Assembly: GCA_031292215.1 (NCBI GenBank)
Contig: JARLHO010000102.1
Location: 1 to 64,000, forward strand
DNA length: 64,000 bases
Source: Syntrophobacteraceae bacterium
GTDB taxonomy: Bacteria; Desulfobacterota; Syntrophobacteria; Syntrophobacterales; Syntrophobacteraceae
Direction of reading: 5' to 3'
The notes beneath the pieces were generated by a model. The model worked only from the letters and a program-made list of their open reading frames with translations. It ran no database searches and was not told the DNA's origin. A program made the position numbers and the translations under genes. This document shows positions 1 to 64,000 of this stretch, one piece after another (position 1 is the stretch's first letter; the number at the start of each line of letters is the position of its first letter).

Positions 1-12
1 AAAGGCTTTCGC

Positions 13-444
13 GTGGACGATCGACAAAGTCCAAGCCACACCGTACGGGACAGCAAGTACCATGTAGTGCGGATCCCGAAGTATCGGAAAAAGACGCTCT
101 ACGAGGAACTCCGCAAGCAGCTTGGGGCAGTGTTCAGGGAGCTGGCGAGGCAGAAGGAGAGTGCCGTGGTCGAAGGACACCTCATGGTGGATCACGTGCA
201 CATGCTCATCTCCATTCCACCCAAGTATGGAGTTTCTCCGGGGGATGGCTACATCAAGGGGAAGAGCGCTATTCACATCGCCAGGAGCTTTCTTGGGAAA
301 AAGAAAGGATTTACTGGTCAAAGTTTCTGGGCCGGAGGATATTTCGTTTCCACGTTGGGAAGGGATGAGCAGGTTATCCGCCAATATATTAGGAATCAGG
401 AGGCGGAGGATCGCCGACTGGACCAGCTAAACCTGTTCGGGTAG
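13..444 (+). CDS. tnpA: IS200/IS605-family transposase TnpA (Y1 HUH)
   Basis: Single-strand DNA transposase of the IS200/IS605 type, 143 aa, the usual length. Visible marks are the N-terminal KYHVV.IPKYRKK block, the HUH metal motif in DHVHML (about residues 57-62), the GYIKGKSAIH block and the catalytic tyrosine in YIRNQE near residue 120. The start is GTG at 13. The reading frame stays open to the window edge, but the family normally begins here, so the protein is probably complete while the left end of the element lies outside the window. No TnpB partner is seen, so it is IS200-like. Family assignment is firm; activity is not known. Confidence 0.93.
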   Translation: MDDRQSPSHTVRDSKYHVVRIPKYRKKTLYEELRKQLGAVFRELARQKESAVVEGHLMVDHVHMLISIPPKYGVSPGDGYIKGKSAIHIARSFLGKKKGFTGQSFWAGGYFVSTLGRDEQVIRQYIRNQEAEDRRLDQLNLFG

Positions 445-446
445 TC

Positions 447-523
447 ACCACCTTCAGGTGGTCAACGGTTTACAACCGCTTTGAGCGGTCCACGGTTTTT
501 CAGGCCTCCGGCTTTGCCGGAGG
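447..523. repeat. Three tandem hairpins at the IS200-like right end
   Basis: Three perfect hairpins follow the transposase stop: ACCACC-ttca-GGTGGT (447-462), ACCGCT-ttg-AGCGGT (475-489) and CCTCCGGC-ttt-GCCGGAGG (505-523). IS200/IS605 transposases recognise such subterminal hairpins, so one or more probably mark the right end; they may also terminate transcription. The rest of the gap to 792 shows no gene. Confidence 0.6.
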
Positions 524-792
524 TATCTGACTGTAAGCATGATGATACCCCGGGTCCAATATGTGGACCATGCGGCGGGGGGCCGAGCAGAGGAAGGAAT
601 TCTTCCCGGGGGTGAGCAATCGGATGGACACTACACTGGTTGGAGTCAGGCCGGAAGTCGCTCCTCTTGCTTTCCAAAGTTGACATTGTTAACTCATGTG
701 GGGGTTGTCAGTCGGCCCTTTCTTTGCGCCGGGCGGCAGGATTTATGCGTTTGGAAGCAAAGCGAAAATAAACCTTCGAAAATGATAAGCCT

Positions 793-1890
793 ATGAAACC
801 CTTGCTCGAAACAATCCAGCATAACCCGATGCTATGGCTGCTCGTCTTCGTGCCTGCGGTGTTCGCCGCTCAGGTTATAAGACCCGGGGCGCACACACTG
901 CTGTTCGTGCTCTCGGTTTTGGCCATCGTGCCGCTGGCGGCGCTGCTCAGTCACGCTACCGAGTCGGTGTCGGCCAAGACGGGGGATGCGGTCGGCGGGT
1001 TGCTCAACGCCACGTTGGGCAACTTGACTGAACTGGTTATCGCGGTGGCCGCCTTGCACGCCGGGCAATACATGCTTGTTAAGGCCTCCATCGCCGGCGC
1101 TATCGTAACCAATACCTTATTCATGCTGGGTGCGTCGTTCCTCCTGGGGGGCGTTAAACACCACGTGCAGGAATTCAACCGCACCAGCGCCCGACTGCAA
1201 GCGAACCTCCTCTTCCTGGCCACCGTTGCGCTGTTGGCATGCTCGGCCATGGCCGAGGTCGATCCCACGGCCGGCGCCGCCATCACAGGCAAGCTGAGCC
1301 TCGGTTTGGCAGCGCTCCTTCTTCTGACCTACGGACTTGGCCTGGTGTTTTCACTCCTGACCCATCGCGAATTCTTCGGCAGCAGTGCGGAGCATGGGGA
1401 GAGTGGCGGGGCGCCTTGGCCGATTGGTTTGGCGCCGGCCACACTGGCTGGTGTCACAGTGATGGTGGCGCTAGTGAGCGAAGTGTTCGTCGAGTCAGTC
1501 CAGGAAGCCGCGAAAACGCTTGGAATGACCCCGGCATTCGTGGGCTTCATCGTGGTGGCTCTGGTGGGAGGCGCGGCCGAGATGAGTGCAGCGTTTTCCG
1601 GTGCGCGCAAAAACAGACTCGACCTTAGCGTAGGCATCGCCCTGGGAAGCGCCTCCCAAATCGCGCTGTTCGTGGCGCCGGTCCTGGTCCTTATCAGTTA
1701 CGCGATCGGCCCCACACCGATGGACCTGCGATTCTGGCCAGGCGCCGTGGTCATGATGCTGGTCGCCTGCATCGCTGTCTCGCTGGTGACCGGCGGAGGG
1801 CGCTCGGCGTGGTTTGTCGGGGTGGTTTTGCTGACCGTTTACGTCATATTCGCTATGACCTTGTATCTTCTGCCGCCGCGGGCGCAATGA
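793..1890 (+). CDS. cax: Ca2+/H+ antiporter, CAX/ChaA type
   Basis: Inner-membrane cation/proton exchanger of the CaCA superfamily, 365 aa with about 11 hydrophobic segments. The first alpha repeat carries the canonical GNLTE signature inside GGLLNATLGNLTELVIAV (about residues 72-89). The second repeat reads GGAAEM where GNAAEH is typical, followed by RKNRLDLSVGIALGS and QIALFVAP, which are normal CAX blocks. So the fold and one ion-binding half are classical, while the second acidic motif keeps its Glu but lacks the Asn. Monocistronic, with only a weak ribosome site. Likely role is export of Ca2+ (or another divalent cation) driven by protons. Confidence 0.9.
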   Translation: MKPLLETIQHNPMLWLLVFVPAVFAAQVIRPGAHTLLFVLSVLAIVPLAALLSHATESVSAKTGDAVGGLLNATLGNLTELVIAVAALHAGQYMLVKASIAGAIVTNTLFMLGASFLLGGVKHHVQEFNRTSARLQANLLFLATVALLACSAMAEVDPTAGAAITGKLSLGLAALLLLTYGLGLVFSLLTHREFFGSSAEHGESGGAPWPIGLAPATLAGVTVMVALVSEVFVESVQEAAKTLGMTPAFVGFIVVALVGGAAEMSAAFSGARKNRLDLSVGIALGSASQIALFVAPVLVLISYAIGPTPMDLRFWPGAVVMMLVACIAVSLVTGGGRSAWFVGVVLLTVYVIFAMTLYLLPPRAQ

Positions 1891-2790
1891 TCACATCGCC
1901 TCAAAACCATACCAACATAGCCTTATCCCCGGTTTACCCGGCAACCGGCGCTGAAACTTCAACTGCCTTAGGGAATCGCCACACCAGTCCTGCCATCATC
2001 GTATCCAAATCAATAAGTCTGCCGCTGTCGTCGACTCGGGCGTTGGCATCCATCTTGATCTCAAAGGGGAACGGATTGTTCCTGACCGGGCAAGCAAGTG
2101 TAATGCCTTTAAAGACAGTAGAGAGTCCCGATGGGCAATGTCGTTGAGTTAACCGACTAGAGCGATGATCGTGATCCCGGAGGGATCAAAGCCATTTTCC
2201 ATTAGCCGGTGGTTGAGGCCGTAAGGGCGATACCCCTGGGATGGTTCAACAACATTGGCCCCGATGGGGGCCCTACACACACTTACACCATGGTGAAAGT
2301 TCAGTAGTCGAAGAATACACTTGTTGGACTCTATAATAGGCAAACCACCTTATTCCGTACGATCAGGCTCAATGCTTAAAATCTATGCAGGCGAAGTTAT
2401 TTGTTCAATCAAAGTCTCTATCGATAAACCGATCAGAAAGATAGTTATTCATCGTCACAGCTCAAGTACTCCGTTCGAGAGGAATCCCGACATGATTGAA
2501 TCGATAGGCGAAACACGGAAACACCCTCACGTTTTGGGAGACGGCGCAACTCGGGAAAATCTCCGTATCGGCCCGGGCGATGCTTGAGAAATCAATTGCA
2601 TCGGGCAAAAGGAGGAGTCTTTCCGGAGACCTTCCATAGGCCTAAGGTTGCCGTAACATATCCAGAGTTACTCTTGATCCCGCCGAGTGCCTGGAAGAAA
2701 CAATGCGCAATTAGCCAATAGGGCGCTTCGATGGAAAACTGTCTACGTGTGATTCGAGTTTCCTTATGCCGGTAGGATAGGAGGATCAAC
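1891..2790. other. 900-bp region without a convincing gene
   Basis: Between cax and the efflux operon only short ORFs occur, none with a recognisable family. A possible gene tail on the minus strand is listed separately (1934-2123). The stretch 2160-2340 reads like decayed coding sequence in several frames but I could not assign it. A promoter for the efflux operon must lie near the right end; no repressor gene of TetR or MarR type is present. Confidence 0.5.
1934..2123 (-). pseudogene. Possible 3' remnant of an unknown gene
   Basis: On the minus strand a frame stays open for about 75 codons and ends at 1934-1936. It has coding-like composition and contains protein-like stretches such as PFPFEIKMDANARVDDSG and DLDTMMAGLVWRFP. 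No start codon precedes the protein-like part, so if real it is the tail of a truncated gene. I do not recognise the family, and chance remains possible. Confidence 0.25.
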
Positions 2791-4038
2791 TTGCGATACG
2801 CGCTTTTTTTCGGGTATGTACCGGCGCTTCATCGAAGCCGGCTTTGGAGGCGACTCTTTGCGACCACGCTTGCAGTCTTCATGGTAATTGTCGGTTACGG
2901 CTGTGGGAAGAAGGAGGCGACTCGCTCCGAGGGTGGCAAACATTCGGTGGAGGTGACTGTGGTAACCGTTACGCCCGGGGACACACCGGTTTCCTTCGAG
3001 TACGTCGCTCAAGTGCAGAGTTCCCGGCAGGTAAATATTCAGGCGCGGGTAAGCGGGTTTCTCGATAAGCGCCTTTACACCGAGGGCGCCCTTGTAAAGG
3101 TTGGGCAGACGCTTTTTTTGATGGATCAAAAACCGTTTAAGGCGCAGCTAAACCAAGCGAAGGCGGCACTTGCACGGCAGGCGGCAGCCCTTGAGGTGGC
3201 GCGCAAGAACCTGGCCCGAGTAAAACCCCTTGCCGCAGCCAACGCGCTTTCCCAACGAGAGCTCGACGATGCGACCGGCCAGTTCCTGTCCGCCTCCGCA
3301 TCGGTTGAACAGGCCAAGGCGGTAGTGGACCAGGCGGCGCTCGATCTATCTTACACGGTGATAAAATCGCCCGTTAACGGCATCACCAGTTTTGCGCAGC
3401 AGCAGGAGGGCGCCTACCTAAATGTCAATCAGAGCACCAGCCAGCTCACCACCGTCGCCGTGACCTCCCCCAGCTACGTCAACTTCAGCCTCTCGGAAAA
3501 TGACAGGCTAAAACACAATGAAGAGGTCCAAAAAGGGTTGCTGCGCGAACCCAGGGACAAGAAATATAGCGCCGAGATAGTTCTGGCCGATGGCTCGATA
3601 TTTCCGCACACCGGGCAGGTGACTTTCGCAAACCCTATGTTCAACCCGCAGACGGGAACATTTCTTGTCCGCGTTACCGTTGACAACCCCCAAAACTGGC
3701 TGCGACCCAACGAGTTTGTGCGGGTGCGCATCAGGGGCGCGGTTCGCCCCAATGGCGTGCTTATCCCGCAGCGCGCGGTTCAGCAGGCGGCTAAGGGCCA
3801 TTTCGTATGGGTGGTGGCAAAAGAGAGTAAAGTCGAGCCGCGCCCCGTAACGTTGGGGGAGGCGTATAAAAACGACTGGTTTATCAACGAGGGCCTGCGC
3901 GCGGGGGATCGAGTCGTTGTCGATGGAGCGCTCACGCTTCGTTCCGGCACTGTGGTGAAGGTCGCACCGGCGGCGGAGAAACCGGAGACCCCGGAGGCCG
4001 GCGCTGCCGAGCGCAATTCGGCAAAAAGCGGCAAATAA
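2791..4038 (+). CDS. RND efflux periplasmic adaptor (membrane fusion lipoprotein)
   Basis: AcrA/MexA-type adaptor linking the inner-membrane pump to the outer-membrane channel, 415 aa. It starts with TTG at 2791, six bases after GGAGG at 2780-2784. A lipoprotein signal ends in the lipobox GYGC with the acylated Cys at residue 38. Downstream come the split lipoyl half-motifs (YVAQVQSSRQVNIQARVSG and the matching block after the coiled coil), an Ala-rich helical hairpin around residues 120-190, and the beta-barrel domain. First gene of a three-gene operon, 20 bp ahead of the pump gene. Confidence 0.92.
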   Translation: MRYALFFGYVPALHRSRLWRRLFATTLAVFMVIVGYGCGKKEATRSEGGKHSVEVTVVTVTPGDTPVSFEYVAQVQSSRQVNIQARVSGFLDKRLYTEGALVKVGQTLFLMDQKPFKAQLNQAKAALARQAAALEVARKNLARVKPLAAANALSQRELDDATGQFLSASASVEQAKAVVDQAALDLSYTVIKSPVNGITSFAQQQEGAYLNVNQSTSQLTTVAVTSPSYVNFSLSENDRLKHNEEVQKGLLREPRDKKYSAEIVLADGSIFPHTGQVTFANPMFNPQTGTFLVRVTVDNPQNWLRPNEFVRVRIRGAVRPNGVLIPQRAVQQAAKGHFVWVVAKESKVEPRPVTLGEAYKNDWFINEGLRAGDRVVVDGALTLRSGTVVKVAPAAEKPETPEAGAAERNSAKSGK

Positions 4039-4058
4039 GCACCAGGAGGCGCCGACTC

Positions 4059-7000
4059 ATGTCCAGGTTCTTCATCCAGCGACCGATCTTTGCGACCGTC
4101 ATCTCGCTCATCATCGTAATCGCCGGACTGGTAGCGATGAAAGTCCTGCCTGTAGCGCAGTACCCGCCGATCACGCCGGTCCAGGTGCAGGTGACGACTA
4201 CCTATCCGGGCGCCGATGCCAAGACCGTCGGCGATTCGGTGGCCGCGCCCATAGAGGCGCAGGTAAACGGCGCGGACAACTTGCTCTACATGACGTCGAC
4301 GAGTTCGAGCACCGGCCAGATGACTTTGACAGTCTACTTCAGCTTGAATACCGACCCCGACATCGCCCAGGTGGAGGTGCAAAACCGGGTGAACCTCGCC
4401 ATGCCGCAGCTCCCCGAGGCAGTGGCCAAGTACGGTGTCTCCGTGCAGAAAAAATCGTCCACCCCGTTGATGATCATCTCGGTTTACAACAAGGATGGCC
4501 GCTACACTCCGGAGTACGTGACCAACTATACCAACGTCTATATTTTGGATGCCATAAAGCGCGTGAACGGCGCCGGCCAGGCACAGATTTTCGGTGTGCC
4601 GGACCAGGCGATGCGCATCTGGATGAACCCTGACCGGATGGCCTCCCTGGGGATAACGACAACCGACATCCAAGATGCGGTCTCCAAGCAGAATGCGCTG
4701 TGGGGGGCGGGGCTGATAGGGCAGCAGCCGAGCAGTAAACAGGTTCAATTGACCTACCCGGTCGTGACCCAGGCCCCCTATGTCAAACCCTCGCAGTATG
4801 GGGACATTATCCTGCGCGCGACTCAGCAGGGCAGCGCCATTGTGAGGCTAAAAGACGTTGCCCGGGTCGAAGTCGGCCGCAGGCAGTACATAGACAACAA
4901 CAAGTTGAACGGGGCGCCGGCGACCCCGATTATCGTCTACCAGCAGCCCGGAGCCAATGCGCTCGAAGTCTCAAAGGGCGTACGCAAGACCATGAAGGAC
5001 TTGAAACAAACCATGCCCGACGGGATCGATTACACGATCGCCCTGGACACCACCGAATTCGTGCGCCTCTCTATCGAAGAGGTAATCCACACTCTGTTCG
5101 AAGCGATAGTGCTGGTAGTGCTTGTCGTTTACCTCTTTTTGCAAAGTTTTCGATCGACGATTATTTGTACGGTCGCGGTCTTGGTTTCCCTGATCGGCAC
5201 GTTCTGCGGAATGCAGGCGCTCGGGTTCTCGGTCAACCTGCTGACGTTGTTCGGTATAGTGTTGGCCATCGGTATGGTGGTAGACGATGCGATCGTGGTT
5301 GTGGAGAACGTCGAACGCAACATGGTGAAGCTCCACCTCCCTCCCCGGGAAGCCACCATAAAGGCCATGGAAGAGATCGGCGGAGCGCTGGTCGCCGTAG
5401 TGCTGGTCATGGCGTCGGTATTTATTCCGGCCGCATTCCTTCCGGGCACAACCGGTCAGCTTTACAAGCAATTCGCCATCACCATCGTCATTTCCGTGGC
5501 TATATCCGGTTTTGTTGCCCTGACGCTGACACCGGCGATGTGCGGGGTCATGCTAAAGCACTCCACGTCTTCCAGGAAAGGCCCTTTTGCCTGGTTCAAC
5601 CGCCAGTTCGACCGCTTTACCCTGGGTTTCGGCGATGTAGTCGTGTTGATGATAAAGCGGATGAGCGTAGCATTTTTGCTCCTGGCCTTTATGATCTGGG
5701 GGCTTGTGCATTTGTTCCGCACAACTCCTGTGAGCTTTGTGCCCAACGAGGACCAGGGATACCTGATGGCCCAGGTCGTCATGCCCGACGCCGCCAGTTT
5801 GAACCGCACTTCCAAGACATCGAGCCTTGTGGACGCATTGTTCGCCGGTAATCCCGCGGTGGCCGACCGGACGATAATTAACGGATACAGCCTGATCGAC
5901 AGCCAGTACAAACCCAACGTGGCGACCTTTTTCGTGACTCTTAAAGAGTTCAAGGAGCGCTATTCCTCAAGCGAGCGCGCCGGAAAGGAAAGTGCTTCCG
6001 CGGTGATGGCCGAGGTCGGGGCCGCGGCCAAAAGCATCAAGACCGGAGTGACCATACCAATAGCGCCCCCGGCGATCCCCGGGATCGGGACAACGGGCGG
6101 GTTCGAGTTCTGGGTGCAGGACAAGGGCGCCGGGGACCCATCGCATCTATACGAGATTATCCAGAAATTTCTCGCCAAAGCCCGCACGCGTCCCGAACTT
6201 TCCGGTCTGAACACGACTTTTCGCGCTTCCTCGCAACAGTTGCGCGCTGAGGTCGACCGCTCCAGGGCGGTGCTCCTGGGGGTCCCGGTAGGGGATGTCT
6301 ACAGCGCGCTCCAGGCCCAGTTCGGCTCGATCCAGGTAAGCCAGTTCAACCAGTACAGCCGCGTCTGGAATGTCATCCTTCAGTCCGACGCTCCATACCG
6401 TCAGACCCCCGGCGACATCACCCGGTTGTACACGAGGTCGGTTAACGACAAGATGGTTCCATTATCGGCCATGGTTACGACCGATTACGTTACGGGTCCG
6501 GACCTCGTGCCGCATTTCAACGGCTTCCCCGCAGCCCAGATCACCGGCAACGCCGCTGCTGGATACAGCTCGGGCGATGCGATAAAAGCGATGGAGGATG
6601 TAGCAAAGGAAGTGCTGCCCAGCGGCTACGGGTATGGCTGGTCGGGCATGGCCTTCGAAGAAAAAAAGTCGGGGGGGACCTCCGCAAATGCTTTTGTGTT
6701 CGGGCTCATTATCGTTTTCCTGGTCCTGGCTGCCCAGTTCGAGTCGTGGTCCCTGCCATGCTCGGTTATGACCGCCGTGCCGTTTGGCATCCTGGGGGCG
6801 CTGATCTTTAACACCCTGCGCGGACTCGAAAACGATGTCTACTTCCAGATCGGCATGCTGGTGCTCATCGGCCTTGGGGCAAAGAACGCGGTTTTACGGG
6901 TCGAATACGCGGTCGACCTGCGAAAGCAGGGACTATCGGTCATGGACGCTACGATAAAAGCAGGCGAAGAACGGTTCAGGCCGATTATCATGACCTCGCT

Positions 7001-7241
7001 CGCTTTCATCCTCGGGGTGTTGCCGCTCGCTCTGGCCAAGGGCGCAGGCGCCAACGCGCGTCATTCCATCGGGACGGGCATCATGGGGGGGATGATCGGT
7101 GAAGCCACGCTGGCCATGCTCTACGTGCCGCTCTTTTTCTATATCTTCGATAAACTTAGCGAGCGCTCCAAAGCAAAGAAGGAAGAGGCTGCCTCAAGTG
7201 AAAGCCGCCACGATCCGCATGAAAACCCGGAGGAAAGTTGA
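4059..7241 (+). CDS. RND multidrug efflux transporter, HAE1 (AcrB/MexB) family
   Basis: Inner-membrane proton-driven pump, 1060 aa, close to the usual AcrB length. It has the N-terminal FFIQRPIFA motif, two large periplasmic loops and 12 membrane segments. The proton-relay Asp pair is in GMVVDDAIVVVEN and the TM10 Lys in GAKNA. The start follows AGGAGG at 4044-4049. One oddity: the block usually written AILIVEFA reads AVLRVEYA, placing an Arg inside TM10 close to the relay Lys. Hydrophobic drugs, solvents or bile-like compounds are possible substrates, but none can be deduced here. Confidence 0.94.
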   Translation: MSRFFIQRPIFATVISLIIVIAGLVAMKVLPVAQYPPITPVQVQVTTTYPGADAKTVGDSVAAPIEAQVNGADNLLYMTSTSSSTGQMTLTVYFSLNTDPDIAQVEVQNRVNLAMPQLPEAVAKYGVSVQKKSSTPLMIISVYNKDGRYTPEYVTNYTNVYILDAIKRVNGAGQAQIFGVPDQAMRIWMNPDRMASLGITTTDIQDAVSKQNALWGAGLIGQQPSSKQVQLTYPVVTQAPYVKPSQYGDIILRATQQGSAIVRLKDVARVEVGRRQYIDNNKLNGAPATPIIVYQQPGANALEVSKGVRKTMKDLKQTMPDGIDYTIALDTTEFVRLSIEEVIHTLFEAIVLVVLVVYLFLQSFRSTIICTVAVLVSLIGTFCGMQALGFSVNLLTLFGIVLAIGMVVDDAIVVVENVERNMVKLHLPPREATIKAMEEIGGALVAVVLVMASVFIPAAFLPGTTGQLYKQFAITIVISVAISGFVALTLTPAMCGVMLKHSTSSRKGPFAWFNRQFDRFTLGFGDVVVLMIKRMSVAFLLLAFMIWGLVHLFRTTPVSFVPNEDQGYLMAQVVMPDAASLNRTSKTSSLVDALFAGNPAVADRTIINGYSLIDSQYKPNVATFFVTLKEFKERYSSSERAGKESASAVMAEVGAAAKSIKTGVTIPIAPPAIPGIGTTGGFEFWVQDKGAGDPSHLYEIIQKFLAKARTRPELSGLNTTFRASSQQLRAEVDRSRAVLLGVPVGDVYSALQAQFGSIQVSQFNQYSRVWNVILQSDAPYRQTPGDITRLYTRSVNDKMVPLSAMVTTDYVTGPDLVPHFNGFPAAQITGNAAAGYSSGDAIKAMEDVAKEVLPSGYGYGWSGMAFEEKKSGGTSANAFVFGLIIVFLVLAAQFESWSLPCSVMTAVPFGILGALIFNTLRGLENDVYFQIGMLVLIGLGAKNAVLRVEYAVDLRKQGLSVMDATIKAGEERFRPIIMTSLAFILGVLPLALAKGAGANARHSIGTGIMGGMIGEATLAMLYVPLFFYIFDKLSERSKAKKEEAASSESRHDPHENPEES

Positions 7242-7242
7242 T

Positions 7243-8727
7243 ATGCGCCGATTGAGTGTCGTCGCGGTTACGGCTTTTTTGCTGGCGGGCTGCATGATCG
7301 GGCCCAATTATCGGCGCCCCGCAGTGGACACTCCGCAGTCTTTCCGATTTGAGGAAAAGGAGGCACGCGATACGACCAACACCGATTGGTGGAAGCAATT
7401 CGACGCCCCCGTGCTCGACTCGCTGATCGCCGAAGCGCTTGCAAATAACCGGAGCGTCCAAATTGCCGCCGCCAACATCGAACAGGCTGCGGGGGTGCTC
7501 ATGCAGACGCGCGCACCGTTGTTTCCCCAGATTGGCTACGGTGGAAGCGCGGTCCGCGAGCGACAGAGCTGGAGCGACGTGGTCCCGCTGGGGCTTCAGG
7601 GGCTTACTATCCCGAACCCGAGTTCTTCATTTGAGTTATTCGCGGGCACCAATTGGGAGATCGATCTATGGGGCCGCGTCAGGCGGCTGACCGAGTCCGC
7701 TCAGGCGAACCTGTGCGCCACCGAGGAAGCCCGCCGGGGCGTTATCCTTTCCCTGGTCGCAGCAGTTGCAACCAGCTACTTTCAGCTCCTGAGCCTGGAC
7801 GATCAACTCGCGATCTCCCAGCGCACACTGGCCGCCTACGAGACCAATGTCAAACTTTTCGAACTGAAGTTCATACATGGTCAGGTTTCCGCGATGATCC
7901 TCGAACAGGCCAAGTCTCAGTACGAAACGGTCGCGGCAGCGATTCCACCGATCAAGTCCCGGATCGTACAGACTGAAAATGGCTTAAGCATCCTTCTCGC
8001 CCGCAATCCTGGCCCAATCGAGCGTGGCAAATTGCTCCCCGTGCTTGGCGCCCCTGCCGTGCCGTCCGGCCTGCCGTCTCAGTTGCTAGAACGAAGACCC
8101 GACCTCGCCCAGGCCGAGTTGAACCTGATAGCCGCAAACGCTCAGATCGGCGCTGCCCGGGCGCTTTATTTTCCCACCATCTCGCTTACCGGCGCCGTGG
8201 GCACGGCCAGCTCCGACCTCTCCAACCTCTTCACGGGCCCTGCCCGGATATGGAGTTATGCGGGGTCTTTTACCGGACCGATTTTCACTGCCGGCGCAAT
8301 CGCCGGCCAGGTAAGGCAGGCCGAAGCGGCACGGAAGGCGGCGCTGCTGTTCTATCAAAACGCCATCCAAAGCGGGTTCAGGGACGTGGAAAATGCGCTC
8401 TCATCCCATGCCCAATTGCTTGACCAACTTAAGGCTCAGGGCCGCCTCGTAACAGCGCTAAGGAAATACGCCTTCCTGGCCCGTAAGCTCTACGACGGCG
8501 GCTACACATCCTATCTCACGGTGCTTTATGCGGAAGAGCAACTCTATCCGGCCGAGCTCGCCTATGCACAGCTCCAGGGTTCGACCCTGGCTTCGCTCGT
8601 CAACATCTATCAGGCCATGGGCGGGGGATGGGTGTGCAGGGCCGATAAGCTTACCGCGCCGCAACCCTTTGTTACGCCCCATGTGTACTGTGTTAATTCT
8701 TTAACTCAGGAGAAGACCGATAAATAG
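7243..8727 (+). CDS. Outer-membrane efflux lipoprotein, OprM/NodT family
   Basis: TolC-like exit duct of the RND system, 494 aa. I place the start at the ATG at 7243, one base after the pump's stop codon and behind GGAGG (about 7229-7233). The first residues form a lipoprotein signal ending in LLAGC (Cys16), and MIGPNYRRP is the standard OprM N-terminus. Two OEP repeats follow, with the internal LLERRPDLAQAELNLIAAN block near residue 285. Tight coupling to the two upstream genes indicates one transcript encoding the full tripartite pump. Confidence 0.93.
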   Translation: MRRLSVVAVTAFLLAGCMIGPNYRRPAVDTPQSFRFEEKEARDTTNTDWWKQFDAPVLDSLIAEALANNRSVQIAAANIEQAAGVLMQTRAPLFPQIGYGGSAVRERQSWSDVVPLGLQGLTIPNPSSSFELFAGTNWEIDLWGRVRRLTESAQANLCATEEARRGVILSLVAAVATSYFQLLSLDDQLAISQRTLAAYETNVKLFELKFIHGQVSAMILEQAKSQYETVAAAIPPIKSRIVQTENGLSILLARNPGPIERGKLLPVLGAPAVPSGLPSQLLERRPDLAQAELNLIAANAQIGAARALYFPTISLTGAVGTASSDLSNLFTGPARIWSYAGSFTGPIFTAGAIAGQVRQAEAARKAALLFYQNAIQSGFRDVENALSSHAQLLDQLKAQGRLVTALRKYAFLARKLYDGGYTSYLTVLYAEEQLYPAELAYAQLQGSTLASLVNIYQAMGGGWVCRADKLTAPQPFVTPHVYCVNSLTQEKTDK

Positions 8728-8840
8728 CAGTAATCGATGGCAGTATTTGCATGTGAGGGTCTTGTAAAGCGTCAGCTTTATGAGAAAGATGCCTGCATTG
8801 CCGGCATCTCAAATAACGTTTTGCAGAATTGGAGAACATC

Positions 8841-11156
8841 ATGGCCATGGAAACCATGTCTTCGGATACTACTGCCGGCGCCGCCGCCGCAGCACCAAAG
8901 AGTCCATTCGGCCAGTGGCCGACGTACGAATTCGGCGCCCAGGCGCTTTCCTATTGGGTTGACTCGTGGCAGCGTTCATTGCTGTATTGGGACGTGATGC
9001 GCCGGCGCGGCAATATCTTCGTAGAGCATGAGAAGGCAGGCAAACCGCCTGTCCTGGTCTTCGACTATGAGATGGTTGTGGACGGACGCACTCTCCAAGA
9101 CCCCGCCAACTACGCGCTCGCGCGCATAAAGCCTCCCGCCGGACATCCCACCGACGCAAATAAGCGTCCCATTGTGGTAATCGATCCGCGGGCAGGGCAC
9201 GGACCAGGTATCGGCGGCTCCAAGATCGACAGCGAGATTGGCATTGCCCTGCGTGCTGGACACCCGTGCTATTTCGTCATGTTTTTCCCGAAACCGTGCC
9301 CGGGGCAGACAATTGATTCCGTTGCACGCGCCGAGGGAGTGTTTCTGGAAAAAGTAAACGAGCTTCATCGGGGCGCCGGGGGCAAGCCATTCGTGATTGG
9401 CAATTGCCAGGGCGGCTGGGCCCTGATGATCCTCGCCGCAGTGGCGCCCGACCTCTTTGGTCCTATTTTGCTTGCAGGATCTCCCATGTCGTACTGGGCA
9501 GGGGTGGAGGGTGTAAATCCCATGCGCTACACAGGCGGATTGCTGGGTGGCTCATGGCTTTGCTCCTTTCTAAGCGATCTTGGCAACGGCGCCTTCGATG
9601 GCAACTATCTGGTTCAGAACTTCGAAAATATGAATCCGTCCAATACCCTATGGACAAAACAGTACAATCTTTACTCGAAGATAGACACCGAACCTGCGCG
9701 TTTTCTCGATTTCGAGAAATGGTGGGGAGGGTATTTTTCCCTCAACAAGAAGGAAATAGAGTGGATTGTCCAAAACCTTTTTGTGGGCAACAAACTCTCC
9801 GCCAACGAGGTGAGGTCGGCGGACGGCAAGACCACCGTAAACCTCTACAACATCGGCTCCCCGATCGTCGTATTCGCATCATGGGCCGATAACATTACTC
9901 CGCCGCAACAGGCGCTGAATTGGATCCCCGACCTCTATGAGAGTGTGGACGAAATCCGCGATCATGATCGGACGATCGTATATTGCCTCCATGAAAAAAT
10001 CGGCCACCTCGGGATCTTCGTTTCGGCCAAAGTGGCCGACCGGGAGCATTCGGAAATAATGAGCGCCATTGACATGATAGACGCCCTGCCCCCGGGCCTC
10101 TATGAGGCCCAAATAGAGGATGCGCATCCCGACATGCCGCATCTGGAGCTGATCGATGGCCGTTACTTGATTAAGTTCGAGATGCGCACAATCGAGGATA
10201 TCCTTGCCCTTGGCGATGGCCGGGAACATGAGCGAACCTTCGAGGTCGCAAAGCGGGTTTCCGAGGCAAATCAAAACCTCTATGACACGTTTGTCTCCCC
10301 CGTAATCCGGGCGACGTCAAACGAGATGACCGCGCAGTGGTCGCACATGCTCAACCCGGATCGGTTGCAGAGATATGTGCTCTCCGATAGGAACCCTGCG
10401 ATGTGGCCGCTCAAGATATTTGCCGAGATGGCGCGTGAGCAGCGCAAACCCGTTTCCCCCGACAACCCCTTTTTAGAGATCGAAAAACAGTTGTCTAAGA
10501 GCATCGGGGAGCTGCTCGATACCTACCGTGACGCGCGTGACGCCTGGTGCGAGCGCCTCTTTAAAACGATCTACGAATCGCCATGGCTAGCCGCAATGAT
10601 GGGACTCGCCGATCACGCAAAGCAAAAAAAGGCGCCAAGGCGCGAGGACTGGCTTCGAAATGAATATAAGCGCTTGAAGGCACTGGAGCACGAGTCGTAC
10701 ATGGAGCAGGGCACGCAGCTCGATGCAGTTGTCCGGATGCTGCTCTACCAGGCCCTTGAGAGCAAGTCGATAGACGAGCGGCCATTCCGGTTCATTGAGA
10801 ACTACATCCGCGAATCCCGCGGCGAGAGCCGCCCGACCTTGGCGCAGTTAAAGCAAGCCTTCAGGCGACAGATGTTCCTCTTGTTTCTCGATGAAGAAAG
10901 ATCTCTTAATGGGCTTCCAAAGCTTTTGCCCGAGATGGACCAGCGCCGCCGGGCACTGGAACTGGTGTGCCAAATTGCGACCGCCAGGGCAGGCAAACTG
11001 AACGATTCGCAGAAGACCAGGTTCCAACGGATCGAGGAAATCCTCGGAGTCAAGGCACAGGAGGGTAGGGGTTCATCGCCAAAGGAAACCACGCGGCCAA
11101 CGCGGCCGCAGAAGGCCAGGCAGGAGACCGAAGCCGGCTCCGAGGCAAAAGTATGA
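8841..11156 (+). CDS. DUF3141 protein, PHA-synthase-like alpha/beta hydrolase
   Basis: Protein of 771 aa with the alpha/beta-hydrolase fold of polyhydroxyalkanoate synthases. The nucleophile elbow reads GNCQGGWA, with Cys in place of the lipase Ser, as in PHA synthases. N-terminal segments resemble DUF3141 proteins annotated as 3-hydroxyalkanoate synthetases. The C-terminal 250 residues are helical and charged. I chose ATG 8841, six bases after GGAG at 8831-8834, over the upstream TTG at 8829. It heads a group with a MaoC-phosphotransacylase, acetate kinase and FabI, a combination known in other proteobacteria. A polymer or acyl-CoA role is likely; the exact reaction is unknown. Confidence 0.85.
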   Translation: MAMETMSSDTTAGAAAAAPKSPFGQWPTYEFGAQALSYWVDSWQRSLLYWDVMRRRGNIFVEHEKAGKPPVLVFDYEMVVDGRTLQDPANYALARIKPPAGHPTDANKRPIVVIDPRAGHGPGIGGSKIDSEIGIALRAGHPCYFVMFFPKPCPGQTIDSVARAEGVFLEKVNELHRGAGGKPFVIGNCQGGWALMILAAVAPDLFGPILLAGSPMSYWAGVEGVNPMRYTGGLLGGSWLCSFLSDLGNGAFDGNYLVQNFENMNPSNTLWTKQYNLYSKIDTEPARFLDFEKWWGGYFSLNKKEIEWIVQNLFVGNKLSANEVRSADGKTTVNLYNIGSPIVVFASWADNITPPQQALNWIPDLYESVDEIRDHDRTIVYCLHEKIGHLGIFVSAKVADREHSEIMSAIDMIDALPPGLYEAQIEDAHPDMPHLELIDGRYLIKFEMRTIEDILALGDGREHERTFEVAKRVSEANQNLYDTFVSPVIRATSNEMTAQWSHMLNPDRLQRYVLSDRNPAMWPLKIFAEMAREQRKPVSPDNPFLEIEKQLSKSIGELLDTYRDARDAWCERLFKTIYESPWLAAMMGLADHAKQKKAPRREDWLRNEYKRLKALEHESYMEQGTQLDAVVRMLLYQALESKSIDERPFRFIENYIRESRGESRPTLAQLKQAFRRQMFLLFLDEERSLNGLPKLLPEMDQRRRALELVCQIATARAGKLNDSQKTRFQRIEEILGVKAQEGRGSSPKETTRPTRPQKARQETEAGSEAKV

Positions 11157-11261
11157 CCGAAGGGGGATTATCTATACACTTTTTTGATACCCCTCTTTGC
11201 GCCAACGCAAATCGCATATCGGTGGCCCGGAGCTAAAGACCTCGAAATGAAAGGAGGAAGT

Positions 11262-12647
11262 ATGAATAGTATGAAGAATATGACCTTCGATGAGATCGAG
11301 ATCGGCGCCTCCGCGACATTTTCGCATACCCTTGCCCAACCAAGCCTTGAGCTGCTTGCCCTGGTATCGGGAGACATCGATCCGTTTACTATTCAACCTC
11401 AAGGAAGCCCGGGGAGCCTCACCGAATCAAATACAGTCGACGGCGCCGCTGCGGCCGCGCTTATCTCAATTGCCATAGGCACAAAACTGCCGGGGCCGGG
11501 CATGCATATACGCAAGTACGCCTTAAATTTTCAAGGCGCCGTTTCGACCGGTGATACCCTTACGGCCACGGTTGTTGCCGTCGAAAAGATCGATGCGAAC
11601 AGTGAGGTTGTTCTGGATTGCCGCTGTACCAATCAGGACGGCCTCGAATTAGTGACGGGGAATGTGACTGTAACAGCGCCACGCCTTAGCATCACCTACT
11701 CTGACGTTGCGCCTCCTCAAATCACTTTGCGCCGGAGTGACGCATTTGTAAAGTTGCTAAGAGCCTGTGACAAAGTTCCGGCTGTCCGGTGTGCAATAGC
11801 TTACCCGTGTGACCGCGATTCACTTTTAGGTCCCATCCAGGCAGCCGAGATGGGAATCATCCTGCCTGTCCTGATTGGTCCGCAGGATCGCATACGGGAA
11901 GTTGCCGCGCGGGAGGGGATTGATATTAGCGCCTATCGATTAATATCGGTCCCCAACGGTCGCGCCGCTGCTGAAAAGGCCGTTGAACTTGCTCGCAGTG
12001 GCGAGGTAGACGCCCTAATGAAAGGCAGTCTTCACACCGATGAACTCATGGCCGCAGTTGTAAAATCCGAAACAGGCCTTCGCACTGCTCGGCGCATCAG
12101 TCACGTCTTTGTAATGGATGTGCCTGCCTATCCCCGGCCAATATTCATTACCGACGCTGCGATAAATATCAGTCCAAAACTGGAGGATAAGGCCGCAATT
12201 ATACAAAATGCGGTCGACCTGGCTCATATCTTGGGGGTCCAACTGCCGAAGGTAGCCATTTTATCCGCTGTTGAGACTATTAATCCGAAATTGTCATCCA
12301 CTCTTGATGCGGCAGCCCTTTGCAAAATGGCCGATCGGGGCCAGATCACCGGAGCGATCCTCGATGGACCTCTGGCTTTTGACAATGCGGTCAGCCTGGC
12401 TGCGGCGCAAACAAAAGGAATAGTGTCTCCCGTTGCCGGTCAGGCGGACATTTTGCTCGTTCCGGATCTCGAGTCCGGCAATATGCTTGCCAAGCAGCTC
12501 TCTTACCTGGCGGGAGCGGAAAGCGCGGGTATCGTATTGGGTACTCGTGTTCCAATAGTGCTGACCAGCCGTGCCGATTCCATTAGAACGCGGCTTGCAT
12601 CAACGGCGGTCATGGCGCTGGTGGCCTCTGCCTGCGCAAGGCCGTAA
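11262..12647 (+). CDS. Bifunctional enoyl-CoA hydratase (MaoC)/phosphate acetyl- or butyryltransferase
   Basis: Fusion of 461 aa. Residues 1-140 are a MaoC/hot-dog hydratase-like domain (MTFDEIEIGASATFSH start, hot-dog strands with CRCTNQDG). Residues about 160-461 are the PTA/PTB phosphotransacylase fold, with blocks such as MKGSLHTDELM, ITDAAINISPKLEDK and ILDGPLAFDNAVS. It would interconvert an acyl-CoA and an acyl phosphate, feeding the acetate kinase next door. I set the start at ATG 11262 because AAAGGAGGAA lies just before it. The next gene begins 19 bp downstream. PTB-type acyl length cannot be excluded. Confidence 0.9.
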   Translation: MNSMKNMTFDEIEIGASATFSHTLAQPSLELLALVSGDIDPFTIQPQGSPGSLTESNTVDGAAAAALISIAIGTKLPGPGMHIRKYALNFQGAVSTGDTLTATVVAVEKIDANSEVVLDCRCTNQDGLELVTGNVTVTAPRLSITYSDVAPPQITLRRSDAFVKLLRACDKVPAVRCAIAYPCDRDSLLGPIQAAEMGIILPVLIGPQDRIREVAAREGIDISAYRLISVPNGRAAAEKAVELARSGEVDALMKGSLHTDELMAAVVKSETGLRTARRISHVFVMDVPAYPRPIFITDAAINISPKLEDKAAIIQNAVDLAHILGVQLPKVAILSAVETINPKLSSTLDAAALCKMADRGQITGAILDGPLAFDNAVSLAAAQTKGIVSPVAGQADILLVPDLESGNMLAKQLSYLAGAESAGIVLGTRVPIVLTSRADSIRTRLASTAVMALVASACARP

Positions 12648-12666
12648 ACCGATGCGAGGTGATATC

Positions 12667-13848
12667 ATGGACGATGCGATCATTGTGTTAAACGCGGGTT
12701 CCTCCAGCCTGAAGTTTTCGGTTTTCATCATGGGTGAGCGCGGCCTGGAGCTTCATCTCAATGGGCAAATCGGAGGGCTTTTCACCAAGCCCCGGTTCGA
12801 AGCTCGCCGGGCCGGGATTGTAATAGATTCCAGGGATTGGTCGGAATCGGAACACATCGGTCATAAAGAGGCCATTGAGTTTCTATTCCAATGGGGTACA
12901 CAGGGGCCGATGGAAGGACATCGTGCGGCAGCAGTCGGTCATCGAGTCGTGCACGGCGGCCTGGAGTTCGCTGACGCCGTGAGGATCGACGACGAAGTTA
13001 TTGGCAAACTCGAAAAGCTGGTCTCTCTTGCCCCCCTGCATCAGCCGTATAATCTCGCTGCTATTCGGGCCTCTGCCGACTTCCGGCCCGATTTGCTTCA
13101 GGTGGCATGCTTTGATACCTCCTTCCATCGAACCATCCCTGCGGTGGCGCAGGCATTCGCCATACCCCGCTCCTATTCCGAGGAAGGTGTACGGCGGTAT
13201 GGGTTTCATGGTTTATCCTTCGAGTACATAAATTCTGTTTTGCCTCAGTTCGACGCTGTTGCTGCAACCGGAGGGATCATTGTCGCCCACCTGGGCAATG
13301 GCGCCGGCATGTGCGCCATTAAAGACGGCAAGAGTATCGCAAGTACAACCGGGTTCAGCGCCCTGGATGGACTGCCGATGGGGACCCGTTGCGGCGCGCT
13401 GGACCCCGGAGTCTTACTATATCTTATGGATAACCACCAGTTGGACGCCAGGGCATTGGAGGAGCTGATCTATAAGAAGTCGGGACTCCTTGGCTTTTCC
13501 GGGATTTCCAGCGATATGCGCGTGCTGCTCTCAAGCCGGGACCCCCGCGCATCCGAGGCCGTAGACCTGTTTGTCTACAGGATTGTGCGCGAGATGGGTT
13601 CTCTTGCCGCGGCCCTTGGCGGTCTCGATGCACTGGTATTTACCGGGGGGGTTGGTGAAAATTCGGCGGTAATCCGCTCCCGCGTGTGCAGGGATTCGGG
13701 CTGGCTGGGCATTTTTCTCGATGAGGAAGCCAATAACAGAGGAGGGCCAAAAAAAAGTCGCGCGGATAGCCGCGTATCCGTATGGGTTATTCCAACAAAC
13801 GAGGAACTGATGATCGCCCGTCACACTCTTTTGCTGATGGATCGTTAA
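12667..13848 (+). CDS. ackA: Acetate (or short-chain fatty acid) kinase
   Basis: ASKHA-fold kinase of 393 aa, the normal length for AckA. It makes ATP from acetyl phosphate in the cytoplasm, or runs in reverse. Landmarks are the N-terminal VLNAGSSSLKFSVF phosphate loop, the HRVVHGG block, FDTSFHRTIP, YGFHGLS, the HLGNGAG adenosine motif and FTGGVGENS. The start ATG 12667 follows GAGGTG. It forms a substrate-level phosphorylation module with the preceding phosphotransacylase. Propionate or butyrate kinase activity is possible, because these families overlap. Confidence 0.93.
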   Translation: MDDAIIVLNAGSSSLKFSVFIMGERGLELHLNGQIGGLFTKPRFEARRAGIVIDSRDWSESEHIGHKEAIEFLFQWGTQGPMEGHRAAAVGHRVVHGGLEFADAVRIDDEVIGKLEKLVSLAPLHQPYNLAAIRASADFRPDLLQVACFDTSFHRTIPAVAQAFAIPRSYSEEGVRRYGFHGLSFEYINSVLPQFDAVAATGGIIVAHLGNGAGMCAIKDGKSIASTTGFSALDGLPMGTRCGALDPGVLLYLMDNHQLDARALEELIYKKSGLLGFSGISSDMRVLLSSRDPRASEAVDLFVYRIVREMGSLAAALGGLDALVFTGGVGENSAVIRSRVCRDSGWLGIFLDEEANNRGGPKKSRADSRVSVWVIPTNEELMIARHTLLLMDR

Positions 13849-13927
13849 AAAGAACGGTCTCCTTTGCCCGGGCGCCCGGGATGGCCTTGATCCTTTGGAA
13901 GAAATCTAAACATTAGGAGCCAAGAAC

Positions 13928-14707
13928 ATGGAAACGATTCCAACACCTGTTCTACTGGGCCAGAAAGCACTGGTAATGGGCATTGCCAACGAATATTCCA
14001 TCGCGTACGGTTGCGCCAAAGCATTCCGCAAGCTCGGCGCCGAGATCGCCGTAACATACCTCAATGAAAAGTCCAGGGCTTATGTAGAATCCCTTGCCAG
14101 GGAACTCGAAGCACCCATTTTCATGCCCCTCGACGTTCAAAAAAAAGGAGAACTCGAGGCGGTATTTCAAAAGATTGAGCAGCAATGGGGAAAGTTGCAC
14201 ATCGCGTTGCACTCCATCGCCTTTGCCCCCCGGCAGGACCTGCAAGGCGGATTATTGGACTGTTCCGCCGAGGGGTTCATGCTGGCCATGGATGTCTCCT
14301 GCCACTCATTCGTGCGCATGGCCAGGCTTGCCGCGCCACTCATGACGGAAGGCGGAGCGATGTTTGCCATGAGCTACTATGGAGCAAACAAAGTTGTGCC
14401 GAACTATAACGTTATGGGACCGGTTAAAGCTGCCCTTGAGGCTTCCGTGCGGTATCTGGCCTACGAACTCGGCCCGAAGGGTATCCGGGTGCACGCCATC
14501 TCACCCGGTCCGATCAAGACCCGGGCCGCGGGAGGCCTAAAGGATTTTGATATGATGCTAAACGAAGCAGAAGCTCAATCTCCGGCCCATGACCTGGTGG
14601 ATATAGAAGATGTGGGTTTTGCCACCGCGTACCTGGCGACCCCGTATGCGAGGAGACTGACCGGATCAACCTTTTACGTCGATGCGGGACTAAATATCAT
14701 GAGCTAA
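13928..14707 (+). CDS. fabI: Enoyl-ACP reductase (NADH), FabI type
   Basis: SDR-superfamily enoyl-ACP reductase, 259 aa, catalysing the last step of fatty-acid elongation. It shows the divergent nucleotide motif GIANEYSIAYGCA in place of the usual GxxxGxG, and the catalytic Tyr/Lys spacing YNVMGPVKAALE near residues 161-169. The family's ISPGPIKTRAA substrate-loop block is also present. It starts at ATG 13928 after AGGAG (13915-13919). Fourth gene of the DUF3141-pta-ackA group, separated from ackA by 79 bp holding a GC-rich palindrome at 13867-13880. In such clusters it may serve acyl-chain remodelling rather than bulk synthesis. Confidence 0.92.
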   Translation: METIPTPVLLGQKALVMGIANEYSIAYGCAKAFRKLGAEIAVTYLNEKSRAYVESLARELEAPIFMPLDVQKKGELEAVFQKIEQQWGKLHIALHSIAFAPRQDLQGGLLDCSAEGFMLAMDVSCHSFVRMARLAAPLMTEGGAMFAMSYYGANKVVPNYNVMGPVKAALEASVRYLAYELGPKGIRVHAISPGPIKTRAAGGLKDFDMMLNEAEAQSPAHDLVDIEDVGFATAYLATPYARRLTGSTFYVDAGLNIMS

Positions 14708-14847
14708 CCGGAATCCGGCCGATCAAGGGAACCATCACTAACGAAGAATCCAGGCTCCCGGGGTTCGAAGACGGGAAAGGAATTCCACTATATCCATATC
14801 CGAATCATTGTTGTTGTGCTTATCGAGTGCACCGCGCACAGCCGATA

Positions 14848-14863
14848 GCCTCATTTTTGAGGC
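14848..14863. terminator. Hairpin GCCTCA-tttt-TGAGGC between convergent genes
   Basis: Perfect 6-bp stem with a T4 loop in the 174-bp gap between fabI and the convergent DUF1269 gene. Placement suits a terminator, but there is no clear T-run after it, so function is uncertain. Confidence 0.4.
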
Positions 14864-14881
14864 TCGGGCCTAACAGCTCCT

Positions 14882-15787
14882 CTACTCGGCTTCTACTTGC
14901 GTCGCATCCAGAATCGCCTGTATCCGAGTCTCCGTTTCCTTATTGAAGGAGTTTACCAGCACCTTGCCGCCAAAGCCCAGGAAGGCCTCCTTTATCCGCT
15001 CGGGATCGGCCTGCCGGACCAAAGTGAAAAGAGCTGAGCATCCAGGCTTGAATTTCTGAGACAAATTTTTCGCAAACTGGTCGTCGATCCCCATATCGGC
15101 AAGTGAGGCGGGCAGAGCGCCTGCTACTGCCCCCAAAACCGCGCCGATCAAAGGAGAGAAGAACAGACTTCCCACTACAAAGCCTGTGATGCTGCCGGCC
15201 AGACCTCCCTTGCGCGCCGGTTTGTGCTCCTGGCGCAGTTGCACATCGCCGTCCTGCTTTTTTACCACAACGATCATATCCTCCAGATCGATGTGCCCCT
15301 GGCGTTGCAGGTTTATCAGGTTTTCTCGAGCTTGTTTGGCCTTCGATTCGTTATCGAACATAACAACGGTGAGGGTGCTTTGGTATCTCTCCTTGAGCTG
15401 GGCCCTTAGGAGCTCGAAGCTTACCCATCCGTCAAAATCCCCGGCGATTACTTCCATGACTCCAAGAGAATCAATCGCAAGAATTGCCCCACTTTTGGTA
15501 TCGAGCATCATATAATTATCTATTTCTTCATAAACCTTGTTCATCACAATAGTTTTCATCCCCAGCCAACCGATAACCATGTTCTCCGAGGAGAAGCCGG
15601 GTACCCGGGCACGAAACGCCTGTGTAGTTCCAACAACGAATTCTCTGTCTCCAAGCCCGGAAATCCAGCTTTTCTGAGTGAGGGGGTCTGCGGCCAATTT
15701 GTTTCCATATTTTTCCATAAATGCCCCATACTCTTCCGGAATCCTGATTCCGAGGGCATCTTTTAGATATTTTTCAGATTCTCCCAT
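14882..15787 (-). CDS. SUKH (SMI1/KNR4) domain fused to DUF1269 membrane domain
   Basis: 301-aa protein with two parts. Residues 1-130 resemble the SMI1/KNR4 (SUKH) fold: IPEEYGAFMEKYGN near the start and YMMLDTKSGAILAID, ending in FDGWVSFE. Residues about 145-301 match DUF1269: a TVVMFDNESKAKQA ferredoxin-like strand, then a Gly-rich hydrophobic hairpin (residues about 205-235) with GAVLGAVAGALPASLADMGIDD, then PGCSALFTLVR. The start ATG 15787 follows AGGAGG; an upstream in-frame ATG at 15835 has no such site. SUKH domains often neutralise toxins, whereas DUF1269 proteins are membrane-associated and stress-linked. The fusion is unusual; function unknown. Confidence 0.75.
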   Translation of the reverse strand: MGESEKYLKDALGIRIPEEYGAFMEKYGNKLAADPLTQKSWISGLGDREFVVGTTQAFRARVPGFSSENMVIGWLGMKTIVMNKVYEEIDNYMMLDTKSGAILAIDSLGVMEVIAGDFDGWVSFELLRAQLKERYQSTLTVVMFDNESKAKQARENLINLQRQGHIDLEDMIVVVKKQDGDVQLRQEHKPARKGGLAGSITGFVVGSLFFSPLIGAVLGAVAGALPASLADMGIDDQFAKNLSQKFKPGCSALFTLVRQADPERIKEAFLGFGGKVLVNSFNKETETRIQAILDATQVEAE

Positions 15788-16056
15788 TCCGATCCTCCTG
15801 CCCTGGCCAAAAGGTCCAGGCGATTCTGAAGACAAAGGTCACAGGAAAACCACCGCCATGGCGCTACCATGACAGGGATGGCTCTACGAACAATGTAATC
15901 ACCCCGACATTCTCTATTCAGAAAGTTCCGGATGCGACGCCGATCCGGTAGCGTATGCAAGACAAAATACCACGATGTTCCATGTAAAATATCCGATTCC
16001 ACCCATGTGAACACCGTGCTGCCAATACAATATTGCATGTATAAGGAGAGTAGAAG

Positions 16057-16734
16057 ATGAAAAGATTCTTTTTATGCTCTGCCTTGCCGGTTTTGACAAT
16101 ATTTCTTGCCGTTCCGTGGGTGGGCTCGGCATTTACGAGTAACGAGTCATCGACTGTTAGCAGCGCCACAAGGGATCTAAAGATTGCAGTGCACTCCAAG
16201 AGCATCACGCCGCAAGAATTGCAGCAGGCTCACGGCATTGCAATTATTCCGTTTTACTGGAAGGCGGCTCTTGTTGGAGACCGCCGGCATGGGGTTGGCG
16301 TACTCATGGTCAAAACAACCAATCACCGCTGGAGCAATCCAACCTTCATATCGGCCAGCGGCGGCAGCCTTGGGGCCCATGTCGGTTTCGTCGCCGGCGA
16401 CATGATCATGCTGTTCAAAAATGAACAAGACGTCGATAAGATCTTGAATGGCAGGTTTCGGCTGGGGGTGAGTGCGACAGCGGCTGCCGGCCATGGTGCA
16501 AAATCACAGACGAACGCCAGTCCTTCGAACGTCAGCACCTATGTTGACACTCCCGGCGGCTTTATCGGTGTTTCCGCAAGGGGTGTGGAAATCTCGGCCG
16601 AGCAGAATTCAAATACAATTTTCTACGGCAACGAAGACGCGACCGCCAAGACGATCGCCAAAGGGCAGGTAATGGCGCCCCAGCCCGCCAAGGACCTGCG
16701 GACAACAGCGGATAATTTGACCACGGCAGGTTAA
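16057..16734 (+). CDS. SYLF/YSC84-type lipid-binding secreted protein
   Basis: 225-aa protein with a signal peptide (first 27 residues, cleavage likely after VGSA), then a SYLF domain. Typical elements are HGIAIIPFYWKAALVGDRRHGVG, TFISASGGSLGAHVG, the FVAGDMIMLF strand, and DTPGGFIGVSARG. SYLF proteins bind lipids and in bacteria are exported and often stress-induced. The start follows AAGGAG at 16043-16048. It stands alone, convergent with the DedA gene. Role in the periplasm or envelope is inferred. Confidence 0.85.
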   Translation: MKRFFLCSALPVLTIFLAVPWVGSAFTSNESSTVSSATRDLKIAVHSKSITPQELQQAHGIAIIPFYWKAALVGDRRHGVGVLMVKTTNHRWSNPTFISASGGSLGAHVGFVAGDMIMLFKNEQDVDKILNGRFRLGVSATAAAGHGAKSQTNASPSNVSTYVDTPGGFIGVSARGVEISAEQNSNTIFYGNEDATAKTIAKGQVMAPQPAKDLRTTADNLTTAG

Positions 16735-16884
16735 TCGTTTTGCTTTCCATTGTATCTCGATCGTACCGGGGGGGGCTGGAGCAGTATGAATCCCCTTGGC
16801 TACTGCCACATGGAGAAGATGGCCAATTTATCTTCGGTGGGGAGGCCGAGGGGATTTACGCTTTGCTGCTTCCCGGTAAAGTTT

Positions 16885-17481
16885 TTACTTACACCTGCTG
16901 TGGATTTTGGTCGCAAGGTAATAGAGAAGCAGAAAGCAGGCGAGCCCGCCGCCTGCGATCAAAGCCTCCCGGTGAACCGATGCGGGCGATTTCATCCATT
17001 CCTTTTCGAAAAAGAAGCCCGCTATAATGAAAGTCGTCGACCAGAGCGCGCCTCCACTATAGGCGAAGGCGGCGAACAGGTGGTACTGCATTCGGGCCGC
17101 GCCCGCTGTGAGAGCGGTCAGGTGCCTTACGCCGGGGATGAAATATCCGATGGAGAGCCCCCATTTTCCGTAGCGGTCCACCCAGCGTTCGGCCCGTTGC
17201 AGTTTTTCCGGGGTAATGTGAACCTTGGGCCCGTACCTGTGGATCAGGTAGTACCCGCCGGTTCGGCCGATCATGTAGGATAAAGTGATGCCGCAGATAC
17301 TGCCGGAAATAGCCGAGGCGATGGCCGGGACCATCTGGAGCCTGCCCTTGAATACCAGATAGCCGGTCAGTACGAGAAGCGTTTCGTCGGGCACCGGTAC
17401 GCCGACTATCCCCAACATGAGCAGGGAAAAAATCGCAAAGTAGCCATACTGTGAAACCCAGTGCAGGATAGTATGTTCCAA
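16885..17481 (-). CDS. DedA-family membrane protein
   Basis: 198-aa polytopic membrane protein with the DedA signatures: the N-terminal re-entrant GIVGVPVPDETLLVLTGYL segment, the acidic residue inside it, the GRTGGYYLIHRYG block (about residues 72-84) and the FIPGVRHLTALTAGAARM block with its key Arg. DedA proteins act in lipid-carrier and phospholipid recycling and in proton-motive-force homeostasis. Monocistronic and divergent from the next gene. Sub-family cannot be fixed. Confidence 0.9.
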   Translation of the reverse strand: MEHTILHWVSQYGYFAIFSLLMLGIVGVPVPDETLLVLTGYLVFKGRLQMVPAIASAISGSICGITLSYMIGRTGGYYLIHRYGPKVHITPEKLQRAERWVDRYGKWGLSIGYFIPGVRHLTALTAGAARMQYHLFAAFAYSGGALWSTTFIIAGFFFEKEWMKSPASVHREALIAGGGLACFLLLYYLATKIHSRCK

Positions 17482-17657
17482 ACCACCCGTCCTCTCAGGA
17501 AGCTAGATTAACAAAAAATGGAGCGTCGATAAGATACATGATAGTACTCTCGGGAACAAAACAATACCCGAATTTAGAGCAAAACGGGGCGCAGCGCGAT
17601 GGGCTGGTTCCAAAAAGTCGCGGGAAAAGTTACAGTGCGATTACAAAGGAGTTTTCA

Positions 17658-18773
17658 TTGGAAGCGGACATAGCCGACCTGCGGCGTCAGGTCCAAAAAA
17701 ACTGCGATATATCCGATGCCCGGCATGCCGGGGTGTATTCGCTTTGCGGTCTTCTTTTGAGGGTGCGGGACCTCTACAAATGGGAGCAGGGGATGGTCCC
17801 GTGGCAGGAGCCCCAGCCTGCCGAACTCATGGGGTGGATGGAGGAAAGGGAGGAGTACTGGGAAAAGATCATGGAGGAGGAAATCCAGCCGCTTGTCTTT
17901 AACGGCGCCAGTTTCGATCCTTTCGACATGGGAGGTCTCAACCGGTTCCTGCGTCCGTTGGGTTTGATCTACGGGGCGGGCTACGGCATCGGCATGAAAC
18001 CCACTTTCTTCCTGGCGGAAAGCGATGAATCGAGGACCGTGGAGGGGTTGCGGGTCGATGTGGTAAACCGGGAGCTTGCCCGAGACATTTTCATGTCCCC
18101 CGCGATGCGGCGCGGAAATCAGGTATTCGCCAGGAGGTCGTGCATGCTCTTTTTCCTGTGGGAGCAAATTCTCGAAGCGCGTCCATCGGCCCGGGAGGCC
18201 CTCGATTTTGGCCTTGCCCGGCACGGGGCGGGGCTCGATGAGTTCCGGCGCGATGCGGCCCGTCTCGGAGACCATCTGGAGCGGATTGCCAGGCTGGAGC
18301 TGGAAACCTGGGTCTATCATGAAATCGGCGAAGCGTTGGATGACGGCTTCGATGGTCGGCTCTTTAGGGAACTGGTGTCCGCCTATGCCAACAGCCCGGT
18401 TGAAATATTTGTACGTGTGCTGAAAGACGTTCTTGCGGACACGCACCCCGGAGGGCTTCTCGGCCATATCGTGCAAAACCGGATCGAATCTTCCCTCGGG
18501 TTCTACGTGGCTTTCCAGCGCGCTATCTCGCGAACGGTTTTCCCGGAGATCCGGGAAGCCTTCCGCCGGTTCAGGCAAAGCGGCGACTGGGGCCTTATCG
18601 AGGCGGCCAGGGAAGCGGGCCGCAAGAACATGTTGCACCACCTCGCCGAGCTTGCGCGCGTGCAAAGTGAAGCGTCGGCGTCCGGGACCGACGCGGCGCG
18701 GGAGCGTATCCTATCGGAAATCCTTCAACCCCTGGGTATCGCCAAAAGCGGCGGGGGCAGGGAGTCGGAGTAG
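17658..18773 (+). CDS. Conserved hypothetical protein resembling the Sfum_1244 family
   Basis: 371-aa soluble, charged, largely helical protein. I place the start at TTG 17658, six bases behind GGAG at 17648-17651; the frame is open upstream to 17538 but that part is not protein-like. Landmarks are CDISDARHAGVYSLCGLLLR, LYKWEQGMVPWQEP and DPFDMGGLNRFLRP. From memory this resembles a Desulfobacterota family named after Syntrophobacter locus Sfum_1244; no biochemical function is known to me. The C-terminal tail (ERILSEILQPLGIAK) has a second, isolated copy at 47100-47204. Confidence 0.7.
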   Translation: MEADIADLRRQVQKNCDISDARHAGVYSLCGLLLRVRDLYKWEQGMVPWQEPQPAELMGWMEEREEYWEKIMEEEIQPLVFNGASFDPFDMGGLNRFLRPLGLIYGAGYGIGMKPTFFLAESDESRTVEGLRVDVVNRELARDIFMSPAMRRGNQVFARRSCMLFFLWEQILEARPSAREALDFGLARHGAGLDEFRRDAARLGDHLERIARLELETWVYHEIGEALDDGFDGRLFRELVSAYANSPVEIFVRVLKDVLADTHPGGLLGHIVQNRIESSLGFYVAFQRAISRTVFPEIREAFRRFRQSGDWGLIEAAREAGRKNMLHHLAELARVQSEASASGTDAARERILSEILQPLGIAKSGGGRESE

Positions 18774-18877
18774 CATTGGTTCGGCGCCAACGTGTTTGGC
18801 ATTTTTGCATGGGTCTGTGGCATTGTGTTTGACGATGAGCAGGCCGGGGGAATCTCACCCCAGCCTCTCGCAGAACG

Positions 18878-19060
18878 GTGCAGGAGCCTATCGACGAATC
18901 TCCTGATGTCTTGCTCGACCTCAATAACCCTGTTTTTCAGGACGATCTTTTGGGGCTTTCGAAAGAAGAAGCCCTACGAATCAAGCTAAAGGCAGGGCAT
19001 TTCGCAACAAAGGCAAGACCTCAATACGCAGATCTTGCCTTTGACGGTATTCTCAAACCG
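18878..19060 (+). pseudogene. Truncated N-terminal part of a small toxin-like protein
   Basis: A GTG-started frame gives DESPDVLLDLNNPVFQDDLLGL, which resembles the start of small proteins annotated as cytotoxic translational repressors or hypothetical in related bacteria (their N-terminus reads DVLFDLNNP.FQ..LF.L). After about 45 residues the similarity fades and the ORF runs into the converging neighbour's region. Probably a decayed fragment. The rest of 18774-19081 shows no gene. Confidence 0.35.
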
Positions 19061-19081
19061 GGTGGGCAGGTTGACCCTTGG

Positions 19082-19366
19082 TTATGTCCTTTTCTCACAA
19101 ACTTTGCGTGAGACATTTTCGGCGAAGCGGCCGAAGATTTTCTTTGCGGGCTCGGCTGCCTGATTGGCCATAATCTGCTTCATTCCGGCCATGTCTTCGA
19201 AAAGCATGCTTTTGACAAACCCGGTCCCACCCCCCGTCGGTTGCCAGACATCGTAGGATTTACAGCCGAGCGATTCCCAGAGGGGCTTGATCTCCTCTTG
19301 AGTCATGCGGATATACTCAGCCTGCTTTTCGAGCGCCACATCGTATTCAAATATCGCCATTACCAT
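19082..19366 (-). CDS. Small dimeric alpha-beta-barrel (NIPSNAP/ABM-like) protein
   Basis: About 94 aa. The pattern MAIFEYDVALEKQAEYIRMTQEEIKPLWESLGCKS... with a later VKSMLFEDMAGMKQIMA helix is that of stand-alone ferredoxin-like dimeric alpha-beta-barrel proteins. The gene follows the Mo/W oxidoreductase gene without a gap: its AGGAG lies in the last codons of that gene, and ATG 19366 comes just after the stop (an overlapping GTG at 19372 is an alternative). It may bind the same substrate or help the enzyme. A second, duplicated protein of similar fold lies at 31095-31754. Confidence 0.55.
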   Translation of the reverse strand: MVMAIFEYDVALEKQAEYIRMTQEEIKPLWESLGCKSYDVWQPTGGGTGFVKSMLFEDMAGMKQIMANQAAEPAKKIFGRFAENVSRKVCEKRT

Positions 19367-19368
19367 GC

Positions 19369-21534
19369 TCACTCTCCTTTTTCATGAGAAGTTTCCATCC
19401 TTTTTCTCACCTCGCAAAGCAAAGCTTTGTACACCGGAAAGCCCGAAATCGGGTCCCGGTTGCTGAAATCGGTCAGGTAATTGGTGTTGGCTTGGCGCCA
19501 TGCGTCATTTTGGATGGGGCTGCCGCCGCCCATGTTGACCTCTACCTGTCCCGTCATCACGTCGTCGGTAACTTTGGCCCAAAAGCCCACTCGACCTCTT
19601 GGGGTTTCCACCCACACACTGTCCTGGTTTTCTATTCCCCGGGCCCTGGCGTCGAGGGGATGAATGAGCACGTGGGGCTTTGGCTGCAGCTTCAACAAAG
19701 CCGGGATGTTCAGGTGCTGAGACCGAAATGCCGACTGGAGCCTTGCCCCGCTGTTAAATACCAGCGGGTACCTTTGGCAGAGTTGGGGACTTGCGAGCGG
19801 CCCTTCAGAAGGCTCGACGTAGGCGGGCAGTCCGTCATAGCCGTACTTTGCCAGAAGGCTCGAGACCAGTTCGACTTTGCCCGAAGGTGTATCAAAGCCT
19901 GGCGCCCCATCTTTGCGCAGAAGGCCGTTTTCGTATTTGCGGCATTGCCTGGTCCCAGCGTCATACCGGACGCCTTCCGGATGGCTCTTCAATTCTTCCA
20001 GGCTTACAGGGCCGTTTTCGAAGATGAATTTGACGCGATCTTCCTCGGTGGGCGGGAAAAGATCTCCATACCCCAGCCCTTTGGCCAGTTCCACCAGGAA
20101 AGTGTACCCCGATTTGGCCTCTGCGATTGGTTCGATGACCTTTTGCCTCAACTGGCAGTAGCCTCCGGGGTATCTCTGGTAGCCCGAATTTTCGTAATTG
20201 GTGGTGGCGGGGAGCACGATGTCCGCATACATGGCGTCAGCAGTCATGAACCTGTCGAATACCACCATGAAATCGAGCGCTTTAAAGCATCTTTTCCACA
20301 GGCCGGGATCGGGCAGACTGGTCAAAACAGAGGCCCCTAAAATCAGAAGCGCCTTTACCGGATAGGGATCGCTTTCCAGGATTGCCCGGGGAGCTTCCAG
20401 AAACTGCGCCGACTTGAGTAAATCGCAGAAATAGGGGTACCTGTCCGCCCCGATCGGTTTTACGTTCGGGGGAGGGTCGAGTTTTACGCGCCCAAATTTG
20501 ACGGGACTTCGCGGTCTGAACATCATTGCGCCGGAAACGTCCAGATTGCCCGTAATCGCCCAGAGGCACAACACGGCCCGGATAGTCTGAACGCCGCAGT
20601 TGCTGTACTCAAGGCCGGTGTACATGAGCAGCGAAGCTCCCTTCGCCCCCGCTATGGACCGGGCCAGTTCGCAAATTGTCTCCCTCGGCACGCGGGTGAT
20701 CTTTTCTACCTTTTCGGGAGAAAATTTTTCCACGTACCGTGCAAGTTCCTCAAAACCCGTGGTCCAGTTGCGGACAAACTGTTGGTCGTAGAGGCCTTCC
20801 TTTACGATTACGTGCATCACGGCAAGCGCCAAGGCCCCGTCGGTGCCGGAGCGAATGCCGATCCACTGGTCGGCCTTTTTGGCCATGTCGGAGCGCATGT
20901 GGTCGATGACAATCACCCTGGCCCCACGCTTTTGGGCCGCAAGGATCTTTTTGACCTTGTCCGGAGGCGAGTCGGTGGGGGGATTTGCCCCCCAGATCAC
21001 GACCAGGTCGGTGTTTTCGAAATCCGCGTAGACCGAATTCATCGATGCGCCGATGGTGGGTAGCGAAGAAAGGAGATTATAGGCCACCGCGCAAACCGAG
21101 GAAACGCCCGTCCCGTTGGGCGAGCCAAAGGGGTGCAAAAACCCCGACACCCCTTTGCTCGTGGGATCCGGGGCCCCGAAGACGTCGACCAGGTTCGAGT
21201 CGAAGCTGCCCCGGCCGAAGTAACTCATTACGGCCTGGGCCCCATAGGCGTCCCTGGTTTTGCGGAACGCATGGACTATGCGCTCCACGGCCTCCTCCCA
21301 GGAGACCTGTTCGAATTTGCCTTCCCCCTTTTCGCCGATGCGCGCTAAAGGGTGCTTCAATCTATCGCTGGAGTAGATGATATCCTTCGAATGCATGCCT
21401 CGAATGCACATAACACCGACGGGATGGTCTTTTATAGGTGAGATTTTTTCGAGCTTTCCGGAGTCCAGGAAAACATTGACCCCGCACCCGCCGGGGCATA
21501 TTCCGCATACGGTCGCCACTGTTTTGCGTGTCAT
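19369..21534 (-). CDS. Cytoplasmic molybdopterin (Mo/W) oxidoreductase, DMSO-reductase superfamily
   Basis: 721-aa bis-MGD enzyme with one 4Fe-4S cluster bound by Cys10, Cys13, Cys17 and Cys43 (C-x2-C-x3-C-x25-C). No Tat signal is present, so it is cytoplasmic. Cys148 in GVSSVCAVA sits where the metal-ligand Cys is found in related enzymes. The C-terminal dinucleotide-binding domain includes THGR-like TPRGRVGFWAKV. No partner FeS or membrane subunit is encoded nearby. Length and layout recall acetylene hydratase, but the Asp that follows the second cluster Cys in that enzyme is Pro here. The substrate is unknown; a LysR gene lies 34 bp upstream on the same strand. Confidence 0.85.
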   Translation of the reverse strand: MTRKTVATVCGICPGGCGVNVFLDSGKLEKISPIKDHPVGVMCIRGMHSKDIIYSSDRLKHPLARIGEKGEGKFEQVSWEEAVERIVHAFRKTRDAYGAQAVMSYFGRGSFDSNLVDVFGAPDPTSKGVSGFLHPFGSPNGTGVSSVCAVAYNLLSSLPTIGASMNSVYADFENTDLVVIWGANPPTDSPPDKVKKILAAQKRGARVIVIDHMRSDMAKKADQWIGIRSGTDGALALAVMHVIVKEGLYDQQFVRNWTTGFEELARYVEKFSPEKVEKITRVPRETICELARSIAGAKGASLLMYTGLEYSNCGVQTIRAVLCLWAITGNLDVSGAMMFRPRSPVKFGRVKLDPPPNVKPIGADRYPYFCDLLKSAQFLEAPRAILESDPYPVKALLILGASVLTSLPDPGLWKRCFKALDFMVVFDRFMTADAMYADIVLPATTNYENSGYQRYPGGYCQLRQKVIEPIAEAKSGYTFLVELAKGLGYGDLFPPTEEDRVKFIFENGPVSLEELKSHPEGVRYDAGTRQCRKYENGLLRKDGAPGFDTPSGKVELVSSLLAKYGYDGLPAYVEPSEGPLASPQLCQRYPLVFNSGARLQSAFRSQHLNIPALLKLQPKPHVLIHPLDARARGIENQDSVWVETPRGRVGFWAKVTDDVMTGQVEVNMGGGSPIQNDAWRQANTNYLTDFSNRDPISGFPVYKALLCEVRKRMETSHEKGE

Positions 21535-21568
21535 ATCGGGCCCTCGAAATCGTTAAACTTTCATGCAC

Positions 21569-22492
21569 CTACTGGGGCGCCATTTCGTGCAGGCAGCCCT
21601 TGAAGTGTTCCCTGATCACCGCCAGTAAAGATTCTACAGTCGGCGAGAGTCGCTCTTCCTTATTTACCAGCACGTCTATCCCCCCCATCCTTATATTGCC
21701 GTCTTCTGTCGGGATAACTCTCAGTCTTCCGGCTTCGACCTCTTCACGGATGTTGGCCTCGAACATGAAAGCTATGCCCTTTTTCTGGCGGGCCAGTTGC
21801 TTTGCAAGTTCGACATTGTTCACCTCGGCGCCTATCAGGGGATTTATGCCTCTTTTTTTAAAATGGTTCAGCAGAATCGCGCGCGAAGCCGAGCCTTCCG
21901 ATTGAATAATCAGGGGATGGGAGGCGAGCTGCGACCACTTTACGGGCGTATCCGGGAGCAAAGGATAATCCGGGGCGGCCACCAGGAAAAGCTGCTCGTC
22001 CACCGGGATGCGGAAAAGCCTGAGCCGGTCGTTGTAGGGAAACAAAATGCCGATTATGCAGATATCTATCCTGAAATCGAGCAACTCTTCAACCATCGGA
22101 CGTGAGGAACCATCCCGTATCGTAACCCTGACGGAGGGATAGAGTTCCTTGAAATGGTCAATAAGGGCTGTGAAGAAAAATACCAGGGGGCTGGCTATCC
22201 CGATCGAAATGTGGTTGTAGCGGTAGCCTTTGAGAAAGTTTTCGGTAAGCACGCTTTGGTTGAAAAGCTCTTCGGCATAGGGGAGGAGCCTTTCGCCGGC
22301 CTTTGTAAGGTTTACGCGCTTTTTCTTAATGTTTACGAGCTTTACCGCGAACTGGGTCTCCATGAAGCGAATATGCTGGGTCACCGCCGGTTGGGTTATG
22401 GAGAGCAGTTCGGCGGCCCTGCTGAAACTTTGTTCCTTTGCCACGAAATAGAAGGAAATCACGTGGTGGAGGTTCAACTGAAAGTTACCCAT
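21569..22492 (-). CDS. LysR-family transcriptional regulator
   Basis: 307 aa: an N-terminal winged helix (NLHHVISFYFVAKEQSFSRAAELLSITQPAVTQHI, about residues 6-40) and a periplasmic-binding-protein-like effector domain from about residue 90. It is transcribed with the Mo/W oxidoreductase gene (34 bp downstream) and divergently from the carboxylase operon at 22731. It is therefore the natural candidate to control both from the 238-bp shared intergenic region. The effector is unknown. Confidence 0.92.
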   Translation of the reverse strand: MGNFQLNLHHVISFYFVAKEQSFSRAAELLSITQPAVTQHIRFMETQFAVKLVNIKKKRVNLTKAGERLLPYAEELFNQSVLTENFLKGYRYNHISIGIASPLVFFFTALIDHFKELYPSVRVTIRDGSSRPMVEELLDFRIDICIIGILFPYNDRLRLFRIPVDEQLFLVAAPDYPLLPDTPVKWSQLASHPLIIQSEGSASRAILLNHFKKRGINPLIGAEVNNVELAKQLARQKKGIAFMFEANIREEVEAGRLRVIPTEDGNIRMGGIDVLVNKEERLSPTVESLLAVIREHFKGCLHEMAPQ

Positions 22493-22730
22493 AAAGCCCC
22501 TTCAAGGCTGGACGATTCGAACAAGCTCGCCAGGAGAGCGCGAGGGTAAGTTAACTAAATTTTATTATACACATCTAGTGTCCGTCAAGCCTGAAATTGG
22601 GGCTATTTCTTATGAAATCATTAGGCATTCGCTATTGTAAATCACCTGCCTGATGCTAAAAGATCGATAAGAAAAAGAGGTAACATTTTTTATCAGATGA
22701 TGCAGACTCTCAGGGGAAAGAACAGACGAC
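22493..22730. promoter_or_regulatory. Divergent promoter region with a small palindrome
   Basis: AT-rich region between the LysR gene and the carboxylase operon. It holds ATTTC-ttat-GAAAT at 22605-22618, an interrupted palindrome of the general T-N11-A shape bound by LysR proteins. Its role as the operator is a guess. Confidence 0.35.
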
Positions 22731-24497
22731 ATGAGTGACAAAGTCTATTTCGTCGACCAGACCATCCGGGATGCTCAACAGAGCCTTTGGGGTCTGATGA
22801 TGAGCACCGAAATGATACTTCCTATAGCGGAGCTCATGGACCGGACAGGGTATAGAGACATCGCCACGGTCGGTTCCCAGGCGTTCACCGTAGAGGTGCG
22901 AAACCTCAACGAAGACCCCTGGGAGAGGATAAGGGTCCTTTCCAAACTCATCACCAAGACCCCGCTTCGCGGCTCCTACCAGATCGGCAGCCTTTCATCG
23001 TTCGATCTAGGCACGCCGCGCGACATCATAGCCCTCTGGATCAAAAGATCGGTTGCCAACGGGGTCCGTGCTTTCTGGATTTGCGATTACCAGGACGACA
23101 TGGAAAAATTCGTCTATTTCGCGCGCATAGCAAAGGCGGAGGGCGCCGAGATCGTGCCGGCCCTGATGTACACCTCCAGCCCCGCTCACACCGGCGAGCA
23201 CTGGGCGTGCAAGACGCGGCTATTGTTGGAGGCCAAAGATTACATAGACCGGATCATGATAGAGGATGCCTCGGGAGTAATAACCCCGGAGGACACCCGT
23301 GAGCTGGTAACCACGGTGCGGCGCAACTGCGAGGGACTGCCCATCGAGTTCCACAGCCACTGTAACACGGGTCTTGCCCCGCTTTGCTACCTGGAAGCGG
23401 TTAAAGCGGGCGCGATGACCCTTCATACGGCGGTCGCGCCCCTTGCCAACGGCACCTCGCTTCCGTCCACTCAAAGCGTTCTCAAAAATATTCGCCGACT
23501 GGGGTTTTCCTCGGACATAGACGAAGATGCGCTGGCCCACGTATCGGAGCATTTCAGAAAAATCGCAGAAAAAGAAGGGTTGCCCATGGGCACGCCCCTG
23601 GAATACGACCTCTTTCACTTCGAGCATCAAGTTCCTGGCGGAATGATGACCAACTTCACTCGGCAACTGAGGGAAGTGGGGATGGAAGACAGGCTGGACC
23701 AAATCCTGGAGGAGACCATCCTTGTGCGCAAGGAACTGGGATACCCGGTCATGGCCACACCTTATTCTCAAATCGTGGGCGTCCAGGCTTTGGAGCATGT
23801 CATATCAGGCAAGCGTTACGGGCAGATAACCGATGAGGTAATAAAGTACGCTCTTGGCTACTATGGGGAGCCGATTGTCCCTGTTGACAGCAACGTTATG
23901 GACAGGATCATGAGTTATCCCAGAACCAGGGAATTTTTGAACTGGAAGCCGGAAGGATACCTCAAATCGGTCGAAGAATTTCGAAGGGAACTCGGCGCGG
24001 AACTCTGTGATGACGACCTGCTTCTAAAGATACTAATTCCCGGAAAACCCGTGACAAGGAACAATCCAAACGGAAAACCCGCAGCGCCCGCGGTCCGGGA
24101 ACCTGGAAAGACCGCAGGAAGCGATTTTCCTACCTCATTTAGTGTGGAAGTAGATGGTGACGTATTCAGCGTCAGGATATCCCCTGTATGGAACGGCACG
24201 GAACAAACCTCGGTATCCTTCCATGCAACTTCTGGAGAGACTTCAAAAGGCGAGACGGGACAGGAAACACCGCCTCCCGGGGCAGTGCTTTCGGGCATGT
24301 CGGGACTGGTGCTTTCCATCGAGGTAAAGATTGGCGACCTGATAGCCATGGGTGATTCCCTGGCGATGATCGAGGCAATGAAGATGCGAAGGCACCTGGG
24401 AGCCCCGCACAGCGGAGTGGTAAAAGAAATTCGCGCAAAAGAAGGCGACATTGTGAACCCTCAAGACATTCTCCTTGTGGTGGCGCCAAATGATTAG
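22731..24497 (+). CDS. Biotin-dependent carboxyltransferase, PycB/OadA-like with altered active site
   Basis: 588 aa: a DRE-TIM carboxyltransferase barrel (about residues 1-300), the conserved PycB helical domain, a Pro-rich linker, and a biotinyl domain with Lys551 in EAMKM. Conserved active-site residues are Asp9, Arg13, Asp14 and Gln17 (DQTIRDAQQS), His208 and His210 (EFHSHCNTG) and Thr242 (GTSLPST). Two key ones differ. The carbamylated metal-ligand Lys of IKDMAG is Glu178 in IEDASG, and the pyruvate/oxaloacetate-binding Arg of LLRGxN aligns with Gln84. So the carboxyl acceptor is probably not pyruvate. The biotin carboxylase gene overlaps by 8 bp. No OadB/GcdB-type pump subunit is present. 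Confidence 0.85.
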   Translation: MSDKVYFVDQTIRDAQQSLWGLMMSTEMILPIAELMDRTGYRDIATVGSQAFTVEVRNLNEDPWERIRVLSKLITKTPLRGSYQIGSLSSFDLGTPRDIIALWIKRSVANGVRAFWICDYQDDMEKFVYFARIAKAEGAEIVPALMYTSSPAHTGEHWACKTRLLLEAKDYIDRIMIEDASGVITPEDTRELVTTVRRNCEGLPIEFHSHCNTGLAPLCYLEAVKAGAMTLHTAVAPLANGTSLPSTQSVLKNIRRLGFSSDIDEDALAHVSEHFRKIAEKEGLPMGTPLEYDLFHFEHQVPGGMMTNFTRQLREVGMEDRLDQILEETILVRKELGYPVMATPYSQIVGVQALEHVISGKRYGQITDEVIKYALGYYGEPIVPVDSNVMDRIMSYPRTREFLNWKPEGYLKSVEEFRRELGAELCDDDLLLKILIPGKPVTRNNPNGKPAAPAVREPGKTAGSDFPTSFSVEVDGDVFSVRISPVWNGTEQTSVSFHATSGETSKGETGQETPPPGAVLSGMSGLVLSIEVKIGDLIAMGDSLAMIEAMKMRRHLGAPHSGVVKEIRAKEGDIVNPQDILLVVAPND

Positions 24498-25968
24498 AAA
24501 GATTTTAATAGCCAACCGCAGTGAAATAGCCATTCGGATAATGCGGGCATGTCGGGAACTTGGGATAATTTCCGCCGGCATATATTCGGAGGCGGATAAG
24601 GATGCTTTGTTTACGGGATACGCCGATGAGGCCTATTGCATCGGGCCCGCGCCGGCGTCTTTGAGCTACCTGAATATCGACAAGGTTATCGAGGCTGCCC
24701 AAAAGAGCGGAGCAGACGCTATCCACCCCGGGTACGGCTTTCTTGCCGAGAATGCAAAATTTGCTCTGGCCTGTGAAAAGGAAGGCCTGACGTTTATCGG
24801 GCCATCTAGCCGAGTCCTCGAACTTATGGGTGACAAAGTGGCTGCGCGCAGGGAGATGATCAAGGCCGGAGTTCCGGTGGCGCCGGGATCTGAGGGGTGT
24901 GTATCGGAATTTGGCGATGCCCGCCGAATTGCGGCGCAAATAGGCTATCCCGTCATCATCAAACCCTCGGGCGGCGGGGGCGGGATTGGAATGACCGTTG
25001 TTTTTGAGGATCGCGAACTCGAAAAAGCTTTGGAATCCACACAGGCGATTGCCGGCACTACTTTTGGCCTTGCGGACGTATTTATCGAAAAGTACATGGA
25101 AGACCCGAGGCATGTGGAGTTTCAGATTCTTGGGGACTCCAAGGGGGAAGTCGTTCACCTGGGGGAGCGTGAATGCTCCATTCAGCGAAGACACCAGAAG
25201 CTTATAGAGGAATCGCCCTCAACCGCCCTAAATGAGAAACTTCGCAAGGAAATGGGGGACGTGGCGGTCACCGCCGCTAAATGGGTGGGCTACGAAGGGG
25301 CGGGAACGGTCGAGTTTTTGCTCTCAGGCAGGACATTTTACTTTTTGGAAGTTAACGCCCGGGTACAGGTCGAACACCCGGTGACGGAGATGGTAACGGG
25401 AATCGATATCGTAAAGGAGCAAATAAGAATCGCATCGGGACTTCCCCTTAAAATGACGCAGAAAGACATCCGTATCAATGGCAGCGCCATCGAATGCCGG
25501 ATCAATGCGGAAGACCCTCTTAATGACTTTGTGCCAACGCCGGGCAAGATAAGGAATTATCACTGTCCGGGAGGCGCCGGGATAAGAGTGGACAGTGGAG
25601 TTTACACCAATTACACGATCCCGCCTTACTACGACCCCATGATATCTAAACTTATCGCGTGGGGCGCCGACCGCAGTGAAGCCATCGCGCGGATGCGCAG
25701 GGCGCTTTATGAATATGTGATCACAGGGGTCAAGACCAACATCGCGTTTCATAAAGCGGTCATGGAAAACCAACGATTCATAGACGGCAAGTTGGGAACG
25801 CATTTCATAGAGCATGAGACCACGCTTAACGAAGATATGAAGGCGATAGCCGAGCGGGAAAAACCATTAGAGGAAAAGCTGTACAGAGGGTTGGAGGAGA
25901 AAAAGAAAGTGGCCGCGATCGCAGCGGTTGGGGCGGTCACACAGATGCGCTTGAGGGGGCGCAAATAA
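24490..25968 (+). CDS. Biotin carboxylase (AccC/PycA type)
   Basis: ATP-grasp biotin carboxylase of 492 aa; it carboxylates the biotinyl domain of the preceding protein using ATP and bicarbonate. All landmarks are present: IRKILIANRSEIAIRI, HPGYGFLAEN, the Gly-rich lid KPSGGGGGIGM, HVEFQILGD, ERECSIQRRHQK, EVNARVQVEHPVTE and the FVPTPGKI block. The start ATG 24490 lies inside the end of the upstream gene (8-bp overlap), showing translational coupling. The C-terminal Ala-rich extension (KVAAIAAVGAV) resembles PycA-type stand-alone subunits. Confidence 0.93.
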   Translation: MIRKILIANRSEIAIRIMRACRELGIISAGIYSEADKDALFTGYADEAYCIGPAPASLSYLNIDKVIEAAQKSGADAIHPGYGFLAENAKFALACEKEGLTFIGPSSRVLELMGDKVAARREMIKAGVPVAPGSEGCVSEFGDARRIAAQIGYPVIIKPSGGGGGIGMTVVFEDRELEKALESTQAIAGTTFGLADVFIEKYMEDPRHVEFQILGDSKGEVVHLGERECSIQRRHQKLIEESPSTALNEKLRKEMGDVAVTAAKWVGYEGAGTVEFLLSGRTFYFLEVNARVQVEHPVTEMVTGIDIVKEQIRIASGLPLKMTQKDIRINGSAIECRINAEDPLNDFVPTPGKIRNYHCPGGAGIRVDSGVYTNYTIPPYYDPMISKLIAWGADRSEAIARMRRALYEYVITGVKTNIAFHKAVMENQRFIDGKLGTHFIEHETTLNEDMKAIAEREKPLEEKLYRGLEEKKKVAAIAAVGAVTQMRLRGRK

Positions 25969-26130
25969 TAACAGTGTAGACGCTAAACAACTCCAGGGAA
26001 AGGCCGGGCCACGGCAGATAAAGGATCCAAAACTCGGGCTAGCTCATAATCTTGGCGGCAATGCAGGAATGGGAATAGCCAGCTGCGTCATTTTAGGAAA
26101 TGAAAAAGGTTCAAGCTGAGAGGAGCAATT

Positions 26131-27726
26131 ATGGTGAACATGTCGGTGCCGAGGGTATTGGGCGAATTACTGGCTGACAGGGTTAAAAGAAATTCCGAGA
26201 AAGTCTTTCTGCGGTTCAAGGATCAAAGTATCACCTACAAGGAAATCGATCTTTATTCCAACCGATGCGCCAACGGATTTTTGAGCATGGGGATAAGCAA
26301 AGGGGATAAAGTAAGCATAATGCTGAACAACTGCCCGGAGTTTATCTATACCTGGTTTGGTCTTGCGAAGATCGGCGCGGTCGAAGTCCCGGTCAATACG
26401 AATTACAAGGGTGAGTTTCTCCGGCACATTGTGGACCAGTCGGATTCGAAGATTCTTGTTATAGGGAGTGAATACCTGGAGCGTGTGAAGCTGATCCAGG
26501 ATTCATTAGGAAAACTCACGAAGATAATCGTTATGGGGGAAGTGAAAGATGAGCAAAAGGAGGGGCTTCGCATACACCTGATGAGTTTCGACGAATTGTT
26601 CGCGGGCTCTAACGCCCCCGTTGATGTAACAGTAGAGCCCAGGGACCCCATAAGCATCATCTATACTTCCGGAACGACCGGCGTTTCCAAGGGGGCCCTG
26701 GGATGCCACAATTTCTGGATGGTTGTGACGGAAAAAATGCTCGATCACCGTGACGGAAAACAGGATGATATCTTTCTTACCTTTTTGCCTCTCTATCATT
26801 TCAACGCCCAAGTTCTGACGACCCTCACAGCGCTTGTGGCGGGGGCGCAGATGGTGCTCATGGACAACTTCAGCGCCTCCCGTTTCTGGGATGATATCCG
26901 CCACTATGGAGCAACGCAATTCAACTACCTGGGGGCGGTTATGCCCATACTGGCAAAGCAGCCGGAAAAGGCAAACGACGCTGAGAACCCGGCCCGAATC
27001 GGTCTTGGGGCGGGATGTCCCCCGGCTGTCATGGAGGAAGTCGAGAAAAGATTTGGAATCAAGTGTTTGGAAGGCTTTGGAATGACGGAGATCGGCATCC
27101 CGGTGCACGTAAGGGTTGACGACAGGCGCCTCGGTTCCTGCGGCAGGCCTATGGACGTATACGAGATAAAGCTTTTTGACGATGAGGACCGCGAGGTGGC
27201 GGTGGGAGATATCGGAGAGATCGTATTTCGGCCGCGCGAACCTTTCCTGATGATGTCGGAGTATTACAACATGCCGGAGAAAACCCTGGAGGCCTGCCGA
27301 AACCTGTGGTTTCACACGGGCGACCTGGCGAAAAAAGATGAAGACGGGTACCTGTATTTTGTGGACAGGAAAAAGGATGCCCTGCGCAGAAGGGGTGAAA
27401 ACATTTCCTCGTTCGAGGTGGAAAGAGCGATCAACAGACATCCGAAGGTCCTGGAATCGGCGGCCGTGGCAGTAAAGTCCGAACTCGCGGAAGACGAAGT
27501 GAAAATATGTGTGGTTCTAAAACCTGGAGAGACCCTGTCCCCGGAGGAGTTGATCACCTATTCGGTCGAGCGGATGCCTTATTTCGCCGTGCCTCGCTTT
27601 GTGGAATTCATGCAGAGTTTGCCTAAGACCCCGACTGAAAGAACGCAGAAATACCTTCTGAAGCAGGCTGGAGTAACAACAAACACCTGGGACCGGGAAA
27701 AGGCCGGGATCAAGGTGACAAGGTAG
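26131..27726 (+). CDS. Acyl-CoA synthetase (AMP-forming), CaiC-like
   Basis: ANL-superfamily ligase, 531 aa, forming an acyl-AMP and then an acyl-CoA. Visible motifs: the P-loop YTSGTTGVSKGA (about residues 178-189), EGFGMTEIG (A5-type motif), the WFHTGDLAKKDEDGY hinge block and RRRGENISSFEVE (A8). The catalytic Lys region near the C-terminus reads PKTPTERTQKYLLK; the usual PKT..GK..K pattern is modified. The start follows AGGAG (26121-26125). It lies between the biotin carboxylase and UPF0261 genes on one strand, suggesting it activates a carboxylic acid intermediate. Closest by eye to crotonobetaine/carnitine-CoA ligases; substrate unknown. Confidence 0.88.
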   Translation: MVNMSVPRVLGELLADRVKRNSEKVFLRFKDQSITYKEIDLYSNRCANGFLSMGISKGDKVSIMLNNCPEFIYTWFGLAKIGAVEVPVNTNYKGEFLRHIVDQSDSKILVIGSEYLERVKLIQDSLGKLTKIIVMGEVKDEQKEGLRIHLMSFDELFAGSNAPVDVTVEPRDPISIIYTSGTTGVSKGALGCHNFWMVVTEKMLDHRDGKQDDIFLTFLPLYHFNAQVLTTLTALVAGAQMVLMDNFSASRFWDDIRHYGATQFNYLGAVMPILAKQPEKANDAENPARIGLGAGCPPAVMEEVEKRFGIKCLEGFGMTEIGIPVHVRVDDRRLGSCGRPMDVYEIKLFDDEDREVAVGDIGEIVFRPREPFLMMSEYYNMPEKTLEACRNLWFHTGDLAKKDEDGYLYFVDRKKDALRRRGENISSFEVERAINRHPKVLESAAVAVKSELAEDEVKICVVLKPGETLSPEELITYSVERMPYFAVPRFVEFMQSLPKTPTERTQKYLLKQAGVTTNTWDREKAGIKVTR

Positions 27727-27819
27727 GCCGGCAATTTCGGTAAAGATATCGATTTTGGGCCGGATAGCCGTTTTCGTCCAGTGAGATTGCAGGCTGAAAT
27801 CGACTGAAAAGGAATCCGT

Positions 27820-29052
27820 ATGGGCAAAAAGATTGTGGTGCTGGGTACGATGAACACAAAGGGGGAACAGTTGCAGTTCCTCAAAGAAGAGATCGCCTCC
27901 CGGGGTCACGAGGCTCTATTAATGGATCTTAGCATGGGAGGTCACTCAGATATTGAGGCAGATATCGCCCCTCAGGAAATCGCTCAACTAATGGGGAGGA
28001 ATTTCGAGGAGTTGACGTCCTCAAAAGATCGCGCAGCGGTAACGGACATCATGAGTTCGGGTGCTATACAAAAGGCACTGGAGCTTCTGTCCAGGGACTG
28101 TCTGCACGGCATTGTGGCCCTGGGCGGTTCCACCATGGCGCTCATGGGTTCGCAGGTCATGTCGAAGCTTCCCTTCGGAATACCCAAAGTCATCGCCACC
28201 CCGGCGGCCATGCCAGTGTATGTGGGGACATGGTTCGGGGCGACGGATATCTCCGTCATGCAGTTGATTATGGAGATAGCCGGCATGAACGATCTCATCA
28301 AAAATGCCATCGGCCAGGTCGCGGGCGCTGTAACGGGAATGGTGGAATGTGCATTGGACTACAAAGTGCTCAAGCTTCCTTACCCGTCAATTGCGGTGAC
28401 GGAAATCGGGTTTTCCGACCAATGCGCCAAGCATGTGGAAAAGCTTCTGGAGACAAGGGGCTATCACGTTTTCCCATTTCATGCCCAGGGAACGAGCGAT
28501 CGAGCAATGGACAGGCTTATCTCCCAGGGTTTTTTCGACGGGGTGGTGGAGATAGTTCCGGCGGGCCTGATCGAAGCCAGATTCAAGGGGAACAGGGCGG
28601 CAGATATGACAAGGCTCGACGCGGCCGGCGAAAGAGGCATCCCGCAGGTGTGGGCGCCGTGCTGCTTTAATTTGACAGGGGCCGGTCCGACGAGATTTAA
28701 CAGGGAAAAGTACCTGGCTTCAGGCAAAGTGCTGCCGATCGATCAAATGAGAGCCATGGCGCGATTTCCTGTTGACGAAATGCTTGTCGGAGCACAACTC
28801 TACGCCGAAAAAATCAACAAAGCCAAAGGACCTTTTAAGTTGGTCGTACCGCTTAAAGGCTGGTCTTCCTTGGACGGTCCGGGAAGTATCCTTCACGACC
28901 CCGATGAAGATCGCCTCTTTATCGACGAGCTGAAAAAGAATTTAAAAAACCAGGTGGAAATTGAAGAGGTTGACGCAAACCTCGAGGATGCGGCTACGGC
29001 CCTGGCATTAGTCAACAGCCTGGATGCAATGATGAACGTAGGGAAATCCTGA
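27820..29052 (+). CDS. Tm-1-like ATP-binding / UPF0261 protein
   Basis: 410-aa cytoplasmic protein of the UPF0261 family, related to the N-terminal domain of tomato Tm-1. Characteristic pieces are IVVLGTMNTKGEQLQFLKEEI at the start, GIVALGGSTMALMGSQVM, GATDISVMQLIMEIAGMN, FPFHAQGTSDRAMD, and a C-terminal PLKGWSSLDGPGSILHDPDED. Bacterial members often sit beside PEP-mutase-like or carboxylase genes, but their reaction is not established. It belongs to the forward-strand cluster carboxylase - ligase - UPF0261 - phosphohistidine protein. Confidence 0.88.
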   Translation: MGKKIVVLGTMNTKGEQLQFLKEEIASRGHEALLMDLSMGGHSDIEADIAPQEIAQLMGRNFEELTSSKDRAAVTDIMSSGAIQKALELLSRDCLHGIVALGGSTMALMGSQVMSKLPFGIPKVIATPAAMPVYVGTWFGATDISVMQLIMEIAGMNDLIKNAIGQVAGAVTGMVECALDYKVLKLPYPSIAVTEIGFSDQCAKHVEKLLETRGYHVFPFHAQGTSDRAMDRLISQGFFDGVVEIVPAGLIEARFKGNRAADMTRLDAAGERGIPQVWAPCCFNLTGAGPTRFNREKYLASGKVLPIDQMRAMARFPVDEMLVGAQLYAEKINKAKGPFKLVVPLKGWSSLDGPGSILHDPDEDRLFIDELKKNLKNQVEIEEVDANLEDAATALALVNSLDAMMNVGKS

Positions 29053-29220
29053 AGGGCGTCGTCAGGTCAAGATATTTGAACTACTCTTTCCTGCTCTCTT
29101 TCTAAATCACTACCTCACCTTTCCAAGCTAATGCTGGATTCTACAGGCAACCCGCAGCAATTATGCGGAGCAGTGATACGTTTTCGTCTTTTTCAGTAAG
29201 AAAGCGTACCAGGATTATAG

Positions 29221-29238
29221 ATTGGCTCAATTGCCAAT
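29221..29238. promoter_or_regulatory. Palindrome ATTGGC-tcaatt-GCCAAT upstream of the phosphohistidine gene
   Basis: Perfect 6-bp inverted repeat in the 225-bp gap before 29278. The gap is long enough for its own promoter; the repeat could be an operator or a small hairpin. No matching regulator is identified. Confidence 0.3.
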
Positions 29239-29277
29239 CGTGCCAAAAAACAGAATACATTATAAGGAGAGCATGAA

Positions 29278-30975
29278 ATGGAAACGCAGAATAGTTCAAA
29301 GATATGGGACAACATCCCTGGTTTCGACTATGATGAAAGTATCGATTTGCCGGAGTTGAGTTCCTGGTTCTGGGATGGAACACACAGTATGCCCCTGCTT
29401 ACGCCTATGTTCTCATGGTTTTGGATCAGGCATTGTCCGCACGGGTCTATGTACGCCGCTGAAATCCTGAGTACGCCGAGAAACAAAGGCTTTGCAATGA
29501 GGGATTACAAGGGCGGCACCTATATCGGCATGCACATTATTCGAGATGAGAAGGAGATAGAGGAGCGCACCGTTAAGTTCAAACGGGCGATGCTGCCGTG
29601 GATAGAGGACTTCGACGGTATATGGAAAGGCCAAAGGGAAGAACTGCTGGGGTTATACGAAAAGCTCAAAGCGGTCGACGTGGACAAGGCTTCCAACATG
29701 GAACTCGTCCACCATCTCTGGGACATGATCAGTACGAATCGAAGGATGTGGGAAATACATTTTCAGGGCATGACCGTCTCGTATACGGCCTTCATGCTGC
29801 TCGAGGACCTGGTAAAGCCCTTCGGGCTGACAAGCGAAAGCGTCGAGTTCCAGAATATGTTCCGTGGCTTTGACAACATGGTATTTCAAGTGGACAAGAA
29901 ACTCGCCGGTCTCGCCAAGGATGCACGGGCAATGGGGCTGGCCGATATTATTCTGAACACGCCGACCGGGGAGACGATCGGGAAGCTCCAACAAACCGAA
30001 TCCGGCAAACAGTGGCTCAAGAGCCTGCACGATGTTTTGGAAGTCGACGGCTGGCGCATGGTTCGAATGATGGATTTCAATGAACCTTACTGGCTGGAAG
30101 AGCCCAGTACAGTGCTTTCGCCCATCAAGGCCTTTATAAAGAAAGGCGGAGACTTCGACCTCGACGAAGTACGAAACAGGTTAACGATGGAGAGGGAAAA
30201 AGCTATCAAAAGCGTACTGGAAAAGGCGGCGCCGGAGAGAAAGTCCCAATTTAACGCCCTTATCAACCTGGCCGGCAAGGCCGGGTCTTACAGTGAGGAA
30301 CATGATCTTTTCTGCGAGCTTGCCTGCCATGCGGTGACTCGCCGGGGACTTCTAGGGATTGGGAGACGGTTGGCTGCGGCCGGGACCATAGACAGCCCCG
30401 ATGATGTATTTTTCCTCAATCCCGACGAAGTCGAAAGAGTACTTGGCGCCCCGGAATTTCATAAAATACAATACATTGCCGGAAGAAGGCGCAAGAGTTG
30501 GGAAGAGGTCAGACTGCAGGGCGTGCCCGCTGTCTTCACGGTTCGAACGGGGTTGCAGGAGGCGGTAGGAATGGACCTCATCCCTTCGGCTGATCCTATC
30601 ATCATCAAGATAGTCGTAGGTGAACTGCCCAGAGTAAGGCATGAATTGAAGGCCGACATTTACGGGGTGTGTGGTTCACCGGGGGTCGCCGAAGGACCGG
30701 CGCGCGTAATCATGAGTTACGAGGAACTGGACCTGGTCCAGAAGGGGGAAATTCTCGTTTGCCCGGGGACCAACCCTGCATGGTCTCCGGTGTTTGGACT
30801 GGTCGCGGCCGTGGTTTCCGACAGGGGCGGGACACTCAGTCACACTGCCATTGTGGCCAGAGAGTACGGGATACCCACACTCGTCAACACATTTACAGCA
30901 ACCGCGACGATCAAGACCGGGCAGAGGATAAGGGTCGACGCGACCGAAGCCGCACTGTATATTCTGGACAAATAA
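29278..30975 (+). CDS. Phosphohistidine (PEP-utilising mobile domain) subunit, phenylphosphate-synthase-like, copy 1
   Basis: 565 aa. The C-terminal 100 residues are the swivelling phosphohistidine domain of PEP synthase-type enzymes: GVCGSPGVAEGPARV, then GGTLSHTAIVARE with the catalytic His522. The N-terminal 440 residues are helical and begin with SSWFWDGTHSMPLLTP, which I recognise as similar to the large subunit of phenylphosphate synthase. There is no ATP-grasp domain and no PEP-binding TIM barrel, so it needs a separate ATP-binding subunit, probably the one at 31966-32991. A paralogue lies at 33004-34686. The start follows AAGGAG at 29264-29269. Phosphoryl transfer to an alcohol or phenol is inferred. 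Confidence 0.8.
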   Translation: METQNSSKIWDNIPGFDYDESIDLPELSSWFWDGTHSMPLLTPMFSWFWIRHCPHGSMYAAEILSTPRNKGFAMRDYKGGTYIGMHIIRDEKEIEERTVKFKRAMLPWIEDFDGIWKGQREELLGLYEKLKAVDVDKASNMELVHHLWDMISTNRRMWEIHFQGMTVSYTAFMLLEDLVKPFGLTSESVEFQNMFRGFDNMVFQVDKKLAGLAKDARAMGLADIILNTPTGETIGKLQQTESGKQWLKSLHDVLEVDGWRMVRMMDFNEPYWLEEPSTVLSPIKAFIKKGGDFDLDEVRNRLTMEREKAIKSVLEKAAPERKSQFNALINLAGKAGSYSEEHDLFCELACHAVTRRGLLGIGRRLAAAGTIDSPDDVFFLNPDEVERVLGAPEFHKIQYIAGRRRKSWEEVRLQGVPAVFTVRTGLQEAVGMDLIPSADPIIIKIVVGELPRVRHELKADIYGVCGSPGVAEGPARVIMSYEELDLVQKGEILVCPGTNPAWSPVFGLVAAVVSDRGGTLSHTAIVAREYGIPTLVNTFTATATIKTGQRIRVDATEAALYILDK

Positions 30976-31011
30976 CAACTGCATAAAGATTGTGCAGTAT
31001 CATAGCGCTCG

Positions 31012-31052
31012 AAATACACGATCAGGGCCGGCAAGGCCCTGATCGTGTATTT
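31012..31052. terminator. Strong bidirectional terminator with an 18-bp perfect stem
   Basis: Positions 31012-31029 and 31035-31052 are perfectly complementary around a 5-nt loop (ggcaa). The stem is flanked by A-runs on the left and T-runs on the right, as expected for an intrinsic terminator working in both directions. It lies exactly between two convergent transcription units. Confidence 0.88.
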
Positions 31053-31094
31053 TATTATAAATAACCGATATGTGTCGCCCGGAAAGGCTTTGAT

Positions 31095-31754
31095 TTAGAA
31101 TTTTTTCATCATCTGGTCAACGAGATAGGGTACCTCCACCCTTCCGGTGGGAGCCAGAACCCGGCTGCTGTAATCGGTGGCGTACTTGTTTTTGATTGTT
31201 CTCATCAGTTTTCTGTAAAGAGAGGTATCGACGGCATCGGCTACGGTGGCGATGTTTCTGGCCGTACATTCGGCCAGAATCCTGGGGCCGCTGCCGATGA
31301 TAAGCCGCCAGCCTCCCGTAAGGGGAATTTTCAATTCTTCGAGTGTCGGCATGCACTCTTCCTTGATGAACTTCAAATGCTCTTCTTCCATCCCCCTCAA
31401 GATGTTGTAATGATGATTGAATTTTACGACGCCGGTCTGGACCCTGTAGGGGGTTTGCTGAATACGGCCCGAGGGAGCAAAGACTTTGTTGGAATAATTC
31501 CAGACATATTCGAGCAGCCTGGAGGAAAGAAGCTGATACTCCCTGGAAGAAATGGTATGGCGCAGATTCTCCGCTTCGTCAACGGTTGACAAGGCCACAA
31601 TCCTTGGACCTTCCCCAATCTTCACGTAATAGCCCCCCACCAGGGGTATTCCCATTTTATACATATTCGGGATATAGTCGGCGCCGATGAATGTTACGTA
31701 ATCATCGTATTTGCCGGGCATGACATCCCAGAATTGGGCAAACAGAATGGACAT
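31095..31754 (-). CDS. Tandem-duplicated dimeric alpha-beta-barrel protein
   Basis: 219 aa made of two related halves of about 105 residues. The first has QFWDVMPGKYDDYVTFIGADYIPNMYKMGIPLVGGYYVKIGEGPRIV; the second has HHYNILRGMEEEHLKFIKEECMPTLEELKIPLTGGWRLIIGSGPRIL. Both end with a YxxNKVFAPSGR / YSSRVLAPTGR block. This looks like an internal duplication of a NIPSNAP/ABM-type ferredoxin-like domain, making a one-chain barrel. It is the last gene of the reverse-strand cluster with the dikinase subunits, so a ligand-binding or helper role in the same pathway is likely. No catalytic residues are recognisable. Confidence 0.6.
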   Translation of the reverse strand: MSILFAQFWDVMPGKYDDYVTFIGADYIPNMYKMGIPLVGGYYVKIGEGPRIVALSTVDEAENLRHTISSREYQLLSSRLLEYVWNYSNKVFAPSGRIQQTPYRVQTGVVKFNHHYNILRGMEEEHLKFIKEECMPTLEELKIPLTGGWRLIIGSGPRILAECTARNIATVADAVDTSLYRKLMRTIKNKYATDYSSRVLAPTGRVEVPYLVDQMMKKF

Positions 31755-31795
31755 GTTGTCTCCTTTTATAATCGTTCACAACGAAGTCACATCTT

Positions 31796-31901
31796 TTCCT
31801 TCGTGCTCTTCGAGTTCTTCGTGGTTGACTTTTGCCCCGCAAGCCTGAGCGGACCGAAGGATTAAGATTCAACCACGAAGAACTCGAAGAACACGAAGGA
31901 A
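31796..31901. repeat. 33-bp inverted repeat of the CCACGAAGAA..CACGAAG type
   Basis: Arms 31796-31828 and 31869-31901 are complementary over 33 bp with one mismatch, separated by 40 bp. Similar CCACGAAG.. sequences recur at 47252-47334 in this window. It lies in the 211-bp gap between the ATP-grasp gene and the barrel-protein gene of one strand, so it may act as an intra-operon attenuator or mRNA stabiliser, or be a small interspersed repeat. Confidence 0.75.
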
Positions 31902-31965
31902 GTGTCAGGAGGCGGGCTAAAAAGCCGCGGGGTTCTTTGTGGAGAACGATTACCTCCTTTTGGAC

Positions 31966-32991
31966 CTAAATTTCGAATATGCGTGTCATAAGCTCGGCAA
32001 GGTATTCGGATTCATTTTCTTTGGCCTTGATATATTTAGCGGGTCTTGCCTGGACCCAGTATAAGTTGTCGGGGCAACACATCGAGCAATCCAGAACCCA
32101 TTCCATATCCTGAGGGCTTTGGAAATAGGATTCCACTTCTTTGGCAATCCGTACAATTTCATTTAATTCTTCAGAATCCAGGCAAGCCTTGTTTTGAATC
32201 TCCAGAGGAACGTCGGTGGTGATCGTCCCCGAGTCGTTATAGACTACCATTTTTGTCTTCTGATTGAGCGTGCACTCAACGCAGCCGTTGTTCTTATCGA
32301 CAACAAACAGATCGGGATTGATTTCACCGCTGACTACGCTTTCACCCAGTCCCCAGTTTCCTTCCACCACGACTTTGGACATATCCCCGGTAGTGGGCTG
32401 GACGGTTAAAACTACCCCGGCCGCTTTGGCCTCCACCATCTTCAGTACCGCAACGCCTATGGGGGCCTTTTCCACAGCCATTCCCTTCTCCAGGCGGAAG
32501 GATATTGCGCGGGTCGTAAAGGCGCTTCCCCAGACCTGAATCACCTTGTGGACGACCGCCTCCCTGCCTCGCACGTTGAGGTAGGTCTCCATTTGTCCCG
32601 GCATGCTGACCGCACCGCTCGAACGAACGGCAACGGCAATTTCCCCGCCTCCAGCCAGTTTTTTCAAGTCATCATAATACTGGAACAGTTCTTCTCGCAT
32701 GCCGTCGGGCATCTTTTTCGACTCGACAATATTGCGAATGGTCTCGCTCGCTTTCACCTGGTTCTTAATGCTTTTCAAATCATCGAGGTGCTGTTCAACA
32801 TATCTGCGGATGTCCTCTCCGGCCCCGGTTTCAGCCATGAACCGCTCGTAGCCGTCCACCGAGATTGCAAATCCGGGAGGGATTCTCATGCCCAGTCGAG
32901 TCATTTCACCCAGGTTGGCGCATTTTTTACCCACCAGTTCATTGTGTCCACTGCTGATTTCCTCAAACCAGTAAAGCCATTTTTCGCTCAT
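31966..32991 (-). CDS. ATP-grasp (PEP/pyruvate dikinase N-terminal) subunit
   Basis: 341 aa, a stand-alone nucleotide-binding domain of the PEP synthase/PPDK type. Features: GKKCANLGEMTRLGMRIPPGF at the N-terminus, VAVRSSGAVSMPGQMETYLNV (about residues 117-137), WGSAFTTRAISFR, the glycine-rich WGLGESVVSGE block, and the C-terminal QDMEWVLD...YWVQARP. The VSMPG loop is like PPDK rather than the longer AEDLP loop of PEP synthase. No phosphohistidine or PEP domain is fused. The start ATG 32991 follows GGGAG; the upstream phosphohistidine gene ends 12 bp away. Together they match the two-subunit core of phenylphosphate synthase. Confidence 0.85.
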   Translation of the reverse strand: MSEKWLYWFEEISSGHNELVGKKCANLGEMTRLGMRIPPGFAISVDGYERFMAETGAGEDIRRYVEQHLDDLKSIKNQVKASETIRNIVESKKMPDGMREELFQYYDDLKKLAGGGEIAVAVRSSGAVSMPGQMETYLNVRGREAVVHKVIQVWGSAFTTRAISFRLEKGMAVEKAPIGVAVLKMVEAKAAGVVLTVQPTTGDMSKVVVEGNWGLGESVVSGEINPDLFVVDKNNGCVECTLNQKTKMVVYNDSGTITTDVPLEIQNKACLDSEELNEIVRIAKEVESYFQSPQDMEWVLDCSMCCPDNLYWVQARPAKYIKAKENESEYLAELMTRIFEI

Positions 32992-33003
32992 GAACGTCAC
33001 TCC

Positions 33004-34686
33004 CTAGCTACCCATAATGAACGCAACGCCGAGATTTGCATCCACCTTGAGTCGCTGGCCTGTCCGTATCTTCGATGTACCGCCATTTACGTTCATCAAT
33101 ACGGGGATCCCGTATTCCCTGCCAATAACGGCCGCATGGGAAAGAATGGCCCCACGTTCGATGATGACCCCCCTTATCATCGAGAAGACCGGGGTCCAAT
33201 TGGGGGAGGTAGCCGCGGCCACGAGGATTTCCCCCTCCTCGACGAGATCAAAGTCATCTTCGTTCAGGATTACCCTTGCCCTGCCTTCGGCCACACCGGG
33301 AGAACCGCAAGTCCCATAGAGGTCGGCTTTCAGTTCCGGCCTTACCTGCGGCATGGTCCCCACCACCACCTTTAGAGCGAGAGGGTCCATGGATTGGAGC
33401 AGGAGTTTGACCGCCATATCCATGTCAAAACCTTCTTTGAGCAGGGCAGAGGGGTTGGGGGACTGCTGCCATTCCTGCCACTGGGCCTTTCGACGCTCGA
33501 CGATGTGACGCAAGTCGAACTGGTCGGGATTTATTCCTGCTCTGCGAATTTCATCGGGTATGAGAAAAAAGACATCGTCGGGTTCTGCTATAGCTCCTTT
33601 GGCGGCAAACCGCCTGCCGATTCCGAGCACGGAGCGGCGGACAAGAGCGTGCATGTACAGGTCCAGGTAGAGGTCGTGCTCTTCGCTAAAAACACCGCTC
33701 TTCTGGGCCAGGACCATCAACCTCTGGAACCAGCTTCGCTGTTCGCCGGGCACTTTGGCCAGAACGGCTTTTTCGGCTTCCTGACGCTTTCCGGAGAGCC
33801 TTGCGCGCTCTTCGTCGAGATTGAAGTTTGCTCCCGTTCTTAAGAATTGCCTGATGTTTACCAGGGGGGGGGTAGGCTCTTCGAGCCAGGTAGGCATGTT
33901 GATCTCGGCCATTCGTTCCATGCGCCAGCCTTCAAGATTCATGAGGGCCATGAAATCTTTCAAAAATTTCCGGCCCTTTACCGTTTGTTCGAGCCTGGCC
34001 TTTATTTCGGAAGGCTTACCGTCGAGGAACGCACCGGCCAGGCCCTCCTCGCGAACTCTTTGGGAGAACTCCCACAGTTGACGGTTGAGTTGGAAGACTT
34101 TGTTGTCAAATCCGGTGACCAGGGCCTGAAAGACAGGGGATGTATCGTCTATTTCGGCCAGGTCGCGACACATATTTTCGAAAAGAACATAGGCGACATA
34201 AGTGCCGTAGATCATGAGCATGTGTATTTCCCACATGCGGCGGCACGTATTTATGGTCTCTTCAAAGTTGTCCAGGAGTTCGATATTGGACGCATGGTCG
34301 AGATCGAGGGCTTTCAGATTCTCGTAGCGCCCCACCATCTCCTGGATATACCCGTCCCATATCCCGTCATAGTCCTGGATGAAAGGGAGGATGGCATGAC
34401 GGAATTGGATCTGTCTATTATGCATTTCTTCCAGGGACTTGGGCTGCAATACGCACCAGTAGCCGCCACCCCGGTGAAAACGCCAATCCCAGCCCTTGAT
34501 GGTCGGCAGGCTCAATTTTTCCGCCCCGTACTGCATGCCGTGACGACAGAGATTTACCCAAAACCAGCCAAACATGGGGGTCCAGGGGGGCACCGAATGA
34601 GTGCTGTCCAGGAACCAGTAAGGGGAGTGTTCAAAATCGCTCTGAGGATCGAATTCCAGCGCGGGCACAACATCATAGACCTTCAT
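33004..34686 (-). CDS. Phosphohistidine (PEP-utilising mobile domain) subunit, phenylphosphate-synthase-like, copy 2
   Basis: 560-aa paralogue of the protein at 29278-30975, alignable along its whole length. Shared blocks are the N-terminal PYWFLDSTHSVPPWTPMFGWFW, the mid-region CRRMWEIH, EGWRMERMAEINMPTWLEEP, FSEEHDLYLDL, RRSVLGIGRRFAAKG, and the C-terminal swivelling domain CGSPGVAEGRARV with catalytic His517 in GAILSHAAVIGRE. It has no ATP-grasp or PEP-binding domain of its own. The ATP-grasp gene follows directly, so the two products should form a dikinase that transfers the beta-phosphate of ATP to an organic hydroxyl group. The acceptor is unknown; phenol is only one option. Confidence 0.82.
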   Translation of the reverse strand: MKVYDVVPALEFDPQSDFEHSPYWFLDSTHSVPPWTPMFGWFWVNLCRHGMQYGAEKLSLPTIKGWDWRFHRGGGYWCVLQPKSLEEMHNRQIQFRHAILPFIQDYDGIWDGYIQEMVGRYENLKALDLDHASNIELLDNFEETINTCRRMWEIHMLMIYGTYVAYVLFENMCRDLAEIDDTSPVFQALVTGFDNKVFQLNRQLWEFSQRVREEGLAGAFLDGKPSEIKARLEQTVKGRKFLKDFMALMNLEGWRMERMAEINMPTWLEEPTPPLVNIRQFLRTGANFNLDEERARLSGKRQEAEKAVLAKVPGEQRSWFQRLMVLAQKSGVFSEEHDLYLDLYMHALVRRSVLGIGRRFAAKGAIAEPDDVFFLIPDEIRRAGINPDQFDLRHIVERRKAQWQEWQQSPNPSALLKEGFDMDMAVKLLLQSMDPLALKVVVGTMPQVRPELKADLYGTCGSPGVAEGRARVILNEDDFDLVEEGEILVAAATSPNWTPVFSMIRGVIIERGAILSHAAVIGREYGIPVLMNVNGGTSKIRTGQRLKVDANLGVAFIMGS

Positions 34687-34761
34687 AGCTGTCCTTCCGG
34701 TCGTTGTTCTATCATGGGCGAAGTTGTTCGGTTCGCCGACTTTCCTGTCGGGTTTTGCACT

Positions 34762-36396
34762 CTATTGGCTAAGTCCATAGTCGGTCCTGATCTTCTGATA
34801 GCAGTTGTAGGAACATCCCCTGCCGGTGCCGACGCCGTTATGTGTGGCCGCCGAGCAGATGTAGACGTTCTCGATGGGGGTCCTGTAATTGGAAAGCTCT
34901 GGGGTGGGTCGAAATCGATCCATCTGGGAGACCACCATGTCCCCAAGGGCGATGGAGCCCTGGTGCATGTTGGGCCTGCGCTGTTCTATGTCGTAGGGCG
35001 TGAAAACCCGGCAGCCAATAATATTGTCCCTGGTCATGTTGGGAGCGTATATCTGCCACTGCTTGATTATGGAGTCCTCAAATTCTTTCCTGAGTTCCTG
35101 CCACCTGGCGGCGGAGAAAAACCGCGAGGGGGCGGCGAATTCTTCCACCCCAATCATATGTTTGCCCTCTGGAACTCTGGACTTGTCCCAGATACTGTCG
35201 GGACCGATAAACATGAAGAGCTTACTGCCGATACCGTTTACGAGTATCTCGGAAAGATATTGGTTTGCCATGTAGTCGGCGTTGCGCGGCCCCATGTAGA
35301 GCCGGGGCTGCGGCCCGCAGTCCGGGTTGAAAGAGGCGGCCTTGTACTCTGGCAGTTCGTGCATGGCAAAGACCGCCCAGATAATATTGTGCCGGTTGTA
35401 TCTAATGTTTTTGACGCGTTTTACGATCTTGCGGTCCAGGTGTTGCTCGCCGATCATTTCCACGGTTTGAAGGGCGCTCAGGCCGCTCACCACCAACTGC
35501 TTTGCTTCTATCTCGGTACCGTCGCCGAGTCGGATACCCCTGGCCTTTTGGTTTTCGGTCAGGATCTTCATCACTTCGCTCCGGACGAAAAACTCTCCCC
35601 CCATTTCGATGAAAGCCTCCTGGAGTGCGTTGGTAACGCTCTGGCTCCCGCCTTTGGCTATGGCCGCGGGCTCCCAGGAAAGAACCAGGCCGAGTGAATG
35701 GATCAAACCGTGCAGGCCGATCACATCATCTGGGGCGCCGCCAAACGAGGTCATGGCGGCACGCATGAAAAGAGTTCTTAGTTCTTCGCTCTCAAAAAGG
35801 TCATAGGCCAGTTGCTGGCTGGTCATGAACTGATGGATCGGTTCGATGCCGCTTTTGGTATCGTCGCACAGCTTCTCCAGTTCGTTTTTCTGTCCCCAGG
35901 GCACGGGCAGGTTGAAGCGGTACGTTCCGAAAGCGGATTTCCACTTTTTTAAATAGTTTTCAAACATTACCTCCGCTACCGCGGCATCGTTAGTTGAAAA
36001 GCGCGCTATTTCATTCAACGTTTTCTGCAGGTTGTCGTGGGAAATCTCGGTTCTTCCCGTTACGGGATCGACCACCTTGAGAGCGGAGTAGCCTACGAGG
36101 CAGGTATCGTTGTCGAAGACCATGGCTTCGCTCTCATCGGGGAAAATATATTCGAGCCCTCTTTGCTTGAGATTGAAGTCCGTGTAGGCCGGGTGGCCGT
36201 AGAAGCGCGTCCAGTTGGCCCCCGGGTTCAACCGAAAACCCGGTAGCGGGCCGGTTTCACTCGTTACGGCCCCCCCCAGCTTGGAGGCGAGTTCGAAAAT
36301 GGCCGTCTTCAATCCGGCCCGTTGCAGGTAGCATGCCGTTATAAGACCATGGTGTCCTCCACCAACAACAATTGCGTCGTAGCTTTTGTCCGCCAT
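34762..36396 (-). CDS. FAD-dependent oxidoreductase, CrtI/PYROXD2 type, copy 1
   Basis: 544-aa flavoprotein. The N-terminal Rossmann motif reads AIVVGGGHHGLITACYL, followed by an acidic residue at the end of beta-2 (TAIFELASKLGG). The C-terminal FAD block is CSAATHNGVGTGRGCSYNCY. Phytoene desaturase-like enzymes catalyse saturation/desaturation or isomerisation of hydrophobic substrates. No signal peptide is present. Upstream is an SDR gene, downstream the dikinase subunits. A paralogue at 40490-42127 sits next to the ETF genes, which suggests ETF as electron acceptor for one or both. Substrate unknown. Confidence 0.87.
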   Translation of the reverse strand: MADKSYDAIVVGGGHHGLITACYLQRAGLKTAIFELASKLGGAVTSETGPLPGFRLNPGANWTRFYGHPAYTDFNLKQRGLEYIFPDESEAMVFDNDTCLVGYSALKVVDPVTGRTEISHDNLQKTLNEIARFSTNDAAVAEVMFENYLKKWKSAFGTYRFNLPVPWGQKNELEKLCDDTKSGIEPIHQFMTSQQLAYDLFESEELRTLFMRAAMTSFGGAPDDVIGLHGLIHSLGLVLSWEPAAIAKGGSQSVTNALQEAFIEMGGEFFVRSEVMKILTENQKARGIRLGDGTEIEAKQLVVSGLSALQTVEMIGEQHLDRKIVKRVKNIRYNRHNIIWAVFAMHELPEYKAASFNPDCGPQPRLYMGPRNADYMANQYLSEILVNGIGSKLFMFIGPDSIWDKSRVPEGKHMIGVEEFAAPSRFFSAARWQELRKEFEDSIIKQWQIYAPNMTRDNIIGCRVFTPYDIEQRRPNMHQGSIALGDMVVSQMDRFRPTPELSNYRTPIENVYICSAATHNGVGTGRGCSYNCYQKIRTDYGLSQ

Positions 36397-36448
36397 CTTC
36401 TGTCTCCTCTAACTTGGTGATATCACATGTAGAAATGGCCTTTTACGC

Positions 36449-37192
36449 CTAATGCATGACCCTGCCGCCGTCCACCAGAAGTACTTGCCCCGTGATGAAG
36501 TCACTGGCTTCGGAGGCGAAAAATATTAGCGCCCCAAAAAGATCGGGGGCTTGCATAAGGCGCCCCATGGGCGTTTTCGTGGTGTCGTATCTAGTAACAT
36601 CCGCCAGCGATCTGCTCGATTCGCTATCTGTAAACCCGGGTGCAATGGCGTTTATGGTGATGTTGTGAGGTCCAAGTTCGATCGCCAGAGACCGGGTCAG
36701 TCCGACGACTCCCCCTTTGGAGGCAACGTAGTGGACAAACCCGTGAGAACCGGTGAAAAAAGTCTCCGAGGCAAGATTGATGATCTTCCCCTTCTTTTGC
36801 TCTCTCATGTACGGGAAAACGGCTTTAGTGCAGAGCCATGGGCCTTTGAGGTTTACCGCCATCGTTTTGTCCCACTCGACCGGATCGATCTCGTAGAAGG
36901 GTTTGCGCACGAGGCCGAGCACAATGGCGGCGTTGTTGACCAGTATGTCGATCTTTCCGAACGTACGGACGGTCTCCGCTACGGCAGCGGCAACTGCCCG
37001 CGGATTGGTGATATCTGCCTCGATGCCTTTTGCAACCCCGCCCTGGCTCGATATCTGCGCCACCACCTCATGCGGGTCGGCGACGTCGATCACCGCAATG
37101 CTCGCGCCCTGCCTGGCCAGAGCTGTGCAAAACTCTCTGCCCAGTCCTTTTGCGCCTCCTGTTACTATAGCAACTTTATCCTTGAGCTTCAT
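36449..37192 (-). CDS. SDR-family NAD(P)-dependent dehydrogenase
   Basis: Classical short-chain dehydrogenase, 247 aa. NAD-binding TGGAKGLGREF (TGxxxGxG), an Asp after beta-2 (AVIDVADP) favouring NAD(H), NNAAIV, the catalytic Tyr/Lys in HYVASKGG, and the C-terminal ITGQVLLVDGG. It probably oxidises a secondary alcohol or reduces a ketone. First gene of the reverse-strand cluster SDR - flavoprotein - dikinase subunits - barrel protein. Confidence 0.9.
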   Translation of the reverse strand: MKLKDKVAIVTGGAKGLGREFCTALARQGASIAVIDVADPHEVVAQISSQGGVAKGIEADITNPRAVAAAVAETVRTFGKIDILVNNAAIVLGLVRKPFYEIDPVEWDKTMAVNLKGPWLCTKAVFPYMREQKKGKIINLASETFFTGSHGFVHYVASKGGVVGLTRSLAIELGPHNITINAIAPGFTDSESSRSLADVTRYDTTKTPMGRLMQAPDLFGALIFFASEASDFITGQVLLVDGGRVMH

Positions 37193-37726
37193 TTCTCAAG
37201 CTCCTTATGCATGCGGAAGCATGCGCTAAAATACATATTTATCGCTTTCAGGAATCAACTCGAGATAGACAGGAATAGCTCAAGGGGGAAATGGATAAGT
37301 GCGCGTGAGCAGAACGTGAGATGAAAGCAGTCTAAACAGCCACTGAAAATCGAGTAAAATGTAATTGCAATTTTCTGTTAGACGTGGATTTAAAATTACA
37401 CTAAATATCAAGGACAGCAAGAGCGATTTCCTTATGAGATTATAAGGAAAGAGTGGGTGGCAAGCTGGTGAAACGCTACTTCGAACGGCCATTGAGTCAT
37501 CGGGCGGGAATAGCCGTGGAGTTGAGGCCTAGGAAGGCGTTATGGCCTGATTTATGACTTCATAAGTAAATCGTTCTTGACGGTAATGGGGATATCATCT
37601 TTACTCGGATCAGTCCAATTTGTCCCAGAGGGTCTTCGATAACCAGAAAGCCGACCTCCGGCCGAAATTCAGATTTGACGGACCCGGCATCGGAGAGTCG
37701 AATTGTAAAGGGAACGGAGGGAGCAG
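37193..37726. promoter_or_regulatory. 534-bp divergent intergenic region with a 9-bp palindrome
   Basis: No gene is seen. It separates the reverse-strand SDR cluster from the forward MDR gene and must contain promoters for both. TTTCCTTAT-gagatt-ATAAGGAAA (37427-37435 / 37442-37450) is a perfect 9-bp inverted repeat and a candidate operator. Confidence 0.45.
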
Positions 37727-38731
37727 ATGAAATACTTTGCACTTACATCAGGACACGGCATCGAGAACTTGAGCGTATTGAATTGCGATGTTCCGAAGCC
37801 GGGCCTTGGACAGGTGCTCGTCAAAATTAAGGCGGCTTCATTGAACTATCGGGACCAACTGGTGATTGCGGGCAAATACCCTGCAAAACCGCTTCCTCTT
37901 ATCCCCTTCTCAGATGGGTCGGGCGAGGTGATAGAAGTCGGCGAAAGCGTCACCCGGTGGAAAGCTGGCGATAGAGTCGCGGGCATTTTTTTCCAAAAAT
38001 GGCAGTCGGGAAGGCTTGACGAGATCAAGGCCAATTCAGCGCTGGGGGGAGCTATTGACGGAGTCCTGGCTGAATATGTCGTCTTTGAGGAAAGCGGACT
38101 TGTGGCCGTGCCTGAACATCTTTCTTACGAGGAAGCCGCAACTCTGCCCTGCGCAGCCGTCACGGCCTGGAATGCGCTTACCAGCGGTTCTATCACGTGT
38201 GGTCAAAGCGTATTAACGCTGGGCACTGGAGGGGTGTCGATGTTTGCCGTCCAATTGGCCAAAGCGGCCGGTACGCGAGTCATAGCGACATCGAGCAGCG
38301 ACGCGAAGCTTGACAGGTTAAAAAGAATCGGGGCCGATGAGTTGATCAATTACAAAGCTACGCCGGATTGGGAAAATCGAGTCCTTGAACTAACGGGTGG
38401 ATCGGGCGTGGATATTGTGGTTGAGGTTGGCGGAGTCGGGACGTTTGCAAAATCTCTTAAGGCCGTTCGATTCGGCGGTCATATGAGCCTGGTGGGGGTT
38501 CTGACCGGTTCCGCGGGTGAGGCCAATCCCACGGGGGCGATCCGGAAGAATGTGAGAATGCAGGGTATTTTCGTTGGCTCCAAAGAGATGTTCGAGTCGA
38601 TGAGTCGCGTCCTTGCACTGCATAAGATAAGACCGGTAGTCGACCGTGTGTTTGGTTTTGATTCGGTCAAGGAGGCTCTTGGCCATATGAAAAGCGGCAA
38701 CCATGTCGGAAAGGTCGTTGTCGGTTTCTGA
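37727..38731 (+). CDS. Zinc-independent MDR oxidoreductase (quinone-oxidoreductase-like)
   Basis: Medium-chain dehydrogenase/reductase, 334 aa. The N-terminal GroES domain includes AASLNYRDQLVIAGKYP and SDGSGEVIEVGESV; no catalytic Cys/His/Glu zinc triad is visible. The Rossmann part has LTLGTGGVSMFAVQLAKAAGTRVI and SSSDAKLDRLKRIGADELINY; the polar SSSDAK turn suits NADPH. It probably reduces an enone, quinone or related carbonyl compound. It is followed at 56 bp by a phosphatase-like gene. Confidence 0.88.
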   Translation: MKYFALTSGHGIENLSVLNCDVPKPGLGQVLVKIKAASLNYRDQLVIAGKYPAKPLPLIPFSDGSGEVIEVGESVTRWKAGDRVAGIFFQKWQSGRLDEIKANSALGGAIDGVLAEYVVFEESGLVAVPEHLSYEEAATLPCAAVTAWNALTSGSITCGQSVLTLGTGGVSMFAVQLAKAAGTRVIATSSSDAKLDRLKRIGADELINYKATPDWENRVLELTGGSGVDIVVEVGGVGTFAKSLKAVRFGGHMSLVGVLTGSAGEANPTGAIRKNVRMQGIFVGSKEMFESMSRVLALHKIRPVVDRVFGFDSVKEALGHMKSGNHVGKVVVGF

Positions 38732-38787
38732 TCTGACAACTCCTGTGGGAGAGCCGGCCGGCAATGTTGTTCGAAACTGGAGCAGGA

Positions 38788-39360
38788 ATGAAGAATCTGT
38801 TGTTTGTGTGTGTCAGAAACCGCGTCAGGAGCCCTTTCGCCGAGTTTGTCTTTAGAAAGATGCTACAGGAAAGGTCCGAGGGGTCGGAGCTGGGGATAAG
38901 GGCCTTTTCCGCCGGGTTCCACCCCCCCGTATTGCGCGAACTATTGGCCGGGAAGGGCGTCGAACCGCCCGAGCATTTATATGGCGTACCTATGAGCGCA
39001 CCCACCCTGAAAGAACTCGCAAACAGGGGTATAAGTCCTCCTGAAGGCTGGAGGTCTAAAGAGCTGGTTCCAGACGACGTGCGCAATTCCAATTTGATCA
39101 TTGTAGCGCTTATGGAGCAAAAACAGGAACTGATTAGTATCTATCCCGAGGCCCTGGGCAAGGTGTTTACCACCCGTGAGATCTCGGGGCGGCAAAAACC
39201 TCTCACCCACGAGGTGTTCTCAATCCTGCCCTTCGACGATACGTTCTGGTGGTTTTGCGAGGAGAACCCGGATTATGTGGGCACGGTGCTCTCGGAGATG
39301 GAAGAGGTCCTGATCGGCGGTTTTCACACAATCCTTCGCCATCTTGGAACAGAGGCATGA
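38788..39360 (+). CDS. Low-molecular-weight phosphatase-like protein with atypical P-loop
   Basis: 190 aa. The N-terminus MKNLLFVCVRNRVRSPFAE is the phosphate loop of LMW protein-tyrosine phosphatases and arsenate reductases: Cys8-x5-Arg14-Ser is intact, but the usual Gly-Asn pair (CxGNxCRS) has become Arg-Asn. The protein is about 40 residues longer than typical members, with an insertion around residues 55-85 (EHLYGVPMSAPTLKELANRG). An Asp pair in LPFDDTFWW could provide the general acid. I choose ATG 38788 over 38764 because the fold starts there. Substrate unknown; it could dephosphorylate a pathway intermediate. Confidence 0.7.
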   Translation: MKNLLFVCVRNRVRSPFAEFVFRKMLQERSEGSELGIRAFSAGFHPPVLRELLAGKGVEPPEHLYGVPMSAPTLKELANRGISPPEGWRSKELVPDDVRNSNLIIVALMEQKQELISIYPEALGKVFTTREISGRQKPLTHEVFSILPFDDTFWWFCEENPDYVGTVLSEMEEVLIGGFHTILRHLGTEA

Positions 39361-39550
39361 GGAGTAGATAGAGAGCAGAGCAGAACAGAGCAGAACAGCA
39401 ATGAACCACAGAGGCACGGAGCCACAGAGATTTCTTTTTTTGACCGGCCGGGAGACGATGGCCGGTCAAAAGAGCCGATCCTTCGGACGATACACTCATC
39501 AGGAAGAGCACAACCGACCGGCTAATGGCTTTGAACCTGGAAGTCCTGGT

Positions 39551-40348
39551 TCAACAGGCGGTCCACCCGCCATCTACGACAAGCGTTTGACCGGTCATAA
39601 AAGAAGAGGCTTCCGATGACAGGTAAAGCAATAATGCGTCCAGGTCCTCGACTTTACCGTTGCGCTTTAGCGGTGTTGAATTGATGATTTGCTCGGAGCG
39701 TTTTCTTGCAACTTCTTCATCCTGGATCGAAAGGCGCTCCCGCGCGATATTGGTGCCCTCAAACCACCCGGGGGCTATTGCATTGACCTTGATTCCGTCA
39801 CCCGCATATTCCAGGGCGGCTTGTTTAGTGAGCCCGATCAATGCATGCTTGGCAGCTATATAGCTGGCCCTGGGGTTTAACTCCGGGCGCAACCCCACAA
39901 TGCCCAGTATGGATGTGATATTGATGATCGCTCCTGCCTGCTGCCTGACCATCATCCGCAGTTCGTGCTGCATGCACATGAACACGCCTGTCAAATTTAT
40001 GGAAATAAGGCGGTTCCAGTCCTCGATCGGTATTTCGTGGAACCGGTTGGGTTTGTGGGTAATCCCGGCATTGTTCACCGCGATATCGAGTCGACCGAAT
40101 GCAGAAGCAATTTCATCCATCAGCCCGGCTACATCGACCGGGATCGACATGTCGCCGATCACGCTGAGAATTTTTCCGCCGTACTGCTTGAGGCTCTCCT
40201 CTGTTTCATTGAGACCCTCAAGGTTTCTGCCGGTAATGATCACATCGGCCCCGGCCTCGGCCAGGGTTTTGGCAAACCCGCGCCCCAGCCCGGAACTGGC
40301 TCCCGTGACCAAAGCCGTTTTCCCCTGAAGATTGAAAATGTTTTCCAT
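39551..40348 (-). CDS. SDR-family oxidoreductase (3-oxoacyl reductase/gluconate dehydrogenase-like)
   Basis: 265-aa classical SDR: TGASSGLGRGFA at the N-terminus, NNAGITHKPN, catalytic Ser in NITSILG, Tyr/Lys in YIAAKHALIG, and a C-terminal MTGQTLVVDGG. The residue after beta-2 is Arg (TGRNLEGL), suggesting NADP(H). The start ATG 40348 lies nine bases after AGGAG; the ATG at 40357 is too close to it. It follows the flavoprotein gene of the ETF cluster by 141 bp on the same strand. A role in the same catabolic route is inferred. Confidence 0.9.
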   Translation of the reverse strand: MENIFNLQGKTALVTGASSGLGRGFAKTLAEAGADVIITGRNLEGLNETEESLKQYGGKILSVIGDMSIPVDVAGLMDEIASAFGRLDIAVNNAGITHKPNRFHEIPIEDWNRLISINLTGVFMCMQHELRMMVRQQAGAIINITSILGIVGLRPELNPRASYIAAKHALIGLTKQAALEYAGDGIKVNAIAPGWFEGTNIARERLSIQDEEVARKRSEQIINSTPLKRNGKVEDLDALLLYLSSEASSFMTGQTLVVDGGWTAC

Positions 40349-40489
40349 GGAATGCATCTCCTGTGTTCACCCGCGGATGATTTTCGCCCGGCGGGAGATT
40401 GCGAAAAATTTCGCTCCAAGGGTGGGATGGAGGCAGGGAAAGGGGGCCTTCCCCCTGCAGGCGAAAAGACCCCTGCCTGCGCCTGATTA

Positions 40490-42127
40490 TCACTCGGGTT
40501 GAGGCAATCCGAAGTCTTCGGCTATCAATTTATAGCAATTGTAGCTGGAGCCGCGCGCGATGCCGCCCCCGCCGACCATGCAGGAAGAACAGAGGTAGAC
40601 GTTTTTGAGAAACGTCCTGAAACTGCCGGGCGCGCCTCTAAACCGCCCGCTCTGGGACCCCGCCATGCTTCCCTCGCACCATGACCCGTCCCTCATATCC
40701 AGGTGAGTGTCCTGTAAATCCACCGGGTTGATCACGCGGGAGCCGATAACGTTATCCATGGTCATATTGGGGGCATAAGTCGCCCATTGCGCCATCATGC
40801 TCTCATAGAATTCATCCGATAACTGGCGCCATTCGCGCCTGGAATAAAAATGGCCCGGACAGGTGTAGTCCTCGAACAGAACCGTGTGTTTCCCCTCGGG
40901 GGCGCGGGAGGAGTCCCAGAGACTGTCGGGGGCGGTCAGGCAGAATAACTTGGAAGGCATGCCCAGAAGGAAGATCTCGTGCATATATTTTTCTTCCATG
41001 TACGCGAGGTCCTTGGGGGCCCAATAGGTGCGCGGGGTGCGGTTGAGATCGGGATTGTGGGCGGCCGCCGTGTACTGTGGGAGTTCATGAAGGGCGAGCG
41101 TGCCCCACCACACGTGTCCCCTGTCGTAGAGGTTGGTCTCCAGCCTGCGCTTTGCTTCTTCGCTTACGAGTTTTCCATCGATCAACCGCTCGAAGAGCTG
41201 TGGAGTACCCACATCTCCGACAACCATTTGCCTGGCCTCGACTTCGGTGCCGTCCACCAGGCGTATGCCCGTAGCCTTGCCGTTTTCCACCCTGATCCCG
41301 GCGACTTCAGAGTTTATGAAATAATCCACGCCGAGTTTTTTGCCGGCGGCCATCAAGGCATTGGTGATCGACTGTGTCCCGCCTTTGGCGATTGCCGCTG
41401 ATTCCCATCCGAGCGCCAGATGAACGGTAGCGATGAACATGCCGATGCCCGGCAGATCATCCGGGAAAATCCCGGCTGAGGTCAGAAACCCCCTCAGAGT
41501 GAGGAGCCTCAGCTCCGGGCTTTCGAAAAAGTAGTGGGCAAACTGTTTGCAGTTCCAAAACTGCATGGAGGGGTCCAACCCGCTCCGGGGATCGGCTATG
41601 AGTTCTTCGAAGGCGTCAGGGACTCCCCAGGGCTTTGCCGGCGAGTAGCGGTACTTCTTAAAGGCTGGTCGCCACTTTTCCTTGTAGAGTTCCGTCAGTC
41701 TGACGTAGGTCTCGGCGTCGTTTTTTGAAAACATTTTTATCTGTTCGTAGGTCTTTTTATAGTTTGTCTGGTTGAACTCCGATTGCCCTGTCTTGGGGTC
41801 GACGACCGACCACGCGGCATACCCCAGGAAAGATGAGCCATCGTCGAAAATTATGGCTTCGTTTGTGTCCGGGAATACGTATTCGAGTCCTTCACCGCGA
41901 AGATTGAATTCCTTGTAGGCGGGATGCCCGAAAAAGCGGGTCCAATTAGCGCAAAAGTTCATCCGAAAACCAGGAGCGGGTCCCTCTTCAGTCACGGCTC
42001 CCCCGCCGATGTGGTCCAAACGTTCGAAAACCCCAACCTTCATTCCCGCTTTCGCAAGGTAGGGAGCGATGATGGTGCCGTGATGACCCCCGCCGATAAC
42101 TATGGCATCGTATGATTTGTCAGACAT
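40490..42127 (-). CDS. FAD-dependent oxidoreductase, CrtI/PYROXD2 type, copy 2
   Basis: 545 aa, clearly paralogous to the protein at 34762-36396 over its full length. N-terminal FAD motif AIVIGGGHHGTIIAPYL, shared block ANWTRFFGHPAYKEFNL, conserved AIAKGGTQSITNAL mid-region, and C-terminal CSSCMVGGGGIARGSSYNCY. Located 60 bp downstream of the ETF beta gene in the same operon as ETF and the membrane FeS protein, which supports electron transfer from its flavin to ETF. It may desaturate a ring or an isoprenoid-like chain; the substrate is unknown. Confidence 0.87.
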   Translation of the reverse strand: MSDKSYDAIVIGGGHHGTIIAPYLAKAGMKVGVFERLDHIGGGAVTEEGPAPGFRMNFCANWTRFFGHPAYKEFNLRGEGLEYVFPDTNEAIIFDDGSSFLGYAAWSVVDPKTGQSEFNQTNYKKTYEQIKMFSKNDAETYVRLTELYKEKWRPAFKKYRYSPAKPWGVPDAFEELIADPRSGLDPSMQFWNCKQFAHYFFESPELRLLTLRGFLTSAGIFPDDLPGIGMFIATVHLALGWESAAIAKGGTQSITNALMAAGKKLGVDYFINSEVAGIRVENGKATGIRLVDGTEVEARQMVVGDVGTPQLFERLIDGKLVSEEAKRRLETNLYDRGHVWWGTLALHELPQYTAAAHNPDLNRTPRTYWAPKDLAYMEEKYMHEIFLLGMPSKLFCLTAPDSLWDSSRAPEGKHTVLFEDYTCPGHFYSRREWRQLSDEFYESMMAQWATYAPNMTMDNVIGSRVINPVDLQDTHLDMRDGSWCEGSMAGSQSGRFRGAPGSFRTFLKNVYLCSSCMVGGGGIARGSSYNCYKLIAEDFGLPQPE

Positions 42128-42187
42128 TCTATACCCTCCTGAGGCATCTGTTGATTAATGTCTATATGGACCGCTTTCAACCCGCGT

Positions 42188-42979
42188 TTATCGTAATTCG
42201 CCCAAGATGGAGGCCAGCCTGCCGGCCTGATCGTCAATGGCGCCTTCGATCAGGCAACAATCTCTTCCCATATCCGCGGGAAGAGCCAAGTCGACCAGTT
42301 GCAGTTTTTTGAGCTTTCCCTCATCACAGCCGAGGTCCCTGGCGCTCCATTTCGGAATGGGCATGGGGCGTTTGAGCAACCCCAGCATCTTGCTCCTGGC
42401 AACATAGCGCAGTTCTCCCACCTCATTGCTGACAGTCACCACCGCAGGCAGCGCGGCCTGGACCACCTCGTAGCCCACCGGAACGCTTTTTTCCACCAGG
42501 ACCCCCTCATCGTTTAGCTTTACCGACCGGGCGAGGCTGATGCAGGGCAGGTCGAGGATTTCACCCAGGATCAGGCCGACCTGTCCGGAGTCCCAGTCGC
42601 CTGCCTGCCTGCCGGTGAGGATGAGGTCGTAGTCGCCGATTTTTTTGATCGCGCACGAAAGGACGTAGGCGACGGAGTTGCTGCACAGCCCCTCGAAGAG
42701 CGGGTCTTCAAGCAGGATCAGCCCATCGGCCCCGGCGGCTATGGCTTTTCTCATCAGCGTGTCCGAAACCTTGCGGCCCATGCTAAGAACGGTAATTTTT
42801 CCGCCCAGTTCCTCCTTGATCTTGAGGGCGGCCTCGAGACCATTCTCATCGTAGGGGCTGATGACATCGGGGGCATCCACCACCACCTGCTTTTTTTCCA
42901 CGTTTATGGTAACGTTTGAAAAGGGCGCTTCGGGATCGGGTATCTGTTTTGCGCAGACGATGATTTGCGGTTCTTTCAT
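42188..42979 (-). CDS. etfB: Electron transfer flavoprotein beta subunit
   Basis: 263 aa, ETF beta/FixA family. Recognisable parts: IIVCAKQIPDPEAP at the N-terminus, the DENGLEAALKIKEE helix, the nucleotide-binding LTGRQAGDWDSGQVG block (about residues 121-135) and RYVARSKMLG. It pairs with EtfA, whose gene overlaps by 4 bp, to carry electrons from flavin dehydrogenases to the membrane FeS protein encoded upstream. The ADWD-like motif differs from the DGDTAQVGP of well-known bifurcating ETFs, so a simple electron carrier is more likely. Confidence 0.93.
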   Translation of the reverse strand: MKEPQIIVCAKQIPDPEAPFSNVTINVEKKQVVVDAPDVISPYDENGLEAALKIKEELGGKITVLSMGRKVSDTLMRKAIAAGADGLILLEDPLFEGLCSNSVAYVLSCAIKKIGDYDLILTGRQAGDWDSGQVGLILGEILDLPCISLARSVKLNDEGVLVEKSVPVGYEVVQAALPAVVTVSNEVGELRYVARSKMLGLLKRPMPIPKWSARDLGCDEGKLKKLQLVDLALPADMGRDCCLIEGAIDDQAGRLASILGELR

Positions 42980-43965
42980 GATTGCTCCTCCAGTTTCTTT
43001 ACGAGGGCCGGGACAAGTTCCCTGTAATCGGCCACCACGCCGTAATCGGCGACCTTGAACATGTTGCAGCCCTTGTCGGTATTGATTGCAACTATTTTCT
43101 TGGAGCGAATCATCCCCACAAGGTGCTGAATGGCCCCCGAAATCCCGATGGCTATGTAGGTGTCGGGGGAAACGATCGTACCGGTGAGTCCCACCTGCCG
43201 GTCGGCAGACATCCAGGCCTTGTCCACGACCGGACGGCTACAGCCGACCATCACGTTGCCATGGGTTTTGCACATAGCCGAGGCGAGGGCTTCGAGCATT
43301 GCGAAGTCCTCTTTGTCCTCAATTCCCCGTCCCCCGGCTACGACCACATTGGCCTTGTCCAACTCGACAACTTCCTCGCTGACCGTCTTCAGCAGCTTGA
43401 CCTTGAGCGCCGACTCGTCGATTGCCGGACTCATACCGACTATCTCGCTCCTGGTCGATTGCTGCTCCATAGGCTCAAAGCAGTTCTTTCTCATGGTCAC
43501 CATCTGGGGGACCCCGGCGCACTTAAGGTCCGCGATGGCATTGCCCCCATAGATGGGCTTTGTGCGGATAAGAAGGCCATCGGCCGGATCGATCTTCAAG
43601 GCCAGGCAGTCGGTGGTAAGCTCGGTATCGAGCCTGTAGGCAAGTCTTGGGGCGACTTCCTTTCCTACAAAGGAATGGCTGAAAAGAAACATCCCCGGAT
43701 TTAGCTGCCCGCACAGCCATTGGAGGGCGGCCGCCCAGGCGCCCGAATCGAAGCCTTTAAGGAGAGGATGCTCCAGCCGGTAGACCTTCTGCAACCCGAA
43801 AGCCGCCGCCTCTTCGGCCAGAGGCCCGACCTGGTCGCCGACAACCACCGCCGCGGCTCCGACACCGAGTTCTTTGGCCAGTTCGCCGGCCCCGCGCATC
43901 AGTTCGAGGCTCTTTTTGTCCAATGCGCCATCTTTGGATTCAACCAACAAAAGTATCTCGCTCAT
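42976..43965 (-). CDS. etfA: Electron transfer flavoprotein alpha subunit
   Basis: 329 aa. The N-terminal domain starts SEILLLVESKDG, and the C-terminal FAD domain carries VVAGGRGIEDKEDF, SRPVVDKAWM, the FAD loop VGLTGTIVSPDTYIAIGISGAIQH, and NTDKGCNMFKVADYGVV. Length and order are typical. It sits 12 bp behind the membrane FeS oxidoreductase gene and overlaps etfB by 4 bp. No ferredoxin domain is fused at the N-terminus. Confidence 0.94.
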   Translation of the reverse strand: MSEILLLVESKDGALDKKSLELMRGAGELAKELGVGAAAVVVGDQVGPLAEEAAAFGLQKVYRLEHPLLKGFDSGAWAAALQWLCGQLNPGMFLFSHSFVGKEVAPRLAYRLDTELTTDCLALKIDPADGLLIRTKPIYGGNAIADLKCAGVPQMVTMRKNCFEPMEQQSTRSEIVGMSPAIDESALKVKLLKTVSEEVVELDKANVVVAGGRGIEDKEDFAMLEALASAMCKTHGNVMVGCSRPVVDKAWMSADRQVGLTGTIVSPDTYIAIGISGAIQHLVGMIRSKKIVAINTDKGCNMFKVADYGVVADYRELVPALVKKLEEQS

Positions 43966-43977
43966 CCTATCTTCTCC

Positions 43978-45918
43978 TTAGCCGATTGACTTTAGAACCA
44001 ACTCATTTAAATCCATGACTCTCATATCGCCTTCCAATCCGCAGGTTTTAAGGGAATCTTCCAGCATGATCAGGCACAGGGGGCATGCCGTGACCAGGAT
44101 GTCCGCCCCCGTCTCGCGCGCCTGCTTTATCCTGATCTCACTCATTCGCGCTTCGCCGCGAAGCTCGGGCCCCTGCCACATTCTTCCGCCCCCGCCCCCG
44201 CAGCAGAGGCTGTCGGGGCCGTGAAGGCGCATTTCGGTAAATCTTATGCCGGGGATAGAACGGATGACTTCTCTGGGTTCGTCGAAGATGTGGTTGTGTC
44301 TTCCGAGATAGCAGGGGTCATGATAGGTGACAGTGGAGTTCACCGGAATTTTCAACTTTAGCTTTCCATTGTCGAGAAGCTCCTTCAAAACCACCGAGTA
44401 GTGGCGCACTCTGAAAAGGCCCCCGGGATATTTGTTTGCAAACGTGTGGTAGCAGTGCGGGGAGGAGGTCACGATTTCCTTTACTTCATACTTTTCAAGG
44501 AGCGCCGAGCAGTTCTCGACTTTTTCCTGAAAAAGCCCCAACTCCCCCACCACCCTCGCAATGTCCCCGCAGCACGGTTCTTTGTCGCCCAGCGTGCCAA
44601 AGCTTGCTTGCGCATGTTTGAGGACGGCTGAAAAGGACCTGGCTATGGCCTGGGTTCTGGGGTCTATGGCCGTAGTGCATCCCACGAAGTAGCAAAGCCG
44701 ATCCTCGTTTGCGCCGGGCTTGAGTACGGGGATTTCCAGGTCCTTTGCCCAGAGGGTTCGTTCCCTTTTGTTCGCCACCCATGGGTTTTCATAGTTAAAA
44801 AGCTTTTCCAGGGTCTGGTTCATGAGGTCCGGGACTCCTGTGCCCTGTTCGACCAGTTGGGCCCGCTTCCTGCCTATTGCCCGGAAGGGAGAGGCATGAA
44901 CAGGGCAGACTTCCATACATGCCCCGCAGGTGGTGCAATACCAGGAGGTCCCGTCGGCGGGAGCCGGGACCGTATAGAGCTTGCGCAGGTCCGCGGCCGG
45001 TGAATGCTCCTGCCATAATGAATGCCGCGCCGCCTGGATAAAACCGCGGGGCAAAAGAGGCTCGCCGGCGCCCGCCGATGGGCATGCCTGCACACACCGT
45101 CCGCACCTCATGCAGGCATCGAGGGATGCCGCCTCGGCCAGGTCCCACTGGACGCCCGCCTCCATCAACGACAATTCACCTTCAACCTCTTTCGGGGGGC
45201 AATAGTGCAGGTAGGAGGCGGCAGGAGCGCCAACGAGATGGAATAATTTGGTGTATGGAATGGTGGCGATGAACAGCAGGCTCAACAGGGCATGGCCCCA
45301 CCAGATGGCGGGATATATCGAACCGGCAGTCGCCTGGGGTATAAAATGGGCGATCAGCCACCCTACAAGGGACCACTCGCCCCACGTCGGCCTTTGTGCC
45401 GCCAGCCTCACCGCTTCGAGAAAAAACCCCGAACACGCCAAAACCAGCAGCCACAGGGGAACAACTGCATCCTCCAACGTCCGTTCGAGCCTTGGCACGC
45501 GCTGAATGTACCTGCGGACCAGCGCCCAGATGATCCCGGCCAAAAGAAAAAGGCCGCCGACTTCCATTGCTATTTCGAAAAGCAAATAGCTCGCGCCGGT
45601 CAGAAAGGGATATATATGATCGTGGACCGCCAGCAATGAGGTGCCGACAAGCAGTATTACAAACCCCCAAAATATCAATAAATGTGCGATACCGGCTGCA
45701 AGATTGCCTCTTAGTATGCGTTGGCCCGTAACTATTTCCACGAGCGTTCGGCCAACCGCCCTTTTTGAATATAACTTCCTTCCTTTTTGGGCGCTATTTC
45801 GCCATACTTTTGAATGGAGAACGACTCCGGCCAGGAAGGCCCGCGTGGCGAAAACCGCCAGCAGGTAGAGCAGCCAGGCATTGTCGATTTGCCAAAACAT
45901 CGTGCGACTGGGCGTCAT
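43978..45918 (-). CDS. Membrane FeS/cytochrome b oxidoreductase, ETF:menaquinone (EMO/DUF224) type
   Basis: 646 aa. N-terminal 240 residues form about six membrane spans with His residues, like the gamma subunit of nitrate reductase (diheme cytochrome b). Two 4Fe-4S motifs follow (CMRCGRCVQACP near residue 269; CTTCGACMEVCP) and then two CCG domains as in HdrD (CYFVGC..PCCGD; DPCYLGRHN..LCCGGGGG). I start it at ATG 45918 behind GGGAGG; the frame extends to 46107 without a ribosome site. First gene of an operon with etfA, etfB and a flavoprotein. This architecture is known to pass electrons from ETF to menaquinone in syntrophic bacteria. Confidence 0.9.
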   Translation of the reverse strand: MTPSRTMFWQIDNAWLLYLLAVFATRAFLAGVVLHSKVWRNSAQKGRKLYSKRAVGRTLVEIVTGQRILRGNLAAGIAHLLIFWGFVILLVGTSLLAVHDHIYPFLTGASYLLFEIAMEVGGLFLLAGIIWALVRRYIQRVPRLERTLEDAVVPLWLLVLACSGFFLEAVRLAAQRPTWGEWSLVGWLIAHFIPQATAGSIYPAIWWGHALLSLLFIATIPYTKLFHLVGAPAASYLHYCPPKEVEGELSLMEAGVQWDLAEAASLDACMRCGRCVQACPSAGAGEPLLPRGFIQAARHSLWQEHSPAADLRKLYTVPAPADGTSWYCTTCGACMEVCPVHASPFRAIGRKRAQLVEQGTGVPDLMNQTLEKLFNYENPWVANKRERTLWAKDLEIPVLKPGANEDRLCYFVGCTTAIDPRTQAIARSFSAVLKHAQASFGTLGDKEPCCGDIARVVGELGLFQEKVENCSALLEKYEVKEIVTSSPHCYHTFANKYPGGLFRVRHYSVVLKELLDNGKLKLKIPVNSTVTYHDPCYLGRHNHIFDEPREVIRSIPGIRFTEMRLHGPDSLCCGGGGGRMWQGPELRGEARMSEIRIKQARETGADILVTACPLCLIMLEDSLKTCGLEGDMRVMDLNELVLKSIG

Positions 45919-46162
45919 AAGAACCTCCCGTGGGTATGTGCTCACCGAGCACTTTCTTATTCCTGTCCGCAATTTCATTGGTATCACCTTAACTTGCAGA
46001 CGATTGACAAACCAAATCAAATAAACTAAAAACTTATTAAGGAAAACTAAATACCCGTTCTCCCGCTGAACCCATCGGCTGGAGTAACTTGTAAGAGGGC
46101 TTCGCAAGGCTGTTTGGCGCCTGTAAAGTATTCATGGCTTGATATGACAATGGTGGAATTCG
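45919..46162. promoter_or_regulatory. Divergent promoter region between EMO operon and LysR gene
   Basis: 244-bp region with an AT-rich core around 46005-46050. A small hairpin GTGCTC-acc-GAGCAC lies at 45938-45952 in the 5' leader of the EMO operon. The neighbouring LysR protein probably binds here. Confidence 0.4.
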
Positions 46163-47071
46163 ATGGTCCTTAATGTGAACCAGTTGAGATCATTTTACGC
46201 CGCCGCAAAAAATGGCAGCATAACGAAAGCAGCCGCGGAACTGATGGTCACCCCGGCGGCCGTTACGCTGCAGGTAAAGCAACTCGAGGAAAACATCGGG
46301 TTGAAACTCCTCTATCGGTCAGGCAATTCGATGCTCCTTACGGAGTCCGGCTTGGAGGTTTTCGGCAGAATCCGAACGTTTTTCGATGAAATACAAAATC
46401 TTGAAGTATTTATTGCGGACATAAGCAAGGGGAAATCGGGAGAGCTCAAGATAGGATGTTCGGAGACGGCGGCCATATACGTCATGCCCGGGCTGATTTC
46501 CTCCTTTCAACTCGCATATCCCGGCATCAAGATCGTTATCGGCCGAGGCACCACGGACGAGATGCTAAACAGCCTCGTGAACCGGCAAATCGAGCTTGTG
46601 GTCGCCCATTACAGACCGGAAGACAAAAGATTCAAAATGCGGTTCATGGGGAGCAAAATCATTACACTGATTGCGGCCAAAAACAGCACATACCTGCCGC
46701 AAGAGGCCGTTGGCATCAATTCCCTCAAGGAGGTCCCTTTTATAGCCCCGGCCAAGGGTTCGGCTATTCGCCATATTATGAGCAATTACCTGAAACAGTT
46801 TAAGGTCTTCCCCAAAATCGTCATGGAAACCTCCAGCATTGCTCTAACTAAAACGCTCGTGCAGCAGGACAAGGGGTTTAGCTTTGTTTGCCGGGAAGGC
46901 ATAAATGAGGAGATATCCAAAGGCCAGCTCAAAGAGGTTCAAGTGCTGGAAGGGTTGCCCGCTATCGAGTACGGTGTGGGGTACCTCAACCGCAATGATT
47001 TATCGGAGGCGGCATTGGCTTTTATAAAAATCATGGAACAGTCCAAACATGAGCAGGGGGCTCGCGGATAA
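46163..47071 (+). CDS. LysR-family transcriptional regulator
   Basis: 302 aa: the N-terminal winged helix (NQLRSFYAAAKNGSITKAAAELMVTPAAVTLQVKQLEE, residues about 4-41) and a type-2 periplasmic-binding fold from about residue 90 (GELKIGCSETAAIYVMPGLI). Divergent from the EMO-ETF-flavoprotein operon, so it probably regulates that operon. It is only distantly similar to the other LysR protein at 21569-22492. Confidence 0.92.
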   Translation: MVLNVNQLRSFYAAAKNGSITKAAAELMVTPAAVTLQVKQLEENIGLKLLYRSGNSMLLTESGLEVFGRIRTFFDEIQNLEVFIADISKGKSGELKIGCSETAAIYVMPGLISSFQLAYPGIKIVIGRGTTDEMLNSLVNRQIELVVAHYRPEDKRFKMRFMGSKIITLIAAKNSTYLPQEAVGINSLKEVPFIAPAKGSAIRHIMSNYLKQFKVFPKIVMETSSIALTKTLVQQDKGFSFVCREGINEEISKGQLKEVQVLEGLPAIEYGVGYLNRNDLSEAALAFIKIMEQSKHEQGARG

Positions 47072-47099
47072 GGGGCTCCCGGGGCACGCCGCCGCCGTT

Positions 47100-47204
47100 A
47101 CGCGTCTCCACCGCGATTCGCAACCCCTGGGGATCGACCGGGCAAGGGAGCGCATCGTATCGGAAACCCTGCAGCCCCCGGGCATCGCCAAAGGCGTCGG
47201 GTAA
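47100..47204 (+). pseudogene. Isolated C-terminal fragment of an Sfum_1244-like gene
   Basis: A 34-codon frame ends IDRARERIVSETLQPPGIAK.. and a TAA at 47202-47204. It matches the tail of the intact protein at 17658-18773 (ARERILSEILQPLGIAK) at both DNA and protein level. Nothing upstream resembles the rest of that gene, so this is a fragment left by duplication and deletion or by exchange. Confidence 0.6.
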
Positions 47205-47251
47205 GGCCCTGATCCGGACCGGGTTTTGCCACCAGCGCGAAAGGCTTTTGC

Positions 47252-47334
47252 ACCACGAAGAAAGGAAGAGCACGAAGGCGGAGACGGCAGGGACGTACCG
47301 GGTCCATCTTCTTCGTGATCATGGCCTTCGTGGT
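47252..47334. repeat. Degenerate inverted repeat with ACCACGAAG ends
   Basis: ACCACGAAG at 47252-47260 and its complement CTTCGTGGT at 47326-47334 bound a segment with further CACGAAG copies. Same family as the 33-bp repeat at 31796-31901. It lies between convergent genes and could act as a terminator hairpin. Confidence 0.5.
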
Positions 47335-47356
47335 AAAAACATTACGCGGTCCGGCC

Positions 47357-48565
47357 TCATTTGCTTATCGGATCGGCTACCCTGCCCATGAAAAGGATGA
47401 GGGAGCTCCGGTTGTCCCGTATCAGGAAAAAAAACGGGTGGTCGCACCGGAATACGGGATGGCTGCGAGCGGCCGTGGCTCTCATCTCGCCTGCTGTTGC
47501 CGCTGCGGCTTCAGTTCCTTCCTCGTCTACCTTTACGAACACCTTGTGTTTGATCCGTCCTATCCAAAGGCGGCCTTCGGGGGGGCCAATGGCCGAGAAA
47601 TCGGCGCCTTTTGTGAAAGCCTTCTTCATGCCCAGCCTCATTAGAGAAGGCTTGAGATCGTAGCTCGCCTCCATCGTAAACTTGGGCACGTACAGCTCTA
47701 CATTCCGTGTCGGCTGGTTATCGAGCGCATCTATCCATTCGCCAAGTTTTGCCCCGGTCAACCGCTTTTCGAGTCCGGAGAGGCCATCGATTGTCCGGGG
47801 AAGCAAAATGACCAGGGAAAGATCGTCGCCCCGGTACGGGATGGAAACGGCCTGGAAATCTTTTTCGTAGAGCAATTTGTAGTCTCCGCGCCGATGCATC
47901 AGGGGGGCCGTAACCTTTTGGGTCGAAGAGAGGTTGAAAGGGGCATCAAGGGTAGCGCTTTTTGAAAATTGATCCTTCCAAAAGCCCTTGAAGTAAACCG
48001 CGTTGACAATGACACAAACCGAGTTGGGGGCAAGCCGGTCGATAATCTTACCGATCTTTCCTTCCGTTTTTCGGCTTACCCAGGCGTTGATCTGTTGGAC
48101 TCCGCCGGAGAAAAGCTCCGCATCATAGTCGTCTTGCAAGCCGGCCTCGAATTGCTTGTTAACACCGCCCCCGGTTAGAAAGAGCCCGTTTGCGACTTTG
48201 AGCTTCAGGCCGTCCTTTCGGGCGAGGCTCAAAAGATCGGCATTTGTCTTTTTGAAATCCTTGCCAAGCCGCGCCTGGTCGACCGGGAAATGAAGGGCGC
48301 GAGCGATTTGCCTGGCCGTATCCCCTCGCGCGCCGGCGTAGGCCATGGCAAGAGCGCTCGAAATGGAGTAGGGGGAAAGGAAAAGATTGCCCGTTCGGGA
48401 GGAGAGTTCACCATAGATTTGGGCGGCAAAGGAGTTGTTGGCTGTCGAAAGGCCAGGAGGCGGCTGGGTCGAAACGGAAGAAGAGGGCTCCCCCGCCGAT
48501 GCGAACCGTGCCGCACAGAGGGCGGCAAACGAGATAATCACCAGCATTGTACAGAGTGGCTTCAT
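47357..48565 (-). CDS. Secreted serpin (serine protease inhibitor)
   Basis: 402 aa with a signal peptide (residues 1 to about 24, ending RFASA). The serpin core is clear: NLFLSPYSISSALAMAYAGARG, VNAVYFKGFWKDQF, VSIPYRGDDLSLVILLP, and the C-terminal HPFFFLIRDNRSSLILFMGRVADP. The hinge of the reactive loop, EEGTEAAAAT from residue 348, fits inhibitory serpins with small P15-P9 residues. Counting 17 residues from the hinge Glu puts P1 near Thr364, with Arg362 and Arg367 close by. Exported to the periplasm or beyond; target protease unknown. Two arms of an inverted repeat begin just upstream of its start. Confidence 0.92.
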   Translation of the reverse strand: MKPLCTMLVIISFAALCAARFASAGEPSSSVSTQPPPGLSTANNSFAAQIYGELSSRTGNLFLSPYSISSALAMAYAGARGDTARQIARALHFPVDQARLGKDFKKTNADLLSLARKDGLKLKVANGLFLTGGGVNKQFEAGLQDDYDAELFSGGVQQINAWVSRKTEGKIGKIIDRLAPNSVCVIVNAVYFKGFWKDQFSKSATLDAPFNLSSTQKVTAPLMHRRGDYKLLYEKDFQAVSIPYRGDDLSLVILLPRTIDGLSGLEKRLTGAKLGEWIDALDNQPTRNVELYVPKFTMEASYDLKPSLMRLGMKKAFTKGADFSAIGPPEGRLWIGRIKHKVFVKVDEEGTEAAAATAGEMRATAARSHPVFRCDHPFFFLIRDNRSSLILFMGRVADPISK

Positions 48566-48585
48566 GTTTTTTTGCCTCCTTTGGC

Positions 48586-49040
48586 TCAGTCCTTGCGATT
48601 ACCCGCGCATACGCCCACTTACCCCTTACCGGAGACGCGCATAGAGGGGCAAGGCTCGATCGCCCCCCTTTTTTTTGCAAAGGGGGGCTGGGGGGATTTC
48701 AAGTCTTTTCGTACAGCACGGAGTAAACTCCGTCCCTGTTCTTAAGGATATCGAGGTCGAAAAACCTGAGTACTGAATAACCCAAAATCTTTTACTCTGC
48801 CGATGGAAAACCCGATCATCGGGTTTTTTCACCTAGCTAAATCGTCGCTCGTTTTTGACCGGATCCTTGCCCTCCCGAACTGAAGTGTATTGGACAGTTG
48901 TTTCGTTGTTTCCGGCGCCGGCAGAGTAAATCCCCCCAACCCCCCCTCAAAAAAGGGGGGCGATCGAGCCAAGCCCATCCGTGCGCATTAATTGCAAAAG
49001 GAGGTATGTTGGCGCATGTACGGGTAATTGCCGGGGCTCA
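48586..49040. repeat. Nested inverted-repeat element between serpin and TPP enzyme genes
   Basis: Two imperfect arms of about 110 bp in opposite orientation (about 48586-48698 and 48929-49040). Shared parts include GATTACCCG, GCGCC and the exact GGCTCGATCGCCCCCC block, each followed by its own G/C-run hairpin and GGGGGGATTT. Inside is a second perfect 12-bp inverted repeat, 48791-48802 / 48919-48930. No ORF is convincing within. The right arm stops at the stop codon of the TPP gene. G/C-run hairpins of this kind are common interspersed repeats; here two copies face each other. Confidence 0.7.
48807..48829 (+). terminator. Terminator-like hairpin AAAACCCGAT..ATCGGGTTTTTT
   Basis: A tight palindrome with a T6 run on the plus strand, inside the nested repeat region. 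No forward gene ends directly before it, so it may be part of the repeat element. Confidence 0.45.
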
Positions 49041-50762
49041 GTCGGAGGGGGCTTTAAGAACCATGTTCAAAACGGCCTGGCGCCCCTCGACCCTTACCGC
49101 GTGCAACCCCCTTTTTAGCGCCGGCAGCACCTCGGAGGGATTTTCCACCCGCTCGCCGTGGCCCCCGGAGGCGGTAACGATCTTTTCGTAGTCCGGAGAA
49201 GGGGATAGGTCGGTTAAGGGAAAGCTGTTTGTCCTTTTTGCCCAGCCCTCGGGATAGATGGCCGCGGTTGCGCGGCGCACCGCGTTCCAGCAGCTATTGT
49301 TGAAGATGACGGTAAGGGTGGGAAGACCCAGCGCGCGGGAGACAAAATGAAAGGGAGTGGGGTTTCCAAACATATAGCTGCCGTCCCCAACGACGGTTAC
49401 TACCGTTTTGTGCGGCCAGGCGAGCTTTATGCCCAGTGAGGCCCCCAGTCCCCAGCCAAGGCCTCCGGCGGTGGTTCCGCCAAAATAGGCGTTGGGTGAG
49501 GCAATCTCGACCTGGTTTAGCAGAAGGTCGTATTCATTTACGAAAACGGTTTCCTCGTCGTTTATCTCCTGTATGCAGTGCGAGACCCAGGCGGGGTCAA
49601 GAGGAGAGCTCTCGCGCGCTTTTTCCATCTCCTTTCGGGATGCGGCCCTGTTGGCATCGTGGAGGGCCTTGACGCGCGCAAACCTTTCCGCGATTTTTTC
49701 TTTCCCGTTTTCTCGGCGGTCGCAGAGGGCCTCGCCCAGAAGGCGGAGCGCCGTGGCGGGATCGGCGCGGAGCGCCAAGTCGCATGGAAAGCTGCGCATC
49801 GGATACCTGGAGTAGATCGGGTCGATCCCCACGTGGATAACCTTGCAGTCCTCCGCGGGCCCTTTGACCTTGGGATACCAGGGCACATCGCTTTCCACGA
49901 CCAAAATGAGGTCGGCATCCTCGAGCAGGGGGGCGGGCGAAAATCCCGCGTGCATGGGGCTCGTTGTGGGAAAACTGAGCGTGCGCTGATTGAAGGTAAC
50001 TACGGGAATAGCGAAGTCTTCGGCAAGGCGGGTGAGGGCTACGACCGCTCCCGGGCAGCTTCCGGCGCTGGAAGTGATTATCAAAGGAGAGTTTGATGCG
50101 GCAACCATCCGGGCGGCGGCTTCGATGTCTTGCGGGTCGGGATGGAGGCGCCCTCCCGTATGTCTTGCGGGCAAGGCCGACACGGTGAATTCATCGTGGG
50201 CTTCGGCGAGCGTTTCCCGTGGAAGCGTCAGGTAGACCGGCCCTTTGGGTTCGCTCATGGCGATCTCCAGCGCCCGGTCCACAACGGATTCCAACTGTGT
50301 GAAATTTCGCAACTCATAGTCCCATTTCACATACTCTCGAATCATGCCCGCCTGGTCGAAGGACTCCTGGGCCCAGTGGATGCAAAGATCTCGGCCCCCG
50401 TGGAGTCCGCTTTCCGTAATCGGAGTGCGCCCGGCGGTCAAAAGTATCGGAATGCGGTCGCGCGCCGCGTTGATGATCCCGTTTAGCGCGTTGGCGGTCC
50501 CAACGGTCACGTGGACCATTACCGCCTGAGGTTTCCCGGTGGCAAGATAGTATCCGTGCGCCATGGCGACCGCCACGTTTTCGTGGGGGACGGCGATAGG
50601 CTTCAAGGTGGTCGGGCCCCGGGCGGCAAAGCAGGCGAAAGCATCTATTAGCGGAGCAAAATCGGTTCCGGCGTTTGCGAAAAGATACTCAACGCCCCGT
50701 TCGCTTAAAAGTTGCAGGTATGCCTGGGCGGTAGTCTCGATTGGTAAAGTCTTACGTTCCAT
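49038..50762 (-). CDS. Thiamine-pyrophosphate-dependent enzyme, acetolactate-synthase-like
   Basis: 574 aa with the three-domain POX/AHAS layout. The catalytic Glu lies in PHENVAVAMAHGYYLATG (about residue 61). The central Rossmann domain includes PLIITSSAGSCPGAV and DADLILVVESDVPWYP. The TPP/Mg motif is GDGSYMFGNP...NN at the C-terminal end (about residues 455-485). The product is not canonical acetolactate synthase: the FAD-binding arginine-rich blocks are weak, and no small subunit is present. Related enzymes decarboxylate or ligate 2-oxo acids or handle oxalyl-CoA-type substrates. Monocistronic; substrate unknown. Confidence 0.85.
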   Translation of the reverse strand: MERKTLPIETTAQAYLQLLSERGVEYLFANAGTDFAPLIDAFACFAARGPTTLKPIAVPHENVAVAMAHGYYLATGKPQAVMVHVTVGTANALNGIINAARDRIPILLTAGRTPITESGLHGGRDLCIHWAQESFDQAGMIREYVKWDYELRNFTQLESVVDRALEIAMSEPKGPVYLTLPRETLAEAHDEFTVSALPARHTGGRLHPDPQDIEAAARMVAASNSPLIITSSAGSCPGAVVALTRLAEDFAIPVVTFNQRTLSFPTTSPMHAGFSPAPLLEDADLILVVESDVPWYPKVKGPAEDCKVIHVGIDPIYSRYPMRSFPCDLALRADPATALRLLGEALCDRRENGKEKIAERFARVKALHDANRAASRKEMEKARESSPLDPAWVSHCIQEINDEETVFVNEYDLLLNQVEIASPNAYFGGTTAGGLGWGLGASLGIKLAWPHKTVVTVVGDGSYMFGNPTPFHFVSRALGLPTLTVIFNNSCWNAVRRATAAIYPEGWAKRTNSFPLTDLSPSPDYEKIVTASGGHGERVENPSEVLPALKRGLHAVRVEGRQAVLNMVLKAPSD

Positions 50763-50893
50763 CGCAGTGTCCTTGGTTTGGGTCCAAGAAACTCAATAGC
50801 AAACTAAGGACAAGGTTTAAAGCTGTAAATCGGTGAATGGGGGAATGGGGGAATGGGGGAATGGCCTGGCGGTCGGTTCCAAATGGCGCTCAC

Positions 50894-51741
50894 GGGTGTA
50901 ATTCGAACTGATACGCTAAGCGGCTTCCTCGCCGCACTGACGCCAGTAGTTGCCCCAGTCGGAGTTCGCCCTTGTGGTTCGCAGGGCTAACATATTGTCA
51001 GCGTTTTCCTTTAGCCACCAGGCTCCCGAGATTTTTAGCCTTTGCTGAATCGCATGACGATTTCCGCTCTCAATTTCACCGGAACCTATCGGTAGGTCGG
51101 CCTCTATAGCGCCCCGATAGTCAATCTGAGTGAGGCGATTTGTGAGATAGCGATAACATTTCCTGACCGGAGCCTTATCGTCGGCTCTTGTATCAGGCTC
51201 CAGACGAGGCTGCAGAGCCTCCAAGACCTGTGAGACATTGTTGGTCTTCAGGTTCTGCTTTTGTTCCTGCAAGCCGGCTTGCCTTCTTTTCCTGCGCGCA
51301 TGGTTGCGCTGCCTCACCGAGATATTCGCACACGCGATAGAAGTCGACGAGGAAACTGGCCTGAGTCCCGAATACACGGCTTGCCTGGTCAGGAATCCAG
51401 GTTGCCCCGTCCCCCGGACAATGAATTTCACATCCCGGATTCAGTCCGGCCCGGATCGCACAATCCAGCCATCGATTTCCGGTTTGTTCCAGCCCCTCCT
51501 ACGCTCCGCGCTACGGGGGACCGTTATGCCCTTCGAGTTTTTCGCAAGCTCCGGGGGACCTCCCTTTCCTTAGAGAGCCAGAGCGTTGCGCCACTTTCCG
51601 GTTTTTGCGTCTGTCGCCACACCTTTGCTCCTGGCCATGAAGAAGTTCGCAAATTAGGCCGAGAATGTCCGGCTAATTGTTTTGACGCGCAAAATAATTC
51701 CGCCAGCGGCAAAAAACCGCGTATCAGTTTGAATTACACCC
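50894..51741 (-). mobile_element. Decayed ISKra4-like insertion sequence with ITRs and 9-bp target duplication
   Basis: Terminal inverted repeats of 23 bp at 50894-50916 and 51719-51741 differ at one position (GGGTGTAATTC(g/a)AACTG.. read inward). The 9-bp sequence GGCGCTCAC flanks both ends exactly (50885-50893 and 51742-51750), a textbook target-site duplication. At 848 bp the element is shorter than a full ISKra4-type IS, and its transposase is broken, so it is an internally deleted, non-autonomous copy. Confidence 0.85.
50916..51530 (-). pseudogene. Frameshifted ISKra4-like transposase remnant
   Basis: The downstream part, in one frame, gives the typical C-terminus: QKQNLKTNNVSQVLEALQPRLEPD, CYRYLTNRL, DLPIGSGEIESGNRHAIQQRLK and AWWLKENADNMLALR. 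The upstream part lies in another frame, giving DCAIRAGLNPGCEIHCPGDGATWIP..FLVDFYRVCEYLGEAA. The two frames switch around 51240-51300, so the gene is interrupted. The N-terminal third is missing. Its TAG stop overlaps the left inverted repeat. Not functional. Confidence 0.8.
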
Positions 51742-51914
51742 GGCGCTCACTATTCACTGTTCACTGTCCACCTCGCGTGCTATAGTCCGAGGACCACTGA
51801 TAAACCTTTTTACCCGTAAAACCGCCGGCATCGATTTTTTCGAAAAACGGTCAACATCACGGATTTTCGATACCGGCATTTGAGTTTCGACTGTTTGGAA
51901 AGGTTCAGGTTTCG

Positions 51915-52958
51915 ATGGCTGGAGAGCTGTACAGGGAAGCAGGGGTTGATCTTGACAAGGCAAGCGATCTTGTCAGCCGCATCAGGCCGATAGTTCGTTC
52001 TACCTTTCGCGGTGGCGTTATCACGGACATCGGCGGTTTCGGAGGATTGTTTTCCCTGAATCTCCAGGACGTGAAGAGTCCGGTGTTGGTCTCTTCGACA
52101 GATGGGGTGGGGACCAAGTTAAAAATCGCATTCATGGCCGATAAACACGATTCGGTAGGAATAGATCTTGTGGCCATGTGCGTAAACGACATAGTGGTGC
52201 AGGGCGCAAAGCCTCTTTTCTTTCTCGACTACCTTGCCCTGGGGGGCGTGGATCTGGGGCTGGTCGAACAGTTGGTTTCCGGCATCGCCGCGGGCTGCAG
52301 GAAGGCGGGCTGTGCGCTGATAGGAGGGGAAACCGCCGAGATGCCCGATTTCTATCGGCAAGGCGAATACGACATGGCCGGTTTTGCCGTAGGCCTTGTC
52401 GATAACTCCCAGATCGTAGACGGTTCGACCATTCGGGTCGGCGACCGGATCATCGGGCTTGCATCCAGCGGGCTCCATTCCAATGGGTACAGCCTCGTAA
52501 GGCGCATAGTGTTCGACAAGCTGGGATTAAAGCCGGACAGCAAGGTGTCCGAGCTTAATCGAACGGTTGCCGAAGAACTGCTTGAGCCCACCATTATCTA
52601 CGTCGAGCCGGTTTTGCAACTGCTTCGCAAGTACCGCGTTCACGGAATGGCCCATATCACCGGGGGCGGTTTCTACGAAAATATCGCAAGGATTCTTCCC
52701 CGGCCCTGCAAGGCTATAATCAGGGAGGGCTCATGGAGGGTTCCCCCCGTCTTTACTTTCCTGCAGGAAAAGGGAGAGGTGCCCCGGGAAGAAATGTATT
52801 CGGTTTTCAATAACGGGATCGGGTTTGTGCTCGTGGTCGAACCCTCGGAGGCAGAAGACATAGTGTCTTTTCTGGGCGCGGTGGTCGATGGGGTGCAAAT
52901 CATCGGGGAGATAGTATCCAAGGAGCCAGGCGAGCAGGCGGTGGAAATTGCGGGGTAA
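51915..52958 (+). CDS. purM: Phosphoribosylformylglycinamidine cyclo-ligase (AIR synthetase)
   Basis: 347 aa, the usual PurM length. It converts FGAM to AIR with ATP in purine synthesis. Markers are YREAGVDLDKASDLVSRI, the GGFGGLFSL loop, SSTDGVGTKLKIAF, GIDLVAMCVNDIVVQGAKPLFFLDYLA, GGETAEMPDFY, GLASSGLHSNGYSLVR and the HITGGGFYENIARILP block. Starts at ATG 51915. A stand-alone gene followed by rpmB; no other purine genes are in the window. Confidence 0.96.
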   Translation: MAGELYREAGVDLDKASDLVSRIRPIVRSTFRGGVITDIGGFGGLFSLNLQDVKSPVLVSSTDGVGTKLKIAFMADKHDSVGIDLVAMCVNDIVVQGAKPLFFLDYLALGGVDLGLVEQLVSGIAAGCRKAGCALIGGETAEMPDFYRQGEYDMAGFAVGLVDNSQIVDGSTIRVGDRIIGLASSGLHSNGYSLVRRIVFDKLGLKPDSKVSELNRTVAEELLEPTIIYVEPVLQLLRKYRVHGMAHITGGGFYENIARILPRPCKAIIREGSWRVPPVFTFLQEKGEVPREEMYSVFNNGIGFVLVVEPSEAEDIVSFLGAVVDGVQIIGEIVSKEPGEQAVEIAG

Positions 52959-53143
52959 AGAGTGAGCCGTTAAAACGGCGACTGGCCGTACTCGCTACAC
53001 GCTAATTGCTATTTGCTTCCCGCTCCCTGCTACCCGCTTGTTGCTGTTTTTTTCTTGTTGCCGGGTCTTTATTCTGCTATAAGACTTTTTTCTAATCGAG
53101 CACTCCGGGCGTCTTTTCGCCCTTCGCGAAAGGAATTTGGAAC

Positions 53144-53338
53144 ATGAGCAGAGTATGTGAGTTCTGCGGCAAAGTACCGCATGTGGGCAATAACGTCAGC
53201 CACGCCAACAACAAAACCAAGCGAATCTGGTTTCCCAATCTCCAGCATGTGCGGCACGTATTATTGGACGGCTCGGTCAAGCGGGTAAAGGCCTGCACGA
53301 GATGCATCCGTTCCGGGTACGTAAAAAAACCTGCCTGA
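53144..53338 (+). CDS. rpmB: 50S ribosomal protein L28
   Basis: 64 aa: [26 protein letters not shown], then WFPNLQHVR and [12 protein letters not shown]. The two CxxC pairs (CEFC, CTRC) form the zinc-ribbon variant seen in many bacteria, i.e. the zinc-binding (C+) form. Monocistronic between purM and menG/ubiE. Confidence 0.96.
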
Positions 53339-53405
53339 TCGCTGTTTATGTCTGTATTTTAGGCGCTAGGCGGCTGTCTTTACTTTCTGATCCTGCGGTT
53401 TAAAA

Positions 53406-54182
53406 ATGTCTCGACCTTTATCGGACCCTGAAAAGACGACCCATTTCGGATTCCTCACCGTTCCCGAGGGGGAAAAGGTGCAGTGGGTGCGTCGCCATTT
53501 CGACAGCATAGCCTACAAATACGATTACATGAATACCCTGCTGAGCTTTGGCGTCCATTACCAGTGGAAGCGGATAGCTGTGGGGATGATGGGCCTTGGG
53601 GCGGGCGACAGGGTGCTCGATGTCTGCGGGGGCACAGGAGATCTTTCCCGGATGGCGGCCGAGCGGGTCGCGCCCACAGGATCGGTGGTGCTCTACGACA
53701 TCAACTGGGAGATGATGGCTGCCGGAAGACCCAAAACTGCGGAGTCGCAGCATGCGGGCCGTATCCGCCACGTGCAGGGCGATGCGGAAAACATGAGTTT
53801 TCCAGACGAGACTTTCGATGCGGCGATAGTAAGCTTCGGGATAAGGAACCTGACACACTTCCAAAGAGGTTTTGCGGAGATGCACCGGGTCCTTAAGAAG
53901 GGCGGGGTCTTCATGTGCCTCGAATTCTCGGAGCCTGTGACACCCTGGTTTCGCTGCCTCTACGACTTCTATTCTTTTCACCTTATGCCCATCGTGGGGA
54001 AAATCCTTGCCAACTGCGGGCCGGCCTACTGCTATCTTCCCGAATCGATCCGGCTTTTTCCCGGCGCAGACGAACTAAAAGCGATTCTGGAGAAAACGGG
54101 TTTTTGCGATGTCCGGTACCGAAGGCTTACAAACGGGATCGCCGTCGCGCACGTGGGTAAAAAAGGGGACCGAGTCCGATGA
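53406..54182 (+). CDS. ubiE: Demethylmenaquinone methyltransferase (MenG/UbiE)
   Basis: 258-aa SAM-dependent C-methyltransferase. The N-terminus has VRRHFDSIAYKYDYMNTLLSFGVHYQWKR, the standard UbiE block. The SAM site is RVLDVCGGTGDLS, followed by DAAIVSFGIRNLTHFQRGFAEMHRVLKKGG and LEFSEP. It methylates demethylmenaquinone, the quinone expected to serve the EMO-type enzyme elsewhere in the window. The next methyltransferase overlaps by 4 bp (ATGA). Confidence 0.92.
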   Translation: MSRPLSDPEKTTHFGFLTVPEGEKVQWVRRHFDSIAYKYDYMNTLLSFGVHYQWKRIAVGMMGLGAGDRVLDVCGGTGDLSRMAAERVAPTGSVVLYDINWEMMAAGRPKTAESQHAGRIRHVQGDAENMSFPDETFDAAIVSFGIRNLTHFQRGFAEMHRVLKKGGVFMCLEFSEPVTPWFRCLYDFYSFHLMPIVGKILANCGPAYCYLPESIRLFPGADELKAILEKTGFCDVRYRRLTNGIAVAHVGKKGDRVR

Positions 54183-54775
54183 AGCTCAACTGGGCTGAAA
54201 TGCTGGTCGTAAACAACCCCTTGAGGGTGTTCGAGCAGAGGTTTCAGATCGGCTGGATGAAAAAGCACGCCCGGATTTCCTCGGGAGGGTCATTTCTTGA
54301 GATAGGATGCGGGCGGGGAGCGGGGGCCTCGATAATTCGGGAGAAATTTTCGCCCGGGTTTCTTTGCGCAACAGATCTCGACCCCAAGATGATGAACCGC
54401 GCCCTTCGCTATCTGCCCGGGCAAAAGAGGAAAAGCATCTCTTTTTGCGCGGCCGACGGTCTCTATTTGCCCTTTCCCGACTCGGTTTTCGACGCGGTAT
54501 TCGGATTCGGAGTTTTGCACCACATTCCCGACTGGCAGGGCGCGCTAGCCGAAATCGCCAGAGTTTTAAAGCCGGGCGGGACATATTTTCTCGAAGAACT
54601 CTATCCCACGCTTTACCAAAACTTCATAACCAGGCACATCCTGCTCCACCCGGAGGAGAACCGCTTCTGCTCCCCTGAACTCAAAGAGGCCCTGGACAGC
54701 GCTTTTTTCACCGCGCGTGCTTCCTTTGAACTCAAGTTTGCCGGAATTCTGGCCGTCCTCGAGAAAGTCAGTTGA
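54179..54775 (+). CDS. Class I SAM-dependent methyltransferase
   Basis: 198 aa, Methyltransf_11/25 type. SAM motif LEIGCGRGAGASII, acidic ATDLDPKMM, motif III-like GFGVLHHIPDWQGALAEIARVLKPGG. The substrate is not evident. Its start overlaps the ubiE stop by 4 bp and the next gene starts 6 bp on, so it is co-transcribed with a quinone methyltransferase and envelope genes. Confidence 0.88.
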   Translation: MKLNWAEMLVVNNPLRVFEQRFQIGWMKKHARISSGGSFLEIGCGRGAGASIIREKFSPGFLCATDLDPKMMNRALRYLPGQKRKSISFCAADGLYLPFPDSVFDAVFGFGVLHHIPDWQGALAEIARVLKPGGTYFLEELYPTLYQNFITRHILLHPEENRFCSPELKEALDSAFFTARASFELKFAGILAVLEKVS

Positions 54776-54781
54776 TCCTCA

Positions 54782-56230
54782 TTGAAAGATTACCGTAAAC
54801 CCGCCATCTTCTTGGTTTTCGGCCTTGCAGTTCTTACCATCCTTTCCTGCCTTCCCTCCGCTCCGCAGGGGCCCTTCGATGCGAGAAGCTATACGCGCCT
54901 TGCCGGTGTAAGAGTCGAACCGCACGCCTGGACGGCGCTGATCGAACCTTTGTTTTCTCCCATGGAGATCGTAGCCGGAGCGCCCAATTTTTTGGTCGCT
55001 GCCGTTTCCCTGTTGCTATGGGTGTTTCTGGGGGCGTTGGCGTGGAAAATGTTCATGCAACTACGCGCGGGAAAAAATCAGGGCCGATTTCTGGTGGCGC
55101 TGGCGGGAATTCAAAGCGCTCTTATCGCCACCTCTTCTTTGCTGCTTTTACTTTTTCTGTGCGTAATCGGCCGCGTTCCGGGCTGGCGGTTGGTAGTAGA
55201 GGACCCCAATCTGATCGTTGCCGACCTTCACACCCACACGGTAATATCTCATGACGGCCTCGTGTCGATGCTAACGAACCTCGACTGGCACAGGTCCTGT
55301 GGCTACGACATGGAGGTCTTTATAGAACACGATAACCTTGTCGCCCACAAATTGAGCGGACTGAGCGCGGCCAGGATGTCGCGCCTTCCGGCTTTTCTAT
55401 CGGGCATCGAGGTCCATACGGGGCCAAGGGCCATGGCCATTGGCATTTGCCAAAACCCCGACATCCCGATCGGTCCGACCGGGGACACGGCGGCGTTCGT
55501 TCAAAAGATCCATAAGGGTTGCGGAGGGGCGGTCATTGTCGTCACCCTCAAAAATCTCAAAGCGGGTGACGTTACCCGCCTGGCGGATGAAGGGGTCGAT
55601 GGATTCGAAATCGCAAATTGCGGCCATCCGGGACTGCCGGAGGGTCTCAGGCGCCAGGTGCTGGCCACCTGCGCTTCCCGGGGGCTGGTGCTGGTTGCCG
55701 ACACCGACTGGCACGGGTGGAGCGGGATCACCAGGACCTGGACGGTTATACGGGCGCCCGGGGCGGCCGGGCTCACGGGATCGGCAAGAGCCCAAGTCGT
55801 ACTCGATAAACTACGGGAGCACAAAAGCAGTGACATCATCCCGGTGGTTGCCGGATATATGGGGCAGCCTTCGCCCGTTCGCGCCGTTTTTGCCCCGCTC
55901 GTCGAAGGGATACGTTACTGCATGGAGATGTCCGCAGCGCAGGTGATTTCCTGGTGGCTCTGGGCCTGGGCGGTTTTTGCGCTGTGGATTGCAATCGAGA
56001 AAAGGGGGCTTTGTCCCGGCGATATCCTGCCGGCCCTGCTCGTCTGGAGCACATCCGTTTGCCTTATCCTTGCCGGGATTTCGCAGGTAATGCAGGGAAA
56101 GGGGACCACCGGGTTCGGGGTTCGCATCGGACTGATAACGATTGGCGTGGGAGTTATCGCTTTAGGGATATCCACTTTTCGAGGGGTGGGGTTCCTGCGA
56201 AACGATTCCCATAATTTGAGACGCAGGTAG
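54782..56230 (+). CDS. Membrane-anchored PHP-domain phosphoesterase-like protein
   Basis: 482 aa. Two or three membrane segments occur in the first 135 residues and three to four more after residue 390. Between them is a PHP domain: ADLHTHTVISHDG (HxH metal motif, about residues 146-158), FIEHDN, LSGIEVHTGPRAM, and DTDWHGW near the end. PHP domains are usually metal-dependent phosphatases. The start is TTG 54782, 6 bp after the upstream stop, without a strong ribosome site. Coupled to an ArnT-like transferase gene 6 bp downstream, suggesting an envelope-lipid or sugar-phosphate function. Confidence 0.75.
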   Translation: MKDYRKPAIFLVFGLAVLTILSCLPSAPQGPFDARSYTRLAGVRVEPHAWTALIEPLFSPMEIVAGAPNFLVAAVSLLLWVFLGALAWKMFMQLRAGKNQGRFLVALAGIQSALIATSSLLLLLFLCVIGRVPGWRLVVEDPNLIVADLHTHTVISHDGLVSMLTNLDWHRSCGYDMEVFIEHDNLVAHKLSGLSAARMSRLPAFLSGIEVHTGPRAMAIGICQNPDIPIGPTGDTAAFVQKIHKGCGGAVIVVTLKNLKAGDVTRLADEGVDGFEIANCGHPGLPEGLRRQVLATCASRGLVLVADTDWHGWSGITRTWTVIRAPGAAGLTGSARAQVVLDKLREHKSSDIIPVVAGYMGQPSPVRAVFAPLVEGIRYCMEMSAAQVISWWLWAWAVFALWIAIEKRGLCPGDILPALLVWSTSVCLILAGISQVMQGKGTTGFGVRIGLITIGVGVIALGISTFRGVGFLRNDSHNLRRR

Positions 56231-56236
56231 GTTTTT

Positions 56237-57808
56237 ATGGCGATAAATTCTTCCGCGGCCGGTTCGCCGGGCGCAGCCGACGACTCGGGATCAGCATACG
56301 GCCGCAGGCAAACGGCGACTAACTGGAACAAACGTTTTGTAATTCTTATAGGCCTTGTGACCCTGTTTCGACTGGTCTACCTGGTCGTATCCCCGCTAAG
56401 CCTTGCAGCCGATGAGGCCTACTATTGGGACTGGTCGAGGCGGCTTGCCTGGGGCTATTTCAGCAAACCCCCGATGGTCGCCTGGATCATCGGAGCGTTT
56501 ACCCGCGCGTTTGGTTCCACCACTGCGGCCGTGCGGCTGCCCTCGGTCGTCCTTGGAACGATTTCGTCTTTGGCCGTGTTTCTCCTTGCAAGGAGGATGT
56601 ACGACGCCCGAACGGCCTTTTGGGCGGCGGCGGTCGGGATGGCTTCCCCGGGGGCCGCGGCCCTTGGCTACATCATGACCATCGATGCGCCTCTTATGTG
56701 TTTCTGGGCCCTTGGCCTGTATTTTTTCTGGGCGGGGGTGGAAAAAAAGGAAGGGGGCTTCGGGGCCTGGGCGGGTCTGGCGGTGGTGATCGGTCTTGGG
56801 CTTTTGAGCAAGCAGGTCATGGGCGGCTTTATCGTTCTCATGTTCGTCTTTGTTGCGGTAAGCAAGGAGGACAGGCGGTTGCTAAAATCCCCGCGCCTCT
56901 ACCTGGTGTGTCTTCTCGGCCTTGCGGCGCTCCTTCCGGATGTGCTTTGGAACGTCGGCCACGGCTGGATAACACTTCACCATACCGAAACGCACTTTGC
57001 GGGAAGCCGGTCGGCTTTTTTTCTGACTTTCGCAGATTTTATCGGGGGGCAAATCGCCCTGATTTCGCCAATAACCTGGCTCCTGTTCGTTACGGTCGCG
57101 GGAATTTCGCTTGCCCGTTTCAAATCCCTGGACAAGCGCTCTCTCTATCTGCTCACCTTTAGCCTTGTCCCCCTGTCGGGCATCGCCGCGCTCAGTTTGC
57201 GGCAGAAAATTCAACCAAACTGGCCCGCCGCAGTCTATACGGCCGGAATAGTCCTACTTGCGGCCTGGGGGTGCGGGAAATTTTCCGGCGGATCCAGACT
57301 CGACGCCTGGAGGCCCTATTTTAAGAAGGGGATAATCGTTGGGGCGGTAATGGCTCTTTGCACGTACGGGCTGCCGTTTTGGGCCGCCGCCGTGCCCGGC
57401 CGGCTGGCCAGCAAGGTGGCCGACAGGGTTGAGGGGTGGAAGCACTTCGGACGGCAAGCGGGCCGCGCGCTGGGAGATGTGCCCAGCCCACAGCGCACCT
57501 TCCTGTTGACCTTTGACCGCAAGCTTGCCGCAGAACTTGCCTTCTACGTTCCCGGGCACCCCCGGGTTTATGTCTGGCGGGCTCCTGGCGCTCCGCCCAC
57601 CAGCCAGTACGATCTGTGGGAGGGACCCAAGGCGGGACTGGACGCCCTGATTATCTGCCCCGCGAGCGACGCGGGCGCAGATACCGGCGCGGTTTCGGGC
57701 TATTTCGGGGGGGGGGTAAAGCCCCTTGCCGGCTTCGTGGGTGGCGATGGGCACCGGCGATACTCGCTCTACCTGGGAAGCTCCCTTAAAAAGTGGCCGG
57801 CTAAATAA
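56237..57808 (+). CDS. ArnT/PMT-family (GT39/GT83) membrane glycosyltransferase
   Basis: 523 aa with about 10-12 membrane spans. The first loop carries ADEAYYWDWSRRLAWGYFSKPPMVAWII, the catalytic-Asp loop of ArnT/dolichyl-phosphate-mannose transferases. It would move a sugar from a polyprenyl-phosphate donor to lipid A or another acceptor at the periplasmic face. Last gene of the menG - methyltransferase - PHP - transferase run. Donor and acceptor are unknown. Confidence 0.85.
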   Translation: MAINSSAAGSPGAADDSGSAYGRRQTATNWNKRFVILIGLVTLFRLVYLVVSPLSLAADEAYYWDWSRRLAWGYFSKPPMVAWIIGAFTRAFGSTTAAVRLPSVVLGTISSLAVFLLARRMYDARTAFWAAAVGMASPGAAALGYIMTIDAPLMCFWALGLYFFWAGVEKKEGGFGAWAGLAVVIGLGLLSKQVMGGFIVLMFVFVAVSKEDRRLLKSPRLYLVCLLGLAALLPDVLWNVGHGWITLHHTETHFAGSRSAFFLTFADFIGGQIALISPITWLLFVTVAGISLARFKSLDKRSLYLLTFSLVPLSGIAALSLRQKIQPNWPAAVYTAGIVLLAAWGCGKFSGGSRLDAWRPYFKKGIIVGAVMALCTYGLPFWAAAVPGRLASKVADRVEGWKHFGRQAGRALGDVPSPQRTFLLTFDRKLAAELAFYVPGHPRVYVWRAPGAPPTSQYDLWEGPKAGLDALIICPASDAGADTGAVSGYFGGGVKPLAGFVGGDGHRRYSLYLGSSLKKWPAK

Positions 57809-57840
57809 GGATCGGGAATATTGAACGACCCCTTGGCATA

Positions 57841-58083
57841 TTGACCCTCCGGGCTGTATGGCTGAATGACGACCGGAAACATCTGACCACCCGCGAGATT
57901 GGAAAGCTCATGGCCGCCACCACCGGCCACCCGCACCAGCTCCGCCGCGCTTGCGGCTTCGCCCTCGCCGACCAGGGCGCGGACACACGGCTGATTCAGG
58001 ACTATCTCGGGCGCCGCGACATCCGGCATACTGTCATTTATACGGCGACAAATCCGGCGAGGTTCGAGAGACTTTGGCGGTAA
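57841..58083 (+). pseudogene. C-terminal fragment of a tyrosine recombinase/integrase
   Basis: 80 codons in frame contain the end of a phage-integrase catalytic domain: HPHQLRRACGFALADQGADTRLIQDYLGRRD (the HxLRR box; usual HxLRH) and HTVIYT with the nucleophilic Tyr, ending RFERLWR. The N-terminal arm and the first catalytic Arg region are absent, and no start site is visible, so it is a remnant. It marks the border of an accessory segment reaching to about 60 kb. Confidence 0.75.
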
Positions 58084-58134
58084 ACCGGCAAGGCAGCGTC
58101 ACTAAAACAGGGGTAGACACAAGGAGCGGTCAAC

Positions 58135-58302
58135 GTGAAAAACGTGACTTTGAAGGGGTGTCTCGATGGTCTTCAAGCGGTTTTCCTGATAGCAAACCTG
58201 TTGTTCATAGGCTACCAAGTTAAGGGTCAATCAGAAGCCTTGCAACTTCAGACTAAAGTATTGCAAGACAATCAAAAAATAATTAAGCCACTTTTATTTT
58301 GA
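58135..58302 (+). CDS. Small membrane protein in an AT-rich gene pair
   Basis: 55 aa from GTG 58135, eight bases behind AAGGAG (58121-58126). One hydrophobic segment (LQAVFLIANLLFIGYQV, about residues 13-29) is followed by a polar coiled-coil-like tail (EALQLQTKVLQDNQKIIK). The stop overlaps the TTG start of the next ORF. I do not recognise a family. Base composition is much more AT-rich than the surroundings. Confidence 0.55.
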   Translation: MKNVTLKGCLDGLQAVFLIANLLFIGYQVKGQSEALQLQTKVLQDNQKIIKPLLF

Positions 58303-58610
58303 AAATCAGCAATCAATTGAATGCGCCAATGTATGACGCAATAACAACCGCTATAGAAAATAATAAATGTAACTATAAGCTTTTACACGGAAAGTTTAAA
58401 CAAACATTACTAGAGGACTACATAGGAAACTTTGAGACACTTGGTAATTTGGTACATGAAAAAGTAATTACTAATGAAATGGCCCATAACGAATTCGGGT
58501 ATGATTTGGAAAAAGCGTGGTGCAATAAGGATGTGCAAAAAATTATTGCAGTAGACAGAAAAGCAGATAAAAATATTTCAGGCGCGAATTGTTTTTATAT
58601 CGGATGTTGA
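58299..58610 (+). CDS. Hypothetical AT-rich protein, partner of the small membrane protein
   Basis: 103 aa from TTG 58299, overlapping the preceding stop (TTGA). It is acidic and helical: LLEDYIGNFETLGNLVHEKVITNEMAHNEFGYDLEKAW resembles the FETLG..../FGY..... pattern of DUF4760-type proteins, which carry an N-terminal membrane segment. The two ORFs could therefore be one such gene split by a frameshift, or a two-gene unit. AT-rich codon use points to lateral acquisition. Function unknown. Confidence 0.5.
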   Translation: MKISNQLNAPMYDAITTAIENNKCNYKLLHGKFKQTLLEDYIGNFETLGNLVHEKVITNEMAHNEFGYDLEKAWCNKDVQKIIAVDRKADKNISGANCFYIGC

Positions 58611-58680
58611 AAACATGGCCGAATACAGCCTTTCCAGAGACAATAAAACCTGTTCGGATATGGATAAGGAGTAGGATGGC

Positions 58681-59085
58681 TCAATGTGCCGTACCCCGCA
58701 CAAAAGTAGCGGGCGGCACAATCAGAATGTCACGGAAGGGATTGAGCACCAGCAAATCCGTGTCCCCGGTTACAATGTAATCGGCGTGACCGTTCACGGC
58801 CAATTCGAGAAACTTGTCATCCGTGGGATCACGGCAAACCGCGATCCGATCCATGACGATCACATTTTCTGCCGCCGCCAGAATTTTCTTTATCCAGTTA
58901 TATGTGGCAGGAGAAACAAGAGGGGCAAAGTAAGGGCGGGCCAATACGTCGAAAAGCTGCTGTTCAGTCGCGGTGGACTTAAGCAAAATGCCGCGCCGTT
59001 CGACAATATAAACAGCCAGAGCTGGAAGCGAGTTGTCTTTTAAGGCCGCGCTTATAAAGACATTTGTATCAACAACGACCCTCAT
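58681..59085 (-). CDS. PIN-domain toxin (VapC-like, TIGR00305 type)
   Basis: 134-aa putative RNase. VVVDTNVFISAALK holds the first acidic residue, a conserved Glu lies in TEQQLFDVL, and the later acidic residues are in CRDPTDDKFLELAV and VTGDTDLL. These make the PIN metal site. ATG 59085 overlaps the antitoxin stop (TGATG). Translationally coupled to the small gene upstream, as expected for a toxin-antitoxin pair. Confidence 0.88.
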   Translation of the reverse strand: MRVVVDTNVFISAALKDNSLPALAVYIVERRGILLKSTATEQQLFDVLARPYFAPLVSPATYNWIKKILAAAENVIVMDRIAVCRDPTDDKFLELAVNGHADYIVTGDTDLLVLNPFRDILIVPPATFVRGTAH

Positions 59086-59315
59086 CAAACGCGCGGCTCG
59101 ACTTCCCTTTGAGCCCGTTTCACCAGCCTGTCTATGTCCTCGTCGGTCAGACCGGAGGCGACGACCCGCACGCGCGATTCCCGCCGACCGGGGATCAATT
59201 CCCGTTCCGGCCCGATGGTGAGCGTGACGCGCTCATCGGAAGCGATGCCCCGGCGTTTCAGTTCATCCGCGATTTGTCCGGCTGTGCTTTCAATGATCTC
59301 AATGCGTTCGCCCAT
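59085..59315 (-). CDS. Antitoxin partner of the PIN toxin
   Basis: 76 aa from ATG 59315 (AAAGG just upstream; the frame is open to 59342). It is a charged protein, GERIEIIESTAGQIADELKRRGIA then TLTIGPERELIP and TDEDIDRLVKRAQREVEP. The C-terminal helix would wrap the toxin. It does not match a named antitoxin family by eye. The call rests on size and the overlap with the PIN gene. Confidence 0.7.
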   Translation of the reverse strand: MGERIEIIESTAGQIADELKRRGIASDERVTLTIGPERELIPGRRESRVRVVASGLTDEDIDRLVKRAQREVEPRV

Positions 59316-59420
59316 CGTTGCGCCTTTCGTTTTATGAAACAACAGCCCCGTTTGCCAACGGGCAAGTGACCCCCTGCCCTAATAATCATATAACCACTAT
59401 ACCAGAAATCATGAAACAGA

Positions 59421-60055
59421 TCATCCTTGAGTCTTTGCATCAAAAGCCCTGAAATTTATACAGCCCCCCATGGGCGAACCTGCCGGAGACGGGTCGAGAC
59501 CGCCCGAAACCGGGTCCTGGTCGAGCGTCAGTGTCCGGCCCGTGACGTTATGACAACCGGGCCACAAATCCCCAAGGTCGAACTCGATTTCCTGAAAAGG
59601 ATCAGATCGTATTTTGTCGTTTTCATAGAAACGGGCCAAGGGGAGTCATTGGTTCGAATCAAGTCTGTAAATGTCCAGGATTTTAGCAATCGGGGTCCGG
59701 CAGCCATAAATATCCGACTCAGTGATCGGCATCTTTTTCATTTTGTCGAGCCGGTAGGTGGAAGGAGATAGAATTTCGCATACCCAATCGGGCGTTACCG
59801 AGATCGGGTTTTGGTCCTCTTCCCATATAAATCTTTCCTTTTTCCATCCGGCCAGGTCGGGGACAACGGTGTGTTCGCCCGACTGGATCTCGGGTTCGAC
59901 CAGGATGATCCAGCCTCCAGGTCCACCACTGCCAAACTGGTAGGGCGGATTGAGCTTGCCATCCAAAACTGAACTTGCATAGACGTGTTTCCTCGACGGT
60001 CTTGGATGGACGATCAATTCTCCGGGATGGTGAAAAGGTCTTCATAGGTTGCCAT
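59421..60055 (-). pseudogene. Uma2-family (DUF820) endonuclease pseudogene
   Basis: The gene starts MATYEDLFTIPEN at 60055 but hits a stop; the usual vvGE.i.GE stretch is missing and the frame changes. It resumes with ELIVHPRPSRKHVYASS, GGPGGWIILVEPEI, VPDLAGWKKER and PDWVCEILSPSTYRLDK, all standard Uma2 blocks. A TGA at 59646-59648 stands where the family has a Trp codon (DSNQ-W), and the same frame continues into ARFYENDKIRSDPFQEIEFDLGDLW. So there is one small deletion plus one nonsense change. Uma2 copies are often numerous and decay readily. Confidence 0.8.
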
Positions 60056-60130
60056 CTTTTTTGACGGTTCGCTCATGGCCGCCCTTTTCTCTTCCAATTT
60101 TCCATCGCAGCGAAAGCGGCGCCGGGGCAA

Positions 60131-60595
60131 TCAGTCCTTTTTATCCGAAGGCACAAGGGTTCGCAGGACATCTTCCTTACCGATAATGCCCACCAGTTTT
60201 CCCCCTTCCACAACCGGAATGGTGTGGAAGCTGCGGTTTACCATGATCTCGGCCAACTCGTCTATTCCCGCTTCGGGCCCAACCGTTACCGGGTTGGACG
60301 TCATCGCGTCCGAGGCCCTGATCGCCGCTATCTTTTGCATTTCTTTTTCCGTTTTGCCCAGCGGATGAATCGGGATAAACGAATCGAGGATCGCGAAAAC
60401 GGATGGAATCGGAAGTTTTTTCTGCTCGGCTATGAGATCGCTTTGGCAAATGAGACCGACCAGGTCGCCGTTGGCGTCAACGACCGGAAAGCCGTTAAAA
60501 TGCTTTTCGAGCATGAGTTTGGCGATTTCATTTACTTTCGTGTCCGGGGTAACCGTTACGATTTCCCTGGTCATTATATCTTTGGCCTTTATCAT
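60131..60595 (-). CDS. Tandem CBS-domain protein
   Basis: 154 aa consisting of two CBS motifs: KAKDIMTREIVTVTPDTKVNEIAKLML...GFPVVDANGDLVGLICQSDLI and ASDAMTSNPVTVGPEAGIDELAEIMV...TIPVVEGGKLVGIIGKEDVLR. Such pairs bind adenine nucleotides and act as energy sensors. No fused catalytic domain. Notably, the third subunit of phenylphosphate synthase is also a CBS protein, but this gene is 26 kb from the dikinase genes, so no link can be claimed. Confidence 0.9.
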   Translation of the reverse strand: MIKAKDIMTREIVTVTPDTKVNEIAKLMLEKHFNGFPVVDANGDLVGLICQSDLIAEQKKLPIPSVFAILDSFIPIHPLGKTEKEMQKIAAIRASDAMTSNPVTVGPEAGIDELAEIMVNRSFHTIPVVEGGKLVGIIGKEDVLRTLVPSDKKD

Positions 60596-60669
60596 GTAAA
60601 ATCTCCGCTAGGTTTGCCAATATAAAGTGGATGGACACCCGTTAATCTTACCACTCGTTATCGTAAAGG

Positions 60670-63600
60670 TCACGGGCGGGATTGAAAAGCTAAAATTTTT
60701 TCCCCCATCCGTTTTGCCTCCAAGAGTATCTCTGCCTCATCGACTGTTGGGAGTTTTCGATTCTCTACGACCATCCGGCCGTCCACCCATACGAACCTCA
60801 CATCTCCCCCGCGCGCCGCGTAGACGATGTGGCTGACAGGGTCGTAGAGGGGCGTAAGATGAGGTTGCAAAAGATCTAGTGCTACGAGGTCGGCCTTTTT
60901 GCCCGGCTCGATGCTGCCGATCTCGTCCTGGAGCCCCAGGGCGGAAGCTGAGCCCGTTGTCGCCATTCGGAGCGCCATCTCAGCCGGACAGGCGAGGGCG
61001 TCCTTTGTGAAAACCTTGTGCAGCCTGGCAGCACATCCCGCCTCCGATAGGAGATCGAGATCGTTATTGCTTGCGCATCCATCCGTTCCCAGTCCGATCT
61101 TTACCCCCAGGGCCGCCAACTCAGCGATAGGGGCGACCCCCGAGGCAAGCTTCATATTGCTTTCCGGACAATGGGAGATGGAGGCGGAGCTTTGGGCGAT
61201 AAGCCGGATTTCCGAGGGCGAGAGCCAGATCGCGTGCGCGCACAGGGTGAGATCGTCTAGAACTCCGAGAGCTCCCAGGTGCATCGCGGGTCTTAGCCCG
61301 TATTGATTGGTTATCTGTTCGACCTCTTGTCTTGTCTCCGACAGATGGGTCTGAAAGAGGATTTTATTGCCGCGGCAAATATCTTTGGTTTTCTTAAGGG
61401 TCAGAGGTGAGCAGGTGTAGGGGGCGTGGCAGAAAAGCGAGGGGCGGATTAGCCCGGCCCGGGATGGGAACTCGCGCAGGAAATCTTCGGCGTGCGCAAG
61501 GGAATTCGCGGGATTGGGGACATCGGGGGTTGGAAAATCGACAATTCCCTGGCCAAGGACCGCCCGGATGCCGGCTTTTACGCAGCCCCTTGCCGCCGCA
61601 TCCTCGAAAAAGTAGCCATCGCAAAAGCACGTCGTGCCGCTTTTTAGCATCTCGGCGGCCGAAAGCAAAACGCCCAGGTAGACGGAGTCCGGGTTTACGA
61701 AAGCCTTTTCCAGCGGGAAGATACTTTCTTCGAGCCACTGCTTAAGAGGCAGGTCGTCAGCGATGCCCCGAAAAATACTCATTCCCGCGTGCGTGTGGGA
61801 GTTTACCAGGCCGGGCATGAGAAGGCAGCCCGAAAGGTCTATTTCCCGGCGCCCCCGGAAAAGGTTGCACAGCTCATTGGAAGGGCCGACGGCGGCTATT
61901 CGTTCCCCTTCGATCGCAACGGCGCCCCGGCGATAGCGGCTCATGGCGGGATCGCAGGCTACTAGCCAGTCGGCGTTAAAAAGCAGCAAATCTACTTCGC
62001 GTACGGCAGGCGTCATAAAGCAGGGAGCGGGGAGCGAGGAGCGGGAAGCAGGGATCGCCGGATAGCTTTGGGCTTCCACCACCTTGCAGGGAGCGGGGAG
62101 CGGGGAGCGGGAAGCAGGCGGCGCCGGATAGCTTTTGGCTTCCTCCACCTTGCAGGGAGCGGGGAGCGGGGAGCGGGAAGCAGGGATCGCCGGATAGCTT
62201 TGGGCTTCCACCACCTTGCAGGGAGCGGGGAGCGGGGAGCGGGAAGCAGGCGGCGCCGGATAGCTTTGGGCTTCCACCACCTTGCAGGGAGCGGGGAGCG
62301 GGGAGCGGGAAGCAGGCGGCGCCGGATAGCTTTTGGCTTCCTCCGCACTGGTTTCTGCTCCCATCATTTTGGCGAACTCCCGGACATGGCCGAAGATTTC
62401 CTCGAGATCGAGTGTTAGAAGGACGCGGTCCTTCATAACGAGGCGACCGTTAATGATGGTGTGGCGGACATCGGCTGCCCCGGCCGCATAAACCAGGTGG
62501 CTTACCGGGTTATAGACGGGTGTAAGGTTTGGCTTTCTGAAATCGACGACTATGAGGTCGGCCAGGAGTCCCGAAGCGATTTGCCCGGTCTTTCCCCCCC
62601 AGCCCAGCGCGTCGGCCCCCGAGACGGTGGCCATGCGAAGCGTTGTTTGAGCGGACGTGAGCGTCGGGTCGAGCCCATTGACCTTGTGGAGCTTGGCGCA
62701 CATACCCATTTCCGCGAACATGTCCAGGGTGTTGTTGCTCGCGCAGCCATCGGCGCCCAAGGCCACGGTCGCCCCGGCCTGGAGAAGGCGCGGGACCGGG
62801 CAGATCCCGGAGGCGAGCTTCATATTGCTTTTGGGGTTATGGACCACATTTACGCGGTTTTGGGCAAGCAACTCTATATCGGTATCGTCCAGGGCCACAC
62901 AATGGTCGGCTATAAGGCGGGCGTTTAGCATGCCCAGAGTTTCAAGATGCGCTACGGGGCGTCTCCCGTACATTTCCATTACCTGTTTTACTTCGGCCTC
63001 GTTTTCCGACAGGTGTACGACGAGCGGCACATCGAACCTGGCAGACATCCGGCCGCACTTTTTTAGAAGATCCGGCGAGCAGGTGTAGAGCGAGTGGGGT
63101 TCGACGGCCACACTGACAAGCGGGTCGCCTCGCCATTTTTCGACGAGCAGTTCGGTATGCCTCAGGCCGTTTTCGATCTCTCCGTAGCAAGGAGAGGGGA
63201 AATCGTAGAGGACCTCGCCCACAAGTGCCCGAACGCCGGCTTTTTTGGCCGCCTCCGCCACCTTGTGCTCAAAGAGATACATGTCGCAAAAACCAGTGGT
63301 CCCGGAGCGGATCATCTCCGCGCAGGCAAGCATCGTGCCCCAGTAGACCCACTTTTCGGTGAGCTTTTTTTCGGCCGGGAAAATGTGGCCGTGCAGCCAT
63401 TCCATGAGAGGAAGATCATCGGCTAGTCCGCGAAAAAGGGTCATGGCGGCGTGCGTGTGGGAGTTTATGAGGCCGGGGAGGGCCACGCACCCGGAGATAT
63501 CGAGGGTCTCGCTAGATTCGAAAGCCGCGCAAACAAGGTCTGAGGGGCCAACGGCCACGATTTTTCCGGCGCGAACCGCTATGGCGCCCGGACTAAATAT

Positions 63601-63711
63601 TGTCGAAGCCGGGTCAATGGTCAGGACGAGCCCGTTTAGAAGAAGAATATCGACCTGTTCCTTTTTTCCGTAAGATCCATCCCGCCGTTGCGTCAGCCCG
63701 CCCAAATTCAT
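60670..63711 (-). CDS. Tandem amidohydrolase fusion (SAH/MTA-deaminase family) with repeat linker
   Basis: 1013-aa protein made of two complete metal-dependent amidohydrolases of the S-adenosylhomocysteine/methylthioadenosine deaminase group, each about 430 aa. Both halves keep the metal ligands: NSHTHA, HLSE, a later His (ADHCVAL and CAHAIWL) and Asp in GADGCASNN or GTDGCASNN. The halves are joined by a Pro-Ala-Ser-Arg linker encoded by a 66-bp tandem repeat (62017-62345). An internal ATG (62014-62016) could start the second half alone. I start the gene at ATG 63711; the earlier GTG at 63762 lies in AT-rich intergenic-type DNA. Family members include aminofutalosine deaminase (MqnX). Confidence 0.85.
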   Translation of the reverse strand: MNLGGLTQRRDGSYGKKEQVDILLLNGLVLTIDPASTIFSPGAIAVRAGKIVAVGPSDLVCAAFESSETLDISGCVALPGLINSHTHAAMTLFRGLADDLPLMEWLHGHIFPAEKKLTEKWVYWGTMLACAEMIRSGTTGFCDMYLFEHKVAEAAKKAGVRALVGEVLYDFPSPCYGEIENGLRHTELLVEKWRGDPLVSVAVEPHSLYTCSPDLLKKCGRMSARFDVPLVVHLSENEAEVKQVMEMYGRRPVAHLETLGMLNARLIADHCVALDDTDIELLAQNRVNVVHNPKSNMKLASGICPVPRLLQAGATVALGADGCASNNTLDMFAEMGMCAKLHKVNGLDPTLTSAQTTLRMATVSGADALGWGGKTGQIASGLLADLIVVDFRKPNLTPVYNPVSHLVYAAGAADVRHTIINGRLVMKDRVLLTLDLEEIFGHVREFAKMMGAETSAEEAKSYPAPPASRSPLPAPCKVVEAQSYPAPPASRSPLPAPCKVVEAQSYPAIPASRSPLPAPCKVEEAKSYPAPPASRSPLPAPCKVVEAQSYPAIPASRSSLPAPCFMTPAVREVDLLLFNADWLVACDPAMSRYRRGAVAIEGERIAAVGPSNELCNLFRGRREIDLSGCLLMPGLVNSHTHAGMSIFRGIADDLPLKQWLEESIFPLEKAFVNPDSVYLGVLLSAAEMLKSGTTCFCDGYFFEDAAARGCVKAGIRAVLGQGIVDFPTPDVPNPANSLAHAEDFLREFPSRAGLIRPSLFCHAPYTCSPLTLKKTKDICRGNKILFQTHLSETRQEVEQITNQYGLRPAMHLGALGVLDDLTLCAHAIWLSPSEIRLIAQSSASISHCPESNMKLASGVAPIAELAALGVKIGLGTDGCASNNDLDLLSEAGCAARLHKVFTKDALACPAEMALRMATTGSASALGLQDEIGSIEPGKKADLVALDLLQPHLTPLYDPVSHIVYAARGGDVRFVWVDGRMVVENRKLPTVDEAEILLEAKRMGEKILAFQSRP
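62017..62345 (-). repeat. Five-copy 66-bp tandem repeat inside the amidohydrolase gene
   Basis: Four full and one partial copy of a 66-bp unit encode SYPA(P/I)PASRSPLPAPCKVVEAQ-like 22-residue repeats. Each DNA copy itself contains a short GGGAGCGGGGAGC iteration. Because 66 is divisible by 3 and no frame contains stops, copy-number change would not break the reading frame. Related CCCGCTCCCTGC sequence occurs in the intergenic region near 53020-53035. Confidence 0.9.
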
Positions 63712-63817
63712 CCGTCCAATCAATTTTGAGTTTGAAATTTCAAATTTTAAGCCTAAAATCACACTTTGATATTTTCTATCTCAATTTTTTCACAATAAGA
63801 CTCGAAAATCAAAGCCC

Positions 63818-64000
63818 ATGAAAATAACAGACGGTCTCCATGCTTTCCCGTGGACTTCGATGTCCGCCAACAACTGCAACACCTATCTCATCGACGGTCC
63901 GGCAAAGATCCTGATCGACCCGGGGCACCTCAGTTTTTTCCCGCACGTCGCGGCACAGTTAAACGCGCTGGGGATAGACATCGGCGATATAGACCTGATT
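63818..64000 (+). CDS. MBL-fold metallo-hydrolase (5' part, cut by window end)
   Basis: Starts at ATG 63818 and runs open to the window edge (61 codons): MKITDGLHAFPWTS, NNCNTYLIDG and ILIDPGH. This is the N-terminal strand pattern of metallo-beta-lactamase-fold hydrolases; the HxHxDH metal motif would lie just past the edge. It is divergent from the amidohydrolase gene. Function cannot be specified. Confidence 0.75.
   Translation, partial: MKITDGLHAFPWTSMSANNCNTYLIDGPAKILIDPGHLSFFPHVAAQLNALGIDIGDIDLI

Follow-up and report, generated by a model that had tools for sequence, protein, structure and literature searches.

A putative split-dikinase locus with two phosphohistidine acceptor subunits and one ATP-grasp subunit in an uncultured anaerobic bacterium

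Two paralogous swivelling-histidine proteins and a stand-alone ATP-grasp protein, encoded together in the window (the whole 64,000-nucleotide stretch of Syntrophobacteraceae contig JARLHO010000102.1 that we analysed), belong by their sequence features to the broad class of two-component small-molecule dikinases, with PpsAB, CreHI and HpeHI. We think it rather likely that they phosphorylate catabolic hydroxyl (or enol) compounds, acceptor subunit A for carboxylation and acceptor subunit B for flavin-dependent oxidation; both the activity and the substrates are what we infer. Two-component dikinases have been defined from a few aromatic pathways. The source of the DNA is an uncultured anaerobic aromatic-degrading bacterium.

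RESULTS

Two acceptor subunits and an ATP-grasp subunit in convergent operons

The acceptor paralogues A (+ strand) and B (- strand) and a single ATP-grasp gene lie in convergent operons (Table 1). The sequence between them contains an inverted repeat whose 18-bp arms match perfectly around a loop of 5 nt, and a T-rich stretch comes after it; by its sequence this is a bidirectional terminator separating the two operons. The open reading frames, the Pfam domains and the 18-bp stem all agree with the earlier note, which had described two swivelling-His proteins (His522 and His517) and an ATP-grasp protein around one terminator. The ATP-grasp reading frame begins at a GTG, the start chosen before being an internal ATG at 32991, and 3 bp separate the stop of B from the ATP-grasp start codon. 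Since relatives from other anaerobes show the same architecture (in the phylum, 32 of 395 genomes), the locus is neither a product of chance nor an assembly artefact.

Table 1. Features of the locus and its neighbourhood (positions in the window)
Feature	Position	Strand	Basis and remarks
CT-BCCP (carboxyltransferase fused to biotin carrier), HpeB/XccC-like	22731..24497	+	PF02436, HMGL-like, Biotin_lipoyl
Biotin carboxylase (BC) subunit	24475..25968	+	Biotin_carb_N/C, CPSase_L_D2
AMP-forming acyl-CoA ligase	26131..27726	+	PF00501/PF13193
UPF0261/Tm-1-like protein	27820..29052	+	PF06792/PF23189
Acceptor subunit A (swivel phospho-His + substrate-binding), His522	29278..30975	+	565 aa; PF00391; AlphaFold; clade A
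Bidirectional terminator	31012..31052	.	sequence
NIPSNAP-like protein, after ATP-grasp gene	31095..31754	-	PF07978, slightly below its cut-off
Stand-alone ATP-grasp subunit, short PPDK-like loop	31966..33000	-	PF01326; loop alignment; tree
Acceptor subunit B, His517	33004..34686	-	560 aa; PF00391; AlphaFold
CrtO/phytoene-desaturase-like flavoprotein	34762..36396	-	Amino_oxidase, CrtO models; conserved by B-type acceptors
Short-chain dehydrogenase SDR1	36449..37192	-	PF13561
Low-MW phosphatase-like protein, intact CX5R(SP), candidate phosphatase	38764..39360	+	PF01451
Short-chain dehydrogenase SDR2	39551..40357	-	PF13561
Second CrtO-like flavoprotein (CrtO2)	40490..42127	-	
EtfB, EtfA, membrane Fe-S oxidoreductase (electron outlet)	42188..46107	-	PF01012, PF00766, CCG/Fer4 domains

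The profile search that had been proposed found PF00391 (PEP-utilisers mobile domain) as the sole Pfam domain of A (E = 6e-21) and B (E = 4e-20) and PF01326 as that of the ATP-grasp protein (E = 2e-83); the PEP-binding TIM barrel PF02896 was absent from all three proteins, as previously claimed for A and B. Thus, Pfam, NCBIfam and fold searches all describe a stand-alone ATP-grasp protein with a separate swivel-His/substrate-binding subunit. A PEP-utiliser match elsewhere in the genome (C13) is PTS enzyme I.

We compared the catalytic histidines (in RGGTLSH of A and RGAILSH of B) with the dikinase motif T/S-x-x-G-G-x-x-x-H, with its regulatory Thr replaced. A agrees with it (SDRGGTLSH); B (IERGAILSH) departs from it, Ile replacing T/S and Ala replacing the second Gly. 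Two positions ahead of the histidine, A and B have Leu compared to Met in PpsA, CreH and HpeH. The N-terminal WF-D--H block is common to A, B and these three references, which bears out the proposed likeness to the large subunit of phenylphosphate synthase, and residues H161, E340 and H342 (numbering of A) do not vary across all 73 acceptors, PpsA, CreH and HpeH among them. AlphaFold models of A and B (pLDDT 92, pTM 0.90) have rifampin phosphotransferase (RPH) as their best solved fold match in Foldseek (E = 2e-20 and 4e-19), its substrate-binding and swivel domains reaching a TM of up to 0.70; HpeH was found to have this relative too (PMC12167813).

A and B lie outside the clade of known phenolic kinases

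The phylogeny suggested in the earlier note placed A and B in a clade separate from that of PpsA, CreH and HpeH (support 100/100). A and B are only 24-26% identical to these proteins, which are 43-46% identical to one another; relative to the PpsA reference used here, from an Azoarcus KH32C plasmid, identity is 25% (A) and 24% (B). The PpsA model yields 155 bits for A and 136 bits for B, compared to a cut-off of 723 and to 1300 for a true PpsA, the HpeH model yields 253 and 204 bits (cut-off 578), and both proteins fall far under every PRK08296 cut-off. NCBIfam returned weak matches to RPH (118 bits; cut-off 999), PigC and RedH. Thus, of the assignment to a phenylphosphate-synthase type, the split-dikinase style holds, whereas membership of the family is not supported by the separate clade, the scores below cut-off or the loop type (below). 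The A/B clade is a deep sister group among two-component dikinases, apparently without an assayed member; we know of no assayed member in clades A, B, C or D. Members of the clade occur in about 8% of the genomes sampled from the phylum and, beyond it, in Chloroflexota, Bacillota and Actinomycetota.

The ATP-grasp subunit has a short loop and is the partner of B

In every one of the 53 aligned ATP-grasp sequences of this clade, that of the window among them, the nucleotide loop is PPDK-like and six residues shorter than in known phenolic kinases: they lack the insert of PpsB, CreI and HpeI and read S-(M/H/R)-P-G, the same as in the PPDK-like proteins of the genome itself. The alignment showed no PEP-synthase-type nucleotide-binding loop in the window's subunit. 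One B-clade acceptor, L067, instead adjoins a long-loop Pps-type ATP-grasp gene; nearly all ATP-grasp genes next to acceptors of the clade have the short type. Outside the loop, the top scores of the domain are to PEP synthase models. This loop motif is reported to tell PEP synthases and PPDKs apart, with every known phenolic kinase assigned to the PEP-synthase type (PMC12167813); in the papers we consulted beyond that one, we found no account of how the ATP-grasp loop functions in PPDK.

By both phylogeny and operon, the ATP-grasp protein is the partner of B, and we detected no ATP-grasp protein of A's own clade in the genome (97% complete). It is therefore plausible that the one ATP-grasp subunit serves both A and B; the earlier idea of a shared ATP subunit stands at that strength. 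We rejected sharing as a general rule, since in G395, a single-contig genome, every acceptor has an ATP-grasp gene beside it. Acceptors exceed ATP-grasp genes by one in the window's genome, in its relative G007 and in the single-contig genome G062.

A closes an operon with a biotin-dependent carboxylase

A is the last gene of an operon with a CoA ligase, a UPF0261 protein and a biotin-dependent carboxylase (HMGL-type CT, BC and BCCP) homologous to the hydroxyacetophenone (Hpe) carboxylase, which the earlier note had overlooked. It had been right that no UbiD-type carboxylase lies alongside, but the locus does have a neighbouring carboxylase, and the impression of a locus without one is corrected.

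The CT subunit shares 38-47% identity with catabolic plasmid carboxyltransferases compared to 29-32% with OadA, and, like HpeB, it no longer has the residue that aligns with the pyruvate-binding Arg; on these grounds we disfavour pyruvate carboxylase and oxaloacetate decarboxylase as identities of CT-BCCP. The BC subunit shares 45% identity with its counterpart in the Rhizobium Hpe cluster. At the position where HpeB and PycB keep a carbamylated Lys, the CT subclade of the window carries Glu, which could mean a different substrate or chemistry.

The suggested genomic-context survey, in which we counted genes within 8 kb of 68 acceptors, revealed conserved neighbourhoods of A-, B- and D-type acceptors. 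A CT or BC gene lies this close to 11 of 25 D-type acceptors compared to 1 of 32 B-type, and a carboxylase to only 2 of 11 A-type acceptors of other loci; another species of the genus shares the carboxylase-operon order that ends in A. UPF0261 recurs by split dikinases and by Hpe-type carboxylases, and we found no role for it in catabolism in the literature. Neither an HpeD-type HAD phosphatase nor an HpeF-type beta-ketoacyl-CoA hydrolase is among the scanned neighbours of the operon; UPF0261 and the CX5R phosphatase-like protein, which shares its neighbourhood with an A-type acceptor in G395/G255, are candidates to stand in for them.

B belongs to a conserved flavoprotein cassette

B is part of a conserved cassette that also encodes CrtO-like flavoproteins, an SDR, NIPSNAP and ETF. 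In the same 8-kb survey, NIPSNAP accompanies 24 of 32 B-type acceptors but none of 36 A- or D-type acceptors of other loci, CrtO accompanies 20 of 32 B-type but 0 of 25 D-type acceptors, and SDR1 is found by 22 of 32 B-type acceptors. ETF/Fe-S oxidoreductase genes are conserved with some B-type acceptors, and SDR2 occurs together with an A-type acceptor and CrtO2 in three loci (L064, L160 and L162). CrtO-like proteins are a broad family. The pair here falls in the same COG family as the limonene dehydrogenase CtmAB; plasmid searches yielded no Ctm reference, just generic matches of 25-28%, and we treat the likeness as a sequence-based lead.

DISCUSSION

A and B probably attach phosphate to small hydroxyl compounds, and it is likely, as proposed before, that more than one such substrate is involved. 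BamA of the benzoyl-CoA pathway, which the genome encodes, counts in favour of this reading. In the mechanism we envisage, the ATP-grasp subunit would bind ATP and offer it to the swivelling His522 or His517, A plausibly being charged by B's partner. The histidine would take the beta-phosphoryl group and swing to its subunit's own helical substrate-binding domain, where phospho-His would phosphorylate a phenolic, alcoholic or enolic hydroxyl of a catabolic substrate, with AMP released. The product of A would then be carboxylated and CoA-ligated by the enzymes of its operon, presumably in that order, following the logic of the Hpe pathway in an anaerobic setting. B would act on a second substrate, and the phosphorylated or a neighbouring compound would probably be oxidised without oxygen in the CrtO/SDR/NIPSNAP/ETF cassette. 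The CX5R protein may later strip the phosphate.

A close parallel is HpeHI with HpeCBA of Rhodococcus rhodochrous GD02 (PMC9618137, PMC12167813), which shares the split acceptor and ATP-grasp subunits, the N-terminal block, the invariant residues, and a nearby biotin-dependent carboxylase with HMGL-type carboxyltransferase and AMP-forming CoA ligase. It differs in acceptor clade and ATP-grasp loop; moreover, here BCCP is fused to CT, UPF0261 is in the operon, HAD phosphatase and HpeF are missing from the scanned neighbourhood, two acceptors accompany one ATP-grasp gene, and the host is an anaerobe. The CreHI 4-cresol kinase (Corynebacterium, Rhodococcus) resembles B as a split dikinase beside an oxidising enzyme and an SDR, but Cre oxidation is aerobic and P450-based, compared to CrtO-like flavoproteins and ETF here.

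PpsAB(C) of Thauera and Aromatoleum shares the split form, the FWF-D--H block and the expected phospho-His mechanism. We considered that the locus might encode a phenylphosphate (or phenylphosphoamidate) synthase proper, with phenol or aniline as the compound phosphorylated and the gene of the UbiD-type carboxylase that it serves at another place in the genome. The architecture is identical, and the genome does hold one UbiD and, above its curated cut-off, BamA of the benzoyl-CoA pathway. Moreover, in the sulfate reducer Desulfatiglans anilini, carboxylase subunits come from separate loci, and Pas-alpha is only ~27-28% identical to Pps-alpha; by description, its phenylphosphoamidate synthase Pas likewise has a short acceptor distant from PpsA, although, again by description, Pas is set apart by working with UbiD-type carboxylases (PMC7500099). 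However, a UbiD/ppc gene lies within 8 kb of none of the 68 A, B or D acceptors, and we rejected a link to the sole genomic UbiD, which sits on another contig. No PpsC (CBS) protein is among the scanned neighbours, NIPSNAP being next after the ATP-grasp gene. Two further species of the genus have true PpsA as well as A/B-clade proteins, and in the tree A and B branch apart from PpsA, CreH and HpeH, with low PpsA scores. We thus regard this identity as quite unlikely. The literature on the benzene 'Magic' cluster and BzS1, which mentions phenylphosphate synthase, concerns different genes. Still less probable, to the point that we give it very little credence, is an RPH-like phosphotransferase or a PigC/RedH-like ligase acting on antibiotics or secondary metabolites: the fold match and the weak NCBIfam matches point that way, but those proteins are single chains with fused ATP-grasp (RPH being ~20% identical, with an antibiotic substrate), the scores are far below the cut-offs, and the genes around the locus belong to catabolism (carboxylase, CoA ligase, ETF, dehydrogenases), where we saw no cluster for resistance or biosynthesis.

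A different question is whether the catabolic dikinases that we favour depend on phosphate, such that the gamma-phosphate passes to orthophosphate and the PPi released is usable by a membrane pyrophosphatase for energy conservation. We propose this from the short PPDK-like loop, uniform in the 53 ATP-grasp sequences and formed by a motif that discriminates (PMC12167813), and the genome encodes a membrane H+-PPase. Nevertheless, only the loop favours it: the remaining domain fits PEP synthase models best, phosphate use is tied to the loop by correlation, membrane PPases are common, and L067 adjoins a long-loop gene. Thus, we consider it possible but doubtful. Unlikely, in our view, is the fuller scheme of a modular PPi-forming dikinase in which one ATP-grasp donor charges at least two acceptors (for ketone carboxylation and for oxygen-independent flavoprotein oxidation), with PPi recovered by the membrane pyrophosphatase.

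For the catabolic dikinases that we prefer, the clade suggests at least two conserved modules of anaerobic activation, one joining the kinase to a biotin carboxylase and the other joining it to CrtO-like flavoproteins. If the loop does mean PPi release, activation of inert hydroxyl compounds would be cheaper for energy-limited anaerobes than the known activation of phenol.

Two acceptor subunits outside the phenylphosphate-synthase family

The two acceptor proteins, A and B, and the stand-alone ATP-grasp protein lie where the earlier note had placed them (see table). Its active-site histidines, His522 in A and His517 in B, were confirmed, and a Pfam scan bore out that none of the three proteins contains a PEP-binding TIM barrel. 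Only 3 bp separate the stop codon of B from the start of the ATP-grasp gene.

Features of the locus and its surroundings in the window
Feature	Position	Strand	Remarks
DUF3141 protein	8829-11156		
Phosphate acetyltransferase-like and acetate kinase genes	11184-13848		
CT-BCCP (carboxyltransferase-biotin carrier fusion)	22731-24497	+	
UPF0261/Tm-1-like protein	27820-29052		
Acceptor A	29278-30975	+	single Pfam domain PF00391, C-terminal
Bidirectional hairpin	31012-31052		separates A from the converging minus-strand genes; perfect 18-bp stem, 5-nt loop, T-rich tail
NIPSNAP-like protein	31095-31754		219 aa
ATP-grasp subunit	33000-31966	-	344 aa; PF01326 sole Pfam domain
Acceptor B	33004-34686	-	single Pfam domain PF00391, C-terminal
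Low-molecular-weight (LMW) phosphatase-like protein	38764-39360		intact CX5R(SP)
Serpin	47357-48565		full-length Pfam match, E 5e-105

The note had proposed a split dikinase of the phenylphosphate-synthase type; the general class holds, but A and B fall outside that family. Their best curated models were PRK08296 "hypothetical protein" models, on which A scored at most 253 bits and B at most 204, compared to 1300 (on one model) for PpsA, 1160 for a CreH-like and 772 for an HpeH-like reference, identities we assigned from gene neighbourhoods (respectively an Azoarcus KH32C plasmid, adjoining ppcBDAG and UbiX; R. oxybenzonivorans, adjoining a P450; and Rhizobium, adjoining BCCP, BC, CT, a HAD phosphatase and a CoA ligase). 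In a maximum-likelihood tree of 73 acceptors, these phenolic kinases stood apart (100/100, branch 1.69) from a family comprising A, B, a third acceptor of the same genome (C, on contig 6) and a D group. The tree software flagged long branches at this split, but pairwise identities concur with it (24-26% between A or B and the phenolic group, 43-46% inside that group). All 73 acceptors share H161, E340 and H342 of A, and 66 of them keep H36. AlphaFold models of A and B were confident (pLDDT 92, pTM 0.90) and matched rifampin phosphotransferase best, as does HpeH (PMC12167813).

Gene order and conserved neighbourhoods

The locus is real and somewhat unusual, and its layout (same strand, close spacing) predicts two operons rather than one. 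The plus-strand order is CT-BCCP, biotin carboxylase, AMP-forming CoA ligase, UPF0261 and A, and recurs in a second species of the genus (74-86% identity, L046). The minus-strand order is SDR1, CrtO-like flavoprotein, B, ATP-grasp gene and NIPSNAP, with an Fe-S oxidoreductase, EtfA, EtfB, a second CrtO-like protein and SDR2 upstream.

We counted neighbours within 8 kb of acceptors in loci other than the window. NIPSNAP neighboured 24 of 32 B-type acceptors, SDR1 22, CrtO 20 and a CT or BC gene one. Of 25 D-type acceptors, 11 had a CT or BC gene and 12 had UPF0261 at this distance; none had CrtO or NIPSNAP. Since neighbour sets differ among clades of one family, the clades act as internal controls for one another. 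The A-type acceptors vary: a carboxylase occurs in the window, G007 (same genus) and L066, and genomes G395 and G255 carry CrtO2, SDR2 and a protein resembling LMW phosphatases; the window has all four together. The A-acceptor, CrtO2, SDR2 and phosphatase-like set occurs in two genomes besides this one (L160, L162).

The NIPSNAP-like protein is tightly conserved behind the ATP-grasp gene of B-type loci and may take the position of PpsC as a third subunit, although the two are not homologous. Split dikinases from several clades have UPF0261/Tm-1-like genes next to them, whose product likely performs an unassigned step in these pathways. Elsewhere in the window, this anaerobe encodes a serpin, and the DUF3141 gene lies immediately upstream of the phosphate acetyltransferase-like and acetate kinase genes.

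A biotin-dependent carboxylase

The earlier note had found no UbiD-type carboxylase adjoining the kinase genes, and no ppc/UbiD gene occurred within 8 kb of any of 68 A, B or D acceptors in other loci; the carboxylase thought missing does exist, in biotin form. Its CT subunit shares 38-47% identity with catabolic carboxyltransferases encoded on plasmids, and 29-32% with OadA. One relative, on a plasmid of P. putida YC-AE1, a bisphenol A degrader, adjoins an HpeE-like CoA ligase, a Tm-1-like (UPF0261) protein, BC, BCCP and a HAD phosphatase. In pyruvate carboxylase, the LLRG-motif arginine binds the pyruvate carboxylate; the window CT carries Ile at the aligned position and HpeB carries Thr. 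HpeB retains the carbamylated Lys of IKDMAG, which is replaced by Glu in the window CT's subclade. The enzyme is therefore probably no pyruvate carboxylase, and its substrate may differ from that of HpeCBA.

A further kinase-carboxylase arrangement lies on Rhodococcus oxybenzonivorans plasmid pRB98 (L164, 1023-12771), where a 183-aa swivel-only protein, a 525-aa protein without assignment and a 579-aa ATP-grasp and swivel protein neighbour a biotin carboxylase, a thiolase and a tyrosine phosphatase.

The ATP-grasp subunit

The ATP-grasp tree mirrors that of the acceptors: the window protein pairs with the L048 copy, as B does with the L048 acceptor, and the ATP-grasp proteins of A-type acceptors elsewhere form a clade to themselves (L060, L061, L064, L065). 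Dedicated pairs are the rule, as in single-contig G395, where each acceptor is adjoined by its own ATP-grasp gene. By contrast, this genome (97% complete) has three family acceptors for two stand-alone ATP-grasp genes, each of B/C type; G007 has an equal excess, and single-contig G062 encodes two acceptors with one such gene. From absence in draft genomes, we infer that A may share an ATP-grasp subunit, which is mechanistically possible since no stable HpeH-HpeI complex forms (PMC12167813). At L060 (643-13503), a single ATP-grasp gene precedes three A-type acceptor genes inside 13 kb.

A loop motif separates PEP synthase from PPDK, and every phenolic kinase characterised so far belongs to the PEP-synthase type (PMC12167813). 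PpsB, CreI, HpeI and relatives read ATAEDLPGASFAGQQDT or similar, whereas the loop is 6 residues shorter (e.g., SMPGQMET, SHPGQYET, SRPGMFET) in 53/53 aligned ATP-grasp sequences of the A/B/C/D family, counting that of the window (in four cases, two loci represent one and the same contig). The genome's own PPDK-like proteins are also short-looped (e.g., SMPGMMDT). An exception by neighbourhood is L067 (Anaerolineales), whose B-clade acceptor adjoins a long-loop Pps-type ATP-grasp gene. The short loop thus makes PPi release a testable possibility, to which an encoded membrane pyrophosphatase lends weak support, such enzymes being common.

Mechanism and metabolic setting

Our observations of domain split, catalytic residues, fold, clade, gene order, module conservation and loop type are computational. 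In HpeHI, PpsAB and RPH, the ATP beta-phosphoryl group passes to the His, which swivels and transfers it to a hydroxyl, with AMP release (PMC12167813). By analogy, A and B would follow the same phospho-His route to a hydroxyl; the compounds they would use, and the order of steps relative to the carboxylase and flavoproteins, we likewise infer. Because CrtO-like proteins are present, for which the comparison is limonene dehydrogenase CtmAB (PMC4109377), the substrates could also be alicyclic or terpenoid. Since the genome encodes BamA (541.9 bits against a cut-off of 464.45), anaerobic aromatic catabolism is the likeliest setting of the locus.
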